From Tenericutes bacterium ADurb.Bin239 (GTDB lineage Bacteria; Bacillota_I; Bacilli_A; RFN20; CAG-826): 58,414 nucleotides of DNA. This document shows, one piece after another, positions 1 to 58,414 of this stretch. The translations under genes and the position numbers were made by a program. The DNA lies in the NCBI GenBank assembly GCA_002069815.1, contig MWCB01000006.1, positions 1 through 58,414 on the forward strand, in the 5' to 3' direction. How positions within the stretch are numbered: the first letter of the stretch is position 1; each line of letters begins with the position of its first letter. The notes under the pieces are model-generated. The model did no database searches and had not been told where the DNA came from. It was given only the letters and a program-made list of their open reading frames with translations.

Positions 1-531
<531 letters not shown>

Positions 532-810
532 TTTTCTAAATTTGTTGTTAATAAATGTTGCGTTTGTTAAATCTTGGTTTTTTCTTTTGTTTCGTTTTGT
601 TCGTAATCTAACCATAATTGGTGAAATCACGACCATAACAGAAAGAACATGTTATCTATTAATAATATTCAGTTTTCAAAGAGCAATTGAGAGACTTAAC
701 CTCTCAAAACTAAACAGATATACGCATAAATTCACATCATTATGAACTTGGATTAGGTTTGTTTTGTACAATATCGTAAGTGTCTCTTCGACACTTTAAT
801 TTTTCCTTAG
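532..810 (-). other. 16S-23S internal transcribed spacer, no tRNA genes
   Basis: About 280 bases separate 16S from 23S and contain no tRNA-Ile or tRNA-Ala. On the transcribed strand the spacer carries a CTTTGAAAACTGAA element (plus 669-683), found again upstream of 16S near 2440. This is the motif typical of Bacillus-type rRNA precursors, where such copies form processing stems. A short AGAGGTTAAGTCTCT hairpin lies beside it. Confidence 0.8.
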
Positions 811-2337
<1,527 letters not shown>

Positions 2338-2433
2338 AGTTATTAAATTAAATTTAATGTTGTTTTATCCTAGTTCATAAATTAAAGTTCAAAAAAATTG
2401 ATCCAATAAAAAATTGACGTTGTTTATTTGTAC

Positions 2434-2456
2434 ATCTGTTCAGTTTTCAAAGATCA
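2434..2456 (-). promoter_or_regulatory. rRNA leader processing/boxA-like element
   Basis: The transcribed strand reads TGATCTTTGAAAACTGAACA, a near copy of the element in the 16S-23S spacer at about 669-685. Such paired elements flank 16S in Bacilli and belong to the precursor processing stem and antitermination region. The role is inferred from position and known Bacillus leaders. Confidence 0.6.
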
Positions 2457-2517
2457 AAAGCGCATAAATTCATGTTATTACTACGTAATACACTCTCTCC
2501 GAATGTAGCGCTTTTAT

Positions 2518-2546
2518 ATACTACCATCATTTCAGTAACGTGTCAA
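2518..2546 (-). promoter_or_regulatory. rRNA promoter, proximal (P2)
   Basis: A -35 TTGACA (plus 2541-2546) and a -10 TAGTAT (plus 2518-2523) are separated by exactly 17 bases and point toward 16S. An A/T-rich stretch that could be an UP element lies upstream. The sequence after the -10 is ATAAAAGCGC, shared with the distal promoter. Confidence 0.75.
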
Positions 2547-2664
2547 CTAGAAGTTAGTTTTTACGTTATTTTCTCTTACTTTTATGGTGCCCTCAAGTGG
2601 GCGCATGACATATTTAACCATAACTTAAACGGCGTTTCAAATAATATGATATATAATTTGCGCT

Positions 2665-2693
2665 TTTATATATCTAAGAATATAAAGTCTCAA
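2665..2693 (-). promoter_or_regulatory. rRNA promoter, distal (P1)
   Basis: A -35 TTGAGA (plus 2688-2693) and a -10 TATAAA (plus 2665-2670) are separated by 17 bases. The -10 is followed by AGCGC, as in P2. Tandem promoters about 147 bases apart are the usual arrangement for rRNA operons of Bacilli. Confidence 0.7.
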
Positions 2694-2975
2694 TTTATGG
2701 GCCTTTTGCAACTTTTTTTGCAAGAATAAAAATGAAATAACCAGTGGTTTTTAAGGTTTTTCTACCAATACTCATACCTTAATGCTTTATTAAGTAACAT
2801 TATAGTCACTGATGAACAAAATTCGTAAAGAAAAAAGGCGAAACATTTTTGCTTCATTTTCTTTGCCTAGTTAGCTATCGCCAAAGAGTGTAAACAGCTC
2901 TTTTTGGTTATCGTGTTTTTCCGATATTATTCTAAATTCGCCAATCTACATTTTTAATTAATTAATTTTTAGTTT
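2694..2975. other. Intergenic region between rRNA promoters and the 2976 gene
   Basis: No credible gene was found. The region is A/T-rich and holds one short stem-loop (CCAAAGAG against CTCTTTTTGG, about 2880-2907). It lacks a clean U-tract on the minus strand, so I do not call it a terminator for the 2976 gene with confidence. Confidence 0.4.
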
Positions 2976-3578
2976 CTATAATTTAAAAATTGATTTGTAT
3001 AAAAACCACCATTTATACATGTCGTAAGGTTCATCAATTTCATAGTAATTAAGCGGCACTTCTTCTAAAGTTAATAAGTTAATATAGTGATCTTCGTCTT
3101 TAATGGCAGGAATGAGACCTGTACCATGTTCGTTTGTAACTTTTAATAGGTAGAGCTTCGCATCTCTTACATCTTGTTCCTTGTAAGCACTAGTGTAAAT
3201 AGGATCTTTCCCTTCTTCTTCATAATATAACTTAAAAACTGTTGGTCGCAAATATTCGCTTCGCCGTACACTAATTGGGCTTGTTCGTGCAATTTTTAAA
3301 ATTGTAAACCCCTTAGGATAAAAATCAAGCAACAGATAATTAAATTTATCTTTGTAGTTATAAAGCGGAGTAATATCGACATCGTAACAATCTTCACATA
3401 GCGGATAGTCTTTCGCCACTAAACGGCGTTTTACTTCTTTAATATGTTTCTTCGGTGAATGAAGAATAGGGTATGGATCATCTGGCATTAATAAAGGATG
3501 CGGATAGCGCACGAATAAAAGACCGACTGCAATCAGTGTTAACGGAAACACAAACCAAAACTTTTTAAATTTCTTCAT
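2976..3578 (-). CDS. Hypothetical single-pass membrane protein
   Basis: This 200-residue protein is not recognised. A basic N-terminus (MKKFKKF) is followed by one hydrophobic segment at about residues 8-24, so it is probably a membrane-anchored protein with the bulk outside. The rest is soluble, rich in Tyr, Lys and Asp, with a CxxC pair (CEDC, about residues 61-64) and a Trp/Tyr-rich C-terminus. The start is supported by an AAAGGAGGCG ribosome binding site. It stands alone between the rRNA operon and tpiA, downstream of which lies a terminator, so it has its own transcription. No function is proposed. Confidence 0.75.
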   Translation of the reverse strand: MKKFKKFWFVFPLTLIAVGLLFVRYPHPLLMPDDPYPILHSPKKHIKEVKRRLVAKDYPLCEDCYDVDITPLYNYKDKFNYLLLDFYPKGFTILKIARTSPISVRRSEYLRPTVFKLYYEEEGKDPIYTSAYKEQDVRDAKLYLLKVTNEHGTGLIPAIKDEDHYINLLTLEEVPLNYYEIDEPYDMYKWWFLYKSIFKL

Positions 3579-3647
3579 TTTTCGCCTCCTTTATCATGAT
3601 TGTTATCATATTATCGCATTTTTTAGGGAATCTCCCAAATTTCAATG

Positions 3648-3675
3648 AAAAAAGGGGACGTTTTTTGTCCCCTTA
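3648..3675 (-). terminator. Terminator of pgk-tpiA
   Basis: The transcribed strand forms AAGGGGAC / GTCCCCTT with a short A-rich loop followed by a U-run, 25 bases after the tpiA stop. Confidence 0.85.
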
Positions 3676-3699
3676 TAAATCCTTTTATGTAACTTCTTG

Positions 3700-4446
3700 C
3701 TACATGTTTTCAATTAATTCAGCGTAGCTTTCAACACTAAGAGAGGCACCGCCGACAAGGGCGCCGTCAATATTAGGCATATCCATATATTCTTTAATGT
3801 TGTTTGGTTTGACTGAGCCACCATAGAGAATTCGCACTAAATGCGCATCAGCGCCATATTTCTTTTCTAAAAGACCGCGAATATAACCGCAGATGTCTTC
3901 GGCGATTTCTTTACTCGCATTTTTACCGGTACCAATTGACCACACTGGTTCATAAGCGATGACGACTTCTTTAACGTCTTTAACTCCTTTTAAACCAACA
4001 TCAATTTGTTTTTTAATTACTTTTTTAGTGACCCCTTTTTCAAATTCAGTGAGCGTTTCGCCAACGCAATAAAGCGGTGTCATTCCGGCTTCAAGTAAGG
4101 CAAGTACTTTTAGGTTACAACTTTCATCAGTTTCATTAAAATAAGTCCGACGTTCGCTATGACCAACAAGTGACCAACTAACTCCAAGTTCTTTTAGCAT
4201 TGGAATACTAACTTCACCAGTGTAGGCCCCTTTCGGTAAATGGTGAACGTTTTGTGCACCAATAATAAGCTTAGGATTAATATTAAGTAAGGTTTGTAGG
4301 GATAAGTAAGGCGGCGTAACACCAATATCGATATGTTTTTCTTTGGCTTGACGCAGTAACTCAAAAGAAGCATGACCAAAAGCGGTCGTTTCCGCCATGG
4401 TTTTATTCATCTTCCAGTTACCGACAAGTAGTTTTTTCCGTAACAT
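3700..4446 (-). CDS. tpiA: Triosephosphate isomerase
   Basis: This cytoplasmic enzyme interconverts dihydroxyacetone phosphate and glyceraldehyde 3-phosphate in glycolysis. The 248 residues are full length for the family. Catalytic residues are visible: Lys12 in GNWKMNK, His96 in VGHSERR and Glu166 in AYEPVWSIGTG, with the phosphate loop GGSVKPNN near the C-terminus. The ATG overlaps the pgk stop by one base (TAATG), so the two genes are translationally coupled. The same enzyme would also take up triose phosphates released by the sugar-splitting pathway proposed for the operon at 29211-39006. Confidence 0.98.
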   Translation of the reverse strand: MLRKKLLVGNWKMNKTMAETTAFGHASFELLRQAKEKHIDIGVTPPYLSLQTLLNINPKLIIGAQNVHHLPKGAYTGEVSIPMLKELGVSWSLVGHSERRTYFNETDESCNLKVLALLEAGMTPLYCVGETLTEFEKGVTKKVIKKQIDVGLKGVKDVKEVVIAYEPVWSIGTGKNASKEIAEDICGYIRGLLEKKYGADAHLVRILYGGSVKPNNIKEYMDMPNIDGALVGGASLSVESYAELIENM

Positions 4447-5663
4447 TAGCCTATCACATCAATGCCTGGTAAATGACCATCATTTTCGATCATTTCAAGG
4501 GAAGCCCCGCCCCCTGTGCTAACGTGGCTAAAGTATTCCTTATAGCCAAATTGGGCAACTGCGGCTGCGCTATCACCACCACCGATAACAGTAAAGGCAT
4601 CCTTTAATTTACTAACGGCTTCACAAATAGCTCTTGTTCCCGCTTCAAAATCGGGTTGTTCGAAAACGCCCATGGGTCCATTCCAAAAAATCATTTTGGC
4701 TTTACTTAATTCCTTAGCGAATAATTTTTGGGTTTTAGGACCAATGTCCATTCCTTCAAACCCTTCTGGAATTTCGGGACCTTCAGTCGTAACTTTCTTG
4801 GTCCAATCTTTAAAGGCATCAGTCACAACAGCGTCAAGTGGTAATAAAATCTTATCACCCGCAACGTCTAAACATTTTTTAGCAAAGTCAACTTGGTCTG
4901 GTTCGTATGGCGATATACCAATACTATGACCTTGAGCAACTTGGAAGGTGTATGCCATCGCCCCACCAATTAAAACTTTGTCACATTTGGCCAGTAATGT
5001 TTCAATAACTTTAATTTTGTCACTTACTTTAAAACCACCGATAACGGCAATATAAGGACGATCTTTTTTCGCTACATGAACCACGCGACCTAAAGCTTCC
5101 ACTTCTTTTTCCACTAGGAAGCCAATTGCTACTTCTTTACCCCGTGCTTTTAAGATTTCGGGAACACCAAAGGTGGATGCGTGCGCTCGATGGGCGCTAC
5201 CAAAGGCATCCATGACGAAGACGTCCGCAAAACTGGCCCATTTTTCGGCAAGAGCAGAATCATTTTTCTCTTCCCCTTTTTCATAACGAGTATTTTGTAA
5301 GAGTAAGACTTGCCCTGGTTTTAAGGCTGCGACGCGCTTATTTACTTCTTCACCACTTGTTTCGGGACTAAAGAAGACTACGTCTTTCCCTAAAATTTCG
5401 GCAAGACGACGGTAAACGATGACCATGTTATTTTTGGCTTTATCCGCCGCGACTTCTTCTTCGGTCCCTTTATGTTTAACTTTACCAAGGTGACTGAAAA
5501 GAATAACTTTAGCGCCAGCTTTTAAAGCATAGTTAATCGTTGGTAGCGCGGCTTGAATTCGGTTATCATCACTAATAACTTCACCTTTAAAGGGAACATT
5601 AAAGTCGCAACGAATCAGGACATTTTTGTTTGCTAATTTGAGTTGATTAATTTTTTTAGCCAT
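4446..5663 (-). CDS. pgk: Phosphoglycerate kinase
   Basis: This enzyme transfers phosphate from 1,3-bisphosphoglycerate to ADP, the first ATP-yielding step of glycolysis. The 405 residues are typical in length. The N-terminal substrate motif RCDFNVPF, the hinge region GGFKVSDKI and the nucleotide-binding GGGDSAAAV and STGGGASLE motifs are all present. A good ribosome binding site (AAAGGAGGAAAAT) precedes the ATG. It lies 60 bases downstream of gap, with a hairpin terminator in the gap, and runs directly into tpiA. Confidence 0.98.
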   Translation of the reverse strand: MAKKINQLKLANKNVLIRCDFNVPFKGEVISDDNRIQAALPTINYALKAGAKVILFSHLGKVKHKGTEEEVAADKAKNNMVIVYRRLAEILGKDVVFFSPETSGEEVNKRVAALKPGQVLLLQNTRYEKGEEKNDSALAEKWASFADVFVMDAFGSAHRAHASTFGVPEILKARGKEVAIGFLVEKEVEALGRVVHVAKKDRPYIAVIGGFKVSDKIKVIETLLAKCDKVLIGGAMAYTFQVAQGHSIGISPYEPDQVDFAKKCLDVAGDKILLPLDAVVTDAFKDWTKKVTTEGPEIPEGFEGMDIGPKTQKLFAKELSKAKMIFWNGPMGVFEQPDFEAGTRAICEAVSKLKDAFTVIGGGDSAAAVAQFGYKEYFSHVSTGGGASLEMIENDGHLPGIDVIG

Positions 5664-5680
5664 ATTTTCCTCCTTTTATT

Positions 5681-5706
5681 TATAAAAAGCGCCCGAAGGC
5701 GCTTTC
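5681..5706 (-). terminator. Terminator/attenuator between gap and pgk
   Basis: The transcribed strand reads AAAGCGCC-TTCG-GGCGCTTTTT, a perfect stem capped by a UUCG tetraloop and followed by a U-run. It sits between gap and pgk and probably lets only part of gap transcription continue into pgk-tpiA. No separate pgk promoter is obvious in the remaining bases. Confidence 0.85.
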
Positions 5707-5723
5707 TTCAAATGGTTAAATAA

Positions 5724-6755
5724 TTATTTAAGCCCGTGAACTTTTGCTACTTCCGCCGCAAGACGGATGTATTGGCAGGTATAACCGTATTCATTATCAT
5801 ACCAGAACATAACTTTAACAAGTTGTTCGCCATCAACTTCCATAACTTTGGTGAGGGTTGCATCGAAAAGACCACCGTGGGTGTCACCAATAATGTCGTT
5901 GCTGACAACTTCGTCTTCAGTATAACCAAGGATGGCTTTCATTTTGCCAGCCGCGGCTTTCTTCATGGCCGCGTTAATTTCTTCGGCGGTAACTTTTTTC
6001 TTTAAAATGACTGTTAAGTCTACCATTGAACCATCTAACACGGGAACACGTAAGGCTCCGCCATCAAGTTTCTTATTAAGATGGGGGATAACTTGACCAA
6101 TCGCTTTTGCAGCACCAGTTGAGGTTGGAACGATGTTCATCGCCCCAGCCCGTCCGCGACGAGCGGCTTTTTTCTTAGGTAAATCTAAGATTGTTTGATC
6201 ATTAGTGTAAGCGTGAACGGTTGTCATTAAACCGTGAACGATACCAAAGTTGTCATCAAGCACTTTAACGACTGGAGCAAGCGCGTTTGTAGTACAGCTT
6301 GCGCCACTGATGACGGTCATTTCTTTGGTTAATTTATCGGTGTTAACACCATAAACAAACATTGGGGTTTCTTTGTCCGCGGGTGCGCTAATAATAACCG
6401 CTTTAACACCTTCTTGTAAGTGAACAGCGGCATCTTCTTTACCGCGGAAGCGACCAGTACATTCTAAGACGATGTCAACGCCATGTTTAGTCCAATTTAA
6501 TAAGGTTGGATCAGGTTGAGCGTAAACTGGAATTTCTTTTCCTTTAAATACGATAGCTGTGCCATCAGCGGTAACGCTAATGTCATCAACGTGGAAACGA
6601 CCATGCGCGGTGTCATATTTTAGCAAATATGCTAAGTTTTCAGCATCGGTTAAGTCGTTGATTGCGACAACTTCCATTCCTTTTTCTTCCGCAATCCGAC
6701 GGAATGCTAAACGACCGATACGGCCAAATCCATTAATTGCAATTTTAATTGACAT
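5724..6755 (-). CDS. gap: Glyceraldehyde-3-phosphate dehydrogenase
   Basis: This cytoplasmic enzyme oxidises glyceraldehyde 3-phosphate with phosphate to 1,3-bisphosphoglycerate. The 343 residues include the Rossmann motif INGFGRIGR, Asp34 in AINDLTD (favouring NAD over NADP), the catalytic Cys154 in SGASCTTNALAP and His181 in TVHAYTND. The start is supported by a consensus AAAGGAGGAAAAT site. It has its own promoter and is followed by a strong hairpin, so its message is probably the most abundant of the three glycolytic genes here. Confidence 0.98.
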   Translation of the reverse strand: MSIKIAINGFGRIGRLAFRRIAEEKGMEVVAINDLTDAENLAYLLKYDTAHGRFHVDDISVTADGTAIVFKGKEIPVYAQPDPTLLNWTKHGVDIVLECTGRFRGKEDAAVHLQEGVKAVIISAPADKETPMFVYGVNTDKLTKEMTVISGASCTTNALAPVVKVLDDNFGIVHGLMTTVHAYTNDQTILDLPKKKAARRGRAGAMNIVPTSTGAAKAIGQVIPHLNKKLDGGALRVPVLDGSMVDLTVILKKKVTAEEINAAMKKAAAGKMKAILGYTEDEVVSNDIIGDTHGGLFDATLTKVMEVDGEQLVKVMFWYDNEYGYTCQYIRLAAEVAKVHGLK

Positions 6756-6783
6756 AATTTTCCTCCTTTATTTATGCGTTTAT

Positions 6784-6789
6784 ATTATA
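6784..6789 (-). promoter_or_regulatory. -10 element of gap promoter
   Basis: A perfect TATAAT lies 28 bases upstream of the gap start on the minus strand. No good -35 hexamer is seen at the expected spacing. Confidence 0.55.
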
Positions 6790-6896
6790 CACTATTGGTT
6801 CACTAATGCGCTATTAAAACCATATTAAAAATGGAATATTTTCAGCAAATAGGTAAAAATATACCGAAATGTTCTATTTCTTTTAGATAATTAGTT

Positions 6897-7118
6897 TTAT
6901 TGAATAAGTTCAATCCCCAATAATAATGATGATAAGGTAATATCAAAGGCACTACTAATGCGATAGAGAATGGCTAAAGTGGGATTTCGACGACCGTTTT
7001 CTAAGTCACACAAGTAATTGTGATTCACATTCGAACGTACCGATAACTCTAAAAGACTCCAGCCTTTTGCTTTCCGTAATTGCCGTAAGCGAATGCCGAA
7101 AGCCTCATTTATTTCCAC
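6897..7118 (-). CDS. Small XRE-family (Cro/CI-type) DNA-binding regulator
   Basis: The 73-residue protein is essentially one helix-turn-helix domain (residues about 8-62): LRQLRKAKGWSLLELS, then the recognition region and NGRRNPTLAILYRISSAFD. There is no additional sensing domain, as in SinR/SlrR-like and other minimal XRE regulators. Its start overlaps the end of whiA by 14 bases, so it is translated with whiA. Targets cannot be read from the sequence. Confidence 0.88.
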   Translation of the reverse strand: MEINEAFGIRLRQLRKAKGWSLLELSVRSNVNHNYLCDLENGRRNPTLAILYRISSAFDITLSSLLLGIELIQ

Positions 7119-8082
7119 GACTTAACTCCTTAAATGGTTCGGCAAGTTGTTTTAGTTTTATAAACAGGTGATTAACATTACTTTTACTAATTGGCTTTTC
7201 ACTACCGAGTGCTTCCGTTAGCAGATCCGCTAGTTCACTCATGGTGGCGTCTTCATTTTCTAATCGTAAACGCATTAATGCCCCTAATTTTTCGTTGTCA
7301 TGAGGAGTATAACCATATACTCTTTGGACAATCTTGATATTTTCAATTTGTTCGGCGCTACTCTTAAGTGTTTTATTATAATTAGCTTCATCACAAATAA
7401 ACATTCGGTTTGTCGCGTTTTGCATATCACGATCAAGCCTAATACCTTCAAATTCTAAACTAGCGTTAGCTGCGCCGATAAACACTAAGAAAGCCGATAT
7501 TTGATCACTTCGTTTAAGGTAAACGATATATTTATCACGTCTAGCACTCACTTTAGCGTTAAACTTTGTTTTTTCAAAGCGATTGAGCATGCGCGCTAAA
7601 TGTTCCGCATATTTCTTCTGTCGCACTACTATTTCTAAATGATAATTAGAACTTAAGGGACTAGTCATTGAGCCACTAGCGAGAAATGCACCAGTAAAAT
7701 AACCACCTAACGTATCATCACTATAAACAATTTTGCGACTAACCGCGCTATCATAAAAATCAATCGCAAGTGTTTTCATTATTTCATCAATCTTTTGATC
7801 AACAATGACATTGAACTTCATTTTTTTACCAAATTTACGCTTGGTAACATAGGAAAAGGTTGGTTCAAATTCAAAAATATCTTTGAAGAGTTGGTAAATA
7901 TACTTCGCTACTTTAGCGTTCTCCGTACTTAACTTAAGTACTTCTTGCTTTTCGCGGATGATTAAATGACCGCCGTGCTTGATAAGGGCGGCCAGCGTGG
8001 CTTTTCGTCTCGGTAAGCTATACGCTACTGTATTAAAGGTAATATCTTCCTTCGCTCTAATAGTAAAAGATACATTTTTCAT
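7105..8082 (-). CDS. whiA: Sporulation/cell-division regulator WhiA
   Basis: The 325-residue protein fits WhiA, a LAGLIDADG-derived fold joined to a C-terminal helix-turn-helix that links DNA replication and cell division in Gram-positives. The N-terminus carries the conserved RKATLAALIKHGG stretch, the middle GGYFTGAFLASGSM (LAGLIDADG-like), and the C-terminus SELADLL...ISKSNVNHLFIKLKQLAE (DNA-binding). It lies next to trxB and lgt as in many Firmicutes. There is no Shine-Dalgarno before the ATG; instead a perfect TATAAT ends 6 bases upstream, so the message may be leaderless. Confidence 0.93.
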   Translation of the reverse strand: MKNVSFTIRAKEDITFNTVAYSLPRRKATLAALIKHGGHLIIREKQEVLKLSTENAKVAKYIYQLFKDIFEFEPTFSYVTKRKFGKKMKFNVIVDQKIDEIMKTLAIDFYDSAVSRKIVYSDDTLGGYFTGAFLASGSMTSPLSSNYHLEIVVRQKKYAEHLARMLNRFEKTKFNAKVSARRDKYIVYLKRSDQISAFLVFIGAANASLEFEGIRLDRDMQNATNRMFICDEANYNKTLKSSAEQIENIKIVQRVYGYTPHDNEKLGALMRLRLENEDATMSELADLLTEALGSEKPISKSNVNHLFIKLKQLAEPFKELSRGNK

Positions 8083-8088
8083 ACTTAC

Positions 8089-8094
8089 ATTATA
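8089..8094 (-). promoter_or_regulatory. -10 element of whiA (leaderless candidate)
   Basis: TATAAT on the minus strand lies exactly 6 bases before the whiA ATG. This would place transcription initiation on the start codon. No strong -35 was found. Confidence 0.55.
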
Positions 8095-8095
8095 A

Positions 8096-8123
8096 AGGAA
8101 AAAGGGTCCTTTTTCCCCTTTTT
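8096..8123 (-). terminator. Terminator after trxB
   Basis: On the transcribed strand AAAAAGGG pairs with CCCTTTTT around an A-rich loop, followed by CCTTTA. It separates the uvrA-lgt-HAD-trxB unit from whiA and overlaps the whiA promoter region. Confidence 0.6.
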
Positions 8124-8141
8124 CATTAATTTACTATCTTC

Positions 8142-9068
8142 CTATTTTCTTTTAATGAAACGATTTGCGGCAAGAGCGGCAATCGCGCCATCATTAGTGG
8201 CGGTCACAATTTGCCGTAATACTTTTTTGTTAACGTCACCAATACTAAATAATCCTGGGACACTTGTCATCATTTCTTCATCAACGAGCACAAATCCTTT
8301 TTCATCCCGCACATCAAATTCATCTAAGAAATCAGTAACTGCGTCACTTCCAACAAAGGGGAAAACGGCTTTAACTTCTATTGTTTTATCGGTGCCATCT
8401 GCGATATTTTTCACTACGACACCCGTCACACCTTTACCATCACCCAAAACTTCAACTGGAATTGTATTTAAGTGGAAAGTAACGTTTGGCATGGCTTTTA
8501 GTTCGTTAACGGATGCTTCATCGGCGCGAAAGTGTTCGTTACGGTGTACGATATGGACATGTTTAACAATCTTGCTTACAAAGATGGCTTCATCAATCGC
8601 GCTATTACCCGCGCCAATAATCATAATCGCCTCATTTTTATATAAATTACCATCACAAATAGCGCAGTAACTTACACCTTTGCCAGTATAGCGCGCTTCA
8701 CCTGGAATCTTCAGTTTACGTTCTTGGGTCCCGGTGGCGACAATAACCGCTTTCGCGTACATTTCCCCTTCATCACTCTCAACGACAAAATAATCTGTTT
8801 CTTTTCTAATTTTAGTGACTTCGGCGTAATCAATACTAACACCTAAGCCCCGCACTTGTTCAAACATCTTAAAAGCTAAATCAGGACCACCAATCGTGTC
8901 AACACCAGGATAATTATCAACATGTTGCGTAATATTCATCTTGCCTCCGGGGGCATATTTATCAACAATTTTAAATTTAGCGTTAGCGCGCGCTAAATAA
9001 ATTGCCGCGGTCATCCCCGCCGGACCCGCACCAACGATTAAAATCGGAATTATTTCTTTATTTGCCAT
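8142..9068 (-). CDS. trxB: Thioredoxin-disulfide reductase (NADPH, FAD)
   Basis: This flavoenzyme keeps thioredoxin reduced. The 308 residues are typical. The FAD Rossmann motif VGAGPAGMTAA lies at residues 12-22, the redox centre CAIC at Cys135/Cys138, and the second dinucleotide fold IGAGNSAIDEA plus HRNEHFRA (about 175-182) indicates NADPH binding; the C-terminal FAD motif GLFSIGDV is also present. A GGAGGTG site inside the end of the upstream HAD gene supports the start. It closes the uvrA-lgt-HAD-trxB operon. Confidence 0.96.
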   Translation of the reverse strand: MANKEIIPILIVGAGPAGMTAAIYLARANAKFKIVDKYAPGGKMNITQHVDNYPGVDTIGGPDLAFKMFEQVRGLGVSIDYAEVTKIRKETDYFVVESDEGEMYAKAVIVATGTQERKLKIPGEARYTGKGVSYCAICDGNLYKNEAIMIIGAGNSAIDEAIFVSKIVKHVHIVHRNEHFRADEASVNELKAMPNVTFHLNTIPVEVLGDGKGVTGVVVKNIADGTDKTIEVKAVFPFVGSDAVTDFLDEFDVRDEKGFVLVDEEMMTSVPGLFSIGDVNKKVLRQIVTATNDGAIAALAANRFIKRK

Positions 9069-9705
9069 TTTTTAACACCTCCACTACTTCACTAATGTCA
9101 TCTAACACATACTTAGCACTTACATCTAACCGATGCGGACGACGATGTTGATGAATAAAGGCGACATCAACGCCAGCGTCTTGCCCCGCTAAGATATCAC
9201 GCCAGTTATCACCAACGAATATAGTGCGTTCGGGACTGTGTCCTAACGTTTGGCAAATGTGACGTAAGCCTTCCCCACTTGGTTTCTTTTTAAAGCCATC
9301 ATCAACACACACCAAAGTTTTAAAACACTTAAAAACCCCGTGTCTTTTTAAAATTTGTTCAGTACTTGCTCTTGCTCTATTAGTGAGCAATGCCATATCA
9401 ACATCATGTTTTTTTAACAACTTAATTAATTCTTTTGCCCCTTTAAACATTGTAATGTCTTTAATACTATCTGGTAAGTATTCGTAATACTTTTTAATTA
9501 ATTCGTCTAAATCATAACCTGGGAATAAATAAGGCATTGTTTCATCAAGGGTAGGACCATTTAAAAATAAATAATCGTCCATATTGATATCTTTCCGTGG
9601 CAAAAATGTTTCACTCATTTTAATTCCAACCTTGACCAAACCTAAATCGCTATCGGCGATGGTCCCATCAAGGTCAAACACTACTAAATCATATTTACTC
9701 TTCAT
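9058..9705 (-). CDS. HAD-superfamily phosphatase (PpaX/Gph type)
   Basis: The 215-residue enzyme shows all four HAD motifs: DLDGT with nucleophile Asp11 and acid Asp13, LLTNRA (motif II), the Lys in KKPSGEGL (motif III) and GDNWRDILAGQDAG (motif IV). A helical cap inserted after motif I places it in subfamily IA with phosphoglycolate phosphatase Gph and pyrophosphatase PpaX. In Bacillus, ppaX sits directly downstream of lgt, as here, which favours PpaX-type pyrophosphate or phosphoester hydrolysis. The hprK gene that normally completes that cluster is not present. It overlaps lgt by 11 bases and trxB by 11, without its own clear ribosome binding site. Confidence 0.88.
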   Translation of the reverse strand: MKSKYDLVVFDLDGTIADSDLGLVKVGIKMSETFLPRKDINMDDYLFLNGPTLDETMPYLFPGYDLDELIKKYYEYLPDSIKDITMFKGAKELIKLLKKHDVDMALLTNRARASTEQILKRHGVFKCFKTLVCVDDGFKKKPSGEGLRHICQTLGHSPERTIFVGDNWRDILAGQDAGVDVAFIHQHRRPHRLDVSAKYVLDDISEVVEVLKNGK

Positions 9706-10996
9706 CTTGTTTATTAGTGACTGAAGACTCTTCCGCTATTACTTCAGTCGCTCCTTTCTTACGTGTTATTAGTTTATGGAAATCAAAGATATGATTAAGC
9801 ACTATGAGCAAGACGCCCACAACAAAGAAAATAAGGGCGTTATACTGTGACCACTTTCCCCCTTCACCCATACGGAAGAGCGGATCACGAAGCGGTTCCA
9901 TAATAAACCGTACTAAACCATACCACACAATGTACATTAATGCCATATCAAAAGGTTTACGATATTTTTTAAGGCCTTCACCGATCGCGTGCCGTATCAC
10001 AAAATAACCTGTTAAGTTAAGCGCTGATTCAATGAGGAAAAAGGGTTGCCGATATTCCCCCATAATAAACATTTGTCGTTTGACAAATTCAGGGATAAAC
10101 CACCATTTACTAATATCAGCAATGACACCACCATAAACTTCTTGGTTAAAGAAATTGCCCCACCGGCCAATGGCTTGGGCGATTAAAATAGTAGGAATAA
10201 TAGCATCAGCGCCAAACCCAATGTCATATTCCTTGCGTCTTTTAACATAAAACCACACCCCCGCAATAATACCAAAGAGCGCGCCACCCATAATAGCAAG
10301 ACCGCCATCTCTAATAGCGAAAATGGTTAAAGGATTATCTCTGAATCCTGATTCTGGATTATTCCATTCACCAAGAACATACCATATCCTAGCCCCAATA
10401 ATTCCAGCGGGAAAAGCAACGTAAAAACCATTTTCTAAAACACCATGTTTCCCATATTTTTTATAAAACTCATGATCACACACAAAGAGTACTAACACCG
10501 CACCACTTAAAATAAAAATAGCGTAAAACGCCACAACTGGTTTTTCAAAAGGAACGCCTCGTGGTAAGGGAAACTTAAGAATATCACCATAAGTTAATCC
10601 TTCAAGCAACATAAAGAGAAAAAGGATACTTAAAATCCCGCTTATAATCGTTATAATTTTACTTTCCTTTACCCACTTTTCTTTAAGAACATTAAATTTA
10701 TAATAATGAAGGACAAAAGAAGCAATGAAAGTTAACACACTAAAACCAAAAAGAAAACTACCTAAAGCAATAAGAACACTACCTAGTAAAGTCGCTGACT
10801 TAAGAATCAGCGGAACAAAAAGTAATAATAAGGAACCAGCGCCAATACCGACACTTGCAACAATTAGTAAATGTTTGCTGTTAAAGAGTCGCGAAAGATC
10901 TTCTTCTTTTTTAACATAATCATTTAAGCTTAAACCAAGGACCACAACTGATCCAATAAAAATTAAGCCAAAGATAACATACATTGCAATATCCAT
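9695..10996 (-). CDS. lgt: Prolipoprotein diacylglyceryl transferase with N-terminal membrane extension
   Basis: This membrane enzyme attaches diacylglycerol from phosphatidylglycerol to the lipobox cysteine of prelipoproteins, of which this window encodes several. The Lgt core spans about residues 153-410, with the signature GRWGNFFNQEVYG at 277-289 and the conserved arginines in RFIMEPLRDP (about 363 and 370). Two things are odd. The protein has 433 residues where about 260-300 is usual, because of an extra N-terminal block of four or five membrane segments. The position of E. coli His103 (GGxxxHGG) is Met236 in GGLAIMGG. A GGAGGG site supports the start. Confidence 0.93.
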   Translation of the reverse strand: MDIAMYVIFGLIFIGSVVVLGLSLNDYVKKEEDLSRLFNSKHLLIVASVGIGAGSLLLLFVPLILKSATLLGSVLIALGSFLFGFSVLTFIASFVLHYYKFNVLKEKWVKESKIITIISGILSILFLFMLLEGLTYGDILKFPLPRGVPFEKPVVAFYAIFILSGAVLVLFVCDHEFYKKYGKHGVLENGFYVAFPAGIIGARIWYVLGEWNNPESGFRDNPLTIFAIRDGGLAIMGGALFGIIAGVWFYVKRRKEYDIGFGADAIIPTILIAQAIGRWGNFFNQEVYGGVIADISKWWFIPEFVKRQMFIMGEYRQPFFLIESALNLTGYFVIRHAIGEGLKKYRKPFDMALMYIVWYGLVRFIMEPLRDPLFRMGEGGKWSQYNALIFFVVGVLLIVLNHIFDFHKLITRKKGATEVIAEESSVTNKQDEE

Positions 10997-10997
10997 A

Positions 10998-13838
10998 TTA
11001 CTTCTTTCCCTCCTTTAAATAAGGTCGCAAATATTGGCCCGTATACGATTCTTTGACTTTCGCTACTTCTTCGGGAGTCCCACTTGCAACTAGGCGTCCC
11101 CCATAGTTTCCGCCGCCCGGACCTAAATCAATTATATAGTCTGCGACCTTAATAATGTCTAAATTATGCTCAATAACGACAACAGTATCCCCATTAGCGA
11201 CAATTGATTGTAGCGCTAAGATGAGACGAGAAACATCATCTGCGTGTAATCCTGTTGTTGGTTCATCAAGTAAATATAAGGTTTTGCCTGTTGGTCTTTT
11301 CTGTAATTCAAACGCTAGTTTTAGGCGCTGGGCTTCGCCGCCACTAAGTTCAGGGGCGGGTTGTCCAAGTTTAATATAGCCTAAACCGATATCAAATAAA
11401 GTTTGTAATCGGCGCACAATTTGTGGTCTATTTTCAAAGAATTCTAACGCTTCTTCAACCGTCATATTTAAGACATCGACAATGTTTTTGCCGCGATAAT
11501 GGATAGAAAGCGTATCGGCATTATAGCGCTTGCCATCACACATCTCACACCGCACATAGACATCGGGCAAGAAGTTCATAGCAATACGGGTAACACCAGC
11601 TCCTTCACAATGTTCACAGCGTCCCCCTTTGGTATTAAAAGAAAATTGGCTTTTGTTGTAACCACGAGCGCGGGCGTCCACTGTTTGGGCAAAGAGTTCG
11701 CGAATATCATCAAATACCTTCGTGTAAGTCGCAGGGTTACTGCGCGGGGTTCTACCAATTGGGTCTTGGTCAATATTAATAACTTTATCAATATGTTCTA
11801 AGCCTTTAATTTTTTCATGTGGTCCTGGATAAGTTTCTACTCTCCGTAAATAACCGTCCACTGCTTTAAAGAGCACTTCTTCGACTAAACTTGATTTCCC
11901 AGAGCCGCTTACGCCTGTTACAACTGTAAAGGTATTAAGGGGAATACTTACATCAATCTTTTGTAAGTTATTAGCAGCAGCGCCATACACCTTTAAATAA
12001 TTGCCGTTCCCTGGCAGCCGCCTGGGGGGTAACGGAATTACCTTTCGGCCCGCTAAATAGTCACCAGTAATTGATTCTTTACAATTAATAACGTCTTTAA
12101 CTGTCCCTGTTACAACGACTTCTCCACCGTGAATCCCCGCTCCTGGCCCGATGTCAATTATGTGATCTGCGCTCCTAATTGTTTCTTCATCATGTTCCAC
12201 AACAATAAGCGTATTACCTAAATTAACCATATCTTTTAATGCTTGGATTAGTTTATAGTTGTCTTTTTGGTGGAGACCTATACTCGGTTCATCAAGAACA
12301 TATAAAACGCCCGTTAATTTACTACCAATCTGGGTGGCAAGTCTAATTCGTTGCGCTTCTCCGCCTGAAAGCGTCTGCGCACTTCTGGCTAAAGTTAAGT
12401 AATCTAAACCAACCTTGACTAAGAAAGTTAAACGATGATCAATTTCATCAAGCACAAGTTGGCTAATGGTTTGATCGGTAATGCTTAGTTTAGGACGTGT
12501 TTCAATTAAGAATTCCTTTAATTCACCAATTTGCAACATCGTTAAGTCATAAATGTTTTTACCATTAATGTAAACCGCTAGTGCGTAGTCATTAAGTCTT
12601 TGACCACGACACGTTGAACAAGTAACATCACGCATAAACTTTTCATAATATTGACGCATAAATTCACTAGTGGTTTCTTCATAAAGCCGTTCAATTTTGT
12701 TTTTAACCCCTTCAATCTTCCCGCGCCGATACATCGTGTTACCACTACCTGTAATAATTTTAAAATTATGTTCATTCGGGCTACCAAGTAGCGCTATTGC
12801 TTGATGTTTTTCACTTAATTCTTTAAATGGAACATACATTGGAATGTCATAAAATTCACATAACTTCACAAATTCTTGCCATTCAATGTTTGGCGAACCA
12901 ACAATATTCTTAAAATATTCAATTGCTCCTTTTGCTAAACTAAGATTTTTATCTGGCACTAAAATATTTATGTCAACTTCGCGTTTAAGGCCTAATCCGC
13001 GGCATTCGGGACAAAAACCCATAGGGGCGTTAAAACTAAAGAGCCGTGGTTCTAAACGCGGGACACTGAAGCCACAAATATGACATGCATTATGCGTGGA
13101 AAATAAGGTCTCTTCATTGTTAAAGAGAATAATTACATAACCATGCGCATAGTCTAACGCCGTGTTAATTCCTTCAAAAAGACGCGATCTATTCTCCGCT
13201 TTAAGTACCACTCGATTTACCACTAAATCAATGTTATGTCGTTTGTTTTTATCAAGATTACCAACTTCTTCTAAGGTTTTAATTTCCCCGTTGATACGGA
13301 CACGAACAAAGCCTTCTTTCGCTATTTTACTTAAGGTATCTTTATGCGTCCCTTTTTCGGCTTTAACGATCGGCGCTAAAATTTGGATTCTTGTTTTTTC
13401 CGGATATTCATATATTTTATTTAAAATCTGTTCTGGTGATGAACTGGAAATGGGAATATGGTGTATCGGACAATAAGGAATCCCAATCCGCGCATACAAA
13501 AGACGCAAATAATCATAAATCTCCGTAATAGTCCCCACGGTTGAACGCGGGTTATTACTAGTGGACTTTTGCTCAATGCTAATGGCGGGACTAAGTCCTT
13601 CAATCGAATCAACATCCGGTTTAGCAAGATTACCTAAAAATTGTCTTGCGTAGGCACTTAAGCTTTCTACATAACGTCTTTGACCCTCATTATAAAGCGT
13701 ATTTAAAGCAAGCGTTGATTTGCCGCTGCCTGAAAGACCCGTGAACACCACTAATTTGTTTTTCGGGATATTCACATTGATGTTCTTAAGATTGTTGTCC
13801 CTAGCGCCTTTAATAATAATGTAGTCTTTTTTATTCAT
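10998..13838 (-). CDS. uvrA: Excinuclease ABC subunit A
   Basis: This is the damage-recognition ATPase of nucleotide excision repair. The 946 residues are full length. The first Walker A, GLSGSGKS, is at 34-41. It is followed by a zinc module (CHIC...CPEC), the signature LSGGEAQRIRLA, a second Walker A GVSGSGKSS, a second zinc module (CEHC...CEMC) and a second signature LSGGEAQRLKLA. It heads the operon with lgt, the HAD phosphatase and trxB. No Shine-Dalgarno is present; TAAAAT ends 7 bases before the ATG, so a leaderless message is possible. Confidence 0.97.
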   Translation of the reverse strand: MNKKDYIIIKGARDNNLKNINVNIPKNKLVVFTGLSGSGKSTLALNTLYNEGQRRYVESLSAYARQFLGNLAKPDVDSIEGLSPAISIEQKSTSNNPRSTVGTITEIYDYLRLLYARIGIPYCPIHHIPISSSSPEQILNKIYEYPEKTRIQILAPIVKAEKGTHKDTLSKIAKEGFVRVRINGEIKTLEEVGNLDKNKRHNIDLVVNRVVLKAENRSRLFEGINTALDYAHGYVIILFNNEETLFSTHNACHICGFSVPRLEPRLFSFNAPMGFCPECRGLGLKREVDINILVPDKNLSLAKGAIEYFKNIVGSPNIEWQEFVKLCEFYDIPMYVPFKELSEKHQAIALLGSPNEHNFKIITGSGNTMYRRGKIEGVKNKIERLYEETTSEFMRQYYEKFMRDVTCSTCRGQRLNDYALAVYINGKNIYDLTMLQIGELKEFLIETRPKLSITDQTISQLVLDEIDHRLTFLVKVGLDYLTLARSAQTLSGGEAQRIRLATQIGSKLTGVLYVLDEPSIGLHQKDNYKLIQALKDMVNLGNTLIVVEHDEETIRSADHIIDIGPGAGIHGGEVVVTGTVKDVINCKESITGDYLAGRKVIPLPPRRLPGNGNYLKVYGAAANNLQKIDVSIPLNTFTVVTGVSGSGKSSLVEEVLFKAVDGYLRRVETYPGPHEKIKGLEHIDKVINIDQDPIGRTPRSNPATYTKVFDDIRELFAQTVDARARGYNKSQFSFNTKGGRCEHCEGAGVTRIAMNFLPDVYVRCEMCDGKRYNADTLSIHYRGKNIVDVLNMTVEEALEFFENRPQIVRRLQTLFDIGLGYIKLGQPAPELSGGEAQRLKLAFELQKRPTGKTLYLLDEPTTGLHADDVSRLILALQSIVANGDTVVVIEHNLDIIKVADYIIDLGPGGGNYGGRLVASGTPEEVAKVKESYTGQYLRPYLKEGKK

Positions 13839-13845
13839 ACCCCTT

Positions 13846-13851
13846 ATTTTA
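13846..13851 (-). promoter_or_regulatory. -10-like element of uvrA (leaderless candidate)
   Basis: TAAAAT on the minus strand lies 7 bases upstream of the uvrA ATG, with the intervening bases AAGGGGT. Confidence 0.4.
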
Positions 13852-13884
13852 CCTTACTCGTAAGGTATTTCGTGTAAAAATACC
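13850..13884. repeat. Two overlapping inverted repeats upstream of uvrA
   Basis: TACCTTA-CTCG-TAAGGTA (13850-13867) is a perfect 7-base-pair dyad. GGTATTT...AAATACC (13864-13884) is a second perfect 7-base-pair dyad sharing bases with the first. They lie in the uvrA promoter region and could be an operator or alternative hairpins. They do not match the Gram-positive LexA box. Confidence 0.5.
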
Positions 13885-13891
13885 TATGATA

Positions 13892-13928
13892 ATAAAAAGG
13901 GTTTAGTCCTTTTATTGAATTAAACCCT
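13892..13928 (-). terminator. Terminator of the PadR-DUF1700-DUF4097 unit
   Basis: On the transcribed strand GGGTTTA pairs with TAAACCC, followed by TTTTTATT. Confidence 0.75.
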
Positions 13929-13954
13929 ATTATTACGCAATTTAAGATTACATT

Positions 13955-14923
13955 TTAACTGGCGGCGATTGTAATGTTGATATTGCCAACATCGGTCGTG
14001 AGTTCACAAAGACCAGCGCCAGGAGTATTAGGCGGAACATTAATGCGCCCAACGTTGCTCCGCGCCACAAAGATTTTACCCGTGAGAAGTGAGCCTTCAA
14101 TGTTCCCAACCTCAGTTTTAGCATATATATCTTGTGCATCGCTTTTAATAAAATCAATATTACCGGTATTTGTTTCAACTTTAAGCTTCGTGGTGGCAAC
14201 GGTATCATCAAGTGTTAAGCGCCCCGTTTCGCTATCGATTGTAACGTTCCTAGCCCGAACATTTTTAAAGTTGACTTTCCCTGTATTAGATTCAACATCA
14301 ATGTTTTCACTAGCGAATACATTCGTCAGCGAATGACGGCCCGTTTCACCTTTTAAATTAACGCTCTCGGCCACTACATTATTAAGTGTAATGTTCCCCG
14401 TCTCCGCTTTTAAATCAAGGGTTTTGGTCGTACCTTCAACATTAATGTGACCGGTTGCAAGTTCCACGCGAATCGTTTCAAAACTAACGGCATCGGGAAT
14501 TGTGACGGTTCCAATTTGGTTTTTAACAATGAGCGAATCATACGTTGCAAGGGGAACGTAAAGTGTAAGATCAGTATTCCATACATTATAGAAACCAAAG
14601 AAGAACGCACTGCGGCGATGATTTACACTGACGGAAAGGGTGTCATTTGCGACTTGAACTGTATATTCAATTTGTTTATTTTCATATGTCTCAATTTTAG
14701 TATTTGTTCCTTCTTTTCGAACGAAGGTGATATTTGGAATTTGCACATCAATATTAATGTTAGTGTAGTTTTCACTCACTTCATGGGTTTTCATTTCATA
14801 GCGCGCCATACTTAATGCTTTAAAATCAAAACCAGTAATCGCCATCGCCACCACAAAGACGACTAAGCCGACGGCGAGAAAAATACTAGCGATAAGTGCA
14901 ATTATTTTTTCAGCTTTTTTCAT
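13955..14923 (-). CDS. DUF4097 (beta-helix, putative adhesin/LiaG-like) membrane protein
   Basis: The 322 residues start with a membrane segment (about 8-30). A long extracytoplasmic region follows in which units of about 20 residues recur (LKAETGNITLNN, LKGETGRHSLTN, VESNTGKVNFKN, IDSETGRLTLDD, VETNTGNIDF), the pattern of a right-handed beta-helix. This is the DUF4097 family, often encoded beside DUF1700 and PadR and tied to envelope-stress responses. The start overlaps the stop of the DUF1700 gene by one base. The molecular function of the family is not established. Confidence 0.88.
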   Translation of the reverse strand: MKKAEKIIALIASIFLAVGLVVFVVAMAITGFDFKALSMARYEMKTHEVSENYTNINIDVQIPNITFVRKEGTNTKIETYENKQIEYTVQVANDTLSVSVNHRRSAFFFGFYNVWNTDLTLYVPLATYDSLIVKNQIGTVTIPDAVSFETIRVELATGHINVEGTTKTLDLKAETGNITLNNVVAESVNLKGETGRHSLTNVFASENIDVESNTGKVNFKNVRARNVTIDSETGRLTLDDTVATTKLKVETNTGNIDFIKSDAQDIYAKTEVGNIEGSLLTGKIFVARSNVGRINVPPNTPGAGLCELTTDVGNINITIAAS

Positions 14924-15525
14924 TATACAGTTCCCCCTCTACTCACCATTTTCGTTTTAATTTTTAACCCTACTTTACGGCCAAGCTCATACATAAATTG
15001 GGTTAGACGCACCGCTCCGATGAATAAAAACAGCGCTAAACCTATATAAATAAGGGTGATGCCAAAGTACGCAATTGCATGTCCCACTTGACCAAGCGAA
15101 GCATTGCCGGCTGTCACGACAAGCGAACTTATTGAACCAATAATCAGGGAAATTTCTCCAGCCCAAGCCGCGATGACCACAGAGAAAAATGTCACTATTC
15201 CGGCAAAAATAACACCGCCTAGGGCGATTAAAAGGATAAGCCATAGCGGCGAACTTGCGATAATGAGTATAATTTCCCGTGTTTTTAATTTCCGTTTTGG
15301 TTTTACTTTTTCTCTAACAATTTTCGTAATAGGAGTGTCTTCAATTTGTTTAGCGACGATATCATCCACACTCCCGATTTCGGCGACTGCTTGTTCTTCA
15401 CTTAGTCCATCTTCAACGCGATCATCAATCATTTCAGTGTAAAAAGCAACCCGATCTTCAATATCGTCTTTGGGTAATCCCGCCATCTTGTGGCGTAAGG
15501 CATCAATAAATTCTTGCTTAGTCAT
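14923..15525 (-). CDS. DUF1700/HAAS-domain membrane protein
   Basis: The first 65 residues form the helical HAAS/DUF1700 domain (MTKQEFIDAL...GLPKDDIEDRVAFYTEMIDDR...EEQAVAEIGS). A basic linker and about three hydrophobic segments (about 88-112, 115-140, 150-175) follow. The domain is typically encoded with PadR regulators and is thought to couple them to the membrane. It overlaps padR by 8 bases and the DUF4097 gene by one base, a fully coupled three-gene operon. Confidence 0.9.
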   Translation of the reverse strand: MTKQEFIDALRHKMAGLPKDDIEDRVAFYTEMIDDRVEDGLSEEQAVAEIGSVDDIVAKQIEDTPITKIVREKVKPKRKLKTREIILIIASSPLWLILLIALGGVIFAGIVTFFSVVIAAWAGEISLIIGSISSLVVTAGNASLGQVGHAIAYFGITLIYIGLALFLFIGAVRLTQFMYELGRKVGLKIKTKMVSRGGTV

Positions 15526-15838
15526 TGGTTCCCTCCTTTTTAATAATAAAGTTATACATATTTTCCATGTCCCTCCAGTATTCTTTAAACTCCTTAATTC
15601 GGCTTAACCCGCGGTTCGTAATTTTATAATATTTCCGCAAGCGTGAATTATGTTCTACCATTTTCACGTTCAACATCTCTCCTTCTTCAAGACGTTTTAA
15701 AATGGTATACAGAGTTGACTCAGAAATTTCGACATATGGTTTCATGTCTTTAATAATTTGATAACCATATGTTGGTTCATCACGAATGACAGCAAGAACA
15801 CAAATTTCTAATAGTCCGCGTTTTAATTGAACTTCCAC
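15518..15838 (-). CDS. PadR-family transcriptional regulator
   Basis: The winged-helix domain is typical: LKRGLLEICVLAVIRDEPTYGYQIIKDM, STLYTILKRLEEGEML, YYKITNRGL. I chose a GTG start (MEVQLKRG, 106 residues) because GGGAGG lies 8 bases upstream of it. The longer frame, opening at an ATG at 15886, would begin inside the -35 element of a good promoter. PadR proteins usually repress their own operon. The likely targets are therefore the two downstream membrane proteins, possibly in response to envelope stress. Confidence 0.9.
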   Translation of the reverse strand: MEVQLKRGLLEICVLAVIRDEPTYGYQIIKDMKPYVEISESTLYTILKRLEEGEMLNVKMVEHNSRLRKYYKITNRGLSRIKEFKEYWRDMENMYNFIIKKEGTND

Positions 15839-15864
15839 ACCATATACCTCCCTTGACATAATAC

Positions 15865-15893
15865 ATCGTAACGCGAAGTATTCCAAATGTCAA
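15865..15893 (-). promoter_or_regulatory. Promoter of the PadR operon
   Basis: TTGACA (plus 15888-15893) and TACGAT (plus 15865-15870) are 17 bases apart and lie 27 bases before the GTG start. Repeated ATGT/ACAT steps around the -10 could be PadR contacts. Confidence 0.65.
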
Positions 15894-15971
15894 CAACAAT
15901 AATAAAAAATTGCAAAATTAATAGAAACAAGGGTAAAAGTAGTTATTACTACTAATTTTTGAAATTTATTT

Positions 15972-15977
15972 TATAAT
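15972..15977 (+). promoter_or_regulatory. -10 element of tRNA-Pro
   Basis: A perfect TATAAT lies 9 bases upstream of the mature tRNA 5' end. The -35 is poor. Confidence 0.5.
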
Positions 15978-15986
15978 ATGCATAGT

Positions 15987-16063
15987 CGGGACGTAGCACA
16001 GCTTGGTAGTGCGCTACCTTGGGGTGGTAGAGGTCGTGAGTTCAAATCTCATCGTTCCGACCA
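15987..16063 (+). tRNA. tRNA-Pro, anticodon GGG
   Basis: A complete cloverleaf is visible. The acceptor CGGGACG pairs with CGTTCCG (one G-U) and is followed by A and an encoded CCA. The anticodon stem CTACC/GGTAG encloses the loop TTGGGGT, giving GGG, which reads CCC and CCU. The T-arm is GTGAG-TTCAAAT-CTCAT. Confidence 0.95.
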
Positions 16064-16074
16064 TTTTTTTAAAC

Positions 16075-16100
16075 TAATCTCTCTTCCAAGAGATTTTTTT
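16075..16100 (+). terminator. Terminator of tRNA-Pro
   Basis: AATCTCT pairs with AGAGATT across TCCA, followed by a run of T. Confidence 0.8.
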
Positions 16101-16219
16101 ATACTCATTATTCCTTAAATAAATAGTGTTCGCTAAATAAAATGCTATTATTTAAGTAAATAATCTTCAAATGATTAGATACGCCTTAAAAAATAATATA
16201 AAGAGATGAGGATTAAATC

Positions 16220-17398
16220 ATGAAGAAAAATCGTACGAAGTTCTTCTTATTAATAACACTCCTAATGTTAGTGGTATCTGCTTGTAATGAAAATTCACTT
16301 AGTAGTGAAAATTTAGTCGTGACCGAATCAAGTATCGTTACGACTGACGAATCTTCCGCAACACCTACAAGTATAAGCGTGTCTTCAGGTGAAGACGTAA
16401 CTTCAACATCTGCTCCCGCTTTAGTTGAAACCTTGTTAAAAACGATTGATTTTGAGGAGCTTGACGCCGGTAATATGAGTGCGTCGCATCATAACACGTA
16501 TTACGATGGTTTAATTGTCGCTGATGGACGAGTAACTACCACTAAAAAAACAAGTATTGATAATAAATCACTGGGGATGCGGATGCCGGCTTCTTCCACT
16601 GAAGATCCGCGGATATGCACAATTAAGGTAACAGGATACACAAAAATAGTCTTAGATTTAAAACAAGAAAGAACGCATACGCGGATTAAAACAAATACGG
16701 GACAAGAATATAAAAGTAGCGTTAATGAGGAAATTATCCGCGATGTTGAAATTATTACGGAAAGTATCGAAGAATTAGTGTTTACTTTTTATACCGACAC
16801 TCTAATATCAAGTACTATGGACTGCGGCTTTGATAATATTCGGTTCTTTGGTTTAGGGGAAGAAGGCACGCCTAGCAGCAGTTCTGAGCCTACCACTAGT
16901 GAAGAAAGTAGCGCAAGCACTAGTGCTGTAGAAGTCTATGACTACATTACAATCCGTGATATTGCCGATTTTTTAGAAACTAAAGAAGCCCATTATCCAA
17001 TCTCTGATGCATTTATTAAAGTGCATCAACAAAAAAGTGGTGGTTATATTGATTATGCAAAACAATTAGGAAAAGTTGTGGATAAATCAATTTGTGAGCC
17101 TGATCAAAAATGGCACTTCTTTGATTCGTGGCTAATACGTACGATTGAGGAAGGGGGAATGAGTTGGACTGATTCGGCTAAAGTGCGAGTGTACACTAAA
17201 CTTTTATGTCCGGAATTACTCCTATGGATTTATGAAGCATGTGGCGCGCCTACTGAGAAGATTATGAATGCTTACGATGTCGCTGTCGCCGGTAAAGAAG
17301 CTGGTACCCACGTCTCTACTATCGCTAAGAATATGCGCGCTTGTGTCCCTTGGACTGATTTAGAAGTTAATATTCAGTCTTTCTTAGATAACCGCTAA
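16220..17398 (+). CDS. Secreted lipoprotein of unknown function, two domains with a Ser/Thr linker
   Basis: This 392-residue protein begins with a lipoprotein signal peptide (KFFLLITLLMLVVSAC, lipobox VSAC), so it should be lipidated by Lgt. A Ser/Thr-rich spacer leads to a beta-rich domain (about 75-210) that begins IDFEELDAG, a pattern common in carbohydrate-binding-like jelly rolls. A second Ser/Glu linker (about 213-240) leads to a mainly helical C-terminal domain (about 243-392) with several Cys and Trp residues. It is monocistronic, flanked by a tRNA terminator and its own terminator. No specific family was recognised; a surface binding role is a guess. Confidence 0.85.
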   Translation: MKKNRTKFFLLITLLMLVVSACNENSLSSENLVVTESSIVTTDESSATPTSISVSSGEDVTSTSAPALVETLLKTIDFEELDAGNMSASHHNTYYDGLIVADGRVTTTKKTSIDNKSLGMRMPASSTEDPRICTIKVTGYTKIVLDLKQERTHTRIKTNTGQEYKSSVNEEIIRDVEIITESIEELVFTFYTDTLISSTMDCGFDNIRFFGLGEEGTPSSSSEPTTSEESSASTSAVEVYDYITIRDIADFLETKEAHYPISDAFIKVHQQKSGGYIDYAKQLGKVVDKSICEPDQKWHFFDSWLIRTIEEGGMSWTDSAKVRVYTKLLCPELLLWIYEACGAPTEKIMNAYDVAVAGKEAGTHVSTIAKNMRACVPWTDLEVNIQSFLDNR

Positions 17399-17420
17399 TT
17401 AATAAATTATTGGTAACAGA

Positions 17421-17457
17421 AAAGACCTCAGAATGAAATCCGAGGTCTCTTTTTTGT
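17421..17457 (+). terminator. Terminator of the 16220 lipoprotein gene
   Basis: AGACCTC pairs with GAGGTCT across a 12-base loop, followed by CTTTTTT. It may also act on PFOR transcripts arriving from the other strand. Confidence 0.85.
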
Positions 17458-17469
17458 TAATAAACAACT

Positions 17470-20400
17470 TTATTCAAACTTTTTAAGACGTAAGTAGCGT
17501 TTCTTCGCTTCTTCTTCACTCTTAGTCAGTAAGAATTCAGCGTTTTCAGGATTTACCGTTGGCAGTTGACTGAACCGTGTTTCACCCATAACGAATTCAC
17601 GGAACAAGGTGTAATCTGGTTCTTTCATATCCCAACTAAGTGGTGATTTACCTTCTGCTTCTAAGCGCGGGTCATAACGGAAGATGGGCCAGTAGCCACT
17701 GGCGACCGCTTTCTTTTCCACGGTGATATGATTACTTAACCCGCCTTTGATACCGTGTTCGGCACATGGACTATAAGCGATGATTAAGGATGGACCATCG
17801 TAATTTTCTGCTTCGGTAAGGGCACGAATCGTCGCTACGGGGTTAGCACCAAGTGCGACTTGGGCAACATATACGTCACCATAAGCCATGGCCATCATTG
17901 CTAAGTTTTTCTTTGCGCCGGTTTTACCACTAGCGGCAAATTTGGCAATCGCGCCCGTTTGCGTCGCTTTACTCATTTGGCCACCAGTATTACTGTAAAC
18001 TTCCGTGTCTAAGACAAGGATATTCACATTAGCGCCACTAGCGAGCACATGATCAAGACCGCCGTAGCCAATATCATAAGCCCAGCCGTCCCCACCAATA
18101 ATCCACACTGATTTATCAAGGATATCATCCTTATATTTAAGAACTTCCTTCACCCCTTTATCTTTACTCTTTTCAAGTAATTCAAGGAGACGTGGTAAGT
18201 AAGTGCGAACTTCCTTGCGGTCTTTGGGATTAGCTAGGTATTTTTCAAGTAAACCTTTTAGTTCAGGTTCAACTTTTGGTAAAGCTTCTTTAAAGATATC
18301 AGCGATTAATTTTAGTTTGTAGTCATTAGCGACTCTCATGCCAAAACCATACTCAGCATTATCTTCAAAGAGACTATTAGCCCACGCCACCCCTTCGCCC
18401 TCTTTATTCGTGGTAAAGGGAGTCCCAGGGACGCTACCACAATAAATTGAACTACAGCCAGTCGCATTTGCCACTAGCATATCATTACCAAATAATTGGG
18501 TAATTAAGCGGTAATAGGGTGTTTCACCACAACCTGCACAAGCACCACTTATTTCCATGTAAGGCATTAAGAATCCAACACCTTTTGGGGTAGTTAGGGG
18601 GAATTTGTCGGTTTTATAGGTGACTTCTTTATATAAATAGTCGGCCGCTGGTTCAATATCAAATTGACTACGGGCTTCAACCATTTCAAGGGCTTTATTG
18701 CCACCACGTCCAGGACATGTTACGACACAAAGCGCACAACCAACACAGTTCATCGGGCTTACTTGAATCCGGAATTTTAAGTCCTTAACGGCTGGTCCCA
18801 TCGCCGGAACAACTTCGTCACGGACATTTTCGGGTAATCCCGCTACTTCTTTTTCATCAAGTAAGAATGGCCGAATCGTCGCGTGCGGGCAAACTAGACT
18901 ACACGTATTACATTGGATACAGTTTTCTTTAATCCAGCGTGGCACCATCGTAGCGATGGAACGTTTTTGTTTGAAAGTGATGTCATTATTCATCGTACCA
19001 TCAAGTAATTGCCACTTGGTAAAGGTTGAAACTGGTAAATCATAACCTTCTAAGTTATCAATCGGGTTAACGTATTCATCAAAATACTTGTCGCCCATAA
19101 GTTTAACCACTCGGAGTGGTTTAAGTTTTTTCCATTCAGGGTCAACTTTAATTTCAGTAATGCCTTGTGAACCAGCATCAATCGCCGCGTAGTTAAGTTC
19201 CACAATCCGTTTTCCTTTACGGCCATAAGCTGCTTCTGCGTATTCCTTCATTAAACCTAATGCTTTAGCGTAAGGCATAATGTCTTGATTTAGATAGAAG
19301 AATGACGATTGTAAGATGGTGTTAGTGTGACGACCCATCCCAATTTCTTGAGCAATCTTATTCGCATCAATCACATACATCTTCGCGTTTTTCATTGCTA
19401 AACCGTATTTGACGCGATTAGGAAGAGCATTAATTAATTCTTCACCTTTTAAGCTTGTGTTAAGTAAGAATGTTCCACCTGGTTTTAAGAAGCGAATCAT
19501 ATCAAATTTATAAAGGTAAGAATCTTGCGAACAACTAATAAAGCTGGCATTTTCAACGTAATATGTTGAGTGAATGGTGTTGGCCCCAAACCGTAAGTGA
19601 CTACGGGTTGGTCCGCCTGCTTTCCGCGAGTCATAAGCAAAGTAAGCTTGCGCATATTTATCAGTATGTTCACCAATAATAGCAACACTTGATTTATTAG
19701 CGCTGACAGTGCCATCACTCCCTAAACCGTAGAATAAGCATTCGGTATGACCATTATCGATATGATAGTTATCATCATAAGGAACACTAAGTTTAGTCAC
19801 ATCATCATTAATGCCAACGGTAAAGGAGTGCCACGGTTTCTTATCTAAGAAGTCATAAACACCTTTAATGTGTTTAGGTTGCGTGTCTCGGCTACTAATA
19901 CCGTAACGGCCACCAACGATGACATCAACTTTGCGACCTTCTTGCTTAAGAGCCGTTAAAACATCAACATAAAGTGGTTCACCAAGAGCACCTAATTCTT
20001 TAGTGCGATCTAAAACTGCAATTTTTTTAACTGTTTCTGGTAAAACACTAACTAAATGTTTAGCACTAAACGGGCGATATAAGTGAACTTTAACAAGTCC
20101 AATCTTTTCACCTTTTTGCGTTAAGTCATCTACTACTTCACTAATTGCTTCGGTAACACTACCCATCGCAACGATAACTTTGGTTGCATCTTTAGCGCCG
20201 CGATAAACAAAGGGGGCGTAATGACGACCTGTTAATTTACTTACTTTAGCAAAGTAATCTTCCGCAACACCTAAGACGCGAGCGTAATGCGCGTTTTGGG
20301 CTTCGCGACCTTGGAAACAAATATCATCGTTTTCCGCTCCACCACGGGTAACAGGATTTGCGTGCGGGTTAAGCGCACGAGCGCGGAAGTCCGCTACTTT

Positions 20401-21000
20401 ATCTTCTGGTAAAAGTTTTTTCCATTCGGCTTCAGCAATTACTTCCACTTTTTGAATTTCATGTGATGTTCTAAAACCATCAAAGAAATGTAAAACAGGA
20501 GCGCTTGATCCAATCGCGGTTAGATGGGCGACATGCGCAAGGTCCACTACTTCTTGAACACTATGACTAGCAATCATAGTTACCCCCGTTTGACGAACGG
20601 CGTAAATATCTTGATGATCGCCGAAAATTGATAAAGAACGGGCGGCAAGACTGCGCGCACTAACATGAAGTACAGCAGGTAAAAGTTCACCGACCCATTT
20701 ATAAATATTGGGCACCATTAAAAGTAAACCTTGGGACGCAGTATAAGTTGTCGCTAAGGTTCCCGCTTGCAGTGCGCCGTGAACCGCACCAGCGGCACCA
20801 GCTTCACTTTGCAGCTCGGTTACTTTAACTTTACTGCCAAAGTAGTTTAATTTCCCTTGTGATGCAAATAAGTCAACGAGTTCCGCCATCGGTGAAGATG
20901 GGGTAATCGGATAAATCGCCGCGATATCCGTATAGAGATAACTTACCTCAGCGGCAGCGGCGTTTCCATCAAGGGAGACAAATTTTTTCTTAATAGCCAT
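17470..21000 (-). CDS. nifJ: Pyruvate:ferredoxin (flavodoxin) oxidoreductase, single-chain
   Basis: This oxygen-sensitive enzyme converts pyruvate and CoA to acetyl-CoA, CO2 and reduced ferredoxin, the main pyruvate exit in anaerobes. The 1176 residues contain all domains. The N-terminal pyrimidine-binding region has YPITPSSPMAE. The ferredoxin domain has two [4Fe-4S] motifs (CIQCNTCSLVCP near 693, CVGCALCVVTCP near 750). The C-terminal TPP-binding domain has GACAGCGE, ATGCSSIYCG and GDGWAYDIGYGG. I place the start at MAIKKKFVSLDGN because GGAGGTC lies 7 bases before it; the frame extends 17 codons upstream without a ribosome binding site. It has its own promoter. Confidence 0.97.
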   Translation of the reverse strand: MAIKKKFVSLDGNAAAAEVSYLYTDIAAIYPITPSSPMAELVDLFASQGKLNYFGSKVKVTELQSEAGAAGAVHGALQAGTLATTYTASQGLLLMVPNIYKWVGELLPAVLHVSARSLAARSLSIFGDHQDIYAVRQTGVTMIASHSVQEVVDLAHVAHLTAIGSSAPVLHFFDGFRTSHEIQKVEVIAEAEWKKLLPEDKVADFRARALNPHANPVTRGGAENDDICFQGREAQNAHYARVLGVAEDYFAKVSKLTGRHYAPFVYRGAKDATKVIVAMGSVTEAISEVVDDLTQKGEKIGLVKVHLYRPFSAKHLVSVLPETVKKIAVLDRTKELGALGEPLYVDVLTALKQEGRKVDVIVGGRYGISSRDTQPKHIKGVYDFLDKKPWHSFTVGINDDVTKLSVPYDDNYHIDNGHTECLFYGLGSDGTVSANKSSVAIIGEHTDKYAQAYFAYDSRKAGGPTRSHLRFGANTIHSTYYVENASFISCSQDSYLYKFDMIRFLKPGGTFLLNTSLKGEELINALPNRVKYGLAMKNAKMYVIDANKIAQEIGMGRHTNTILQSSFFYLNQDIMPYAKALGLMKEYAEAAYGRKGKRIVELNYAAIDAGSQGITEIKVDPEWKKLKPLRVVKLMGDKYFDEYVNPIDNLEGYDLPVSTFTKWQLLDGTMNNDITFKQKRSIATMVPRWIKENCIQCNTCSLVCPHATIRPFLLDEKEVAGLPENVRDEVVPAMGPAVKDLKFRIQVSPMNCVGCALCVVTCPGRGGNKALEMVEARSQFDIEPAADYLYKEVTYKTDKFPLTTPKGVGFLMPYMEISGACAGCGETPYYRLITQLFGNDMLVANATGCSSIYCGSVPGTPFTTNKEGEGVAWANSLFEDNAEYGFGMRVANDYKLKLIADIFKEALPKVEPELKGLLEKYLANPKDRKEVRTYLPRLLELLEKSKDKGVKEVLKYKDDILDKSVWIIGGDGWAYDIGYGGLDHVLASGANVNILVLDTEVYSNTGGQMSKATQTGAIAKFAASGKTGAKKNLAMMAMAYGDVYVAQVALGANPVATIRALTEAENYDGPSLIIAYSPCAEHGIKGGLSNHITVEKKAVASGYWPIFRYDPRLEAEGKSPLSWDMKEPDYTLFREFVMGETRFSQLPTVNPENAEFLLTKSEEEAKKRYLRLKKFE

Positions 21001-21061
21001 ATTTTGACCTCCATTTTTAATGACTCTATTATTATAAATAATAAAGCCCATAAATGTAAGT

Positions 21062-21089
21062 ATAATAATAAAAACATAAAGTCTAGCAA
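21062..21089 (-). promoter_or_regulatory. Promoter of PFOR
   Basis: TTGCTA (plus 21084-21089) and TATTAT (plus 21062-21067) are 16 bases apart, giving a leader of about 55 bases before the PFOR start. The -35 overlaps the tail of the AraC terminator. Confidence 0.5.
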
Positions 21090-21111
21090 AAAACTCCCTT
21101 GTTTAGGGAAG
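21087..21111 (-). terminator. Terminator of the AraC-family gene
   Basis: CTTCCCT pairs with AAGGGAG around AAAC on the transcribed strand and is followed by TTTTTT. Confidence 0.65.
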
Positions 21112-21179
21112 TTTAATGGTCTCCGTAAATAAATAATTAACGAATATACTTTTTCGGTATCATATTTAAAAGTTGGATG

Positions 21180-22034
21180 TTAAGAAAGTCTTTTTCGGTA
21201 ATCCTTAGGTAACATCCCTACGTTACGTTTAAAACTTTCGGTAAAAGTAGAAGTGTTTTTAAAACCGCATCTTATCGCTATTTCCTTAAAGGAATGTTTA
21301 GAACCGCGCAGTAAAAACTTTGCTTCTGAAAGCCTTAATTTATTAAGATGGGCAATTGGTGTATGTCCCATATACAATTTAAACGCTTTGGTAAAATGAG
21401 TTAAAGAATAGCCCGAAAGACTTGCGATTTTATTAATCGTAAGATCGGCTTCGTGGAAATGTTCATGCATATAAAGAATCATATTTTTAATTATAGTCGC
21501 ATGCTGTTTTTCTGGCCGACGCAAGTCTTTGGATGAAGAGAGCCCTTCTTCCACAAAATATTCGGTGATTTTACGAGCGACTTCTTCTAATTCTTCTTTT
21601 TTAGGATCGTGTTCCCGTGTAAGAACTTGAAAAAGCTTTAATTGATTTATAAGATAACGGTTAATTAGAAAGCGAGCGTAAAAATAATGATTTTCTAAGC
21701 CAAGCGCTTTTTTAATTTGTTCGACATAAAAGCGCGATATTACTACTGAATAAAAATGACCGTTCTCCATATCAAACTCTAAGCCGTGTGACACATTGGG
21801 ATTGACCGGATAAATAAAACCGACCTCGCCAATGTAAGAAGCCTTATCATAATGGAGAAGCGAAATCGTTTTTACTGGAATCATAAACTCATACTCGTCA
21901 TGTTTATGCTGAAATGAGTTTACTTTTTCTTCCGAGTGGTCAAAGATATATTCAGCAATAGAAAGATGGGAACAGTGACTTACTGTCGGGCATTTATTAG
22001 AAATAAAAACTCCATGGGCAGCGATTAATTTCAT
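21180..22034 (-). CDS. AraC-family transcriptional regulator
   Basis: The 284 residues have an N-terminal cupin-like sensing half (His-rich HKHDEYEFMIP near 43-53, YPVNPNVSHGLEF) and a C-terminal pair of helix-turn-helices (about 185-284: INKIASLSGYSLTHFTKAFKLYMGHTPIAHLNKLRL, then IAIRCGFKNTSTFTESFKRNVGMLPKDYRK). Such regulators usually sense a sugar and activate a transport or catabolic operon. Its target is unclear: it stands alone between PFOR and a divergent membrane protein gene. A strong promoter ends 6 bases before the ATG, so the message may be leaderless. Confidence 0.93.
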   Translation of the reverse strand: MKLIAAHGVFISNKCPTVSHCSHLSIAEYIFDHSEEKVNSFQHKHDEYEFMIPVKTISLLHYDKASYIGEVGFIYPVNPNVSHGLEFDMENGHFYSVVISRFYVEQIKKALGLENHYFYARFLINRYLINQLKLFQVLTREHDPKKEELEEVARKITEYFVEEGLSSSKDLRRPEKQHATIIKNMILYMHEHFHEADLTINKIASLSGYSLTHFTKAFKLYMGHTPIAHLNKLRLSEAKFLLRGSKHSFKEIAIRCGFKNTSTFTESFKRNVGMLPKDYRKRLS

Positions 22035-22040
22035 ACCCCT

Positions 22041-22069
22041 ACTATAAAAGATATTAGTTCAAAATTCAA
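22041..22069 (-). promoter_or_regulatory. Promoter of the AraC-family gene
   Basis: TTGAAT (plus 22064-22069) and TATAGT (plus 22041-22046) are 17 bases apart. The -10 ends only 6 bases before the ATG, which places +1 at or next to the start codon. Confidence 0.65.
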
Positions 22070-22106
22070 ATATTTGTTATTGTTTCCCCAAATTTAACCC
22101 CAATAA

Positions 22107-22135
22107 TTGTCGAAAATATGTTATGTTGGTAGAAT
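22107..22135 (+). promoter_or_regulatory. Promoter of the 22162 gene
   Basis: TTGTCG (22107-22112) and TAGAAT (22130-22135) are 17 bases apart, upstream of a GAAAGAAGG ribosome binding site. Confidence 0.55.
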
Positions 22136-22161
22136 ATTTTTAAGGAAAGAAGGTATTTATT

Positions 22162-22707
22162 ATGAAAAAATTACGCAAATCTTTTATTGGCACTTTGTTT
22201 CTAGTGGCCCTTATCGCTGTCGGGGCGGTGTTGTGGTTTCAAGGAAGACTAGACCGCGTCCTTCCTTATGTTTCTCTTGACATCGATAAAATGATGGCGA
22301 TGACTGAAAAAAAGGATGCTTCTAAGTACACCAAAGTCAAACTAACGGGCAATGATGATGGTGAAGCAATTAATGAATCATACACTTTCACAGATGGAGA
22401 ATGGCTCGCCGATGCTGAATATGAAAAGCCGCATGGTAACAGTATTAGTACTTCTATTTATTCAGATTTACAAGATTTTAGGAACTTACCAACCGACATA
22501 CAAGCTTATTTCACCTTTAAAACTAATAGTCGTCAATATAAGATTGAACATCGCGAAAAGACTGACGCAAGTAATTATACATATATGACCTACGTTTATA
22601 ATCGTGATGGTGCTCTTATTGAATTGCGGATTGAAATAGCCGCTAATGTACCAGAATATGATATATCAATTAATAGCTATAAACTCATTTACTTTAGTTT
22701 TAGTTAA
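22162..22707 (+). CDS. Hypothetical membrane-anchored extracytoplasmic protein
   Basis: The 181-residue protein is not recognised. It has a basic start (MKKLRKS), a hydrophobic signal anchor at about residues 9-27 (IGTLFLVALIAVGAVLWF) and no lipobox. A charged, beta-rich soluble part of about 150 residues follows. It is divergent from the AraC-family gene, sharing a 127-base intergenic region, so that regulator may control it. It has its own promoter and terminator. Confidence 0.75.
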   Translation: MKKLRKSFIGTLFLVALIAVGAVLWFQGRLDRVLPYVSLDIDKMMAMTEKKDASKYTKVKLTGNDDGEAINESYTFTDGEWLADAEYEKPHGNSISTSIYSDLQDFRNLPTDIQAYFTFKTNSRQYKIEHREKTDASNYTYMTYVYNRDGALIELRIEIAANVPEYDISINSYKLIYFSFS

Positions 22708-22736
22708 TTGAATATAAAATCGCAACATAAGAACTA

Positions 22737-22764
22737 AGCTCTGACGCCAATCAGAGCTTTTTTA
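22737..22764 (+). terminator. Terminator of the 22162 gene
   Basis: AGCTCTGA pairs with TCAGAGCT across CGCCAA, followed by a T-run. Confidence 0.9.
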
Positions 22765-22847
22765 TATCAACTACTTATTTTTGGTCATGAATTTCATATC
22801 TTTATCGCCGCAATTATAAAAGTGCATCACCAACATTAAAATTATCT

Positions 22848-22894
22848 AAAAAGGACTGTCAATTGCCTTTTAGGTTTTTAAACAGCCCCTTCTT
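22848..22894 (-). terminator. Probable terminator of the first nucleoside ABC operon
   Basis: On the transcribed strand AAGGGGCTGT can pair (one mismatch) with ACAGTCCTT across a 22-base loop, followed by TTT. It lies 35-80 bases after the stop of the last permease gene. Confidence 0.5.
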
Positions 22895-22926
22895 TTATTA
22901 ACCTTAAAACCTTTACAAAAGAGACG

Positions 22927-23886
22927 CTACCTCTTCCCCTTATCGTAAGGAATCCCAACCGCCTCAGGGGCCATTGAGCTCTTTGAAGTAAAGATTAACA
23001 CAACAATGGTGGCAATAAAGGGAATAAGTTTAAAAATTTCCGGCGGTAGTCTAAGATTTACTAAAAATGGAATTGCCGTGTACGAACTTGCTAGCGATTT
23101 TAAAAATCCAAAGAAGAATGCTGCGCCAAGAATACGCCACGGTTTCCATTGTCCAAAAATTAAGACCGCTAAAGCTAAGAACCCATATCCTGAAACGGTA
23201 TGATCAAAGGTTGTGGTAATTGGAACAATATAAGTGATACCGCCAAGCCCAGCTAAAGCACCTGATGCTAATGCGCCAATGTAACGATATTTATAAACGT
23301 TTAAACCAACAGTGTCAACTGCGTGTGGGTTCTCACCAGTCGCGCGCAAACGTAAACCAAACGCCGTTTTATAGAGGACAAACACCATTAAAAATAAGAC
23401 AATTAACCCTAAAAATGTCGTAATATAAACATTTCTAAATAAAACTCTTCCAAGGAAAGGAATATCAGTAAGTAGCGGTATTCGAATAATTCTGAATGTA
23501 TTTTTAAATGCTACTCTTTGGAGTCCTGTTGCCTGCACGTTGCGGGCGATATAAATCGTGAGCGCGGGGGCAATAATGTTCAGAGCCGTTCCACTTATAA
23601 CTTGATTAGACTTCATTTTAACACTGGCAAATGCAAGGGGCAAAGTAAAGATAACGCCCGCTAGCATAGCCGCTAAAATCCCAATAAGGAGTAAGAGGTT
23701 TCCGCTCATTTTATCTTGTAGTTTTTGAATTACAATAACGCCAGTAAAGGCGCCAACAATCATTTGACCTTCAAGGGCAATATTTGTAACACCGCTGCTT
23801 TCAGAAATTAATCCGGCAAGGGCTACAACTAAAAGCGGAATGGAAAATAACATCATCTGTTGAATGATAAAATATAGCATATCCAT
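22927..23886 (-). CDS. BMP-type nucleoside ABC transporter permease (NupQ/YufQ-like)
   Basis: The 319-residue membrane protein has about eight to ten hydrophobic segments and motifs of the BPD_transp_2 permease family of nucleoside (BMP/PnrA) transporters: SGVTNIALEGQMIVGAF near the N-terminus, SNQVISGTALNII, and LRATGENPHAVDTVGLNVYKYRYIGALASGALAGLGG. It forms the channel with the 23886 permease and is energised by the 25099 ATPase. Its start overlaps the end of the other permease gene by one base. It is the last gene of the operon. Confidence 0.93.
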   Translation of the reverse strand: MDMLYFIIQQMMLFSIPLLVVALAGLISESSGVTNIALEGQMIVGAFTGVIVIQKLQDKMSGNLLLLIGILAAMLAGVIFTLPLAFASVKMKSNQVISGTALNIIAPALTIYIARNVQATGLQRVAFKNTFRIIRIPLLTDIPFLGRVLFRNVYITTFLGLIVLFLMVFVLYKTAFGLRLRATGENPHAVDTVGLNVYKYRYIGALASGALAGLGGITYIVPITTTFDHTVSGYGFLALAVLIFGQWKPWRILGAAFFFGFLKSLASSYTAIPFLVNLRLPPEIFKLIPFIATIVVLIFTSKSSMAPEAVGIPYDKGKR

Positions 23887-25109
23887 TATTTTAATTCTCC
23901 TTTCTCGGTTGACTCAACAACAGATTCCTCGGTTGCCTCCTCAACTGGTAATTCTTCAGTGTTACCTTTCTTCTTAAATTTAAAGAATGTTTTAATTTTT
24001 CCAATGTTTTGCTGAATAATCATGCTAAATCCCGAGAAGAAAATAATAACCCCGATAATGATATTAATAATTTCGGAAATGTAGTTAAGGGACTGTAACT
24101 TTTGTCCGCTCATAGTGATATGCGATATAAATAACGCCGTGAAAATAATACCAATCGGATGCGATGAACCAAGGAGAGCCACCGATAATCCCGTAAAGCC
24201 CTCTGCTGGAATTGTTTCCACAACCTTAATGTGCCGACCAGTGGGGCCTGATAAGAATAAAAGCGCACCCCCTATACCAGCTAAAGCGCCCGAAATAGCC
24301 ATCGCTAAGACAATGTTTTTTCGCACATTCATCCCCGAAGCTTTAGCGGCATCGGGATTATAACCGCACGCTTTAATTTCAAAACCAAAGCGGGTTTTCG
24401 AAATAATGAAATATACAATAATGGCAATAAATATAGCAATAAATATACCGATACTAATTGTTGACTTATCAACATAGCTGCCAATTTTGTTAGAGAATAA
24501 ATCGCGTAAAAACCACGTCGGTAACTCAGCACTCTTAGCAACATCCTTCGTTTCATTAAGCGCGGAGTGATAAACTGTCATCATAATTAACATATTAACA
24601 ACATACATGGCGACAAAATTAAAGAGAATCGTTGAAATGACTTCGCTCACGCGATAAAAAGCTTTTAGGAGTCCAGGCAAGGCACCCCAAAGTGCTCCCG
24701 CCACAGCGGCACCTAAAATGGCAACAATCCAGTGAAGAGCACCCGGTAAAAACGTCCACTTCACGCCAATATAAATAGCGACAAAACCACCTACAAGAAA
24801 TTGACCACTAGCGCCAATGTTAAATTGCCCCGCTTTAAAACTAAAACCAACCGCTAGCCCCGTTAAGATAAGCGGCGTTGCTAAGTAGAGAGTTTGACCA
24901 ATCCCTTTCATCTTATTAGCGAAACCACCAATTAAAATAGCACCAAGACCTTGGAAACTATGGCGCGGATTGGAAATAAATAAAATGACAAATCCTAATA
25001 AAATCCCAATTGCAATTGAAATAAGGGTAGCAACTACATTTGGCGTAAATACTTTACGTGACACTTCTTTCATCTTAAGTGCAAATGCCTTACTCTTATT
25101 ATTTACCAT
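23886..25109 (-). CDS. BMP-type nucleoside ABC transporter permease (NupP/YufP-like)
   Basis: This is the partner permease, 407 residues with about ten membrane segments and the family motifs GLAVGFSFKAGQFNIGASGQFLVG, VSEVISTILFNF and IKACGYNPDAAKASGMNVRKN. The acidic C-terminal tail (ELPVEEATEESVVESTEKGE) is cytoplasmic. The start MVNNKSKAFALK is supported by GGGAGG 8 bases upstream; a longer frame reaching 25181 lies inside the ATPase gene. It overlaps that gene by 11 bases. Confidence 0.93.
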   Translation of the reverse strand: MVNNKSKAFALKMKEVSRKVFTPNVVATLISIAIGILLGFVILFISNPRHSFQGLGAILIGGFANKMKGIGQTLYLATPLILTGLAVGFSFKAGQFNIGASGQFLVGGFVAIYIGVKWTFLPGALHWIVAILGAAVAGALWGALPGLLKAFYRVSEVISTILFNFVAMYVVNMLIMMTVYHSALNETKDVAKSAELPTWFLRDLFSNKIGSYVDKSTISIGIFIAIFIAIIVYFIISKTRFGFEIKACGYNPDAAKASGMNVRKNIVLAMAISGALAGIGGALLFLSGPTGRHIKVVETIPAEGFTGLSVALLGSSHPIGIIFTALFISHITMSGQKLQSLNYISEIINIIIGVIIFFSGFSMIIQQNIGKIKTFFKFKKKGNTEELPVEEATEESVVESTEKGELK

Positions 25110-26625
25110 TGATGTTTCCTCCCGACATGTAAAGTCCGACTTCTTGCCGTGTCGTTTTCTTTGGATCGAGATTAGCGACAATTTTGCCGTTATATATAAC
25201 TAAGATTCGATCACTTAATTTAAATATTTCTTCTAAGTCTAATGATATGAGTAAGACCCCTTTATCATTATTGCGTTGATTAATTATTTGCCGATGAATA
25301 TAATCAATGGCTCCAACGTCCATTCCGCGAGTCGGAGACATAGCGAGTAATAAATCGGGATCAAAGTCAATTTCCCGAGCCACGATAACTTTTTGTTGGT
25401 TACCGCCACTCATGCTGCGCACGATAGTGTTAACCCCTTGACTTTGCCGAATATCAAATTCATCAATTAAGCGTTCACTAAATGCATTAATTTCTTTAGG
25501 ATGAATAACGCCTCGTCGAAAGAAACGATTTTCACGGTAACGCTTAAGAATTAAGTTGCTCGCTAAATTAAAATCTAAGATTAAACCATCTTTTTGCCGG
25601 TCTTCGGGAATATGACTAATACCTAAATTATTCCGTTTTAAAACTGAATGTTTCGTAATATCTTCGCCTTTGAGGATAATGTGTCCAGCAGTAATTGGAC
25701 CTAGTCCTGTTAAAGCATACGCTAATTCTGATTGACCATTACCATCAATCCCCGCAATACCAACTACTTCTCCTCTAAAGACATCAAAACTGACATCATC
25801 AACGACATTTTTACCGTGTCGCTTTTGGGCAACGCATAAGTTTTTAACTTCTAAAACTTTTTCTTGTGATTCATTAGCGGCTAATTGGAGCGTATCATCA
25901 ATTTTATAACCAACCATCATCACTGATAACTCTTCAGTAGTTGTATCTTTAACATTAACTGTTCCAATATATTTCCCGCGCCGTAAAACCGTAACCCGAT
26001 CACAAATACTCATAATTTCATCAAGTTTATGTGAAATAAATAAGATTGACTTCCCTTCTTCAGCTAATTTTTGCATGATGACAAGTAAATCTTTAATTTC
26101 TTGTGGAGTTAACATCGCGGTTGGTTCATCAAAAATTAATATATCGTTATCACGATAGAGCATTTTGAGAATTTCAACCCGTTGTTGCATCCCCACAGTA
26201 ATATCTTTAATTTTAGCGCGCGGTTCAACCGCTAAACCATAATTCTTTGATATTTCTAAAACTTTCTTTTCAGCGTCACTTAAATTAATTACTCCGCGTT
26301 TTGTCGGTTCAACTCCTAATACAATATTTTCAATAACACTAAATTTATTAATTAGTTGAAAGTGTTGGTGAACCATCCCAATCCCTAAACGATTAGCGTC
26401 ATTTGGATCTTTAATTGTTACTTTTTCGCCATTAAGTAAAATTTCTCCTTTTTCTTGATTATATAATCCAAAAAGGACTGACATAAGTGTCGATTTGCCG
26501 GCGCCATTTTCGCCCAAAAGAGCATGAATCTCACCCTTCCGTAATTGAAGCGTTACATCATCAAGCGCTACAATGCCCGGAAACTCTTTCCGGATATTTC
26601 TCATTTCTACAACATATTGTTCCAT
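25099..26625 (-). CDS. BMP-type nucleoside ABC transporter, tandem ATPase (NupO/YufO-like)
   Basis: The 508 residues contain two ABC domains. The first has Walker A GENGAGKST (about 38-46) and Walker B ILIFDEPTAML; the second has a degenerate Walker A GIDGNGQSE and signature SGGNQQK, as usual for NupO/RbsA-type tandem ATPases. It powers nucleoside uptake with the two following permeases. The 194-base interval upstream separates it from the binding-protein gene and contains that gene's terminator plus a leader. Confidence 0.95.
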   Translation of the reverse strand: MEQYVVEMRNIRKEFPGIVALDDVTLQLRKGEIHALLGENGAGKSTLMSVLFGLYNQEKGEILLNGEKVTIKDPNDANRLGIGMVHQHFQLINKFSVIENIVLGVEPTKRGVINLSDAEKKVLEISKNYGLAVEPRAKIKDITVGMQQRVEILKMLYRDNDILIFDEPTAMLTPQEIKDLLVIMQKLAEEGKSILFISHKLDEIMSICDRVTVLRRGKYIGTVNVKDTTTEELSVMMVGYKIDDTLQLAANESQEKVLEVKNLCVAQKRHGKNVVDDVSFDVFRGEVVGIAGIDGNGQSELAYALTGLGPITAGHIILKGEDITKHSVLKRNNLGISHIPEDRQKDGLILDFNLASNLILKRYRENRFFRRGVIHPKEINAFSERLIDEFDIRQSQGVNTIVRSMSGGNQQKVIVAREIDFDPDLLLAMSPTRGMDVGAIDYIHRQIINQRNNDKGVLLISLDLEEIFKLSDRILVIYNGKIVANLDPKKTTRQEVGLYMSGGNINGK

Positions 26626-26792
26626 ATTAATACACCTAATATCTATTCTATTTCTAGACTTTCTATTTATAATTTATTGCTTGGATTATATTTAACTTAG
26701 CAAAAATGTAGGGTGCTTTTCACTTGCTAAAAAGCAGTTCCCCACGAATCCGAATAACCTTATATTTTTCTAATTAAGCCCTAAATGAAGCA
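26626..26792 (-). other. Leader region of the ATPase gene
   Basis: About 170 bases lie between the terminator of the binding-protein gene and the ATPase start. On the transcribed strand TGCTTTT and AAAAGCA (plus about 26713-26735) can form a 7-base-pair stem. A TATAAT (plus about 26684-26689) follows with no convincing -35. I see no known riboswitch. The ATPase ATG has no strong ribosome binding site (AGGTGTATTA only). Confidence 0.4.
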
Positions 26793-26817
26793 AGAAAAAG
26801 GGGATTGCTCCCCTTCT
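26793..26817 (-). terminator. Terminator after the first BMP lipoprotein gene
   Basis: AAGGGG-AGCAAT-CCCCTT followed by TTTC on the transcribed strand, right after the stop. It probably makes the binding protein more abundant than the downstream transporter parts. Confidence 0.75.
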
Positions 26818-26819
26818 TC

Positions 26820-27920
26820 TTAGTTTGTTGGAGGGATGTATAAGTCTTCAACTACAACAATAACGGTTGGGACTTCTGATGCTTTAGCGTAGTCTTCATC
26901 AAGCGGAATATTTGAACGAATATTATCAGTGTCATCCACTAATCTTTGATAAATAGCGTTGTAATCTTCAACAGTAAATGTTCTAAATCTAGAATTTTCA
27001 ATAGGAAGTCCAACACCATCTTCAACAACGGTTAAGCGACTAACTTTACCGCCTGGGAATTCGCCATCTTTCCATTTTTGGAGCGTTTGATAAACCGAAC
27101 CAGCTAAGTTTTTGATGGCTGATGTAATCACACGTTCATGATCGCCAGATTGGTCAATATCAACACCAACAACATATTTTTCTGGTAATACTTCAGCCGC
27201 TGCCATAACGGAAAAGCCGACGGCACCACCACATGAGAAAATGACTTCAGTGCCACTGTTATACCACGAACCGGCTAAGGTTTGGTTTTCATTGGTAGCT
27301 TCAAAGTTACCAGCATAGTTGAATTTGAGTTCAACAGCGCCAGGAGTTAATTCTAACTCTTGAGCCGCAATATCAGCACCATTAATAAAGCCGTACCCAA
27401 AGCCGATAACAGCAGGATAAGCCTTCCCGCCTAAAAAGCCTAACTTACGGAATCCGTCTTTAACAAGTGCATAGCCAGCAAGGAAACCGGCTTCTTCTTC
27501 TTGATAGAAGATTGGAGCAGTATTATCCTTGATATCATAGACATAGTCTCCGCTATGGGGAGCTCCATCAAGAAGGATAAATTTAACATCTGGATACATG
27601 CTTTGTGCGCGATGAACGACAACTTCAAAGTTATAACCAGGTAAAACAACGACTTCAGCGCCATCTCCGATTGCTAAAGTGATACTGTCTAAGGTTGAGT
27701 CAATTGTTTCTTCTGCTGCATGATAATATTTAGCGTTAAGTTTGTTATCATCTGCAAAATCTTTGATACCAGCCCATGAACCTTGGTTAAAACCACCATC
27801 TTCTAATGTTCCGCCTGCGAAAATTATATGGGCGATGTCAACTTTTTCGGTTTCAGTACCACAAGATGCTAATGCAAAGCATGACAAAGCAAGAACAATG
27901 CCTAATAAATACTTTTTCAT
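26820..27920 (-). CDS. BMP-family (PnrA/Med-type) nucleoside-binding lipoprotein, copy 1
   Basis: This 366-residue substrate-binding lipoprotein has a signal peptide ending in the lipobox ASC (SCFALASCGTE). Its mature part follows the BMP fold (FAGGTLEDGGFNQGSWAGI, EVVVLPGYNFEVVV, GFLGGKAYPAVIGFGYGFINGA, GVDIDQSG). Family members such as PnrA bind purine or pyrimidine nucleosides. The start MKKYLLG is chosen because AAGGAG lies 7 bases upstream; the frame opens 7 codons earlier. It follows the uridine-phosphorylase-like gene and precedes the ATPase and permeases. Confidence 0.94.
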   Translation of the reverse strand: MKKYLLGIVLALSCFALASCGTETEKVDIAHIIFAGGTLEDGGFNQGSWAGIKDFADDNKLNAKYYHAAEETIDSTLDSITLAIGDGAEVVVLPGYNFEVVVHRAQSMYPDVKFILLDGAPHSGDYVYDIKDNTAPIFYQEEEAGFLAGYALVKDGFRKLGFLGGKAYPAVIGFGYGFINGADIAAQELELTPGAVELKFNYAGNFEATNENQTLAGSWYNSGTEVIFSCGGAVGFSVMAAAEVLPEKYVVGVDIDQSGDHERVITSAIKNLAGSVYQTLQKWKDGEFPGGKVSRLTVVEDGVGLPIENSRFRTFTVEDYNAIYQRLVDDTDNIRSNIPLDEDYAKASEVPTVIVVVEDLYIPPTN

Positions 27921-27991
27921 TTTATTTCTCCTTTCATTCAATAAGTATTTAGGTTTTTAACAATAAAATTATACCTTTTCATTCCCTCCTT

Positions 27992-28801
27992 TTATTTTTT
28001 CTTTTTAGCTTTTAACTGGTCTCTTTCATAGAGAAGGCGAACAGCTTCGTTTCCAGCCATCGCAAGTCTCTTAATATGATCAGGTGAATGATCTAAAGCT
28101 GTTTCTGGTTTAAATTTGCCAGAATCACCAGAGGCTTCAATAACGTTGTCTAAACAAACGGAAATTCCGCCTGCTCTTAAGCCCCAAACTCGGGCCAAAA
28201 CAAAGATAACACTCGCTTCCATTTCCGCACCAGGAATATTTAAGCGTTTTAAATCTTCAAAATGATATTGCCATTTTGATTGCCAATAGTTGTTATATGA
28301 TGACCCAGGCCGCCCGTGACCAGCGTAAAATGTATCCGCGGAACGGGTGATACCTACGTGATGGGGGAAACCTAATCCTTCGACAGCATTAATACATGCT
28401 TCAACAACATCATGGCTTGCAACAGCGGGATATTCAATTGGTGCGTAAAGCACAGAAGCGCCATCTAACCGCATTGCACCATCAAATATGACCATATCGC
28501 CATTTTTAACATGGTCAAGGAATGTACCGCAAGTACCAACCCTAATAAAAACTTCGGCGCCACATCTTGCTAATTCTTCCATAGCAATTGATGTTGATGG
28601 GCAGCCGATTCCAGTACTGGTACATGAGATGGGAACACCTTTATACTTTCCAGTGTAAGTCACATATTCACGATTATTTGCGACTTCTTTTGCTTCATCC
28701 CAAAAACTAGCGATTAGTCGAACACGATTGGGATCGCCAGGTAATAAGACGTACTTGGCAACTTCACCTTTGCCGACGCCGATGTGGTATTGTTTTACCA
28801 T
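27992..28801 (-). CDS. udp: Nucleoside phosphorylase, uridine-phosphorylase type
   Basis: This enzyme splits a nucleoside with phosphate into base and pentose 1-phosphate. The 269 residues carry the phosphate-binding pattern GDPNRV, NREY and FIRVGTCG, the DGASVLYAPIEYPAVA segment of uridine phosphorylases and the ribose-binding EME motif (GAEMEAS). The base pocket that reads YPGQER in E. coli Udp reads YAGHGR here: the Arg is kept and the Gln is not, so uridine is likely but not certain. It heads the first nucleoside operon behind a good promoter and would act on what the downstream transporter imports. Confidence 0.9.
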   Translation of the reverse strand: MVKQYHIGVGKGEVAKYVLLPGDPNRVRLIASFWDEAKEVANNREYVTYTGKYKGVPISCTSTGIGCPSTSIAMEELARCGAEVFIRVGTCGTFLDHVKNGDMVIFDGAMRLDGASVLYAPIEYPAVASHDVVEACINAVEGLGFPHHVGITRSADTFYAGHGRPGSSYNNYWQSKWQYHFEDLKRLNIPGAEMEASVIFVLARVWGLRAGGISVCLDNVIEASGDSGKFKPETALDHSPDHIKRLAMAGNEAVRLLYERDQLKAKKKK

Positions 28802-28848
28802 AAAAACGTCCTCCTTTTAATTATTTTTTATTTAAAACTTACATAACT

Positions 28849-28876
28849 ATTTTAATACTTAAACAAAGACGGTCAA
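28849..28876 (-). promoter_or_regulatory. Promoter of the first nucleoside operon
   Basis: TTGACC (plus 28871-28876) and TAAAAT (plus 28849-28854) are 16 bases apart, with a leader of about 40 bases before the phosphorylase start. Confidence 0.65.
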
Positions 28877-28897
28877 TTAAAAACAATAATATTTCAT

Positions 28898-28930
28898 GAT
28901 AAATAAATCAGGCGTAAATATTTATTTATC
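28898..28930. repeat. Perfect 10-bp inverted repeat upstream of the first nucleoside operon
   Basis: GATAAATAAA (28898-28907) and TTTATTTATC (28921-28930) are exact reverse complements separated by 13 bases. The element lies about 22 bases upstream of the -35. No T-run follows, so it is not a terminator; it is a candidate operator. Confidence 0.55.
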
Positions 28931-28985
28931 AAAGGTACAATTGAGTTGTTAAAAAAGGGGGAAATATCCTCATTTATTGAATAAT

Positions 28986-29013
28986 TTAAAAAGCCCGATA
29001 TATAATCGAGCAT
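28986..29013 (-). terminator. Terminator of tRNA-Lys
   Basis: GCTCGAT pairs with ATCGGGC (one G-U) across a short loop and is followed by TTTTT on the transcribed strand. Confidence 0.75.
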
Positions 29014-29022
29014 TATTGTCAG

Positions 29023-29098
29023 TGGTGAACCGTACAGGATTTGAACCTGTGACCCATTGATTAAGAGTCAATTGCTCTACCAACTGAGCTAACGGTCC
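29023..29098 (-). tRNA. tRNA-Lys, anticodon CTT
   Basis: The acceptor GGACCGT pairs with ACGGTTC, followed by A and an encoded CCA. The anticodon stem ATTGA/TCAAT encloses CTCTTAA, giving CTT, which reads AAG. The D-arm TAGCTCAGTTGGTAGAGCA and the T-loop TTCAAAT are canonical. It is a single tRNA between the two nucleoside operons. Confidence 0.95.
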
Positions 29099-29154
29099 AC
29101 GGTGCTTTTTAATTATACGCCTTTAAAGTTATTTTGCCAATATTAATGTAAAAC

Positions 29155-29185
29155 CAAAAAAGCATAGCTGATACAACTATGCTTT
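29155..29185 (-). terminator. Terminator of the ten-gene operon (29211-39006)
   Basis: AAAGCATAG pairs with CTATGCTTT on the transcribed strand, followed by TTT, 25 bases after the TrpA-like stop. Confidence 0.88.
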
Positions 29186-29210
29186 AATGTGCAAATGTTT
29201 AGTCCGTTAC

Positions 29211-29927
29211 TCATTTAGTGGCGGCTTTAAACTCTTTGATTTTCGCTTTTAAGGCGGGAACATCATTTTGAAGTTTTAAGAATGTACTACCAATAAAGGC
29301 GCCATCTGCTCCTGCATCTTTGACACGCTTAACATCTTCAACAGTAGAAACACCAACGCCACACATAATACGTTTGTTTTTGGCTTCATTTTTACGTAAA
29401 TAAGCAATTACTTCCCCGAGTGTTTTATAGTGTGAATGGGCTTTATCGCTCTTTGCTTGCAGATAGATGAAGCCGTTTGAGGTACGCGAAGCTTCAAGAT
29501 CTGCTTCAGGGAGATGTAGGGGCACATATTGCGCTAATTTAATGCCATGTGCTTTTAGGGTTTCTTTAATCTTTAAGTTATTACCACCGACATAAATTAA
29601 TTCAGTCAACTTGTGGCTTTCCATAAATTTTGCAAATTTTTCCACGCCAATTTGTTCAATTGTTTGTTCATAGGCCAAAATAAAGATTTCTTGTCGCGGG
29701 TATTTTTTTTGAATTTCAGTAATCGCCACCATATATTTATCGTAATCGCTGCACGCTTCAAGCGCTTTAATCATCCGATTCTGAATAAAAGGACTATCTA
29801 AGAATGGGTTTTTAGCAGGAAAGTCAATTTCTAACACATCTACGCCATTTTCAACGTAAATCTTCGCAACATCAAATGTGTCTTTAATCGTTAGATAACC
29901 AAGTGATAAATAACCAATTAACTTCAT
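29211..29927 (-). CDS. Orphan TrpA-like TIM-barrel lyase
   Basis: The 238 residues match the tryptophan synthase alpha-subunit fold: YLSLGYLTIKDTFDVAKIYVENGVDVLEIDFPAKNP, then LDSPFIQNRMI. Both catalytic acids of TrpA have counterparts (Glu in LEIDFP, Asp in LDSP). The phosphate-binding end GVGVSTVEDVKRVKDAGADGAFIGS is also kept. There is no trpB or other trp gene nearby, and the gene is the last of an operon of nucleoside transport and catabolism, so tryptophan synthesis is unlikely. TrpA catalyses a retro-aldol cleavage releasing glyceraldehyde 3-phosphate. A C-C lyase or related step on a phosphorylated sugar is my inference. CGGAGAG supports the start. Confidence 0.85.
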   Translation of the reverse strand: MKLIGYLSLGYLTIKDTFDVAKIYVENGVDVLEIDFPAKNPFLDSPFIQNRMIKALEACSDYDKYMVAITEIQKKYPRQEIFILAYEQTIEQIGVEKFAKFMESHKLTELIYVGGNNLKIKETLKAHGIKLAQYVPLHLPEADLEASRTSNGFIYLQAKSDKAHSHYKTLGEVIAYLRKNEAKNKRIMCGVGVSTVEDVKRVKDAGADGAFIGSTFLKLQNDVPALKAKIKEFKAATK

Positions 29928-29928
29928 T

Positions 29929-31086
29929 TTATTTCTCTCCGTGGAACGCTAGTAAAATTAACTTTTTAAATTGTTCCTTAGTTGGGCAAATTGGATTAGT
30001 TTTTGTACAACCGTCGGCAGCTGATAAATCAGCGATTTCATCAAGGTGAGCCATTAAATCTTCTTCTTTAACGAATTCACTTAAAGTTTTTGGAAACTCT
30101 AATACTTTCGTTAAATCGTTTAAGGCCGTCACCATATCTTTTTTGCCTAACATTTTGGCAAGTTCGTCATAGCGTTTTTTCGCTTCAACGTCTTGGGAAT
30201 TATATTTAACAACATGTGGTAAAAGAATCGCGTTACATGTGCCGTGTGGTAAATGTAAGACACCGCCCAAAGAGTGTGAAATTGAGTGAACCACACCAAG
30301 TGATACGTTAGTAAAAGATAAACCAGCAATTAACGATGCGTTTAACATTCTTTCACGTAACTCAATATTTTTTAAATCATTTATTACTTGTGGTAACACT
30401 TCAAAGATTTCCTTAATTGCAAAGCGCGCTAGCACATCGCTTAATACGTTTGCGCGACTAGAAACAAAGGCTTCAAGTGCATGACTTAACGCATCAAACC
30501 CCGTTTCAATTGTTAGGCGCCGCGGTTTCGATAATGTTGTCACTGGATCAAGAATGGCAACGTCTGGCATCATTTCCATATTGCCAATCCCATGTTTGTA
30601 ACCAGTCACGTCATCCGTAATAACGATTGACCGTGATACTTCACTCGCGGTACCCGCCGTTGTTGGGATTGCACCAAAGCGGGCTTTGCCGCGTAATTTA
30701 GGGAATTTTGACTTATCAGCGATTGTTTCTAAATCTTTAATTTCTGGATGCTCATAGTAAATCCACATCGCTTTGGCCGCATCCATCGTCGAACCACCCC
30801 CGATTGCTAAAATAAAATCAGGTTTTTCTTCAAGCATAAATTTAGCGCCTTTTAAGACGGTACTAAACTTTGGATCTGGTTCAATTCCCATATAGACTTT
30901 AAATGGTGTGCCCGCCTTTTTTAAATGTTTTTCAACGATGTCCATCACTCCGTTTTTATAAACGATGTCATCGCCAAGAACAATAACCATCTTTTTCGAT
31001 TTAATCGCTTCTAAATGTGCAAGAGCCCCTTGGCCAAAAATAAGTTCATCTCCTGCTAATTTCATTGGTCGCATTAGTGGTCTCAT
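29929..31086 (-). CDS. Iron-containing (group III) alcohol dehydrogenase
   Basis: The 385 residues follow the Fe-ADH family: NAD-binding GGGSTMDAAKAM, TTAGTASEVSRSIV, then the metal-binding region GFDALSHALEAFVS and SISHSLGGVLHLPHGTCNAILLPHV. Members reduce aldehydes (acetaldehyde, lactaldehyde, glycolaldehyde) to alcohols with NAD(P)H. In this operon it may reduce the aldehyde released by a sugar-phosphate lyase, disposing of reducing power. The start is uncertain: GGAG lies 15 bases before this ATG, and two further in-frame ATGs lie within 8 codons. Confidence 0.93.
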   Translation of the reverse strand: MRPLMRPMKLAGDELIFGQGALAHLEAIKSKKMVIVLGDDIVYKNGVMDIVEKHLKKAGTPFKVYMGIEPDPKFSTVLKGAKFMLEEKPDFILAIGGGSTMDAAKAMWIYYEHPEIKDLETIADKSKFPKLRGKARFGAIPTTAGTASEVSRSIVITDDVTGYKHGIGNMEMMPDVAILDPVTTLSKPRRLTIETGFDALSHALEAFVSSRANVLSDVLARFAIKEIFEVLPQVINDLKNIELRERMLNASLIAGLSFTNVSLGVVHSISHSLGGVLHLPHGTCNAILLPHVVKYNSQDVEAKKRYDELAKMLGKKDMVTALNDLTKVLEFPKTLSEFVKEEDLMAHLDEIADLSAADGCTKTNPICPTKEQFKKLILLAFHGEK

Positions 31087-31092
31087 AAATGT

Positions 31093-31878
31093 TTACTTAA
31101 TCTCCTTTACTTTATCCATGAATTCCTTCGTTAATTCATAAGATATCGGTTTGCTAATATCTTTACCTTCCTTAAAGGCCGAACCAATAATAGCGCCATC
31201 GGCGATGGCAAATTGTTCTTTAACGTTATTAACGCTAACACCACTACCAATCAAAACAGGAATCTTTACGTTTTTCTTCACTTGTTCAAGTGCTTCAATT
31301 GGGGTTTGTTGGCCCGTAGAAACACCAGTGACAATCACTGCATCAGCGCCACTAGATTGGGCCATCTTAGCTGAATCAATTAAAGAAATATCTTTCGATA
31401 ACATATAAGTATATTTAACTTGGATATCGGCTAATATTTTTACTTTTTCAGCACCTAAAAGTTTACGATAGCGCGTTGCTTCAACAGCGACTGGATACAA
31501 AATACCGCCATGATATATAACCGTATCAACATAAACTGGCAACCGCACAAAATCAAGATCTAATGCTTTACAAATCGCTAATCCTGTTTTATAGTCGTTA
31601 AACGCCGCATCGAGTCCAATTGGTATTTTTACTGCCTTTTTAATTAAAGCAGAAACTGCTGAGAGAAAAATTGCTTGTTCAAAGTTTAATTTTTCACCAA
31701 GGGGGTTGTCTCCCATGTTTTCAATCATAATCGCGTCAACGCCTGCTTTTTCTAAAGTTTTAGCGTCGTTAATTGCCCACTTAATAATTTCCTTGTTATT
31801 GTCTTTATAATCGGGTGTGCCAATCAGCGGTTTTAAGTGGACCATCCCAATTACTAAATTCTTTTTGAATAATCCCAT
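31093..31878 (-). CDS. BtpA/SgcQ-family TIM-barrel protein
   Basis: The 261 residues match the BtpA/SgcQ family: VIGMVHLKPLIGTP at the N-terminus, AGVDAIMIENMGDNP, FVRLPVYVDTVIYHGG, LADIQVKYTYML, SSGADAVIVTGVSTG and GSGVSVNN. BtpA was named from cyanobacterial photosystem I assembly and SgcQ from an uncharacterised E. coli sugar operon; the enzymatic activity of the family is not established. The barrel with a C-terminal phosphate-binding pattern suggests a sugar-phosphate isomerase, epimerase or lyase. It overlaps the upstream phosphorylase gene by one base. Confidence 0.9.
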   Translation of the reverse strand: MGLFKKNLVIGMVHLKPLIGTPDYKDNNKEIIKWAINDAKTLEKAGVDAIMIENMGDNPLGEKLNFEQAIFLSAVSALIKKAVKIPIGLDAAFNDYKTGLAICKALDLDFVRLPVYVDTVIYHGGILYPVAVEATRYRKLLGAEKVKILADIQVKYTYMLSKDISLIDSAKMAQSSGADAVIVTGVSTGQQTPIEALEQVKKNVKIPVLIGSGVSVNNVKEQFAIADGAIIGSAFKEGKDISKPISYELTKEFMDKVKEIK

Positions 31879-32633
31879 TATTTTTCTCCCTTGTTTAATC
31901 GATAAATACTTTCAAGCGCAATGCGGCATAATTCGTCTTCAGCCTTTACGCGAACATCACCGTCAATTGAATCTTTATAATTTTCTAAAACGGTAACAAG
32001 GGTGAGAATAGCGGTCTTAACGTTCATAAGACGGCCTAAGACTAACATACAGGAGCTTTCCATATCAAGCCCAGCGACACCCATTTTTTTCGCTTCGGCA
32101 AATACTTTAAAGACATCAGTGCCACGTTCTTTGGCAAGTTTTGATTCCTTCATTTGTGAATAATAGCCATCAAGTGTCATATTAAGTCCATTATCGACAA
32201 TTTTACCAAAATCACGAACGGTCTTTGAGATAATGTTTACAAAATCAAAATTGGCCACTGCTGGATAATTAACTTCAATATAAGTTTCGCTCGTGCTTTC
32301 TCTTCTAACTGAAGCAACGGGGACAATATAGTGTCCTAAAAGCTCATCTTTCAAAGACATAACTGTACCCATCCGTAAGGCCACTTTCATCCCGCAATTA
32401 TACATTTCTTCCATCGCTATTGCCGCGGAAGGAGCGCCAATTCCGGTTGACGTAATCGTCACAGGTATTCCTTTATAAGTTCCAGTATAAGTGTTGTACT
32501 CTCTGGCAAAAGCAACCTTTTTTGGATTGTCTAAATATTCTTTTAAAACTTCGACGCGCCACGGGTCACCTGAGAAAATAACATTTGGGGCAATTGTTTT
32601 ATCAGTGCCCTTCATATAAATTGTTGGTTTCAT
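31878..32633 (-). CDS. Divergent nucleoside phosphorylase (PNP/UDP superfamily), copy 2
   Basis: The 251 residues follow the PNP/UDP fold: SGDPWRVE, AREYNTYTGTYKGIPVTITSTGIGAPSAAIAMEEM, RMGTVMS and the ribose-binding DMESSCM. It differs from the 27992 enzyme in the base pocket, where SADTFYAGHGR is replaced by MTLDGYYSQMKES, and the DGAS segment reads RRESTSETYIEVNYPAVA. A different or modified nucleoside is therefore likely. The start overlaps the kinase stop as ATGA. Substrate cannot be read from sequence. Confidence 0.9.
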   Translation of the reverse strand: MKPTIYMKGTDKTIAPNVIFSGDPWRVEVLKEYLDNPKKVAFAREYNTYTGTYKGIPVTITSTGIGAPSAAIAMEEMYNCGMKVALRMGTVMSLKDELLGHYIVPVASVRRESTSETYIEVNYPAVANFDFVNIISKTVRDFGKIVDNGLNMTLDGYYSQMKESKLAKERGTDVFKVFAEAKKMGVAGLDMESSCMLVLGRLMNVKTAILTLVTVLENYKDSIDGDVRVKAEDELCRIALESIYRLNKGEK

Positions 32634-33571
32634 AATTCTTCCCCCTTAAAATTTTTGTCATATCTTTCTTTTAATGTTTCTAAAGTAGGACTATTAGTAG
32701 TACACCCAACTTCTTCAATGATAAATGAAGATATTGTGCTTCCTAATCTTCCCGCTTTTTTATAACCTAAATTATTTAAATACCCATATAAGAACCCAGC
32801 AATATAAGCATCACCTGCTCCTGCGGTGTCTAAAATTCGCTTTGGTTTAACTACCGGAATTTCAATAATTTCGTTCTCGCGTGTATAGATTGTGCTTCCT
32901 CTGCTTCCTTTAGTCACCGCTATTATTTTGAGTTTAGGAAATTTAAAGAAAGCACTAATGCTATTAAGTTTAAACCATTGCCGCAATACACTCATTTCAT
33001 ATTCATTCGCAAAGATAATTTCAACCAAATTAAAGATTTCTTCTAACACATCAATACTAAAGGTTGTTTCATCTAATTTCATGCCGAAGGCAAGTGGAAC
33101 ATTATATTTTTTTACTAACCTTATTGTTTCAAGGAGATCTGCTTTTGCGTTAATAGTTATAACAACCATCCGTGCATTTTTAAATAGTTCTTCATCATAG
33201 GGCACAAAGTTTTCATCACTATGAGCACCTGGATGAAATAAAGTTACATGATCACCAGTTTCCGTTTGCAGTAAATATCCAAAACTTGTTATTTTGTCAT
33301 CAACCTTCATGATTCCAGATAAATCGACATTATTGTTCTTTAAATATTCCGCTAATTTAATCTGTTCAAAATCTTTTCCCACCCTAATAAGCGGGGTATT
33401 GGGGACATTTAGTTTGCCTAAAATAACGGCGATATTAATTGAGCAACCGCCATAAAATATGTCGTTGCTATCTTGATTTAATATTATTGAACTATGACCG
33501 ACCATCGGCGCCTTATTAAGCTTGACGATTCGATCCATGCTTGGATAACCAGTAATTAGTACTTTTTTCAT
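32630..33571 (-). CDS. PfkB-family sugar/nucleoside kinase
   Basis: The 313-residue kinase has the PfkB N-terminal GG motif (FYGGCSINIAVILGKL, about 40-54) and the C-terminal DTAGAGD signature at 248-254 with catalytic Asp254. The family includes ribokinase, nucleoside kinases and the archaeal ribose-1-phosphate kinase. Given the neighbouring phosphorylase, phosphorylation of a pentose 1-phosphate, a free pentose or a nucleoside is possible. It ends in TGA overlapping the next ATG and starts one base inside the cysteine-hydrolase stop. Confidence 0.92.
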   Translation of the reverse strand: MKKVLITGYPSMDRIVKLNKAPMVGHSSIILNQDSNDIFYGGCSINIAVILGKLNVPNTPLIRVGKDFEQIKLAEYLKNNNVDLSGIMKVDDKITSFGYLLQTETGDHVTLFHPGAHSDENFVPYDEELFKNARMVVITINAKADLLETIRLVKKYNVPLAFGMKLDETTFSIDVLEEIFNLVEIIFANEYEMSVLRQWFKLNSISAFFKFPKLKIIAVTKGSRGSTIYTRENEIIEIPVVKPKRILDTAGAGDAYIAGFLYGYLNNLGYKKAGRLGSTISSFIIEEVGCTTNSPTLETLKERYDKNFKGEEL

Positions 33572-34140
33572 TACAAAGTTCCCGTATTAATTAATTCGCT
33601 AAATTCGTCTAATGATATAACTTTTCCCAAATACTTATGAATATCACGTAAGTAAATGTTATTGGTTTCTTCATCGCTTGTTCCCACGCATTCCCTAATT
33701 ACATACACGTTATAATCTAAATAGTATCCATCTATCACGGTTGCGTGAATACAATTGTTTGTTTTGGCGCCCACTAGCACAATGTTTTTGATATTGTTTT
33801 CACGTAATATTAAGTCTAAGTCAGTACCAAAGAATGAACTGTAACGACGTTTTTGCACAATATAATCTTTTTTATAATCGATTTTCAGTAAATCGGTAAT
33901 TTCTTCACCGCCAGTTCCTTCAATACAACAAGGGCGCATATTTTCTAAGTTTTTATCAAACTTATCCTTGCGATATCGGTGTTGAATGAAAATAACGAGA
34001 TGATTGTGTTTACGGGCGATGGCAAGTGCTTTGTTAATATTAGGAATAAGTTTCAAACTTACGGAATAGAAAACTCTTCCCGTTGGATCAACAAAATCGT
34101 GAACCATATCTACCACAATAAAAGCTGTTTTAGTTGACAT
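33571..34140 (-). CDS. Isochorismatase-like cysteine hydrolase
   Basis: The 189 residues have the triad of the family: Asp11 (VVDMVHDF), Lys97 (VQKRRYSSFFGTDL) and Cys130 (VGAKTNNCIHAT). Members hydrolyse amides, ureides or vinyl ethers (nicotinamidase, ureidoacrylate amidohydrolase RutB, isochorismatase). The metal-binding WHxxH stretch of nicotinamidases is not evident (QHRYRKD instead). In this operon it could process the base released from the nucleoside; this is inference. It overlaps the permease gene by 11 bases. Confidence 0.9.
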   Translation of the reverse strand: MSTKTAFIVVDMVHDFVDPTGRVFYSVSLKLIPNINKALAIARKHNHLVIFIQHRYRKDKFDKNLENMRPCCIEGTGGEEITDLLKIDYKKDYIVQKRRYSSFFGTDLDLILRENNIKNIVLVGAKTNNCIHATVIDGYYLDYNVYVIRECVGTSDEETNNIYLRDIHKYLGKVISLDEFSELINTGTL

Positions 34141-35062
34141 AATGAGACCCCCTATCTAATTTATTTTTTGGCTTTAACAGCGAATTAATTGTTAGAACAA
34201 TGACAATGGTAATATAAGGAACCATTTTTAATATACCCGCTATTTCTTTATTGATAATACCAATATTCATCGCTATTGATTGCATGAGACCAAAAATAAC
34301 AGCGTATAATGTTGTTAATCCTGGTTTCCCGTCACCACAATAGAAAGCGGCAATAGCGATAAAGCCAGTACCAGCAATAACGACTGGAGTGAATAAGCGA
34401 ACTCTCTCTATTGCAATATTGAAGCCAGCAAATCCAACAATAATAGCTGACATTATAAGTACTAAATATTTGACCCTATTAACTTTAATCCCCACTGAAC
34501 GGGCCGCTTCTTCATTTTCCCCAATAACTTGTGTATATGTCCCCATTTTCGTTTTATATAAGAAAATAGAAACAAATATGAGCAATATGACTGTGAGAAA
34601 CACCATCGGTGTATGCCCGCTTAGGAGTGACCCTAAAATCGGAATATCTTTAATTCCAGGAATAATTAGTTGCATTTTCCGTTCTTCAATGCCAACGGTA
34701 ATATCATTTCCAACTATTCTGCCCATTTTATTTAAAAGTTTAATAACAAACCCACCAGTTGCTAACGATAAAATATTGATAGCAAAACCTGTTATGACAA
34801 AATTGGCTTTTTGCGAGATAGCAAAAAATGAATAAACTAAGCCTAATAACCCTGAAACAATCACGGTAGCAATTAGCCCGTATATGTATGATCCAGTTAG
34901 TTTTATGACCGTGGCACTAACTAGCGCGCTGAAAACCATAAACCCTTCTAGCCCAATGTTAACAATGTTGATTTTATAGGATAATAGCCCGCCTAATGCA
35001 CTAAGAATAATCGGTACAGAAAATATAATAGTCTGCGTAATAATACTACTTAGTAAATCCAT
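34130..35062 (-). CDS. BMP-type ABC transporter permease (NupQ-like), copy 2
   Basis: The 310-residue membrane protein parallels the permease at 22927: YKINIVNIGLEGFMVFSALV, KANFVITGFAINILS and YTQVIGENEEAARSVGIKVNRVKYLVLIMSAIIVG. It pairs with the 35064 permease. I chose the start MDLLSSII because GAGGAGG lies 9 bases upstream; the longer frame opens with TTG inside that site. Confidence 0.92.
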   Translation of the reverse strand: MDLLSSIITQTIIFSVPIILSALGGLLSYKINIVNIGLEGFMVFSALVSATVIKLTGSYIYGLIATVIVSGLLGLVYSFFAISQKANFVITGFAINILSLATGGFVIKLLNKMGRIVGNDITVGIEERKMQLIIPGIKDIPILGSLLSGHTPMVFLTVILLIFVSIFLYKTKMGTYTQVIGENEEAARSVGIKVNRVKYLVLIMSAIIVGFAGFNIAIERVRLFTPVVIAGTGFIAIAAFYCGDGKPGLTTLYAVIFGLMQSIAMNIGIINKEIAGILKMVPYITIVIVLTINSLLKPKNKLDRGSHYVN

Positions 35063-35063
35063 A

Positions 35064-36281
35064 CTATTTATCCTCCTCAATCATTTTATCGTTGTTAATT
35101 TTGTTGCGTTTTTCCGCTTTTTTAGCTTTTCTTATTGCTTTAGAAAGTCCAATCTTTTCTTCGATATTATGAATAAAGTGCTTAATTTTAATATATGACG
35201 GAGCATTCTTTCCTTTCACCATTTTTACTGATAAAAATAAAATGAGTAGCGCTTGAATAACGGTAACAACTTCCGAGGGAACATCTGTAAGAATAGCGAC
35301 CTGACCACTTCCAACTTTTAGGATCCCATAAAATAAAGCAGCAACAAATGCCCCTTCTGGAGCGTGGCCACCGAGTAGGGAAATTACCATTCCATCCCAA
35401 CCTAATCCTGGATTGGTCGAAAAGGTTCCCGAATACGTATACTGATCAGTCATTAACCAGCCCGCTCCTGCTAAACCAGCAATTGCTCCGCTCATTAACA
35501 TAATAATGATAATTTTATTTCGAACTTTAATTCCAACTGCTTCTGAAAATTGTAAATTGGATCCTAAACTCCGAATTTCATATCCGATTTTTGTTTTTCG
35601 ATATAAAAACCAAACAATAACAAAAACAGCCAGAGCAATAAAGAAAAAAGCTGTAAGTTGGGTGTTACCAAATCCTTTAAATATAGCGTTATTACCAACC
35701 ATGTGGGTTGATAAAATTCCAGACCGTTCATCACGGAATGGTCCTTCGGTTAATACTTTCAGTATTTCAATAATCGCATAGTTCAAAAGTAGCGTTACAA
35801 CCATCTCATTGACATTTAAATATGCTTTTAAGAGCGCGGGGATAACCGCAGTTAAAGTTCCAACTACTAGCGCAATAAGCAGCAATAAAGGAATTAACAC
35901 ACCTTTAGGGAGTGCTTGCCATTGATATCCTAGTACCGCAGTTGTAAATCCTGCGACAATAATTGAACTTTCAACCCCCATATTAAATAAGCCTGCTTTG
36001 AAACTAATCATAATAGCAAGACCAGCAAGTAATAAGGGACCCATGTGATGCAAAATGCGCGCAAACCCTCCTTTAACAAAAGGAGCATTTAAAATAGCGC
36101 CATACACCATAAACGGATTTTCTTTACTAATTAAAATCGGGATTAACGCCATCACAAACGCTAATAAAACTGGGACAATGATATTAATAGCACTTGAAAT
36201 AGTCGTGGCTTTTCGCTCAACAGTTACTGGATTAATTTTTAATTCTTCGCTAATTGCTACACTGCCATTTTTATTTGCCAT
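35064..36281 (-). CDS. BMP-type ABC transporter permease (NupP-like), copy 2
   Basis: The 405-residue protein has about ten membrane segments and family motifs AGLAIMISFKAGLFNMGVESSIIVAGF, LNVNEMVVTLLLNYAI and IRSLGSNLQFSEAVGIKVRNKI. The C-terminal tail is long and basic then acidic (RKAKKAEKRNKINN). It overlaps the ATPase gene by 11 bases and ends one base before the next permease start. Confidence 0.92.
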   Translation of the reverse strand: MANKNGSVAISEELKINPVTVERKATTISSAINIIVPVLLAFVMALIPILISKENPFMVYGAILNAPFVKGGFARILHHMGPLLLAGLAIMISFKAGLFNMGVESSIIVAGFTTAVLGYQWQALPKGVLIPLLLLIALVVGTLTAVIPALLKAYLNVNEMVVTLLLNYAIIEILKVLTEGPFRDERSGILSTHMVGNNAIFKGFGNTQLTAFFFIALAVFVIVWFLYRKTKIGYEIRSLGSNLQFSEAVGIKVRNKIIIIMLMSGAIAGLAGAGWLMTDQYTYSGTFSTNPGLGWDGMVISLLGGHAPEGAFVAALFYGILKVGSGQVAILTDVPSEVVTVIQALLILFLSVKMVKGKNAPSYIKIKHFIHNIEEKIGLSKAIRKAKKAEKRNKINNDKMIEEDK

Positions 36282-37821
36282 CGCTCACACCTCCCATTAG
36301 TAAACCTAGTTTTTCCGTTGTAGCGTCTTTTCCTAATACTTCGCCAATTACTCGTCCTTCATACATTACTAATATTCGATCAGATAAACTCATAATTTCC
36401 GTTATTTCGTTCGAAATAAGTAATACTGCTTTCCCGCTTTCAGCAAAATTGATAATGGCATTGTGAACGAATTCAATGGCGCCAATGTCAACACCACGCG
36501 TTGGCTGACTAGCAATTAGCAGTTCTGGATTTTTTTCTAACTCGCGCGCTATGATAACTTTTTGGGCATTCCCGCCTGATAATTGCGAGACGTATCCTCT
36601 TCGGTCACTAACCCGAATATCATATTTTTCAATAGCGGCTTCGCGTTTTTCCACAATTTCCTTATTTTTTAATACACCTAACTTGCTTATTTGTTTATCG
36701 GAAAGACAACCAGCAATAATATTTTCGCTAATGGTCATGTCACGATTAACACCATGTACATAACGGTCCTCAGGAATGATACTAATACCCGCCTCACGCA
36801 ATTCCTTTGGCCACTTGTTAGTAAGGCGTTTATCATATAAAAAGATATCGCCAGCAGTAGAGCAAATCATCCCAGTTAGTAATCCCACTAGTTCACTCTG
36901 CCCGTTACCATCAACACCGGCAATACCTAAAATTTCACCTTTTCTAATGTTAAAAGAAACATCGTTAACAACAAGTTTGCCATCTTTATTTTTAGTAGTT
37001 AAACCGCAAACTCTATAAACAACGTCATCATCTTCTTCAAAACATAAATGTTCTTTTTTAATATCTAATAAAACATCTCGGCCGACCATCATTCCCGCTA
37101 ATTCAGCTTGTGATGTATCTTTGGTCCGCACTGATCCAACTAGTTTTCCGCGTTTAATAACATAGACTCGATCACTAATATCTAGCACTTCTTGAAGCTT
37201 ATGCGTAATGATAATAATTGTTTTCCCCTTTGCTTTCATTTGTCGCATGCTGTCAAATAGTTCGTCAATCTCTTGCGGAATTAAAACGGCAGTCGGCTCA
37301 TCAAAGATTAATATATCTGCTTCCTTGTGAAGCATCTTTAAAATTTCAACTTTTTGTTGAGCGCCGACTGATAGATCTTTAATCTTATCGGTCGCTTTTA
37401 AATCAAATCCTGATGTCTTTATTAGGTCTTGTATTTCCTCAATTTGAGTCTTTCTGTCGATAAAAGGTGTTTTTAGTGATTTATTTTTAAGTTTAATCTC
37501 CTTTGTTTTTTCTCTACCCAAAAAGATATTGTCACTAACGGATAAGGAGGACACTAACTTAAAGTGCTGGTGCACCATACCGATGCCAGCTTCAATGGCA
37601 TCGGTAGGTGACTTAAAATCTACTTCTTTTCCTCGAACAAGGATGTGACCACTTGTAGGTTTTAAAAGACCAAATAACATATTCATCAAGGTTGATTTGC
37701 CAGCGCCATTTTCACCAACAATCGCTAAGATTTCTCCTTCATTAGCGTGTAGTGAAATATTATCGTTAGCAACAAATTCACCGAATTTCTTCGTTAAATT
37801 TTGAATTTCAACAACCTTCAT
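36271..37821 (-). CDS. BMP-type ABC transporter tandem ATPase, copy 2
   Basis: The 516 residues have two ABC domains as in the 25099 protein: Walker A GENGAGKST, Walker B ILIFDEPTAVL and a second domain with GVDGNGQSE and LSGGNAQKV. It energises the two downstream permeases. It lies 27 bases after the binding-protein gene and belongs to the ten-gene operon. Sequence similarity to the first set is clear but not close, so the two transporters are not a recent duplication. Confidence 0.94.
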   Translation of the reverse strand: MKVVEIQNLTKKFGEFVANDNISLHANEGEILAIVGENGAGKSTLMNMLFGLLKPTSGHILVRGKEVDFKSPTDAIEAGIGMVHQHFKLVSSLSVSDNIFLGREKTKEIKLKNKSLKTPFIDRKTQIEEIQDLIKTSGFDLKATDKIKDLSVGAQQKVEILKMLHKEADILIFDEPTAVLIPQEIDELFDSMRQMKAKGKTIIIITHKLQEVLDISDRVYVIKRGKLVGSVRTKDTSQAELAGMMVGRDVLLDIKKEHLCFEEDDDVVYRVCGLTTKNKDGKLVVNDVSFNIRKGEILGIAGVDGNGQSELVGLLTGMICSTAGDIFLYDKRLTNKWPKELREAGISIIPEDRYVHGVNRDMTISENIIAGCLSDKQISKLGVLKNKEIVEKREAAIEKYDIRVSDRRGYVSQLSGGNAQKVIIARELEKNPELLIASQPTRGVDIGAIEFVHNAIINFAESGKAVLLISNEITEIMSLSDRILVMYEGRVIGEVLGKDATTEKLGLLMGGVSDGK

Positions 37822-37848
37822 GATTATCTGTCTTTCTTTTTTTATTTT

Positions 37849-39006
37849 TTAGTTTGCAAATGTAATATTGGTTAAGGCAGCGGTGTCTAGTGTTTCACCT
37901 CTTTGAGCATCAACAACATCGATCTCACCAGCAATAATTGCTGTTTCTAAGTTTTGTATCTTTTGTTTAATTTCGGCCCATTTTGCTGCTGCGGGATCCG
38001 TTTGGGCTAGGAAGCCAGAAATTGTTGCTAAATCAGTGATACCAGTACCCAAACTCTTTAAGTCATAATAGCGGGTTGTAGCACCATCTTTAAGGGTTCC
38101 TTCCAATAATTCCTTGGTTATATCGTAAGTAACGGCATCCGTTTTCTTAAGCACACTTGTTAAAACATGTCCTGGTTTTAATGCATCTTGGTTTGCGTCG
38201 ACATCAACCATTAAACGCTTAGCGGTTTCCGCTTCGTTTCTAATGTTAGAAGCAACACCACCTGCCGCACCATAAACAATGTTAACGCCTTGATTGTAAA
38301 ATTCTTTGACCATGTTAGCGTTGGCAGCTGATGCCCCAAAACCTGCTGTGGTATTTTCATAATAACGATAGTTAACTTCTAATTCTTGGGCAATATGATT
38401 AGCGCCTTCGACGTATCCATAACCGAAAACACGGATACCATTAGAGTTAGATCCACCAACGAACGCTAATGCACGATCATCGGCAAAATTATATCCAGTT
38501 GGTAACAAAAGGTCTCGATTTTCGTTTACTAAAACACTTAATGCTCCCGCTAGGAATGAAGATTCGTTAACGCTAAAGAGTATTTCAATTACGTTATCAT
38601 GAATTCTTTCTCCTGCATCGTTGGTATTGGCAAATTCGTTAAATACAACGTATGTTGTATTTGGATAGCGTTTTGCAATTGGATTACCTCCAGCATAATT
38701 TAAAATAAGGGTTTCAAAGTTATATTCGAGCGTAAATACTAAATCATACTCTTGTTCGCCGAGTGTGTTCAATATTGTCGTAATGTTTGCTGGAGTAGTA
38801 AAGTCTACCGTTTTGATAGATACATTATCATATTCTGCAGCAATTTTGTTTAAACCAGCAACCGCGAATTGGTTGTAACCATTGTCTTGCAAGGTTGCCT
38901 CCGAAGCAATAAGCCCCACCTTGAACTCTTTTCCCCGCTCGCCACGGCAAGCAATCAGAGATGTCGATAATAAAACTAGACCGACTAATGCAAATAATTT
39001 TTTCAT
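37849..39006 (-). CDS. BMP-family nucleoside-binding lipoprotein, copy 2
   Basis: The 385 residues begin with a lipoprotein signal peptide (FALVGLVLLSTSLIAC, lipobox LIAC). The mature part follows the BMP fold (LIASEATLQDNGYNQFAVAGL, FTLEYNFETLIL, FVGGSNSNGIRVFGYGYVEGANHIA, VDVDANQD). It is the first gene of the operon and probably sets the substrate range of the import system. GGAGGAAACGC precedes the ATG. The ligand pocket differs from copy 1, so the substrates probably differ. Confidence 0.93.
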   Translation of the reverse strand: MKKLFALVGLVLLSTSLIACRGERGKEFKVGLIASEATLQDNGYNQFAVAGLNKIAAEYDNVSIKTVDFTTPANITTILNTLGEQEYDLVFTLEYNFETLILNYAGGNPIAKRYPNTTYVVFNEFANTNDAGERIHDNVIEILFSVNESSFLAGALSVLVNENRDLLLPTGYNFADDRALAFVGGSNSNGIRVFGYGYVEGANHIAQELEVNYRYYENTTAGFGASAANANMVKEFYNQGVNIVYGAAGGVASNIRNEAETAKRLMVDVDANQDALKPGHVLTSVLKKTDAVTYDITKELLEGTLKDGATTRYYDLKSLGTGITDLATISGFLAQTDPAAAKWAEIKQKIQNLETAIIAGEIDVVDAQRGETLDTAALTNITFAN

Positions 39007-39045
39007 GCGTTTCCTCCTTTCATTATTGCAATTTGTCTTACACGT

Positions 39046-39059
39046 TGAAACCTGTAACT
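39046..39059. promoter_or_regulatory. Imperfect second LacI-type operator
   Basis: TGAAACCTGTAACT matches the reverse complement of the 39089-39102 operator at 11 of 14 positions. The centres are 43 bases apart, about four helical turns. It lies in the leader of the ten-gene operon. Confidence 0.4.
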
Positions 39060-39088
39060 TAAATATCGCAAGTAGCGATCATAACTAA

Positions 39089-39102
39089 TGTAACCGGTTT
39101 CA
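39089..39102. promoter_or_regulatory. cre-like / LacI-family operator
   Basis: On the transcribed strand TGAAACCGGTTACA matches the catabolite-responsive element consensus TGWAANCGNTNWCA at every position. It overlaps the predicted transcription start of the ten-gene operon, the usual site for repression by CcpA or another LacI-family protein. Confidence 0.65.
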
Positions 39103-39107
39103 CTTCT

Positions 39108-39135
39108 ATTTTAGTACACGCGAGCAATGAGTAAA
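39108..39135 (-). promoter_or_regulatory. Promoter of the ten-gene nucleoside operon
   Basis: TTTACT (plus 39130-39135) and TAAAAT (plus 39108-39113) are 16 bases apart. The start site falls at about 39101, inside the operator, about 95 bases before the binding-protein ATG. Confidence 0.6.
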
Positions 39136-39182
39136 TGAATTTAATAAGTCTTTTTTAGGGTTTGATGATTTTTAGCACTTAA

Positions 39183-39209
39183 AAAAGGCCCCAGTAGGCT
39201 GGGGCCTTC
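39183..39209 (-). terminator. Terminator of the sugar ABC operon
   Basis: AAGGCCCCAG pairs with CTGGGGCCTT around a 4-base loop, followed by TTTT on the transcribed strand. Confidence 0.93.
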
Positions 39210-39227
39210 GTCAGCGTTAACTAATTA

Positions 39228-40538
39228 TTACACTACTGGAGGGGTTAAGGATAAGCTTCCTTCAAACGCAAATGGCGCTAAGGTGATAGCGTCATAGGCG
39301 CCAAGTGGACCAGTAAAGTAAATATCAGCGGTTGGGTTAGCGACAAAGAAGTCTCTAAACGCTGCTTGATCGTCAATGCCCATGTGGTAGTTAAGTGAAA
39401 GTTTAACTTCAAATTCAAAGTTATTACCATCTTTACCAGTTAAGACGACATCAGCGTGTTTACCTAATTCTAAGGAACCAGGTTCAACAGGATTGCCATC
39501 ACGATCAAGCATTTTTTTGTAACGAAGTGGGAAGTTAAGAATAACAGTCGTTCCCACTTTATGTTTGAGTGGTCCGCTTAATTCATTACCAATGTCGAGT
39601 TGTTCCGCAAAATCGTTAGCGTTAACAACGATTGCTTCTGGTGCAGCGATAGTGGGGTGATCAGCGGCCGCCACTTCAGTAACCCGTTTAATCCATTGTA
39701 ATTGTGGTAAACCATGGTAAACGGTATATTGACCGATTACTTCGTATAATTTACCAATTTGCATATATTCACGGTAGTCATTAATTTTGAAGAGACCTAA
39801 TGCAACATCGCCATCACAAATAACACCGTTATTCCAGTCGGCAAAGTACCCGTTGAAGTAACCATACACTTTAACAATTTTGCCCATTGGCTGAGCCCGC
39901 GCTTCATCTAAAGTGAATTCATAAATAATTTCTTGCGGATGAAGAATCATATCGATATTGAATCGCGTTGAACGTTCACCAATATGAATGGTCGCATATA
40001 AACGCGCCGCTTTTGCTGGGGGAACAGTATGAATTGGGTTACCGCCACTGTCGTACTCGGCATCATAGCGCGGGTAGTCAGGAATAGCGTAATCGTCACC
40101 CTTATCATCAACCGCAAATTCAAAACTAGCGTAGTTTTCACCTTCGAGATACGAATAGGTAACAGTATATTCTGGATAGAGATAGACGCCATTAATTTCG
40201 TCTTCATATTTTAATTCTCCGTAGGTAATGAGAATTAAGTCGTTACCATACTTTAATTCGGGAATTGGTAACGGTGGTTCAGCATCGGCCCGAAATACGT
40301 TGGTCGGAATCGTGCTTCCCGTTCTTTCTATAACTAGTGGAACACTTCTTGCAATATAGTTAACAGCAATATTGTGTTCTTCATCGGTAAGAACTACTTC
40401 AGGCTCACTTATTGATTCGCCTGTAGTACTTACACTCGGCCCTTCGCTTTGTGGTGCTTCTGAACTTGGGTCTTTACAACCAGCGAGTAAGCCAACAATC
40501 GCAAATAGTAAGCCAATTTTTAGAAATGTCTTTTTCAT
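39228..40538 (-). CDS. Lipoprotein with probable OB-fold domain, in sugar ABC operon
   Basis: The 436 residues begin with a lipoprotein signal peptide (LLFAIVGLLAGC) and a Ser/Glu/Pro-rich spacer. A beta-rich domain follows (about 60-200). The segment MGKIVKVYGYFNGYFADWNNGVICDGDVALGLF...GKLYEVIGQYTVYHGLPQLQ (about 217-285) resembles an OB-fold, and a last domain runs about 300-436. It is the last gene of the operon, after the solute-binding protein, so it may assist polymer or oligosaccharide capture. No named family was recognised. Confidence 0.85.
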   Translation of the reverse strand: MKKTFLKIGLLFAIVGLLAGCKDPSSEAPQSEGPSVSTTGESISEPEVVLTDEEHNIAVNYIARSVPLVIERTGSTIPTNVFRADAEPPLPIPELKYGNDLILITYGELKYEDEINGVYLYPEYTVTYSYLEGENYASFEFAVDDKGDDYAIPDYPRYDAEYDSGGNPIHTVPPAKAARLYATIHIGERSTRFNIDMILHPQEIIYEFTLDEARAQPMGKIVKVYGYFNGYFADWNNGVICDGDVALGLFKINDYREYMQIGKLYEVIGQYTVYHGLPQLQWIKRVTEVAAADHPTIAAPEAIVVNANDFAEQLDIGNELSGPLKHKVGTTVILNFPLRYKKMLDRDGNPVEPGSLELGKHADVVLTGKDGNNFEFEVKLSLNYHMGIDDQAAFRDFFVANPTADIYFTGPLGAYDAITLAPFAFEGSLSLTPPVV

Positions 40539-40563
40539 ATTTTTCTCCTTTTATTATTTATTT

Positions 40564-42153
40564 TTAACTTTGAACATACCGCGCAAGTTTGACAACAACA
40601 TCGTTTAAAACTTGTTCTGGTGTTTTACCTTTGAATAATTCAGCCATAACTGATTCGACGGTATTGCGGATTTCACTTGAACCAAGGAAGCCTGGATCAA
40701 CAAACTTAATCCACTTTTTATCAGGATTCATATAAACATCTGCTTGGAGTAACGCCGTCTTTCGAATTACTTTTTCGCGTTCCGTTCCATCAGTTTGTTG
40801 TAAGAACTGGCTATACATTAAGTAATCTTGATAGCGTTGGCTGTTAGGATCAATCTTCGTGGGGTCTAAGACGGGGAAGTAGGACGTTGCTTTTCCAAAT
40901 TCGTAATTTGCTTCATAAGTTAAGAAGCGAAGGAGACGCCACGCCGCTAACCGTTCGGCTTGAGCTTTAGGATCAGCACCACGACCAACAGCAAAAATAG
41001 CAAGGTTGGTGCCTTGGGCAATAACCGATTTAGCCGCAACTAAATCACCATTGTATGGAATCGCATTAATTGATAAATCAAATGGATAATCGGTGGTGCC
41101 CCCTGGTAAATTTTCACCAACACCAGCACTACTACTAATCGTTAAGACGAGTTTACCTTCTTTAAAGGGGACGGATGAATAGAGCGCTTGCCCAAAGTTA
41201 TCAGGTAAACCAATAATTCCATCATCGTAAAGTTGTTTAAAGTAAGCAAGGGCGGCTAAGGTTTTCGTACGGTGTGGTTCTTCTTGGAAACGAATGTATC
41301 CATTTTGAATCGTACTTCCTTTTTCAGTATAAGCTGCACCCCATTGCTTGATAGTCGTAATAAAGAAGTTACTAGCGCTATCCCAGCTGAAGGGGATAAA
41401 TTGTTCTTCGCTAACTAAACTCATATCAACCGCAATGTCTGGTTTTAAATTAGGATCAAAATTTTCTGGTTTAGGAACAGCTGTTCCATCTTTCTTAACT
41501 AACTTACCAAACCATCCATTATTTTTGGCAACGGCTTTTAGTTTAGGACCAACGACCGCTAAATCTTGCCATGTTTTGGGAATAAAGATGCTAGCATCCT
41601 TTTTCTTAGCGGCATCAAAGAAACTTTGGTTAGCAATCATAACTTCGGTTGACTTATTAAAAGGTAATCCGTATGTTGCTTGGTCCGATAAAGCATGAAT
41701 TTCCGCCATATAGTCGGCGTTATATTCATCAATATTAACTCCGTATTGTGGGTGGTTAATATAGTTTGTGGGGTTACCAATGTTCACTAAAATATTTGCA
41801 TTAATGTAACCGACTAAGTGGTCTGGATAACCATTAGCGATATGGGGATACGTATTGGTGCTAATTGAGCCGTTAATGGCTTGTTGAAGGTTTGGATACC
41901 CTTGTTTTGATTCATATAGCACACGAATATCGGGGTTTTCACTCTCAAAGCGAGTAAAGAGAGGGGTTAGGGCACTCGTAACCGATGAGCCAAACCCAGT
42001 CCAAAACTTAACTTCAATTTTTTCACCTGTGTATGGGAGAGAATCCCCACTTGTGGTTACAGTTTCCGATGGCATCGATGGACGTAAACAACCCGCAAGC
42101 GTCGCTAGTGTTAAGACCGATACCGCTGTAAATATGAATTTTCTAAATTTCAT
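40564..42153 (-). CDS. Carbohydrate ABC transporter solute-binding lipoprotein (family 1)
   Basis: The 529 residues begin with a signal peptide and lipobox LAGC. The mature part follows extracellular solute-binding family 1 (VKFWTGFGSSVTSALTPLFTRFESENPDIRV, YGLPFNKSTEVMIANQSFF, FKEGKLVLTISSSAG). It is longer than the 410-450 usual for maltose or glycerol-phosphate binding proteins, with insertions around 215-260. It delivers an oligosaccharide to the two upstream-encoded permeases. The sugar is not identifiable; the starch-binding surface proteins at 52749-58333 make maltodextrins plausible. Confidence 0.92.
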   Translation of the reverse strand: MKFRKFIFTAVSVLTLATLAGCLRPSMPSETVTTSGDSLPYTGEKIEVKFWTGFGSSVTSALTPLFTRFESENPDIRVLYESKQGYPNLQQAINGSISTNTYPHIANGYPDHLVGYINANILVNIGNPTNYINHPQYGVNIDEYNADYMAEIHALSDQATYGLPFNKSTEVMIANQSFFDAAKKKDASIFIPKTWQDLAVVGPKLKAVAKNNGWFGKLVKKDGTAVPKPENFDPNLKPDIAVDMSLVSEEQFIPFSWDSASNFFITTIKQWGAAYTEKGSTIQNGYIRFQEEPHRTKTLAALAYFKQLYDDGIIGLPDNFGQALYSSVPFKEGKLVLTISSSAGVGENLPGGTTDYPFDLSINAIPYNGDLVAAKSVIAQGTNLAIFAVGRGADPKAQAERLAAWRLLRFLTYEANYEFGKATSYFPVLDPTKIDPNSQRYQDYLMYSQFLQQTDGTEREKVIRKTALLQADVYMNPDKKWIKFVDPGFLGSSEIRNTVESVMAELFKGKTPEQVLNDVVVKLARYVQS

Positions 42154-42200
42154 ATACCTTTTTCCTTTCTTGTATTAATTATATAACGATTAGTGAGTCA

Positions 42201-43262
42201 CTAACCTTTAATACCACTGCGTGATACCCCGCTCATGATATATTTTCGGAAGAAAATAAAGACAATAAGCAGTGGCGCACTAACAATCATTGATGCCGCA
42301 ATTTTAACGGTGTCATAACTAGCAAATTGACCAGTAAAGGTTGACATTAACCCGTTACTAACAAGCCGCATCGTATGGTTGTAATTAAATAGTTTTTGAA
42401 TAGTGGGGTTATACCCTTGGGCAATAAGGGTCGGCCATAAGTAAGCATTCCAACTCCCCATCACGTTTAAGATAATAATCGTAACAATTGTCGGCATTCC
42501 AATTGGAATCATAACCCGCCATAAATAACTAAACTCTCCATACCCATCAACTTTCGCGGCAAGGAAGAGTTCGTTTGGTATTTGTTGGAATGTTTGTCTT
42601 AAATAGAAAATATAGAAGACACTAACACCGTGAACTAGGATCAAGGCGCGATATGTATTTTCCCATCCTAACCATTTCGCGGTTTGAATATTGGTAATAA
42701 GCATCATTTCACCTGGAATCATCATCGTCGCCAAAAGGATCGCAAACAGGAAGTTTTTGCCTTTAAAATCAAGACGAGCAAAAGCAAATGATGCTAAAAC
42801 GGTTGTAATAATCGTAAATACCGTGGAAACAACCGCGACAATAATGGTATTTAAAAAGTACGGAATAAAGCTACGTTCTGATGATTTCATAACGATATCT
42901 AACAAAGCTTCGTTCATATCTTTAAGCGGATTTTTAAGATCAGCCCCTAATACAATCCTAAAGTTAACGAAACTTGGACTAGTCGTAAATAAACGTAATC
43001 CCGTTGAAACTTCTCGTTGGTACTCAAGAGGTGTCTTAACCGAAACAGAAATCATAAACCAGAACGGTAAGAGCATAAAGAACGCAAATAGAGTCAAAAA
43101 CGTATACACAAGAATTTTTACAATAATTGCTCGTGTTTTGTATTCTTTAGCAATTTCGTAAGATGGTTGAAAGCGTTCATCATCGATATGCGCAAGTTTA
43201 GCTTCTTCTTCCGCAGTGAGTTCCACTACGTCTTCAGCAACTTTTTTCTCTTTATCAGTCAT
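42201..43262 (-). CDS. Carbohydrate ABC transporter permease, MalG type
   Basis: The 353-residue membrane protein has six membrane segments after an acidic cytoplasmic N-terminal extension of about 45 residues. The EAA loop that contacts the ATPase reads ELFLAAKVDGYGEFSYLWRVMIPIGMP. A GGAGG site precedes the start. It pairs with the 43278 permease. Confidence 0.93.
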   Translation of the reverse strand: MTDKEKKVAEDVVELTAEEEAKLAHIDDERFQPSYEIAKEYKTRAIIVKILVYTFLTLFAFFMLLPFWFMISVSVKTPLEYQREVSTGLRLFTTSPSFVNFRIVLGADLKNPLKDMNEALLDIVMKSSERSFIPYFLNTIIVAVVSTVFTIITTVLASFAFARLDFKGKNFLFAILLATMMIPGEMMLITNIQTAKWLGWENTYRALILVHGVSVFYIFYLRQTFQQIPNELFLAAKVDGYGEFSYLWRVMIPIGMPTIVTIIILNVMGSWNAYLWPTLIAQGYNPTIQKLFNYNHTMRLVSNGLMSTFTGQFASYDTVKIAASMIVSAPLLIVFIFFRKYIMSGVSRSGIKG

Positions 43263-43277
43263 TGCTTCAACCTCCTT

Positions 43278-44384
43278 CTAGTAGTGCACCCGCTTCTTCG
43301 AGACTTGCATCTGAATTAGCGTGATGAATAAGATAATAACAAGTAAGATAACCGATCCAGCGGCGGCAAGCGGAATATTTGGTTCAACGTTGCGGTTCAT
43401 ATAAATGTACCCGACAACTGTAATCCATAAGGTCCGTGTTTCGCCCCCGAAGTGAATCGGTCCGCCCCCAACAATCGAGATAACGCTTTGGTAGGCTTTA
43501 AAGGCACCAATAAAGGACGTAATCGTAATATATAGGATTTGCGGACTTAAAAGGGGAACAGTAATGCGCCTAAAGATGGTGCTACGATTTGATCCATCAA
43601 TCCGCGCCGCGTCATAATACTGCCGGTCAATACTTGCAAGCCCGCTCATAAACACGAGAATTTTAAAGGCGAGCCCGGCCCAAATTGATTGGACGGTAAT
43701 CGCAAACCCAAGTGAAAATTTAGATAACGGGATTGTTCCTCCACCGCCATCCCATAATGGGCGAATCCATGAAACTGGTTTTCCACCAAAAAATTGAATA
43801 AATTGGTTCATAATTCCCCCAACTTCATGGGAGAAAATAGTGTTGAAAACCATCCCCAAGGCAATGCCGTTAGTGACATAAGGGAGGAAGAAAATGGTTT
43901 GATACGTTGCGCGTAATGGCTTAATTGAGTTAAGCGATACTGCCAGTAACAATGAAATCATAATCGTAAGTGGTACGGAAATGATTGTTAAAATAGCGGT
44001 GTTAAGCAACGCGTTTCGAAACAGCGGATCTTTTAACACGTAGGCAAAGTTAGCAAAACCTATGATTGGTTTGTAGGGTCTTAGAAAGGGAACGTCTGGT
44101 TCGACAATACGGAAGTACTCGGCCCACCATTCGGGGTTATTGTACATATCTAATTGTCGTAAATAACTTGCAAGGGCAATACTACCCGTCCCACCTTGGA
44201 AATAAAAGTCTTTAACAAAAGCAATAAATGTGGTGTTGAAAATCGGGAAGATGGTAAATAAAAGTAAGAAGAAAAGTGCTGGTAATAATGCAATCAGGGC
44301 TTTGAGCCAAATCGGCATTGATACACTTTTTTTCGTTTGCATCGGCCCTTTATCAAGATAGAGGGCTCCTTCTTTACTACTCAT
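43278..44384 (-). CDS. Carbohydrate ABC transporter permease, MalF/LacF type
   Basis: The 368 residues carry six or more membrane segments and the EAA loop QYYDAARIDGSNRSTIFRRITVPLLSP. A long extracytoplasmic loop lies between the first two membrane segments (about 55-120). GAAAGGAGG precedes the ATG. It is followed 15 bases later by the MalG-type gene. Confidence 0.93.
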   Translation of the reverse strand: MSSKEGALYLDKGPMQTKKSVSMPIWLKALIALLPALFFLLLFTIFPIFNTTFIAFVKDFYFQGGTGSIALASYLRQLDMYNNPEWWAEYFRIVEPDVPFLRPYKPIIGFANFAYVLKDPLFRNALLNTAILTIISVPLTIMISLLLAVSLNSIKPLRATYQTIFFLPYVTNGIALGMVFNTIFSHEVGGIMNQFIQFFGGKPVSWIRPLWDGGGGTIPLSKFSLGFAITVQSIWAGLAFKILVFMSGLASIDRQYYDAARIDGSNRSTIFRRITVPLLSPQILYITITSFIGAFKAYQSVISIVGGGPIHFGGETRTLWITVVGYIYMNRNVEPNIPLAAAGSVILLVIILFITLIQMQVSKKRVHY

Positions 44385-44427
44385 GGCCTACCTCCTTTCG
44401 TGCATACATATGGGTCATCGCGCTACC

Positions 44428-45828
44428 CTATAAGATACGGGAGCCGTCAATATCAAAGAGATAGAAGCGTTTGGGATAAACTTTAATCACTTTATCTTTA
44501 ACTTTATGACGTTCTTCCGCGGGGATAATTACGCGAATGCGGTGTTTTTGACCAACAACATTAGCGACGATAGTAATATCGCGACCAATGTGTTCAATAT
44601 AGAGCACTTCGACATCAATGGCAGGATTTTCGTTTTTATCAAGCGTAAATGCTTCAGGACGAACGCCAATCTTAACATCACGATCAGCGCCCGCTTCAAC
44701 AATAAACTTACCGACTTCTTCTTCAAAGTCACCATAAGTCATACGGTAGCCACCACCAACAATAGCTTCATAAATACTTTCAAGATTAACTTCGCCTTCA
44801 ATGACTTTCGGGACGAATTTATGTTTTTTCTTCGGTGCTAATTTAGCAAAGAATTCTTTAATTCCTTTTTTCTTTGGTTCTTCTTCAACTACTACTGGTT
44901 CTTCTTCAACGTACTCAACGCCTAAACTAGTAAAGTAATCAGCTTTCGTACCATTATAACCGCCTTCAACCGCGACATCGTAAATTCTTTCGTCAAAGAA
45001 ATCAAACTTTCCTTTTGATGTAAGGCCTTTATGATAAACATTGCCGTGTAACAAGACACGACCATTCTTTAGTTCACCATCAAAGATATTAATCGCAGGA
45101 GAACCTAAGAATTTCGCGACAAATAAGTTAACTGGTTCTTCATACACTGTTTGCGGAGCGTCAATTTGGTGAACGACACCACGGCGCATAACAACGATGA
45201 AGTCACTAATACTCATTGCTTCTTCTTGGTCGTGGGTAACAAAAATAGTAGTAACTTTCGTATCCCGTTGAATCCGGCGAATTTCTTCACGAGTTTGAAG
45301 CCGCAACCGTGCGTCTAAGTTTGATAGTGGTTCGTCAAGTAATAAAACTTGCGGCCGTTTAGAAAGCGCACGAGCAATGGCAACCCGTTGTTGTTGACCA
45401 CCTGATAATTGTTTGGGTAGGCGGTCGAGCAAGTTCCCAATATCGACTAAATTAGCGACTTCTTGAGCAATTTGCTCCATTTCGGTTTTTTCAAGTTTCG
45501 GCCGCACATTTTCAAGTGGGAATGTAATATTTTGCCGAACTGTGAAATGCGGATATAGCGCATAGTTTTGAAACACTAAACCGATTCCGCGGTTTTCGGG
45601 GGGAACATCAGTAACATCACGATCACCAAACCAAATCTTACCAGCGGTGGGCTTGTGTAATCCGGCGATCATGTAGAGAGTCGTTGATTTTCCACAACCT
45701 GAAGGTCCTAAAAGCCCAACAAGCTTACCATCTGGAATTGTAAAATTCATCTGGTCAACAGCTTTGACGACGGGAGCTCCTTTGACTCCAGGGAAGTGTT
45801 TCGATAGATTATCAAGTCTAACTTCCAT
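44428..45828 (-). CDS. Carbohydrate ABC transporter ATPase, MalK/UgpC type with internal insertion
   Basis: The 466 residues contain a full ABC domain: Walker A GPSGCGKST (41-49), signature LSGGQQQRVA (141-150), Walker B VLLLDEPLSN (161-170), H-loop VTHD (197-200). A TOBE/MalK regulatory domain follows, with GVRPEAF at 388-394. The protein is about 100 residues longer than usual because of an insertion at about 280-385. The insertion contains a repeated segment (IYDVAVEGGY at 282 and IYEAIVGGGY at 352) around an acidic then lysine-rich linker. It is the first gene of the sugar operon, with a GCAGGAGG site. Confidence 0.94.
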   Translation of the reverse strand: MEVRLDNLSKHFPGVKGAPVVKAVDQMNFTIPDGKLVGLLGPSGCGKSTTLYMIAGLHKPTAGKIWFGDRDVTDVPPENRGIGLVFQNYALYPHFTVRQNITFPLENVRPKLEKTEMEQIAQEVANLVDIGNLLDRLPKQLSGGQQQRVAIARALSKRPQVLLLDEPLSNLDARLRLQTREEIRRIQRDTKVTTIFVTHDQEEAMSISDFIVVMRRGVVHQIDAPQTVYEEPVNLFVAKFLGSPAINIFDGELKNGRVLLHGNVYHKGLTSKGKFDFFDERIYDVAVEGGYNGTKADYFTSLGVEYVEEEPVVVEEEPKKKGIKEFFAKLAPKKKHKFVPKVIEGEVNLESIYEAIVGGGYRMTYGDFEEEVGKFIVEAGADRDVKIGVRPEAFTLDKNENPAIDVEVLYIEHIGRDITIVANVVGQKHRIRVIIPAEERHKVKDKVIKVYPKRFYLFDIDGSRIL

Positions 45829-45920
45829 ATTTCCTCCTGCAGATTGTCTGCTACGTTTATTTTATAATATCACATGATCATTGATTTTGACCATTGTTTT
45901 ATTATCAGCATTACTACAAA

Positions 45921-46907
45921 TTAATCATCTTGATTAAAGGGCATTTTCTTGCGTAACTCTTTTTCGCGGCTTTCCGCTTTACGACGATCAACTTCAATTA
46001 AGCGTTGCGCTAGTTCTTTGCGATACACTGTTTCTTCATTTACATTTTTGAACACAAGCGTAGCTTTTTTATCAGCGACAAGAGTAGCTGCTAGGTGGTC
46101 AAACATACTTTTTTGTGACTTAGAAAAGAAACACATGAGATAAGAAATAAGACTAAACGGAACGAAGAAAAAGACAAAACCAAAGAAAAATATAGCGAAA
46201 TTGCGCATGTTTGCTTGCAAAGCGGTCATTTTATATCCTAAGCGATTTAAGATGATAGTACTTGTGATTACTTTACCTAAAGTCGCTTTATCTTTCCTAA
46301 AATTAGGAATAATGACAATCATAATAAAAGCACTAACTAAATAACTACTAGCGATTGCATAAAAGATAAGCGTTTCAACTTTTTTAATAAGGGCCATTGC
46401 TGCGGGATGATAGTCTAAGTGTTGATGGGCCTTTTCAATTTCAGCGCGATAAAAGATTTTCGCCGCTTCTTCTTTCCCGTCTTTAATCGCTATGTCCCAC
46501 GGCGCTTCAGGGTTAACGATATCAAACACAAATAATGTTTCTTCACTTCCTTTTCCTAAAATAACCGTGTAATAATCTTCCGCAGTGTTAAATTCGTGGC
46601 CTTCCACTAAAATATCGGAATAACCACGTTCATATTCACCAGTCGCAAAATTTTCATCAACATAAAATGTATATAAGGCTTTAGGAAAGTGTTCATCATC
46701 TTTGATGATGTCGCCTTTTAAATCATAAAGTCCGCTTTTTATCGTTAAAACATAAATTTCACCCATAGCTTGATTAAGACCGTTTTTCTCCGCAATTAGC
46801 GAAGCAGGAATATATAAAAAAAGCGCGACTATTATCACAATAATCACATCAAGGAAACCAGCTAAGAAGCGTTTACCTCGCGTTTGTTTTACAACATAAT
46901 GATTCAT
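45921..46907 (-). CDS. RDD-family membrane protein, copy 1
   Basis: The 328 residues have the RDD-type first helix (RGKRFLAGFLDVIIVIIVALFLY). An unusually long extracytoplasmic stretch follows (about 37-180), then two further helices around DKATLGKVITS and LISYLMCFFSKSQKSMFDHLAAT. The C-terminus is charged and cytoplasmic. RDD proteins are poorly characterised; some are linked to ion transport or other membrane functions. Its ATG overlaps the stop of the other RDD gene by one base. Confidence 0.88.
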   Translation of the reverse strand: MNHYVVKQTRGKRFLAGFLDVIIVIIVALFLYIPASLIAEKNGLNQAMGEIYVLTIKSGLYDLKGDIIKDDEHFPKALYTFYVDENFATGEYERGYSDILVEGHEFNTAEDYYTVILGKGSEETLFVFDIVNPEAPWDIAIKDGKEEAAKIFYRAEIEKAHQHLDYHPAAMALIKKVETLIFYAIASSYLVSAFIMIVIIPNFRKDKATLGKVITSTIILNRLGYKMTALQANMRNFAIFFFGFVFFFVPFSLISYLMCFFSKSQKSMFDHLAATLVADKKATLVFKNVNEETVYRKELAQRLIEVDRRKAESREKELRKKMPFNQDD

Positions 46908-48034
46908 TAGGCGCCACTTTCTTCATCGAAACGTTCACTAAAGATTTCTTCATTAAAATCGCCTTCTGGAAGTACTGGTTTTAATGCATTTTGAACTTCG
47001 ATAAACTCTGCTTCATTGCTATAAACTTTCGAATTTAGTAAATCAATCACTTTTGTATTTGCAATAATGTCGTGCGCACTTCGGCGCTCGCGGTTAAAGG
47101 TCATAATCGTAATTGAAATGAATGGTAAAACAATGGGAATCAAAAGGTTACTAAGTAAGTTAATAACGAGAAAAGCAAAATAGCGTAGTAATAACCACCA
47201 CGCTCCTACTTTATAACCATGACGATTGGTAACTCCTAATTTTAATAACTTTTTGCCGAGTGTTTGTCCATGTTTAAAGAATAAAGGGAATACAAGAAAA
47301 ATAACTGAACTTGACACTACTAATAAAATAATATTCTCCTGAAGGTTAACTTTGTTAATGATTGTCATGTTTGGCCGTAAATTAAAAGCATTCACTGCTG
47401 CATTATAAATACGAGTGTTAAATTTATTAATAGCTTCCGCTGTTAAATCGGCTTTAAACTCTAAACCGGCGGGCACAAACGGATCAAACTCAGGGGCGGC
47501 CCCTTCACTACTACTAGCGGCACGCTTAATGGCTGGTTCTCCTTCTAAAACACTAACTTCGTAGATAGCTTCATCAGTTCCTACTTTTAAAACATTTTCA
47601 AAATACCATTCAACTGTGAATAAGTTTTGATTCTCGGCAGTGTCAGCAATTTCACCACTTGCTAATTTTGCTTCTTGTTCACCACGTAAAAATAACGTGT
47701 AAAACTTAAATGTACCCTCGCCACGTTTAGCATTAGGTAATTGGTTGGAACTAATTTTAACCGTATCAATATTACTCTCATCCTCAAGCAGCGGGTTTTC
47801 TAAAACAACGAGATGACTGCGTTTTTTATCGCGTTCATGCGCTCTAACCACGTTATCATAATCATAAACTTTATTGTAAATTGGATGCATCGCAACATAA
47901 TATAAAACATTCATGAAAATATACATGATTACTAAGTCTAGCAATACCGCTCCTGTTCGTTTTAAAGAACCACCTGGCACTACATCTAAGTTTGGTTGAA
48001 TTGTTTTCTTTTCTTTTTTCATGTTTTGATACAT
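46907..48034 (-). CDS. RDD-family membrane protein, copy 2
   Basis: The 375 residues have the same layout: LKRTGAVLLDLVIMYIFMNVLYYV as first helix, a large extracytoplasmic region (about 50-235), then the pair of RDD helices with the diagnostic HGQTLGKKLLKLGVTNRHG and RRSAHDIIANTKVID. Both RDD proteins are cotranscribed and may work as a pair. No clear ribosome binding site precedes this start; an alternative ATG lies 4 codons later. Confidence 0.87.
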   Translation of the reverse strand: MYQNMKKEKKTIQPNLDVVPGGSLKRTGAVLLDLVIMYIFMNVLYYVAMHPIYNKVYDYDNVVRAHERDKKRSHLVVLENPLLEDESNIDTVKISSNQLPNAKRGEGTFKFYTLFLRGEQEAKLASGEIADTAENQNLFTVEWYFENVLKVGTDEAIYEVSVLEGEPAIKRAASSSEGAAPEFDPFVPAGLEFKADLTAEAINKFNTRIYNAAVNAFNLRPNMTIINKVNLQENIILLVVSSSVIFLVFPLFFKHGQTLGKKLLKLGVTNRHGYKVGAWWLLLRYFAFLVINLLSNLLIPIVLPFISITIMTFNRERRSAHDIIANTKVIDLLNSKVYSNEAEFIEVQNALKPVLPEGDFNEEIFSERFDEESGA

Positions 48035-48088
48035 ACTATGCTACTAAAAAATATACGAAAATACAATTATTACGATAGAAGGGTAAAC

Positions 48089-48113
48089 AAAAAACTCCTC
48101 CAAGGAGGAGTTA
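48089..48113 (-). terminator. Terminator of tuf
   Basis: ACTCCTCC pairs with GGAGGAGT around a 2-base loop, followed by TTTTTG on the transcribed strand. Confidence 0.9.
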
Positions 48114-48132
48114 GTTGTTTAAGTGACTAATC

Positions 48133-49317
48133 TTATTTTAAAATTTCGGTAACAGTACCAGCACCAACAGTGCGGCCACCTTCACGAATGGAGAATTTGG
48201 TTCCATTTTCAATGGCGACTGGGTGAATGAGTTCAATGGTTAAAGTGACAGTATCGCCAGGCATAACCATTTGCACATCCGCGGGTAAGGTTACAACACC
48301 AGTAATGTCGGTGGTACGGAAGTAGAATTGTGGACGATAGTTCGATAAGAACGCAGTGTGACGGCCACCTTCTTCTTTCGTTAAGACGTAAACGGTACAG
48401 GTAAACTTGGTATGTGGTTTAACTGAACCTGGTTTCGCTAATACTTGACCACGTTCAACTTCATCACGAGCCACACCGCGGAGCAAGACACCAACGTTAT
48501 CGCCAGCTTGAGCAGTATCAAGTAACTTACGGAACATTTCTAAGCCAGTAACGACGGTTGATTTAGTGGGACGAATACCAACAATTTCCACTGGTTCGTT
48601 TAATTTAATCGTGCCACGTTCAACCCGACCCGTAACAACGGTCCCACGACCACTGATGGTCATGACGTCTTCGATGGGGAGTAAGAATGGACGATCAGTT
48701 AAACGATCTGGATTAGGAATATAAGTGTCGACAGCATCCATTAATTCAATAATTGCTTTTTCGGCATCAGCTTTTCCTTCTAAAGCATCACGAGCACTTC
48801 CGCGAATAATTGGGGTATCATCGCCTGGAAATCCATATTCATTAAGTAATTCACGAACTTCCATTTCAACGATATCAACGAGTTCTGGGTCGTCGACTAA
48901 GTCAACTTTATTTAAGAAGACGACAACATAAGGAACACCAACTTGACGGGCAAGTAAGATGTGTTCACGGGTTTGTGGCATAACACCATCAGTAGCTGCC
49001 ACGACGAGAATAGCTCCGTCCATTTGTGCGGCACCGGTAATCATGTTTTTAACATAGTCAGCGTGTCCCGGACAGTCGACGTGAGCATAGTGACGATTAG
49101 CGGTTTGATACTCTAAGTGTGAAGTATTAATTGTGATTCCGCGAGCCTTTTCTTCTGGTGCGCGGTCAATTTGATCATACGCTGTCGCCTTTGCGCCGCC
49201 TTGCACGGCGAGGACTTTGGTAATAGCTGCGGTTAAGGTTGTTTTACCGTGGTCAACGTGACCAATGGTACCAACGTTAACGTGGACTTTACTTCTGTCA
49301 AATCTTTCTTTTGCCAT
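48133..49317 (-). CDS. tuf: Elongation factor Tu
   Basis: This GTPase delivers aminoacyl-tRNA to the ribosome. The 394 residues are typical, with the P-loop [11 protein letters not shown], switch [18 protein letters not shown] and the C-terminal [27 protein letters not shown] precedes the ATG. It lies 107 bases after fusA with a TATAAT in between (plus 49351-49356), so it may have its own promoter as well as read-through from the str operon. Confidence 0.99.
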
Positions 49318-49350
49318 AATATTTTCCTCCTAACTTGTAGCGCTATTTTT

Positions 49351-49356
49351 ATTATA
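49351..49356 (-). promoter_or_regulatory. -10 element upstream of tuf
   Basis: TATAAT about 34 bases upstream of the tuf ATG; no convincing -35 at 16-18 bases. It suggests an internal promoter for tuf. Confidence 0.4.
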
Positions 49357-49424
49357 ACGCTATTAGTGTATAGCAATTTTAATTTTTTATCAAATCATTG
49401 TGCTATTTATATAGCATTTATGAA

Positions 49425-51506
49425 CTAGCGAGCGCTAATTCCTGTCTTCCTGATGATTTCGTCAGCAATAAAGCGTGGACATTCGCCATAGTGATCAAAA
49501 GTCATCATATATGTACCACGACCTTGGGTGAAACTACGTAAATCAGTAACGTAGCCAAACATTTCAGAAAGTGGTACTTCTGCATCAATAACTTTAGCGT
49601 TCCCGCGTTGGCTTTCTTCCTTCATTGCCCCGCGGCGACGCGCTAAGTCACTAAGAACATCACCATAATATTGCTCAGGAACGGTAATTTCAACTTTCAT
49701 AATTGGTTCAAGCAAGACTGGTTCTGCTAATTTAGCGGCTTCTTTAAGTGCCATCGATGCAGCGATTTTGTAGGCGGCTTCACTACTATCGACATCATGA
49801 TAACTTCCGTCAAATAACGTAGCTTTAATATCAATCACTTGATATCCACCCACTAAACCGCGGGCTAGTGCGTCTTTTAAACCTTCTTCGGTCGGTTTGA
49901 TGTATTCTTTAGGAACGACTCCCCCCACAATAGCGTCGACAAATTCGAAACCTTTACCAGGGTTAGGTTCAAAGCGGATCCAAACGTGTCCATATTGTCC
50001 GCGACCGCCTGATTGTTTAATATACTTACCTTCGCATTCTGCTTCTTGACTAATTGTTTCGCGATACCCCACCATTGGCGCACCAACATTAACATTAACC
50101 CCAAATTCACGGCGTAAGCGATCAACAAGGACGTCAAGATGTAGTTCCCCAACACCAGCGATGATTGTTTGACCAGTTTCAGGGTTAGTGGTGACTTTAA
50201 AAGTTGGATCTTCTTCCATAAGTTTAGTTAGACCATTTGTCATCTTGTCTTGATCCGCTCGTGTTTTTGGTTCAATTGCTTGTTCAATAACAGGTTCAGG
50301 GAACTCCATGCGTTCTAAGAGTAATTTCATCTTTTCATCACAAATCGTATCCCCAGTTGTAGTGTTTTTAAAACCAACAACTGCACCAATATCGCCAGCT
50401 TTAAGTTCAGTTACTTCTTCGCGATGGTTACTATGCATTAGCACTAAACGACTGATTCGTTCCCGTATGCCTTTAACGCTATTGTAAACATAAGATCCCG
50501 CTTTAATCGTCCCTGAATATACTCGGACATACGCTAAGCGACCAACAAAAGGGTCAGTAGCGATTTTAAAGGCTAATGCGGCTAGCGGGGCACTAGCGTC
50601 ACTTGGAGTAATTATTTCCGTACCATTAAGAAGTTCAGCAGTGGCGGGCGGAACATCAAGTGGACTTGGTAAGTAATCAACAACACCATCAAGAAGTGGT
50701 TGAATTCCTTTATTTTTATAAGCACTACCACAGAATACTGGGAAAAATTCACCAGTTAGAACAGCTTTGCGAATAACGCGTTTAATTTCAGAAACACTTG
50801 GAGTTTCGCCTTCTAAGACTTGAAGCATAAAATCGTCATCAAAGGCGGCAAGTTTTTCTATTAAGTTTTGTTTTGCAAGGTGCATAGCATCAATGTATTC
50901 AGCGGGTACTTTTTCGACAGAAACATGTTCAATATTATCATCATAGAAATATGTTTTTTCTTCAATAATATCAATGATTCCACGAAAATTGCTTTCAACA
51001 CCAATCGGAATTTGCACTGGTTGCGCGTTAGCGGCTAAGCGGCTGTGAAGAGTGCCGACCGCCATATTGAAATCAGCGCCAATTGCATCCATTTTATTGA
51101 CAAAAACGATGCGCGGAACATTATACTTTGTGCCTTGTCGCCACACAGTTTCTGTTTGGGGTTCAACCCCACTTTTAGCATCTAAAACCGTGACCGCGCC
51201 ATCAAGCACGCGTAGTGAGCGTTCCACTTCCACCGTAAAATCAACGTGTCCCGGGGTGTCGATGATATTAATGCGGTTTTCTTTCCAAAAAGCAGTGGTC
51301 GCGGCACTTGTAATCGTAATTCCGCGTTCTTTTTCTTGGGCCATCCAGTCCATTGCACTTTCACCTTCGTGCGTTTCACCGACTTTGTGTAAACGACCAG
51401 TATAGTAAAGAATACGCTCCGTAGTCGTTGTTTTCCCGGCGTCAATATGGGCCATAATTCCAATATTACGCGTATGTTGCAAATCAAATTTAGTTAAATC
51501 GGCCAT
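49425..51506 (-). CDS. fusA: Elongation factor G
   Basis: This translocase GTPase moves tRNA-mRNA through the ribosome. The 693 residues include the P-loop [15 protein letters not shown], switch [11 protein letters not shown] and NKMD. The domain IV motif [10 protein letters not shown] is intact. It follows rpsG by 8 bases, with a ribosome binding site (TAGGAGGATCC). Confidence 0.99.
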
Positions 51507-51514
51507 GGATCCTC

Positions 51515-51985
51515 CTAGTACCGATAGTGGGCGTAAGCTTTGTTGGCTTCTGCCATCTTGTGAGTATCATCGCGTCGTTTGACTGATGCACCCGTGCCAT
51601 TAGCAGCGTCAATAATTTCGGCTGCGAGTCTTTCTTCCATTGTTCTTTCGTTCCGTAAGCGTGAATAGTTCACTAACCAACGGAGCCCTAGCGTTGTTTT
51701 ACGTTCGGGGCTAACATCAGTGGGAACTTGATAGTTTTGTCCACCAACCCGCCGTACCTTAAGTTCAACTTCAGGCATAATATTACTAATTGCCGTTGCA
51801 AAAACGTCCATAGCTGGTTGTCCCGTTTTCTTTTCAATGCGCTCAAAGGCATTATAAAGAATCGTTTGCGCCGTACCACGCTTTCCATCAAACATAATTT
51901 TATTAATTAAGCGGGTTACAAGCTTTGAGTGATAAATTGGATCGGGTAGTACGTCACGTTTCGCAACACTTCCTTTACGAGGCAT
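51515..51985 (-). CDS. rpsG: 30S ribosomal protein S7
   Basis: The 156 residues [11 protein letters not shown] to YAHYRY are a full-length S7, which organises the 3' domain of 16S rRNA and in other bacteria represses its own operon. The start MPRKG is supported by GGAGG 7 bases upstream; the frame opens 7 codons earlier. It lies between rpsL and fusA as in the standard str operon. Confidence 0.98.
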
Positions 51986-52027
51986 ATCGTTTCCTCCTTC
52001 CTTCAAGATAAGTGATTTTTAAATGTA

Positions 52028-52453
52028 TTAATGATGATCAGCGGTATGTGGTCGTTTGGTTCCGTATTGACTGCGACCTTGGCGTCGACCTTCTACTCCC
52101 GCCGTATCTAATGTACCGCGGACGATGTGATAGCGGACCCCTGGCAAGTCTTTGACTCGGCCCCCACGAATTAATACCGTGCTGTGTTCTTGTAAGTTAT
52201 GTCCTTCTCCACCGATGTAGGCTGTAACTTCATGACCGTTTGACAGCCGAACCCGTGCGTATTTACGTAACGCTGAGTTTGGTTTCTTGGGGGTCATTGT
52301 TCCAACCCGAGTACACACTCCACGTTTTTGGGACGCAAATTGGTTAACTTCGCGACGTTTGAGTGAATTCCATCGTTTAGTAAGAGCCGGTGATTTTGAT
52401 TTATACACTTGCTTTTTGCGACCTTGACGCACTAATTGATTAATTGTTGGCAT
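52028..52453 (-). CDS. rpsL: 30S ribosomal protein S12
   Basis: The 141 residues start at [11 protein letters not shown], preceded by AAGGAGAACAATGG. The conserved decoding loops [11 protein letters not shown] and [12 protein letters not shown] are present with the lysines found in streptomycin-sensitive strains. It is the first gene of the str operon. The leader between the promoter and this gene is about 100 bases with two hairpins. Confidence 0.98.
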
Positions 52454-52489
52454 CCATTGTTCTCCTTTCTTCAAATCTTCTTTTTGTTA

Positions 52490-52544
52490 CTTGACACACA
52501 ACCGGGTGTATCAAGGTTTTTGTTTTAAAAACGACCTAAAGGTC
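52490..52544 (-). promoter_or_regulatory. Structured leader of the str operon
   Basis: In the transcript a 12-base dyad GACCTTTAGGTC (plus 52533-52544) followed by GTTTTT precedes a longer hairpin. The longer one is CTTGATACAC pairing with GTGTGTCAAG (plus 52490-52515), ten base pairs with one G-U and a CCGGTT loop. The first resembles a weak terminator. This layout suggests attenuation or autoregulation by a ribosomal protein. Confidence 0.45.
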
Positions 52545-52557
52545 ATTGCACTTTGAT

Positions 52558-52586
52558 ATTATATGGACAAAGCTAAATAATGTCAA
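52558..52586 (-). promoter_or_regulatory. Promoter of the str operon
   Basis: A consensus TTGACA (plus 52581-52586) and TATAAT (plus 52558-52563) are exactly 17 bases apart. The start site falls near 52551, giving a leader of about 98 bases. Confidence 0.9.
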
Positions 52587-52683
52587 CAAATAACTGTAAT
52601 TTATTACAGAGAATGTTAATCATAATCTGTATCTCTGTGCGAAGTATAAGTAAAGAATAGGATATATCAACCTATTATAAAGA

Positions 52684-52712
52684 CAAAAAGGTCGGATTTT
52701 GAATCCAACCTT
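52684..52712 (-). terminator. Terminator of surface protein gene 1
   Basis: AAGGTTGGAT pairs with ATCCGACCTT (one G-U) around a short loop, followed by TTT on the transcribed strand. Confidence 0.85.
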
Positions 52713-52748
52713 AATCTATGTAGACTTTTTTATAACTAATAAATTTGA

Positions 52749-54467
52749 TTAACTATAACGGCGTTTCTTTGATAATAATTTGAAACCCGCCAAAGAAATT
52801 AAAGCCACCACGCCGAGAAGACTAATAATAGGGATATTGTTTGTGTCACTATTACTTACTAGCGGAGCACCACTTGGAGGAATGGTCCGATCCAAGAAAT
52901 TCTCAAACATTACGGTTCCGTATTTTTTCACAATATAGTCATAACGAGCCATCGCTTGCGCCAATAAGTCGCCATTAGGATTTGCAACAGCAGTCTTTAA
53001 ATAAGTTTTTACGTCGGATTCGACTAAATCATATTGATTTCTTAATGTGTCGTTCCAATCTGCTGAATTTAAATTTAACGCCGACCCTGTCGCATCACAC
53101 GTTGCGGTATGATTAAGAATCTGTATCCCAAATAATGTTGCTTTATGATGGACTTCACTAACAGCACTCCATGTTTCTGTTACTTGATTGTAAACGTTTT
53201 TACCTAGTTCCCACACTATATCTGCCGTTTTAACATTCGCGGCATCCGGTAAACCATTATTAAAAATCACATTTTCGGGCAGATGCGTGCTAGGGAAAAA
53301 CCACGAATAATAGCCGTGTCCATAGTTAGCCATTGCTGCACCAGGCCATTCGCCCGTTACTTGGCGACCATCACCATCCCATGTATAAAGATAAACATCA
53401 CCACTTGAAATAGCGTGATTTGGGTCATAGAACACTAAAGTTGTATCTTGTGATTCAACATATTTCCCGTATAACGTTAAATCAGCGGTTAATAGACCTG
53501 GCTCATAAGCAATCGTTAATTCAGAATCCGTGTACCAACCCGCAAAACGTTTATTAGCACGACGAATATAGCACGGTTCATAAGTTAATCCGTCTACTGC
53601 CATTTCTTTATCAATAACTGTTGTCCCATCATACTTAGTAACTGTTTTATATGTTGAACCAGCGTTATGGAAGAAGATTTGTTTAGCGACCATATCCACC
53701 ACTACTTGATAATTACCAGCAACTTTAACTTTTACGTTATCACTACCTATTGCTTTTTCAATAGCGGTGCCGGCGGTTGATTTAGCGGTATTAAACATAT
53801 CAAAGCCAAATCCACCAAGCCATGTTTTATAAATATAAATTTTAAATTCGTTGGCACTAAAGGCCCGTGTTAAAGCCATATAGCGACCATCAAAACCACC
53901 AATAGAGGTAAGTCGATTCGCCGCGATATTTTGATTAGGATCGCCCCAACCATCAAGCGCATCGCCAACAGCAATATAAGCACTCGTCCCTGACAGCGGG
54001 AAAGAAGCAGCATCATAATCAACCGTAAAGCGATAATCTCCCGCTGGTGAAGATTCACTACCATCTGGATTATAAACTTTAATTGTTATAGTGCCTGGAT
54101 AGAGTATAGCAAAGTCATCAACACCAAAAGAAACAACATAGTCCCAAGCATTAGAATTAGCGGGGTCATAACCTTCAGCGTTAAAACGTTGATGCGGATT
54201 AACACCTTTTTTAATAAGTTGATAACGACCTGAATCAGTAATAGTCGTCGTTAAAGTATAAATATCTGAGCCCGCCTCTGTTTCACTAAATTCATAAGTC
54301 GCGGAATTTTCGTCCCACCCAATTGCATCACCCGCTAAGACAGGAATATCTGTAGCAGCTTGCGCTATTAGGCTATTTTTGCCGAGTAATGGATTAATAA
54401 TGGCACTGCCAAGCAGTGTAGCGATAGCAAATTTAAAGAGTCTCCTTTTATTATTTTTGTTCATCAA
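52749..54467 (-). CDS. Membrane-anchored surface protein with starch-binding-like modules, paralog 1
   Basis: The 572 residues have a signal peptide (about 1-38, ending AQAA). Two beta-rich modules follow (about 40-150, with YPGTITIKVYNPDGSE; and about 160-265, with YIAVGDALDGWG...NEFKIYIYKTWLGGFGF) resembling starch-binding modules of SusE/F type. Then come an InlB-like repeat (KRFAGWYTDSELTIAYEPG...LTLYGKYV) and a CBM26-like module (VYLYTWDGDG, EWPGAAM, NVIFNNG). A helical domain with CDATG is followed by a C-terminal membrane helix and KKRR. It is therefore exported and anchored, most likely to bind alpha-glucans. No catalytic domain is seen. It is monocistronic, with GGAGG before the start. 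Confidence 0.88.
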   Translation of the reverse strand: MMNKNNKRRLFKFAIATLLGSAIINPLLGKNSLIAQAATDIPVLAGDAIGWDENSATYEFSETEAGSDIYTLTTTITDSGRYQLIKKGVNPHQRFNAEGYDPANSNAWDYVVSFGVDDFAILYPGTITIKVYNPDGSESSPAGDYRFTVDYDAASFPLSGTSAYIAVGDALDGWGDPNQNIAANRLTSIGGFDGRYMALTRAFSANEFKIYIYKTWLGGFGFDMFNTAKSTAGTAIEKAIGSDNVKVKVAGNYQVVVDMVAKQIFFHNAGSTYKTVTKYDGTTVIDKEMAVDGLTYEPCYIRRANKRFAGWYTDSELTIAYEPGLLTADLTLYGKYVESQDTTLVFYDPNHAISSGDVYLYTWDGDGRQVTGEWPGAAMANYGHGYYSWFFPSTHLPENVIFNNGLPDAANVKTADIVWELGKNVYNQVTETWSAVSEVHHKATLFGIQILNHTATCDATGSALNLNSADWNDTLRNQYDLVESDVKTYLKTAVANPNGDLLAQAMARYDYIVKKYGTVMFENFLDRTIPPSGAPLVSNSDTNNIPIISLLGVVALISLAGFKLLSKKRRYS

Positions 54468-54524
54468 TCACACCTCCTTTTTAAAAGTACTTTAAAACAT
54501 TACTGAGACTTTATTCTCATTTAC

Positions 54525-54553
54525 AATATACAACTTATGATTTTTATTTACAA
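54525..54553 (-). promoter_or_regulatory. Promoter of surface protein gene 1
   Basis: TTGTAA (plus 54548-54553) and TATATT (plus 54525-54530) are 17 bases apart. Confidence 0.6.
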
Positions 54554-54588
54554 TAACGGTGATGAACAAATATTCATAAATTGATAAA

Positions 54589-54619
54589 GAAAAAAGGGTC
54601 AATATTTAATTCGACCCTA
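54589..54619 (-). terminator. Terminator of surface protein gene 2
   Basis: AGGGTC pairs with GACCCT on the transcribed strand, followed by TTTTT. Confidence 0.75.
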
Positions 54620-54672
54620 TGTAAAAAGGAATAGTAATTAGTTTTTCCAAAAACCATTGATTCTTTAGTCGT

Positions 54673-56382
54673 TTATTTATCACATCGCTTTTTCGCTAAG
54701 AGCATAATACCAGCAATAGTGATAAAAGCCATGATGCCAAATGAGCTAGCGACAAATATATTACGCTTTTCACTAACAATTAATAACGGAGCACCACTTG
54801 GCGGCAATGTTCGATCAATAAAGTTAGCAAACGTTGCTATTCCATATTTTTGCACAATAAAGTCATAGCGAGCAACGGCTTGCCCAACTAAATCACCCGT
54901 ATAAGAAGCAAACGCATCTTGTAAATAGGTTTTAATAGCAGCGTCAAGTCCATCAAATTCATCCGCTAATTCGTTCCACTTGTCGACTGGAACATTATTT
55001 GTCGCCCCTGTTGCATCACAAAACCTAGTTTCATGGAGAATCCGAATGGCAAAAAGCGTTGCCCCATGGTGTGCTGCACTCATGTCGACCCAACTAGAAC
55101 CAGCATATTTATAAAAGTTTTTTTCAATCTCCCAAGTAAAAGTAGCAGTTTGTGCACCACCCATCCCAGTATTAAAGATAACGTATTGCGAAACATTAGC
55201 GGCAGCAACATCAAGCGAATAATAACTATAGCCGTGATTTGTCATCTTTGTGCCAGGCCATTCACCTAGCGTTTCAGCATCATCAATATTCCACCCATAG
55301 ACATATACATCTTTCGTGTCATCACCAGCAGTCAGGGCTTTAGAACGATCATAGAATGATAATTTAGTGTCAATATTCGTGTAATAATACCCATATAAAT
55401 TCATCGCTGTTGGGACTGGACCCGGCACATATTCAATTGTAAGTTCGGGGTCAGTGTACCATCCGCCAAAGCGTTTACCGTTTATCTGATTATTAGATGG
55501 GGTATATTCTGTTACACCATTAAACACCACTTCTTTTTCAATTAAGGTCGTCCCATCATACTTTGAAACGATTTGATAAGTTGAACCGCTATTATGGAAT
55601 TGAATTTTCCGTTCTTTGATATCTAAAACAACCATATAATTATCCGCGGTTTTCACATTAATGTTGTTAACATACATATCGCCCCATTCAATTTTGTTGT
55701 AGGCGTTAGAATGTGCTCCATCAACATGGGAATAACCAAAGCTCTCATATCTTTCCCACAGAAAAACTTTAAACTCATCGGCGGCAAAGTGTCGCGTAAG
55801 CGCCATATAGCGACCATTAAAGTCTGATGCTAATCCTAATAGTCTATTATTGTCATTACTTTGATTCCATGTCTCATCAACCGCAAGACCACCTAATACC
55901 GTTGCACTTTTTTCGGTAGTAGGCATTGTTGCAAAATCAATCGTAAAACGTCGCGCTCCTGCGGGTGAGGTCGGACTATCTTCTGGGTTATATACTTTAA
56001 TAGTGATTGTCCCTGGATATAAAACATAAAAACTTTCATCATCATGACTAAGCAAATAGACAAGATAACTAGCGTTTGAATTATAAAAATCATAGGCCGC
56101 TGCGGGAATCCGGTTTTCCGTCCCTTCGCGTGTAATTTTGTACTGATCAACTTCGGTCGCGGCTACTGTTATAGTGTAAATATCGGAATCCGCTGGACTT
56201 TCAATAAATTTCCGTTCAGGATCAGTATTATTCCACCCCCTTGATTCACTCATTAACACTAAATTTGTCGCCGCCTCTACTTTCACCAATTCTTTACGAT
56301 GCGTGTTTAGCATTATAGCTACACCAAATAACAACACTGTTGTAACACCTTTTAAAAGCCATCTTTTGTTTTCATTCTTCAT
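54673..56382 (-). CDS. Membrane-anchored surface protein with starch-binding-like modules, paralog 2
   Basis: This 569-residue paralog has the same architecture as the 52749 protein: signal peptide, two beta modules (YPGTITIKVYNPED; EFKVFLWERYESFGYS), InlB-like repeat (GKRFGGWYTDPELTIEYVPG) and CBM26-like module (VYVYGWNIDD, EWPGTKM, YVIFNTG). A helical domain with RFCDATGATNN, then PPSGAPL and a C-terminal membrane helix with KKR, complete it. Parts of its C-terminal domain are almost identical at the DNA level to paralog 3. It has its own promoter, a GGGGAG site and its own terminator. Alpha-glucan binding is inferred from module type. Confidence 0.87.
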   Translation of the reverse strand: MKNENKRWLLKGVTTVLLFGVAIMLNTHRKELVKVEAATNLVLMSESRGWNNTDPERKFIESPADSDIYTITVAATEVDQYKITREGTENRIPAAAYDFYNSNASYLVYLLSHDDESFYVLYPGTITIKVYNPEDSPTSPAGARRFTIDFATMPTTEKSATVLGGLAVDETWNQSNDNNRLLGLASDFNGRYMALTRHFAADEFKVFLWERYESFGYSHVDGAHSNAYNKIEWGDMYVNNINVKTADNYMVVLDIKERKIQFHNSGSTYQIVSKYDGTTLIEKEVVFNGVTEYTPSNNQINGKRFGGWYTDPELTIEYVPGPVPTAMNLYGYYYTNIDTKLSFYDRSKALTAGDDTKDVYVYGWNIDDAETLGEWPGTKMTNHGYSYYSLDVAAANVSQYVIFNTGMGGAQTATFTWEIEKNFYKYAGSSWVDMSAAHHGATLFAIRILHETRFCDATGATNNVPVDKWNELADEFDGLDAAIKTYLQDAFASYTGDLVGQAVARYDFIVQKYGIATFANFIDRTLPPSGAPLLIVSEKRNIFVASSFGIMAFITIAGIMLLAKKRCDK

Positions 56383-56414
56383 ATTTTGATCTCCCCTTTG
56401 TCAAATAGAATGTT

Positions 56415-56433
56415 AGTAACGATTTTAGTTACT
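56415..56433. repeat. Inverted repeat in the leader of surface protein gene 2
   Basis: AGTAAC and GTTACT are perfect complements across 7 bases, between the promoter and the ribosome binding site. Confidence 0.4.
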
Positions 56434-56453
56434 GAAAAAATATCTTCACTTTC

Positions 56454-56482
56454 ACTATATACTTTGTCTAAAACCTTTTCAA
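56454..56482 (-). promoter_or_regulatory. Promoter of surface protein gene 2
   Basis: TTGAAA (plus 56477-56482) and TATAGT (plus 56454-56459) are 17 bases apart, about 72 bases before the ATG. Confidence 0.65.
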
Positions 56483-56530
56483 TACTCTATGAAATATTTC
56501 GCCCAAATTAATGTTAAAAAAGTATCAAAA

Positions 56531-56564
56531 GAAAAAGGGTCAAGTCGGAAACTCAACCCTTTAA
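56531..56564 (-). terminator. Terminator of surface protein gene 3
   Basis: AAAGGGTTGAG pairs with CTTGACCCTTT (one mismatch or wobble) around a short loop, followed by TTC on the transcribed strand. Confidence 0.8.
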
Positions 56565-56620
56565 GGAGTAATTTACACTAGTTTTTATAAGGAAAACTAG
56601 CAAACTTTGGGTGATAAAAA

Positions 56621-58333
56621 TTATTTAGTGCGACGCTTACGAGCAAATAACCCAACGCCAGCAAGGGTAATAAAGGCCATAAAGGCAAAACCACCCGCCA
56701 CAATGAGACTGCGATGTTCAGTCACGATTGGTTGCCGCACTGGTGAAGGTCCCACGACCCGTTCCATAAAGTTTGCGTATGTTGCAATACCGTATTTCTG
56801 GACAATGTAATCATAACGAGCTACTGCTTGGGCCACTAAGTCCCCACCCACAAGCGCTGGCGCATCTCTAAGCTCAGCCTTTACTTCCGCACTAAGTGCA
56901 TTAAATTCGCCCGCTAGTTCAGTCCATTTATCAGCAGGAACTTTATTAGTCGCCCCTGTTGCATCACAAAGCCTAGTTTCATGGAGAATCCGAATGGCAA
57001 AAAGAGTGGCCGCGTGATGCACATCAGTCATCACTGCCCATACGTATTGTGTGCCGTCATGACCAAATAAATTCTTGCCAACCTCCCACACCAGATCTGG
57101 TGTTTGATTACCCGCGTTATTATGGAAGATAATATTTTCAGTCACATTCGCTGCCACAACATCAAAACTATGATATCCATAACCATGTTTGGTCATTTTA
57201 CTACCTGGCCACGTGCCTAATGGTTGATTGCCATCGCTATTCCAACCATAAGCATACATATCACCAACCGAAATAACTTCACCCCGGTCAAATACTGTTA
57301 ATTTTGTATCAACATTATCAACATATTTAGCGTATAAATTCATATCAGAATCTACGGCACCAGGAACGTATCTATTCGTTAATCCAGCATCTGTGTACCA
57401 TCCTTCTATTCGTTTGCCAGCCTTCGTGACATATGTTGGATGATAGTCAATGCCACTCCAGGCCGCTTCTTTTTCAAGTAGTTCTGCTCCGTAATACTTA
57501 GAAACAGTCTTGGATGTCGTTCCTTCATTATGAACATAGAGTTTCATTGTTTTGGTGTCCGCAACAACCATGTAGTTGGCCGCGGCCGTTACCTTAATGT
57601 TGCTTCCTGCTTGTTCTAAAACACCAGCAGCGTTGGATCTTAGCGCATCAAATGATGACCAACCAAAATCGCCACGCCAAGTTTTCCACATAAACATTTT
57701 AAATTCGCCACCAGCGGTAAAGCTTCTCGTTATTGTGTAATAGCGCCCTTCCGAGCTAGCAACCCCATAGAGCCTATTAGCTTCATACTCCGTTTTCCAA
57801 GAATCTTGTCCGGCAAAAGCACTTCCCGCTAAAACAAAGTAACTCAAGCCACCATAGTTAACACCAGTAACATCAACGGTAATGCGGCGTGGTCCCGCTG
57901 GTGACATTTCATCAGCGTCAGGATTATAAAGTTTAACCGTAAGGGACGCTGTTGGAAGCATCACAAAGATAGCTTGATCTTCATTACCAGGGTCTCCTTC
58001 AGCAAAAACAATGTTCCCATGATTTGAATTAGCCTTATCAAATTGTTGGGCTTTAAACCGTTCCCATGTTCCTTGTTTGACAATTTGAACCGTTGTACTT
58101 GGTTTATCAGTGAACGATTTGACGTAAATGTCTGAGTCGGCTGGGTCTTCTTGCATCACGAACCCATCTGCACCATTTTCCCATCCAATATACTCACCTA
58201 CAACGACGGGGATGTTAGTAAGGGCATCGACTTTCACTACCTCTTGGCGGTGCATTGCTGGGGTTAAAGCCATGCCAAAGAGCAGTGTTATAATTACACC
58301 TTTCATTAGCCATCCCTTATTTTTCGTCTTCAT
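56621..58333 (-). CDS. Membrane-anchored surface protein with starch-binding-like modules, paralog 3
   Basis: The 570 residues repeat the layout of the other two: signal peptide, beta modules (SLTVKLYNPDADE; FKMFMWKTWRGDFGWS), InlB-like repeat (GKRIEGWYTDAGLTNRYVPG), CBM26-like module (MYAYGWNSDG, TWPGSKM, NIIFHNN). A helical domain with RLCDATGATNK and a C-terminal helix ending RKRRTK follow. The PSGAPL motif before the helix is replaced by GPSPVRQPIV. No ribosome binding site lies directly before the ATG; an AAAGGAGAG stretch sits 47-55 bases upstream inside a potential pseudoknot. The promoter is probably outside the window. Confidence 0.86.
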   Translation of the reverse strand: MKTKNKGWLMKGVIITLLFGMALTPAMHRQEVVKVDALTNIPVVVGEYIGWENGADGFVMQEDPADSDIYVKSFTDKPSTTVQIVKQGTWERFKAQQFDKANSNHGNIVFAEGDPGNEDQAIFVMLPTASLTVKLYNPDADEMSPAGPRRITVDVTGVNYGGLSYFVLAGSAFAGQDSWKTEYEANRLYGVASSEGRYYTITRSFTAGGEFKMFMWKTWRGDFGWSSFDALRSNAAGVLEQAGSNIKVTAAANYMVVADTKTMKLYVHNEGTTSKTVSKYYGAELLEKEAAWSGIDYHPTYVTKAGKRIEGWYTDAGLTNRYVPGAVDSDMNLYAKYVDNVDTKLTVFDRGEVISVGDMYAYGWNSDGNQPLGTWPGSKMTKHGYGYHSFDVVAANVTENIIFHNNAGNQTPDLVWEVGKNLFGHDGTQYVWAVMTDVHHAATLFAIRILHETRLCDATGATNKVPADKWTELAGEFNALSAEVKAELRDAPALVGGDLVAQAVARYDYIVQKYGIATYANFMERVVGPSPVRQPIVTEHRSLIVAGGFAFMAFITLAGVGLFARKRRTK

Positions 58334-58344
58334 ATTTTGACGTA

Positions 58345-58396
58345 TTATTCAGTTAAGCCTAGTTTGATGACTGAATAACTTCTCTCCTTTCTAGGC
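58345..58396 (-). promoter_or_regulatory. Potential pseudoknot/hairpin switch in the leader of surface protein gene 3
   Basis: In transcript order: GCCTAG, then AAAGGAGAGAAG, then TTATTCAG, then CTAGGC, then CTGAATAA. GCCTAG/CTAGGC (6 bp) and TTATTCAG/CTGAATAA (8 bp) are both perfect and interleaved, the topology of an H-type pseudoknot or of two exclusive hairpins. The only Shine-Dalgarno-like stretch lies in the first loop. Confidence 0.45.
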
Positions 58397-58414
58397 TACA
58401 ATGTAATAGCTGTG

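Follow-up and report, generated by a model that had tools for sequence, protein, structure and literature searches.

Gene content, order and conservation

In the window, i.e. the whole 58,414-nucleotide stretch of DNA from Tenericutes bacterium ADurb.Bin239 that was analysed here, ten genes of the same direction occupy positions 29211-39006 of the minus strand. ORF coordinates and Pfam matches agree with the initial annotation in gene content, families and strand, each gene lying where it had been placed, and all ten proteins exceed the Pfam curated cut-off for their stated family. The genes, in order of transcription, and the flanking elements are as follows.

37849..39006, minus strand: BMP/PnrA-type nucleoside-binding lipoprotein, first gene (Pfam Bmp, 108.8 bits)
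36271..37821, minus strand: tandem-domain ABC ATPase (two ABC_tran domains)
35064..36281, minus strand: permease A (BPD_transp_2, 131.6 bits)
34130..35080, minus strand: permease B (BPD_transp_2, 91.7 bits)
33571..34140, minus strand: isochorismatase-fold cysteine hydrolase (Isochorismatase, 141.1 bits)
32630..33571, minus strand: PfkB kinase, candidate ribose-1-phosphate or nucleoside kinase (PfkB, 133.1 bits)
31878..32633, minus strand: nucleoside phosphorylase of the uridine phosphorylase/hexameric PNP family (PNP_UDP_1, 94.7 bits)
31093..31878, minus strand: BtpA/SgcQ-family TIM barrel, candidate sugar-phosphate isomerase (BtpA, 206.7 bits)
29929..31086, minus strand: Fe-type alcohol dehydrogenase, candidate aldehyde reductase (Fe-ADH, 153.3 bits; ADH_Fe_C, 175.1 bits)
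29211..29927, minus strand: TrpA-like barrel, candidate aldolase (Trp_syntA, 99.9 bits)
29159..29185, minus strand: terminator-like hairpin just 3' of the last gene, 12-pair stem followed by a T-rich tail (TTTGGTTTTA)
39089..39102, no strand assigned: match to the consensus TGWNANCGNTNWCA of cre sites, which mediate catabolite repression, located 5' of the first gene

According to the coordinates, the widest spacing in the operon is the 27-base gap between the Bmp and ATPase genes, which is also the upper limit that had been given for the gaps. Overlaps are present between ATPase and permease A (11 bases), permease A and permease B (17 bases), permease B and hydrolase (11 bases), hydrolase and kinase (1 base), kinase and phosphorylase (4 bases) and phosphorylase and BtpA (1 base), followed by gaps of 6 bases between BtpA and the dehydrogenase and of 1 base between the dehydrogenase and the TrpA-like gene. 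A hairpin that fits the proposed terminator lies at 29185-29159. The putative cre site is the single match to its consensus in the 58-kb window, with 0.26 matches expected per window. The idea that the operon generally carries such a site was rejected, because just 2 of 66 other loci have one in their upstream DNA.

When about 85,000 species were scanned, 77 loci of the operon were obtained, which belong to Bacillota, Mycoplasmatota, Actinomycetota, Chloroflexota and Spirochaetota. The order of all genes could be compared in the 66 loci with enough upstream DNA, and in 63 of these the ten genes are complete and have identical order and strand. Furthermore, in one draw of 395 genomes of the class, orthologues of the TrpA-like protein and of the phosphorylase occur in the identical set of eight genomes. 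Together, the synteny and the identical genome sets place the operon far beyond chance. Co-conservation in other lineages, the main check named in the initial annotation, was thus passed, and the view that the ten genes form one functional unit is supported.

Some variation is seen at the edges of this pattern. Most related loci carry a GntR/UTRA regulator as an eleventh gene directly upstream of Bmp, unlike the source window. The BtpA gene is missing from the operon of Sporolactobacillus, where a BtpA of canonical type is encoded elsewhere in the genome only, and another genome (G022) has the operon without the Fe-alcohol dehydrogenase. Thus, neither of these two steps is strictly bound to the operon. 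Importer, phosphorylase and kinase would suffice as a unit of ordinary nucleoside salvage, in which case BtpA, dehydrogenase and TrpA-like barrel would be mere passengers in an ancient, conserved block of genes. We consider this highly improbable, as these three genes keep their place in the 63 fully syntenic loci of several phyla and the catalytic residues of the dehydrogenase and the TrpA-like protein are intact.

Importer, phosphorylase, kinase and hydrolase

PDB matches of the Bmp protein include TmpC/PnrA, BmpA and BmpD, and its lipobox Cys20 is present in 63 of 66 aligned rows. With the roles of the nucleoside-site residues taken from PMC13325309, the equivalents of the base-stacking aromatic residues (Tyr44, Phe223) and of the ribose-facing Asp and Lys (Asp270, Lys287) are conserved, and the equivalent of Asp98 is an invariant Asn123. 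The locus hence encodes what characterizes a BMP/PnrA importer, namely the lipoprotein with these residues, the double ATPase and two BPD_transp_2 permeases. This gene set and the conserved site speak for the nucleoside import that had been proposed, and the BMP-type ABC transporter would accordingly bring a nucleoside into the cell.

In the phosphorylase, Arg26, Arg44, Arg87, Thr90 and Met191-Glu192 are invariant in all 72 rows. The family match and these phosphate- and ribose-site residues suggest an enzyme that forms ribose 1-phosphate. In uridine phosphorylase a His faces the 5'-hydroxyl of the nucleoside; here it is replaced by Tyr6 (72/72), and the region of uracil recognition is replaced as well. 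A neighbouring phosphorylase encoded at 27992-28801 retains the His. In the kinase, Asp13, Gly41-Gly42, Asn46 and the catalytic Asp254 are conserved, as are Arg63 and Lys165, which MJ0406 does not have at the aligned places. MJ0406, known as an archaeal nucleoside kinase and not as a ribose-1-phosphate kinase, is the sole PDB match of the kinase under 1e-15. Against two models of ribose-1-phosphate kinases the protein reaches 71.3 and 70.4 bits, with far higher cut-offs of 500 and 330, respectively. Phosphorolysis and a PfkB kinase step, both part of the initial annotation, are supported by these conserved catalytic and phosphate-site residues.

The two enzymes could also act in the reverse order. 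The kinase would then make a nucleoside 5'-monophosphate, from which the phosphorylase would release the base and ribose 1,5-bisphosphate in the manner of archaeal nucleoside monophosphate phosphorylases, the later steps being unchanged. MJ0406 as nearest solved relative, the kinase-then-phosphorylase gene order that is fixed across the loci and the Tyr6 substitution, whereas the 27992-28801 phosphorylase keeps its His, all fit this sequence of events. We regard it as unlikely, however, because the phosphorylase shows no obvious conserved cluster of basic residues for a 5'-phosphate, and the family-specific Arg63 and Lys165 of the kinase could bind a sugar phosphate instead. In the preferred order, the phosphorylase would split the nucleoside into base and a 1-phosphate, most likely that of ribose, which the kinase would then phosphorylate, most likely to ribose 1,5-bisphosphate.

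The cysteine hydrolase is located at the same position in 65 of 66 loci, and 95% or more of 69 rows retain its Asp11, Lys97 and Cys130. Its PDB relatives, all of low similarity, are amidohydrolases, nicotinamidases and RutB; an assignment as nicotinamidase was rejected, the similarity being generic. The probable target would be the base or a modified nucleoside. deoC is present in 29 of 30 operon genomes and transketolase in 19 of 19 operon hosts. Ordinary nucleosides thus already have a route in these bacteria and the operon would be an additional one, so that the idea of it making up for the lack of deoC or of the pentose phosphate pathway was rejected. These host genes would also fit the salvage of a modified or unusual nucleoside, e.g. 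a nicotinamide- or carboxamide-bearing or tRNA-derived one, the base of which would be trimmed by the hydrolase while the downstream enzymes process an unusual sugar. The constant position of the hydrolase, the Asn in place of Asp98 in Bmp and the replaced uracil-recognition region of the phosphorylase point the same way. Nevertheless, kinase and phosphorylase retain the standard ribose-binding residues and any particular base or sugar is conjecture, and we judge such a function to be rather improbable.

The two barrels and the dehydrogenase

The TrpA-like protein scores 89.4 bits, below the trpA equivalog cut-off of 102.35. Its AF2 model (pLDDT 95.9) has TrpA (3pr2, E 4.6e-18) as best PDB match, and it has in common with TrpA the fold, conserved glycines around the C-terminal phosphate site and both catalytic acids: Glu33, the equivalent of TrpA Glu49, is found in 78 of 78 sequences, and at the place of Asp60, 64 of them have Glu and 14 have Asp. 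It differs from TrpA in being about 21% identical in the fold alignment, in its score and in its place in a nucleoside operon of a host without trpB. In the source genome, which is 94% complete, neither a match to trpB nor a second TrpA-like match was detected. A part in tryptophan synthesis was therefore rejected, also in view of the clear score gap to true TrpA. Since the TrpA acids and fold are kept in a genome without trpB, the family is probably a catabolic C-C lyase. The conserved acids also make it the better aldolase candidate of the two barrels.

BtpA reaches 204.6 bits with TIGR00259 (cut-off 153.4), which places it in this subfamily. Its AF2 model (pLDDT 94.4) resembles phosphate-binding barrels. 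Since its closest matches among solved folds are a diverse set of such barrels at a TM of about 0.6, the structure is not decisive for the function. A literature search found no paper on an enzymatic activity of BtpA. The sgc operon of Escherichia coli likewise has a BtpA-family protein, SgcQ, within an operon for sugar uptake and catabolism. It comprises a PTS transporter and a ribulose-phosphate-epimerase-like partner, in contrast to the nucleoside ABC importer, phosphorylase and kinase present here. Among other BtpA genes in the class, several adjoin PTS-like genes and two adjoin an epimerase-like gene, as judged by protein length and N-terminus. The gene contexts elsewhere in the class do not give a single reaction. 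In the Fe-alcohol dehydrogenase, the metal ligands Asp198, His202, His267 and His281 are conserved; with the GlycoaldRedHalo model it obtains just 20.2 bits (cut-off 550).

Phosphorylase, candidate isomerase, candidate aldolase and alcohol dehydrogenase would suffice for a variant of the DHAP shunt acting on 5'-deoxynucleosides, for which the altered 5'-contact residue of the phosphorylase would also speak. 5-Deoxyribose 1-phosphate would be isomerised by BtpA and cleaved by the TrpA-like protein to DHAP and acetaldehyde, which the dehydrogenase would reduce to ethanol. The published shunt uses an MtnA-type isomerase and a class II aldolase, both absent among the ten proteins. Moreover, the conserved PfkB kinase with its ribose-type motifs would have no role on a sugar without a hydroxyl at the 5-position, and this reading was rejected as very unlikely.

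A candidate route and its relation to known pathways

Directly observed are the genes present, their families, the conservation of catalytic residues and the extreme synteny. Building on import, phosphorolysis and kinase step, the BtpA barrel would rearrange the bisphosphate by aldose-to-ketose isomerisation, a retro-aldol cleavage of TrpA type would release a triose phosphate together with a two-carbon aldehyde, free or phosphorylated, and the dehydrogenase would reduce the aldehyde. To this catabolic route as a whole we assign an even chance of being correct; the relationship of the kinase to MJ0406, known as a nucleoside kinase, counts against it. From the pathway originally suggested, the functional unit, import, phosphorolysis, the kinase step and the undescribed combination of BtpA, Fe-alcohol dehydrogenase and TrpA-like protein held up, as no description of this combination, of the operon or of its route of sugar breakdown was found in the literature. 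Substrate, order of kinase and phosphorylase, intermediates, BtpA reaction, bond cleaved and aldehyde are what we infer.

The likeliest route of the operon would resemble, by analogy, the non-carboxylating pentose bisphosphate pathway of haloarchaea, with BtpA and the TrpA-like protein in place of isomerase and aldolase. That pathway turns the ribose of nucleosides into triose phosphate and a two-carbon alcohol by means of a phosphorylase of the uridine phosphorylase family, a PfkB-family ribose-1-phosphate kinase, the R15P isomerase, a phosphatase making ribulose 1-phosphate, a FucA-like aldolase and a glycolaldehyde reductase (Sato et al. 2022, PMC9700705). Phosphorylase and kinase families and the succession of candidate isomerase, aldolase and aldehyde reductase are shared, whereas the bacterial operon has BtpA, the TrpA-like barrel and a different Fe-alcohol dehydrogenase, and in addition a dedicated importer and the cysteine hydrolase. 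Neither a RuBP phosphatase (HAD) nor a FucA-type Ru1P aldolase was found among its ten genes. The underlying logic thus has a precedent in the published pathway of archaea, and the novelty lies in the enzymes and in their occurrence in bacteria. The Thermococcales pathway, with an ADP-dependent kinase, R15P isomerase and Rubisco (summarised in PMC9700705), also proceeds from nucleosides via ribose 1-phosphate to ribose 1,5-bisphosphate, as proposed for the operon, which differs in being without Rubisco.

Searches for the R15P isomerase (TIGR00511 family) gave nothing over the cut-off in 30 operon genomes. Thus, the isomerase of the route would have to be another protein, for which BtpA is the candidate within the operon, and carrying over a known pathway by family name alone was rejected. 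As the operon contains no phosphatase, glycolaldehyde phosphate would arise if ribulose 1,5-bisphosphate were cleaved directly, and this is an unusual substrate for an Fe-alcohol dehydrogenase. That a widespread bacterial route leads via a pentose bisphosphate to triose phosphate and a two-carbon alcohol, with BtpA as a new type of isomerase and the TrpA descendant as a new aldolase, appears possible to us, with the balance leaning against it.

The operon is directly testable, since its hosts include bacteria of the gut and the environment that can be cultured, such as Coprococcus comes, Robinsoniella peoriensis, Ruminiclostridium papyrosolvens, Clostridium pascui, Vagococcus humatus and Olsenella. 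If the proposal is true, the BtpA family would gain its first enzymatic role, a barrel from tryptophan biosynthesis would prove to have been recruited into catabolism as an aldolase, and bacteria would possess, in addition to the pentose phosphate pathway, a second way to degrade the sugars of nucleosides.

Layout and conservation of the operon

The ten minus-strand ORFs that the initial annotation had described as a nucleoside importer with an apparently undescribed catabolic route are all present at 29211-39006, and the families assigned to them were matched by Pfam: Bmp lipoprotein, ATPase, permeases A and B, cysteine hydrolase, PfkB kinase, phosphorylase, BtpA, Fe-alcohol dehydrogenase (Fe-ADH) and a TrpA-like protein. 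Likewise borne out were the tight spacing, adjacent genes overlapping or being separated by at most 27 bases, and, 3' of the last gene, a terminator-like 12-pair hairpin followed by a T-rich tail. A tRNA-Lys gene (29023-29098) lies between the operon and a second, simpler nucleoside unit:

22927-28801, minus strand, PNP_UDP_1 phosphorylase, Bmp lipoprotein, ABC ATPase and two permeases

Kinase, BtpA, ADH and TrpA-like genes are missing from this unit. The minus strand of the window also carries a sugar ABC transporter set (39228-45828; solute-binding protein, two permeases, MalK-like ATPase), in which a 436-residue lipoprotein-like ORF had no Pfam match. At 52749-58333 on the same strand, three tandem paralogues of about 570 residues each, with adjacent copies 44 to 47% identical, all show a CBM26 starch-binding match and a signal-peptide-like N-terminus.

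The ten genes form a genuine operon, and its conservation is strong. A search of relatives detected the TrpA-like protein in only two of 58 close genomes, one of them the window's own; in the second, its gene adjoins BtpA and the phosphorylase, and the wider region is the same block without Fe-ADH. Across 395 genomes from the class, the TrpA-like family (E <1e-54) was sharply separated from true TrpA (E >1e-20), and phosphorylase orthologues (E <1e-119) were found in exactly the eight genomes carrying an operon-type TrpA-like gene. Roughly 85,000 species genomes were scanned, yielding 77 loci. In 66 of these, the DNA upstream of the TrpA-like gene extends for 9.5 kb or more, and gene order was counted there. 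Outside this genome, where the initial annotation had looked to co-conservation for support, all ten genes occur in identical order and strand at 63 of these 66 loci. As exceptions, L101 has no Fe-ADH, L104 no BtpA, and at L118 permease B, hydrolase and kinase were not found. L104 belongs to Sporolactobacillus shoreae, where the phosphorylase and Fe-ADH genes abut and a canonical-type BtpA is encoded elsewhere in the genome.

The hosts comprise Clostridia, Bacilli, Mollicutes-like bacteria, Olsenella and relatives, Anaerolineaceae and spirochaetes. Because Actinomycetota, Chloroflexota and Spirochaetota sequences are nested among those of Bacillota in the TrpA-like protein tree, horizontal transfer is suggested.

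Regulation and accessory genes

A protein that falls into one sequence cluster with a GntR/UTRA regulator occurs at 63 loci, in most of them immediately 5' of Bmp. This regulator is absent next to Bmp in the window (39006-39228), where a cre-like site is found instead. It is the window's only match to the cre consensus (39089-39102) and is located 5' of the first gene, which fits catabolite control of an operon for carbon use. A cre-type site was located upstream in two of 66 other loci; this genome encodes LacI/CcpA-family proteins, none of them over the ccpA cut-off. Furthermore, about 17 loci have a VOC/glyoxalase-fold protein (about 152 residues) next to the operon or within it, for example:

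L049, 10809-11267, VOC/glyoxalase-fold protein
L043, 412-882, VOC/glyoxalase-fold protein
L103, 4661-5233, VOC/glyoxalase-fold protein

Binding protein and enzymes

BmpA has two base-stacking aromatics as well as an Asp and a Lys facing the ribose (PMC13325309). Conserved equivalents of these residues are present in the operon's binding protein. The position equivalent to Asp98 is always Asn. In the phosphorylase, three Arg, a Thr and a Met-Glu pair are kept in all 72 sequences; going by uridine phosphorylase, we take the Arg residues to bind phosphate and the Met-Glu pair to contact ribose. The uracil-recognition region differs, and an invariant Tyr replaces the His near the 5'-hydroxyl, which the phosphorylase of the 22927-28801 unit retains. 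The PfkB kinase, whose closest solved relative is MJ0406, keeps ribokinase-type substrate residues and the catalytic Asp, Arg63 and Lys165 being family-specific.

All four metal ligands of Fe-ADH are conserved. In the TrpA-like family, the equivalent of TrpA Glu49 and an acid at the Asp60 equivalent are each present in 78 of 78 sequences, and the best structural match of the AlphaFold2 model (pLDDT 95.9) is TrpA (E 4.6e-18, TM 0.87); trpB was not found in the window's genome. BtpA has no close relative among solved structures. Its model (pLDDT 94.4) aligns with a TM of about 0.6 to phosphate-binding barrels such as ThiE, PriA/HisA, HisF, Rpe and NanE, and the step proposed for it is a guess from fold class and elimination.

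A TrpA-like protein that is more distantly related (37% identical) is encoded together with BtpA in a mannose/sorbose-type PTS operon of another genome, G332 (locus L041, 9586-16035), where the two flank a DeoR regulator, PTS IIA, IIB, IIC and IID and a beta-lactamase-fold hydrolase. Neither a kinase nor a phosphorylase of the main-operon type was seen there, and it is the only such pairing with a PTS among 392 genomes. This arrangement hints that the two barrels jointly act on a sugar phosphate from any source. In genome G271, two BtpA genes (L169, L170) lie beside ribulose-phosphate-epimerase-like genes, and the one at L169 also beside a class II aldolase-like gene, as judged by length and N-terminus only.

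Proposed route and substrate

The best available interpretation is the general one of the initial annotation, and the operon would belong to nucleoside catabolism along pentose bisphosphate lines. The imported nucleoside would be phosphorolysed to base and sugar 1-phosphate, which would be phosphorylated at C5, or kinase and phosphorolysis would act in the reverse order. The phosphorylated sugar would then be isomerised and cleaved by a TrpA-kind retro-aldol reaction, and Fe-ADH would reduce the short aldehyde. If ribulose 1,5-bisphosphate were cleaved directly, glycolaldehyde phosphate would result; for a TrpA-like cut to release glyceraldehyde 3-phosphate, the substrate would have to be an open-chain pentose 5-phosphate. 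The single operons without BtpA and without Fe-ADH argue against a strict tie of these two steps to the operon.

The haloarchaeal non-carboxylating pentose bisphosphate pathway follows the same logic with different enzymes (PMC9700705). No ribose 1,5-bisphosphate isomerase scored over the cut-off in 30 operon genomes, and Pfam places neither a phosphatase nor a FucA-type aldolase among the ten operon genes. Nearly all of the hosts tested have deoC and transketolase. Thus, the operon is an added route and not a gap filler, and its substrate could then be an unusual nucleoside.

Follow-up and report, generated by a model that had tools for sequence, protein, structure and literature searches.

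The outer-membrane lipoproteins SusE and SusF of Bacteroides thetaiotaomicron are non-catalytic surface starch binders with tandem X25 modules, found beside SusC/SusD, and Eubacterium rectale, a starch degrader of the Bacillota, has the CBM26-bearing Amy13K (an amylase by its PDB name) located at its cell surface. Ruminococcus bromii, also a Bacillota host, has the exported, non-catalytic proteins Sas6, Sas20 and Doc22 with CBM26 or CBM26-like modules, and its amylases also carry CBM26 (PMC9112005). These systems are the closest described counterparts of a trio of paralogous genes in the window, that is, the whole 58,414-nucleotide stretch of contig MWCB01000006.1 from Tenericutes bacterium ADurb.Bin239 that was analysed here. 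The trio resembles the R. bromii proteins in being non-catalytic, predicted to be exported and equipped with CBM26, SusE/SusF as putative non-catalytic surface starch binders and in that gene 3 has a module 2 just over the PF16411 cut-off, and Amy13K in the presence of a CBM26. Unlike Sas6, Sas20 and Doc22, its members have no dockerin, and in place of scaffoldin docking they combine a C-terminal span and a helical module specific to the bacterial family; unlike SusE/SusF, they are predicted to be anchored by that span and have at most one SusE/F-like module; and unlike Amy13K, they have no catalytic domain. The source lineage is uncultured and has been reported from anaerobic digesters.

Open reading frames on the minus strand at 52749..54467 (gene 1), 54673..56382 (gene 2) and 56621..58333 (gene 3, which reads first) encode anchored CBM26 proteins of 572, 569 and 570 aa, and across the full length gene 1 shares 45% identity with gene 2 and 40% with gene 3. 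Each protein begins with a hydrophobic N-terminal stretch and crosses the membrane once near its C-terminus, with a KKR/RKR tail, and Pfam and NCBIfam scans found no catalytic family in any of them, the single NCBIfam match being far under its cut-off. The sequence-only reading, which had proposed three paralogues of about 570 residues, each with a signal peptide and a C-terminal membrane anchor and none with a visible catalytic domain, is borne out on all of these points. Gene 1 is listed with a TTG start, and an ATG at 54464 is just as likely.

The CBM26-like starch module that had been proposed for each protein was recovered by the profile search in all three. It lies on the minus strand, as do all features of the trio given below, at 53253..53402 in gene 1, 55141..55314 in gene 2 and 57092..57262 in gene 3 (45.8, 47.2 and 50.2 bits, respectively, at these positions), and PF16738 exceeds its Pfam cut-off of 28.1 with 42.7, 43.0 and 45.2 bits. 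A profile of the trio's CBM26 modules matches the starch-binding CBM26s of solved proteins, including R. bromii Amy16 (7.5e-8) and Amy4 (3.3e-7), E. rectale Amy13K (1e-6) and Sas6 (6.6e-5), and neither the WPG motif nor the Y/W of the VY-Y-W stretch varies among the 5 CBM26 sequences aligned. Within the bacterial family, CBM26 is found in 56 of the 146 genomes at E<=1e-3 (45/146 over the cut-off), and its carriers comprise both enzymes and non-catalytic proteins (7 loci, read by eye).

The remaining beta modules are less clear-cut. Two SusE/F-like modules had been claimed for each protein, and this is borderline for module 2 and unsupported for module 1, which matched no profile in any of the three. 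Against PF16411 (cut-off 27.5), module 2 scores 28.0 bits in gene 3 (57518..57844) and 19.8 bits, under the cut-off, in gene 1 (53655..53984); in gene 2 (55582..55908) it is homologous by alignment, with no Pfam match. The lipoprotein and tandem-module hallmarks of SusE/SusF are also missing from the trio, which has a C-terminal span, an N-terminal region without cysteine and no tandem PF16411 match. Profile alignment of module 2 with a SusE/F-like protein of the C7 cluster (below) gave a probability of 2.8%, and with module 1 a probability of 18.6%. AlphaFold models built from shallow alignments were poor (mean pLDDT 39.6 for the full length and 34.2 for a second model); Foldseek found no match at E<=0.001 for the former, and SusE, at ranks 4 and 7 among its top matches (E 0.19-0.46 only), was not taken as proof of fold. 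The InlB-type repeat (Flg_new, List_Bact_rpt; PF09479, cut-off 27), said to occur in all three proteins, exceeds the cut-off only in gene 3 in the protein scan (26.3, 19.3 and 27.5 bits for genes 1, 2 and 3) and in two of three cases in the genome scan (30.0, 30.3 and 21.7 bits), the remainder falling below.

The C-terminal helical (CDATG) module and membrane anchor occupy 52752..53156, 54676..55077 and 56624..57025 in genes 1, 2 and 3, respectively. The module was aligned from the trio's own three copies, L012, L013 and 23 of 29 matching loci; set aside were the interrupted L058, L057 as the window's own locus, and four loci whose match falls in another part of the protein (L052, L055, L056 and L067). 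It is confined to this bacterial family, where it occurs in 38/57 genomes, and it is also carried by secreted nucleases (Endonuclease I) and Big-domain proteins. As judged from these comparisons, the CDATG domain is a family-wide surface-anchor module and not glycan-specific, and a starch-specific role for it is not supported. Searches for sortase (PF04203) gave no match in this 94% complete genome, with 3/14 control genomes positive; with no recognisable sortase, the trio appears to be held by its membrane span. Such anchoring would be built on a family-specific membrane-anchor module, and not on sortase, dockerin or SusCD.

The trio genes adjoin no starch gene. GH13 is encoded in eight frames (10 matches) in other parts of the genome, four of them judged to be exported, and contigs C7 and C8 encode GH13 enzymes that are predicted to be exported, anchored or lipoproteins. 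C7 encodes a SusF_SusE lipoprotein (30.5 bits against a cut-off of 27.5), a PUD-CBM48-GH13 protein with a C-terminal membrane span, a GH13 protein with SusG_C, the 4-alpha-glucanotransferase MalQ (TIGR00217, over cut-off) and a MalEFG/MalK-type importer (MalG/MalF-like permeases, a binding protein and a UgpC/MalK-type ATPase), while C8 encodes a second PUD-CBM48-GH13 protein and a Flg_new-GH13 lipoprotein. The search for secreted GH13 enzymes thus fits the sequence-only proposal that degradation is encoded apart from the starch-binding surface proteins, and it contradicts, for the genome as a whole, the label of a Sus-like surface system without enzymes; nor is a self-contained system of this kind supported at the locus. 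The MalK-type importer noted 7 kb from the trio does exist (39228-45828), but a link to the trio is unsupported: its best score is Ugp-like with every score under the cut-offs, and two membrane-protein genes, tuf, fusA, rpsG and rpsL lie in between.

From the CBM26 modules, the anchor, the lack of a catalytic family, the exported GH13s and the C7 cluster, all of them read from sequence, we infer that genes 1-3 probably encode non-catalytic, membrane-anchored alpha-glucan-binding surface proteins. In each exported protein the CBM26, and probably also the X25-like module 2, would face outward on a stalk made of the remaining beta modules and the helical module, and the single C-terminal span would retain the protein at the cell. 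Exposed in this way, the trio could bind and hold starch or similar alpha-glucans at the surface, where the separately encoded exported GH13 enzymes of C7 and C8 may cut them, the products being imported by the maltodextrin-type ABC importer encoded on C7. This would represent a Sus-like division of labour, with binding and cutting assigned to separate proteins, in a lineage of Bacilli with small genomes. Weighing against this reading are the unmatched module 1, the poor structure models, the distance of the trio from any starch gene and the altered copies in relatives (below).

Other readings of the trio deserve consideration. The absence of a catalytic partner at the locus, the multi-module stalk with its InlB-type repeat and an anchor module that non-feeding surface proteins also carry would also suit general surface adhesins, which would use CBM26 alongside other carbohydrate-recognition modules to bind polysaccharides of a host, of algae or of the community, for attachment and not for feeding. 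We regard this as unlikely, given that the CBM26 modules are nearest to the starch-binding CBM26s of amylases and Sas6 and that the genome devotes genes to exported GH13 enzymes. CBM26 and X25-like modules occur in R. bromii amylosome proteins (PMC9112005), and the trio could accordingly be imagined as amylosome parts joined to enzymes at the cell surface by cohesin-dockerin contacts; with no dockerin or cohesin match in any of the three proteins in the Pfam scan, and a membrane anchor of its own on each, this is highly improbable.

The relatives lend some appeal to the idea that the trio is a duplicated surface-antigen array in decay, with little function today. UBA1361, a member of the same genus, has in the syntenic position a chimeric protein of 383 aa that joins a solute-binding protein to the Flg_new/CBM26/anchor part, and another copy there is interrupted. 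The G012 homologue is frameshifted, and trio-type proteins are therefore dispensable or in flux in these relatives; an IS110-family element also lies at the start of gene 3. Nevertheless, all three open reading frames are intact in the window and the CBM26 aromatics are conserved despite only 45% and 40% identity to gene 1, which makes decay an improbable explanation. Anchored alpha-glucan-binding proteins remain our preferred reading.

Each gene had also been credited with its own promoter or leader and terminator. Terminator-like hairpins do follow gene 1 (52688..52712, 11 pairs), gene 2 (54595..54618, 8 pairs) and gene 3 (56534..56562, 13 pairs), in a total of 4 such sites that is no excess over shuffles (4.7 +/- 2.2), and a promoter-like site precedes gene 2 (56454..56482, 10/12), which is a consensus match only, the site total not being above shuffles. 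The claim of an own leader fails for gene 3, because only 81 nt lie between it and the contig end and these are made up of a repeated mobile-element end. This left end of an IS110-family element (58340..58414, minus strand), directly before the gene, has a Shine-Dalgarno-like AAAGGAG and two overlapping stems; the same 75 nt are identical at 6 further contig ends of the assembly and similar at C9. A survey of contig ends covered 66 of the 136 ends of 68 contigs, 3 of the 66 reading N. Unread bases also account for a 24,307-aa 'giant protein' frame elsewhere in the genome, which was dismissed as an artefact because it is almost wholly N.

The 75 nt matched no known RNA family, an Rfam listing showing nothing but tRNAs and, at other places, two matches below threshold. 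That it is an ordinary host leader was rejected on the evidence of the relative G028, where the same 75 nt terminate a full IS110-family element lying between two genes whose spacing in our genome and in G032 is 2-12 nt; the element there has a DEDD transposase with PF01548 (119.4 bits) and PF02371 (84.5 bits) over their cut-offs. An assembly adaptor was likewise rejected, as a start codon always follows closely and the G022 and G013 versions of the end are recoded, with changes that compensate one another. No transposase of the element was found in our own assembly, where contigs break at the copies. An intact element does not account for three of the copies: the one at C9 looks decayed, and those at G001 C14 and G013 C2 are solitary, without transposase. 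Among the 12 of 20 transposase matches that were inspected, G061 (48% identical) has no gene behind the element, and four relatives with 37-39% identical transposases are without such a leader.

All 7 element right ends found in our genome abut Shine-Dalgarno sequences, and all 20 left ends in this genome and its relatives (18 of 19 search matches plus G078 and G069, omitting G024 C8 at E 0.0037) end 7-11 nt ahead of an ATG. The left end has its own Shine-Dalgarno inside a covarying two-stem leader. The genes hit include the essential infB and rplJ, and for rplJ the assembly also contains an allele in which the site is empty. It is likely that the guide RNA of the element is set to a generic translation-initiation signal, inserting the element precisely between the native Shine-Dalgarno and the start codon and supplying a replacement leader. 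At gene 3 the insertion would have parted the start site from its native Shine-Dalgarno, for which the element end appears to provide a substitute. The element-borne Shine-Dalgarno would face the gene in a conserved two-stem (switch-like or pseudoknotted) leader, with which even essential genes such as infB and rplJ could be hit and probably still be translated.

IS110-type elements have a non-coding region upstream of the transposase (PMC11208160, PMC11187229), and the G028 relative, with its DEDD transposase and upstream non-coding region, is similar to the IS110/IS621 bridge RNA and seekRNA elements. Unlike these, the element described here is found at a generic Shine-Dalgarno-to-start-codon signal and carries a structured replacement leader in its left end. 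Among the open-licence titles listed, and in the passages on these terms in PMC11208160 and PMC11187229, we found no description of IS110 with a Shine-Dalgarno, start codon or ribosome binding site. If this reading is true, a transposon guided by RNA to translation starts, which it replaces without destroying them, would represent a new target strategy, and Shine-Dalgarno/start-codon targeting would explain how one IS110 element can have many tolerable sites per genome; the element would also offer a natural translation leader, and guide pairs with which bridge-RNA targeting could be tested. Guide strands and flanks were read by eye for six elements, excluding G061, whose element is not followed by a gene. 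The left guide showed no preference for its own target side (40 vs 40.3), and the right guide scored 44 on its own target side against a mean of 32.0 on those of the others (5/720 permutations, 0/2000 shuffles).

The end of a mobile element before the first-read gene of the trio is a more surprising result than the trio itself, and it corrects the proposal of the sequence-only reading that each of the three genes has its own separate leader. The 75 nt running from the contig end to 58340 (58340-58414), which stand before gene 3 (56621-58333, minus strand), are repeated unchanged at six other contig ends of the same assembly (60-75 nt, as far as the contigs reach), and an internal copy on contig C9 is 93% identical. 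Every copy of this left end in the genome directly precedes a start codon; the genes behind the other copies encode a cytidine deaminase, a 506-aa exported protein, an ArsC/Spx-like protein, a 291-aa membrane protein, translation initiation factor 2 (infB), an RnfD/NqrB-type protein and, on C9, a TIM-barrel protein. A covariance model of the left end found it in six of 58 genomes, own included, and in genome G028 the same sequence forms one end of an element that encodes a DEDD IS110 transposase. Among 95 genomes searched, relatives of this transposase are present in 14 and absent from our assembly, which is expected if contigs break at element copies (1.29 Mb, 68 contigs, 94% complete; the 58,414 bases studied here make up all of contig C6). 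Besides 58340-58414, sequence of this apparent IS110-family element was located at the ends of contigs C1, C3, C5, C17-C20, C28, C33, C38, C39 and C45, and in relatives at loci L144 and L152-L154. The starts of contigs C13, C29, C30 and C32 share another multi-copy sequence, probably a second mobile element.

Read from both of its sides, the element sits between a native Shine-Dalgarno sequence and its start codon. The right end was found at seven of the 66 contig ends examined, in each case directly beside a purine-rich Shine-Dalgarno-type sequence (GGAGG in five, GAAGG and AGAGG in one each), and the ATG begins 7-11 nt past the second stem region of the left end in all 20 copies read. The same layout is seen in six relatives with both sides visible (G028, G078, G069, G022, G392 and G052) and differs in G061, where both sides are also visible. 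Two empty sites support this layout. The rplJ leader is uninterrupted at the start of C18 (AAGGAGGTAGAACATATG), and at the end of C3 that sequence runs as far as GGAGG, where the element begins; filled and empty alleles in one assembly imply that the population is probably polymorphic for the element. Likewise, the gene 2 leader (GGGGAGATCAAAATATG) equals the remaining leader of gene 3 (TCAAAATATG) exactly up to the junction.

Within the left end, AAAGGAG lies between two interleaved stems. In G022 (transposase 54% identical), both sides have changed with pairing kept in 4/7 pairs of one stem and 7/9 of the other; the corresponding values in G013 are 1/7 and 0/9. The left end appears to carry its own Shine-Dalgarno sequence in a covarying two-stem leader, and the presence of an insertion before infB suggests that this gene is still translated. 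Following the left/right guide logic described in PMC11208160, the right-strand guide of the predicted target loop scored 44 against its own Shine-Dalgarno side and a mean of 32.0 against those of other elements (5/720 permutations as good; shuffled letters, 0/2000). The left-strand guide fitted its own side no better (40 versus 40.3 for others).

The trio itself is real: the three open reading frames (the others at 52749-54467 and 54673-56382) have the lengths and strand originally described, and homology among the paralogues spans their whole length. Profile scans bore out the CBM26 assignment, which is certain in all three proteins, the only ones above cut-off in the genome, and a five-sequence CBM26 profile matched, in the PDB, the CBM26s of R. 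bromii Amy16, Amy4, E. rectale Amy13K and Sas6. The InlB-type repeats score near cut-off. Of the two SusE/F-like modules proposed per protein, module 2 stood by curated cut-off in gene 3 only, and module 1 matches no family. These proteins are most likely starch-binding and non-catalytic. Since a profile search of the genome found no sortase, the C-terminal membrane span is likely their anchor.

The preceding helical "CDATG" domain does not belong to a starch system; its carriers include nucleases (Endonuclease I) and Big-domain proteins as well as starch-binding proteins. Its trio copies (52752-53156, 54676-55077 and 56624-57025, minus strand; also members of anchor-module alignment A8) matched no Pfam or NCBIfam entry. 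Alignment of 28 rows shows one invariant cysteine and one invariant tryptophan; an ARYDYI-x-x-KYG-like stretch, the membrane span and a basic tail come after them. A profile built from 28 copies found the module in 38 of 57 same-family genomes, and a class-wide sample yielded 22 of 247 (19 of the same family, three outside it at weak E-values of 2e-4 to 8e-4). We regard it as a family-restricted surface-anchor module.

The trio locus also varies. Where the anchor module begins (55000-55056 / 56945-57005), genes 2 and 3 have an identical run of 33 bases and are 95% identical in nucleotides over 20 codons, against 37-75% in other 20-codon blocks, which suggests recombination between these paralogues at that point. 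In UBA1361, a member of the same genus placed by NCBI in Bacilli, the place syntenic with the trio, upstream of rpsL-rpsG-fus-tuf, is occupied by three lipoproteins resembling M6 peptidases (the one that was scanned scored below cut-off), by a LacI-type regulator and by a chimera of 383 aa (L035, 7638-8789) that joins an N-terminal solute-binding protein to a Flg_new/CBM26/anchor half. Elsewhere than in this chimera, CBM26 is also seen in UBA1361 on an apparent GH13 enzyme, read by eye. Relatives of UBA1361 are mentioned as hydrolysers in biogas plants and microalgae digesters (PMC10356833; PMC11915838).

The suggested search for GH13 enzymes was productive, PF00128 giving 10 matches in eight frames of the genome. 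On contig C7, genes for a SusF_SusE/Flg_new lipoprotein and a 4-alpha-glucanotransferase cluster with those for GH13 proteins (an exported PUD-CBM48-GH13 protein with a C-terminal span and a SusG_C-type GH13 lipoprotein) and with those for MalG- and MalF-like permeases, a binding protein and a UgpC/MalK-type ATPase. On C8 lie genes for another PUD-CBM48-GH13 protein and for a Flg_new-GH13 lipoprotein of 894 aa. Export was called by eye from N-termini. Enzymes and a fitting importer are thus encoded elsewhere in the genome, away from the trio, and the MalK-type importer 7 kb from the trio gave no sign of maltodextrin specificity. Contig C14 (L025, 5179-5955 and 6138-6935) encodes two small exported proteins of 258 and 265 aa, both with an apparent degenerate anchor module; one of them also has a CBM26-like stretch that scores below cut-off.
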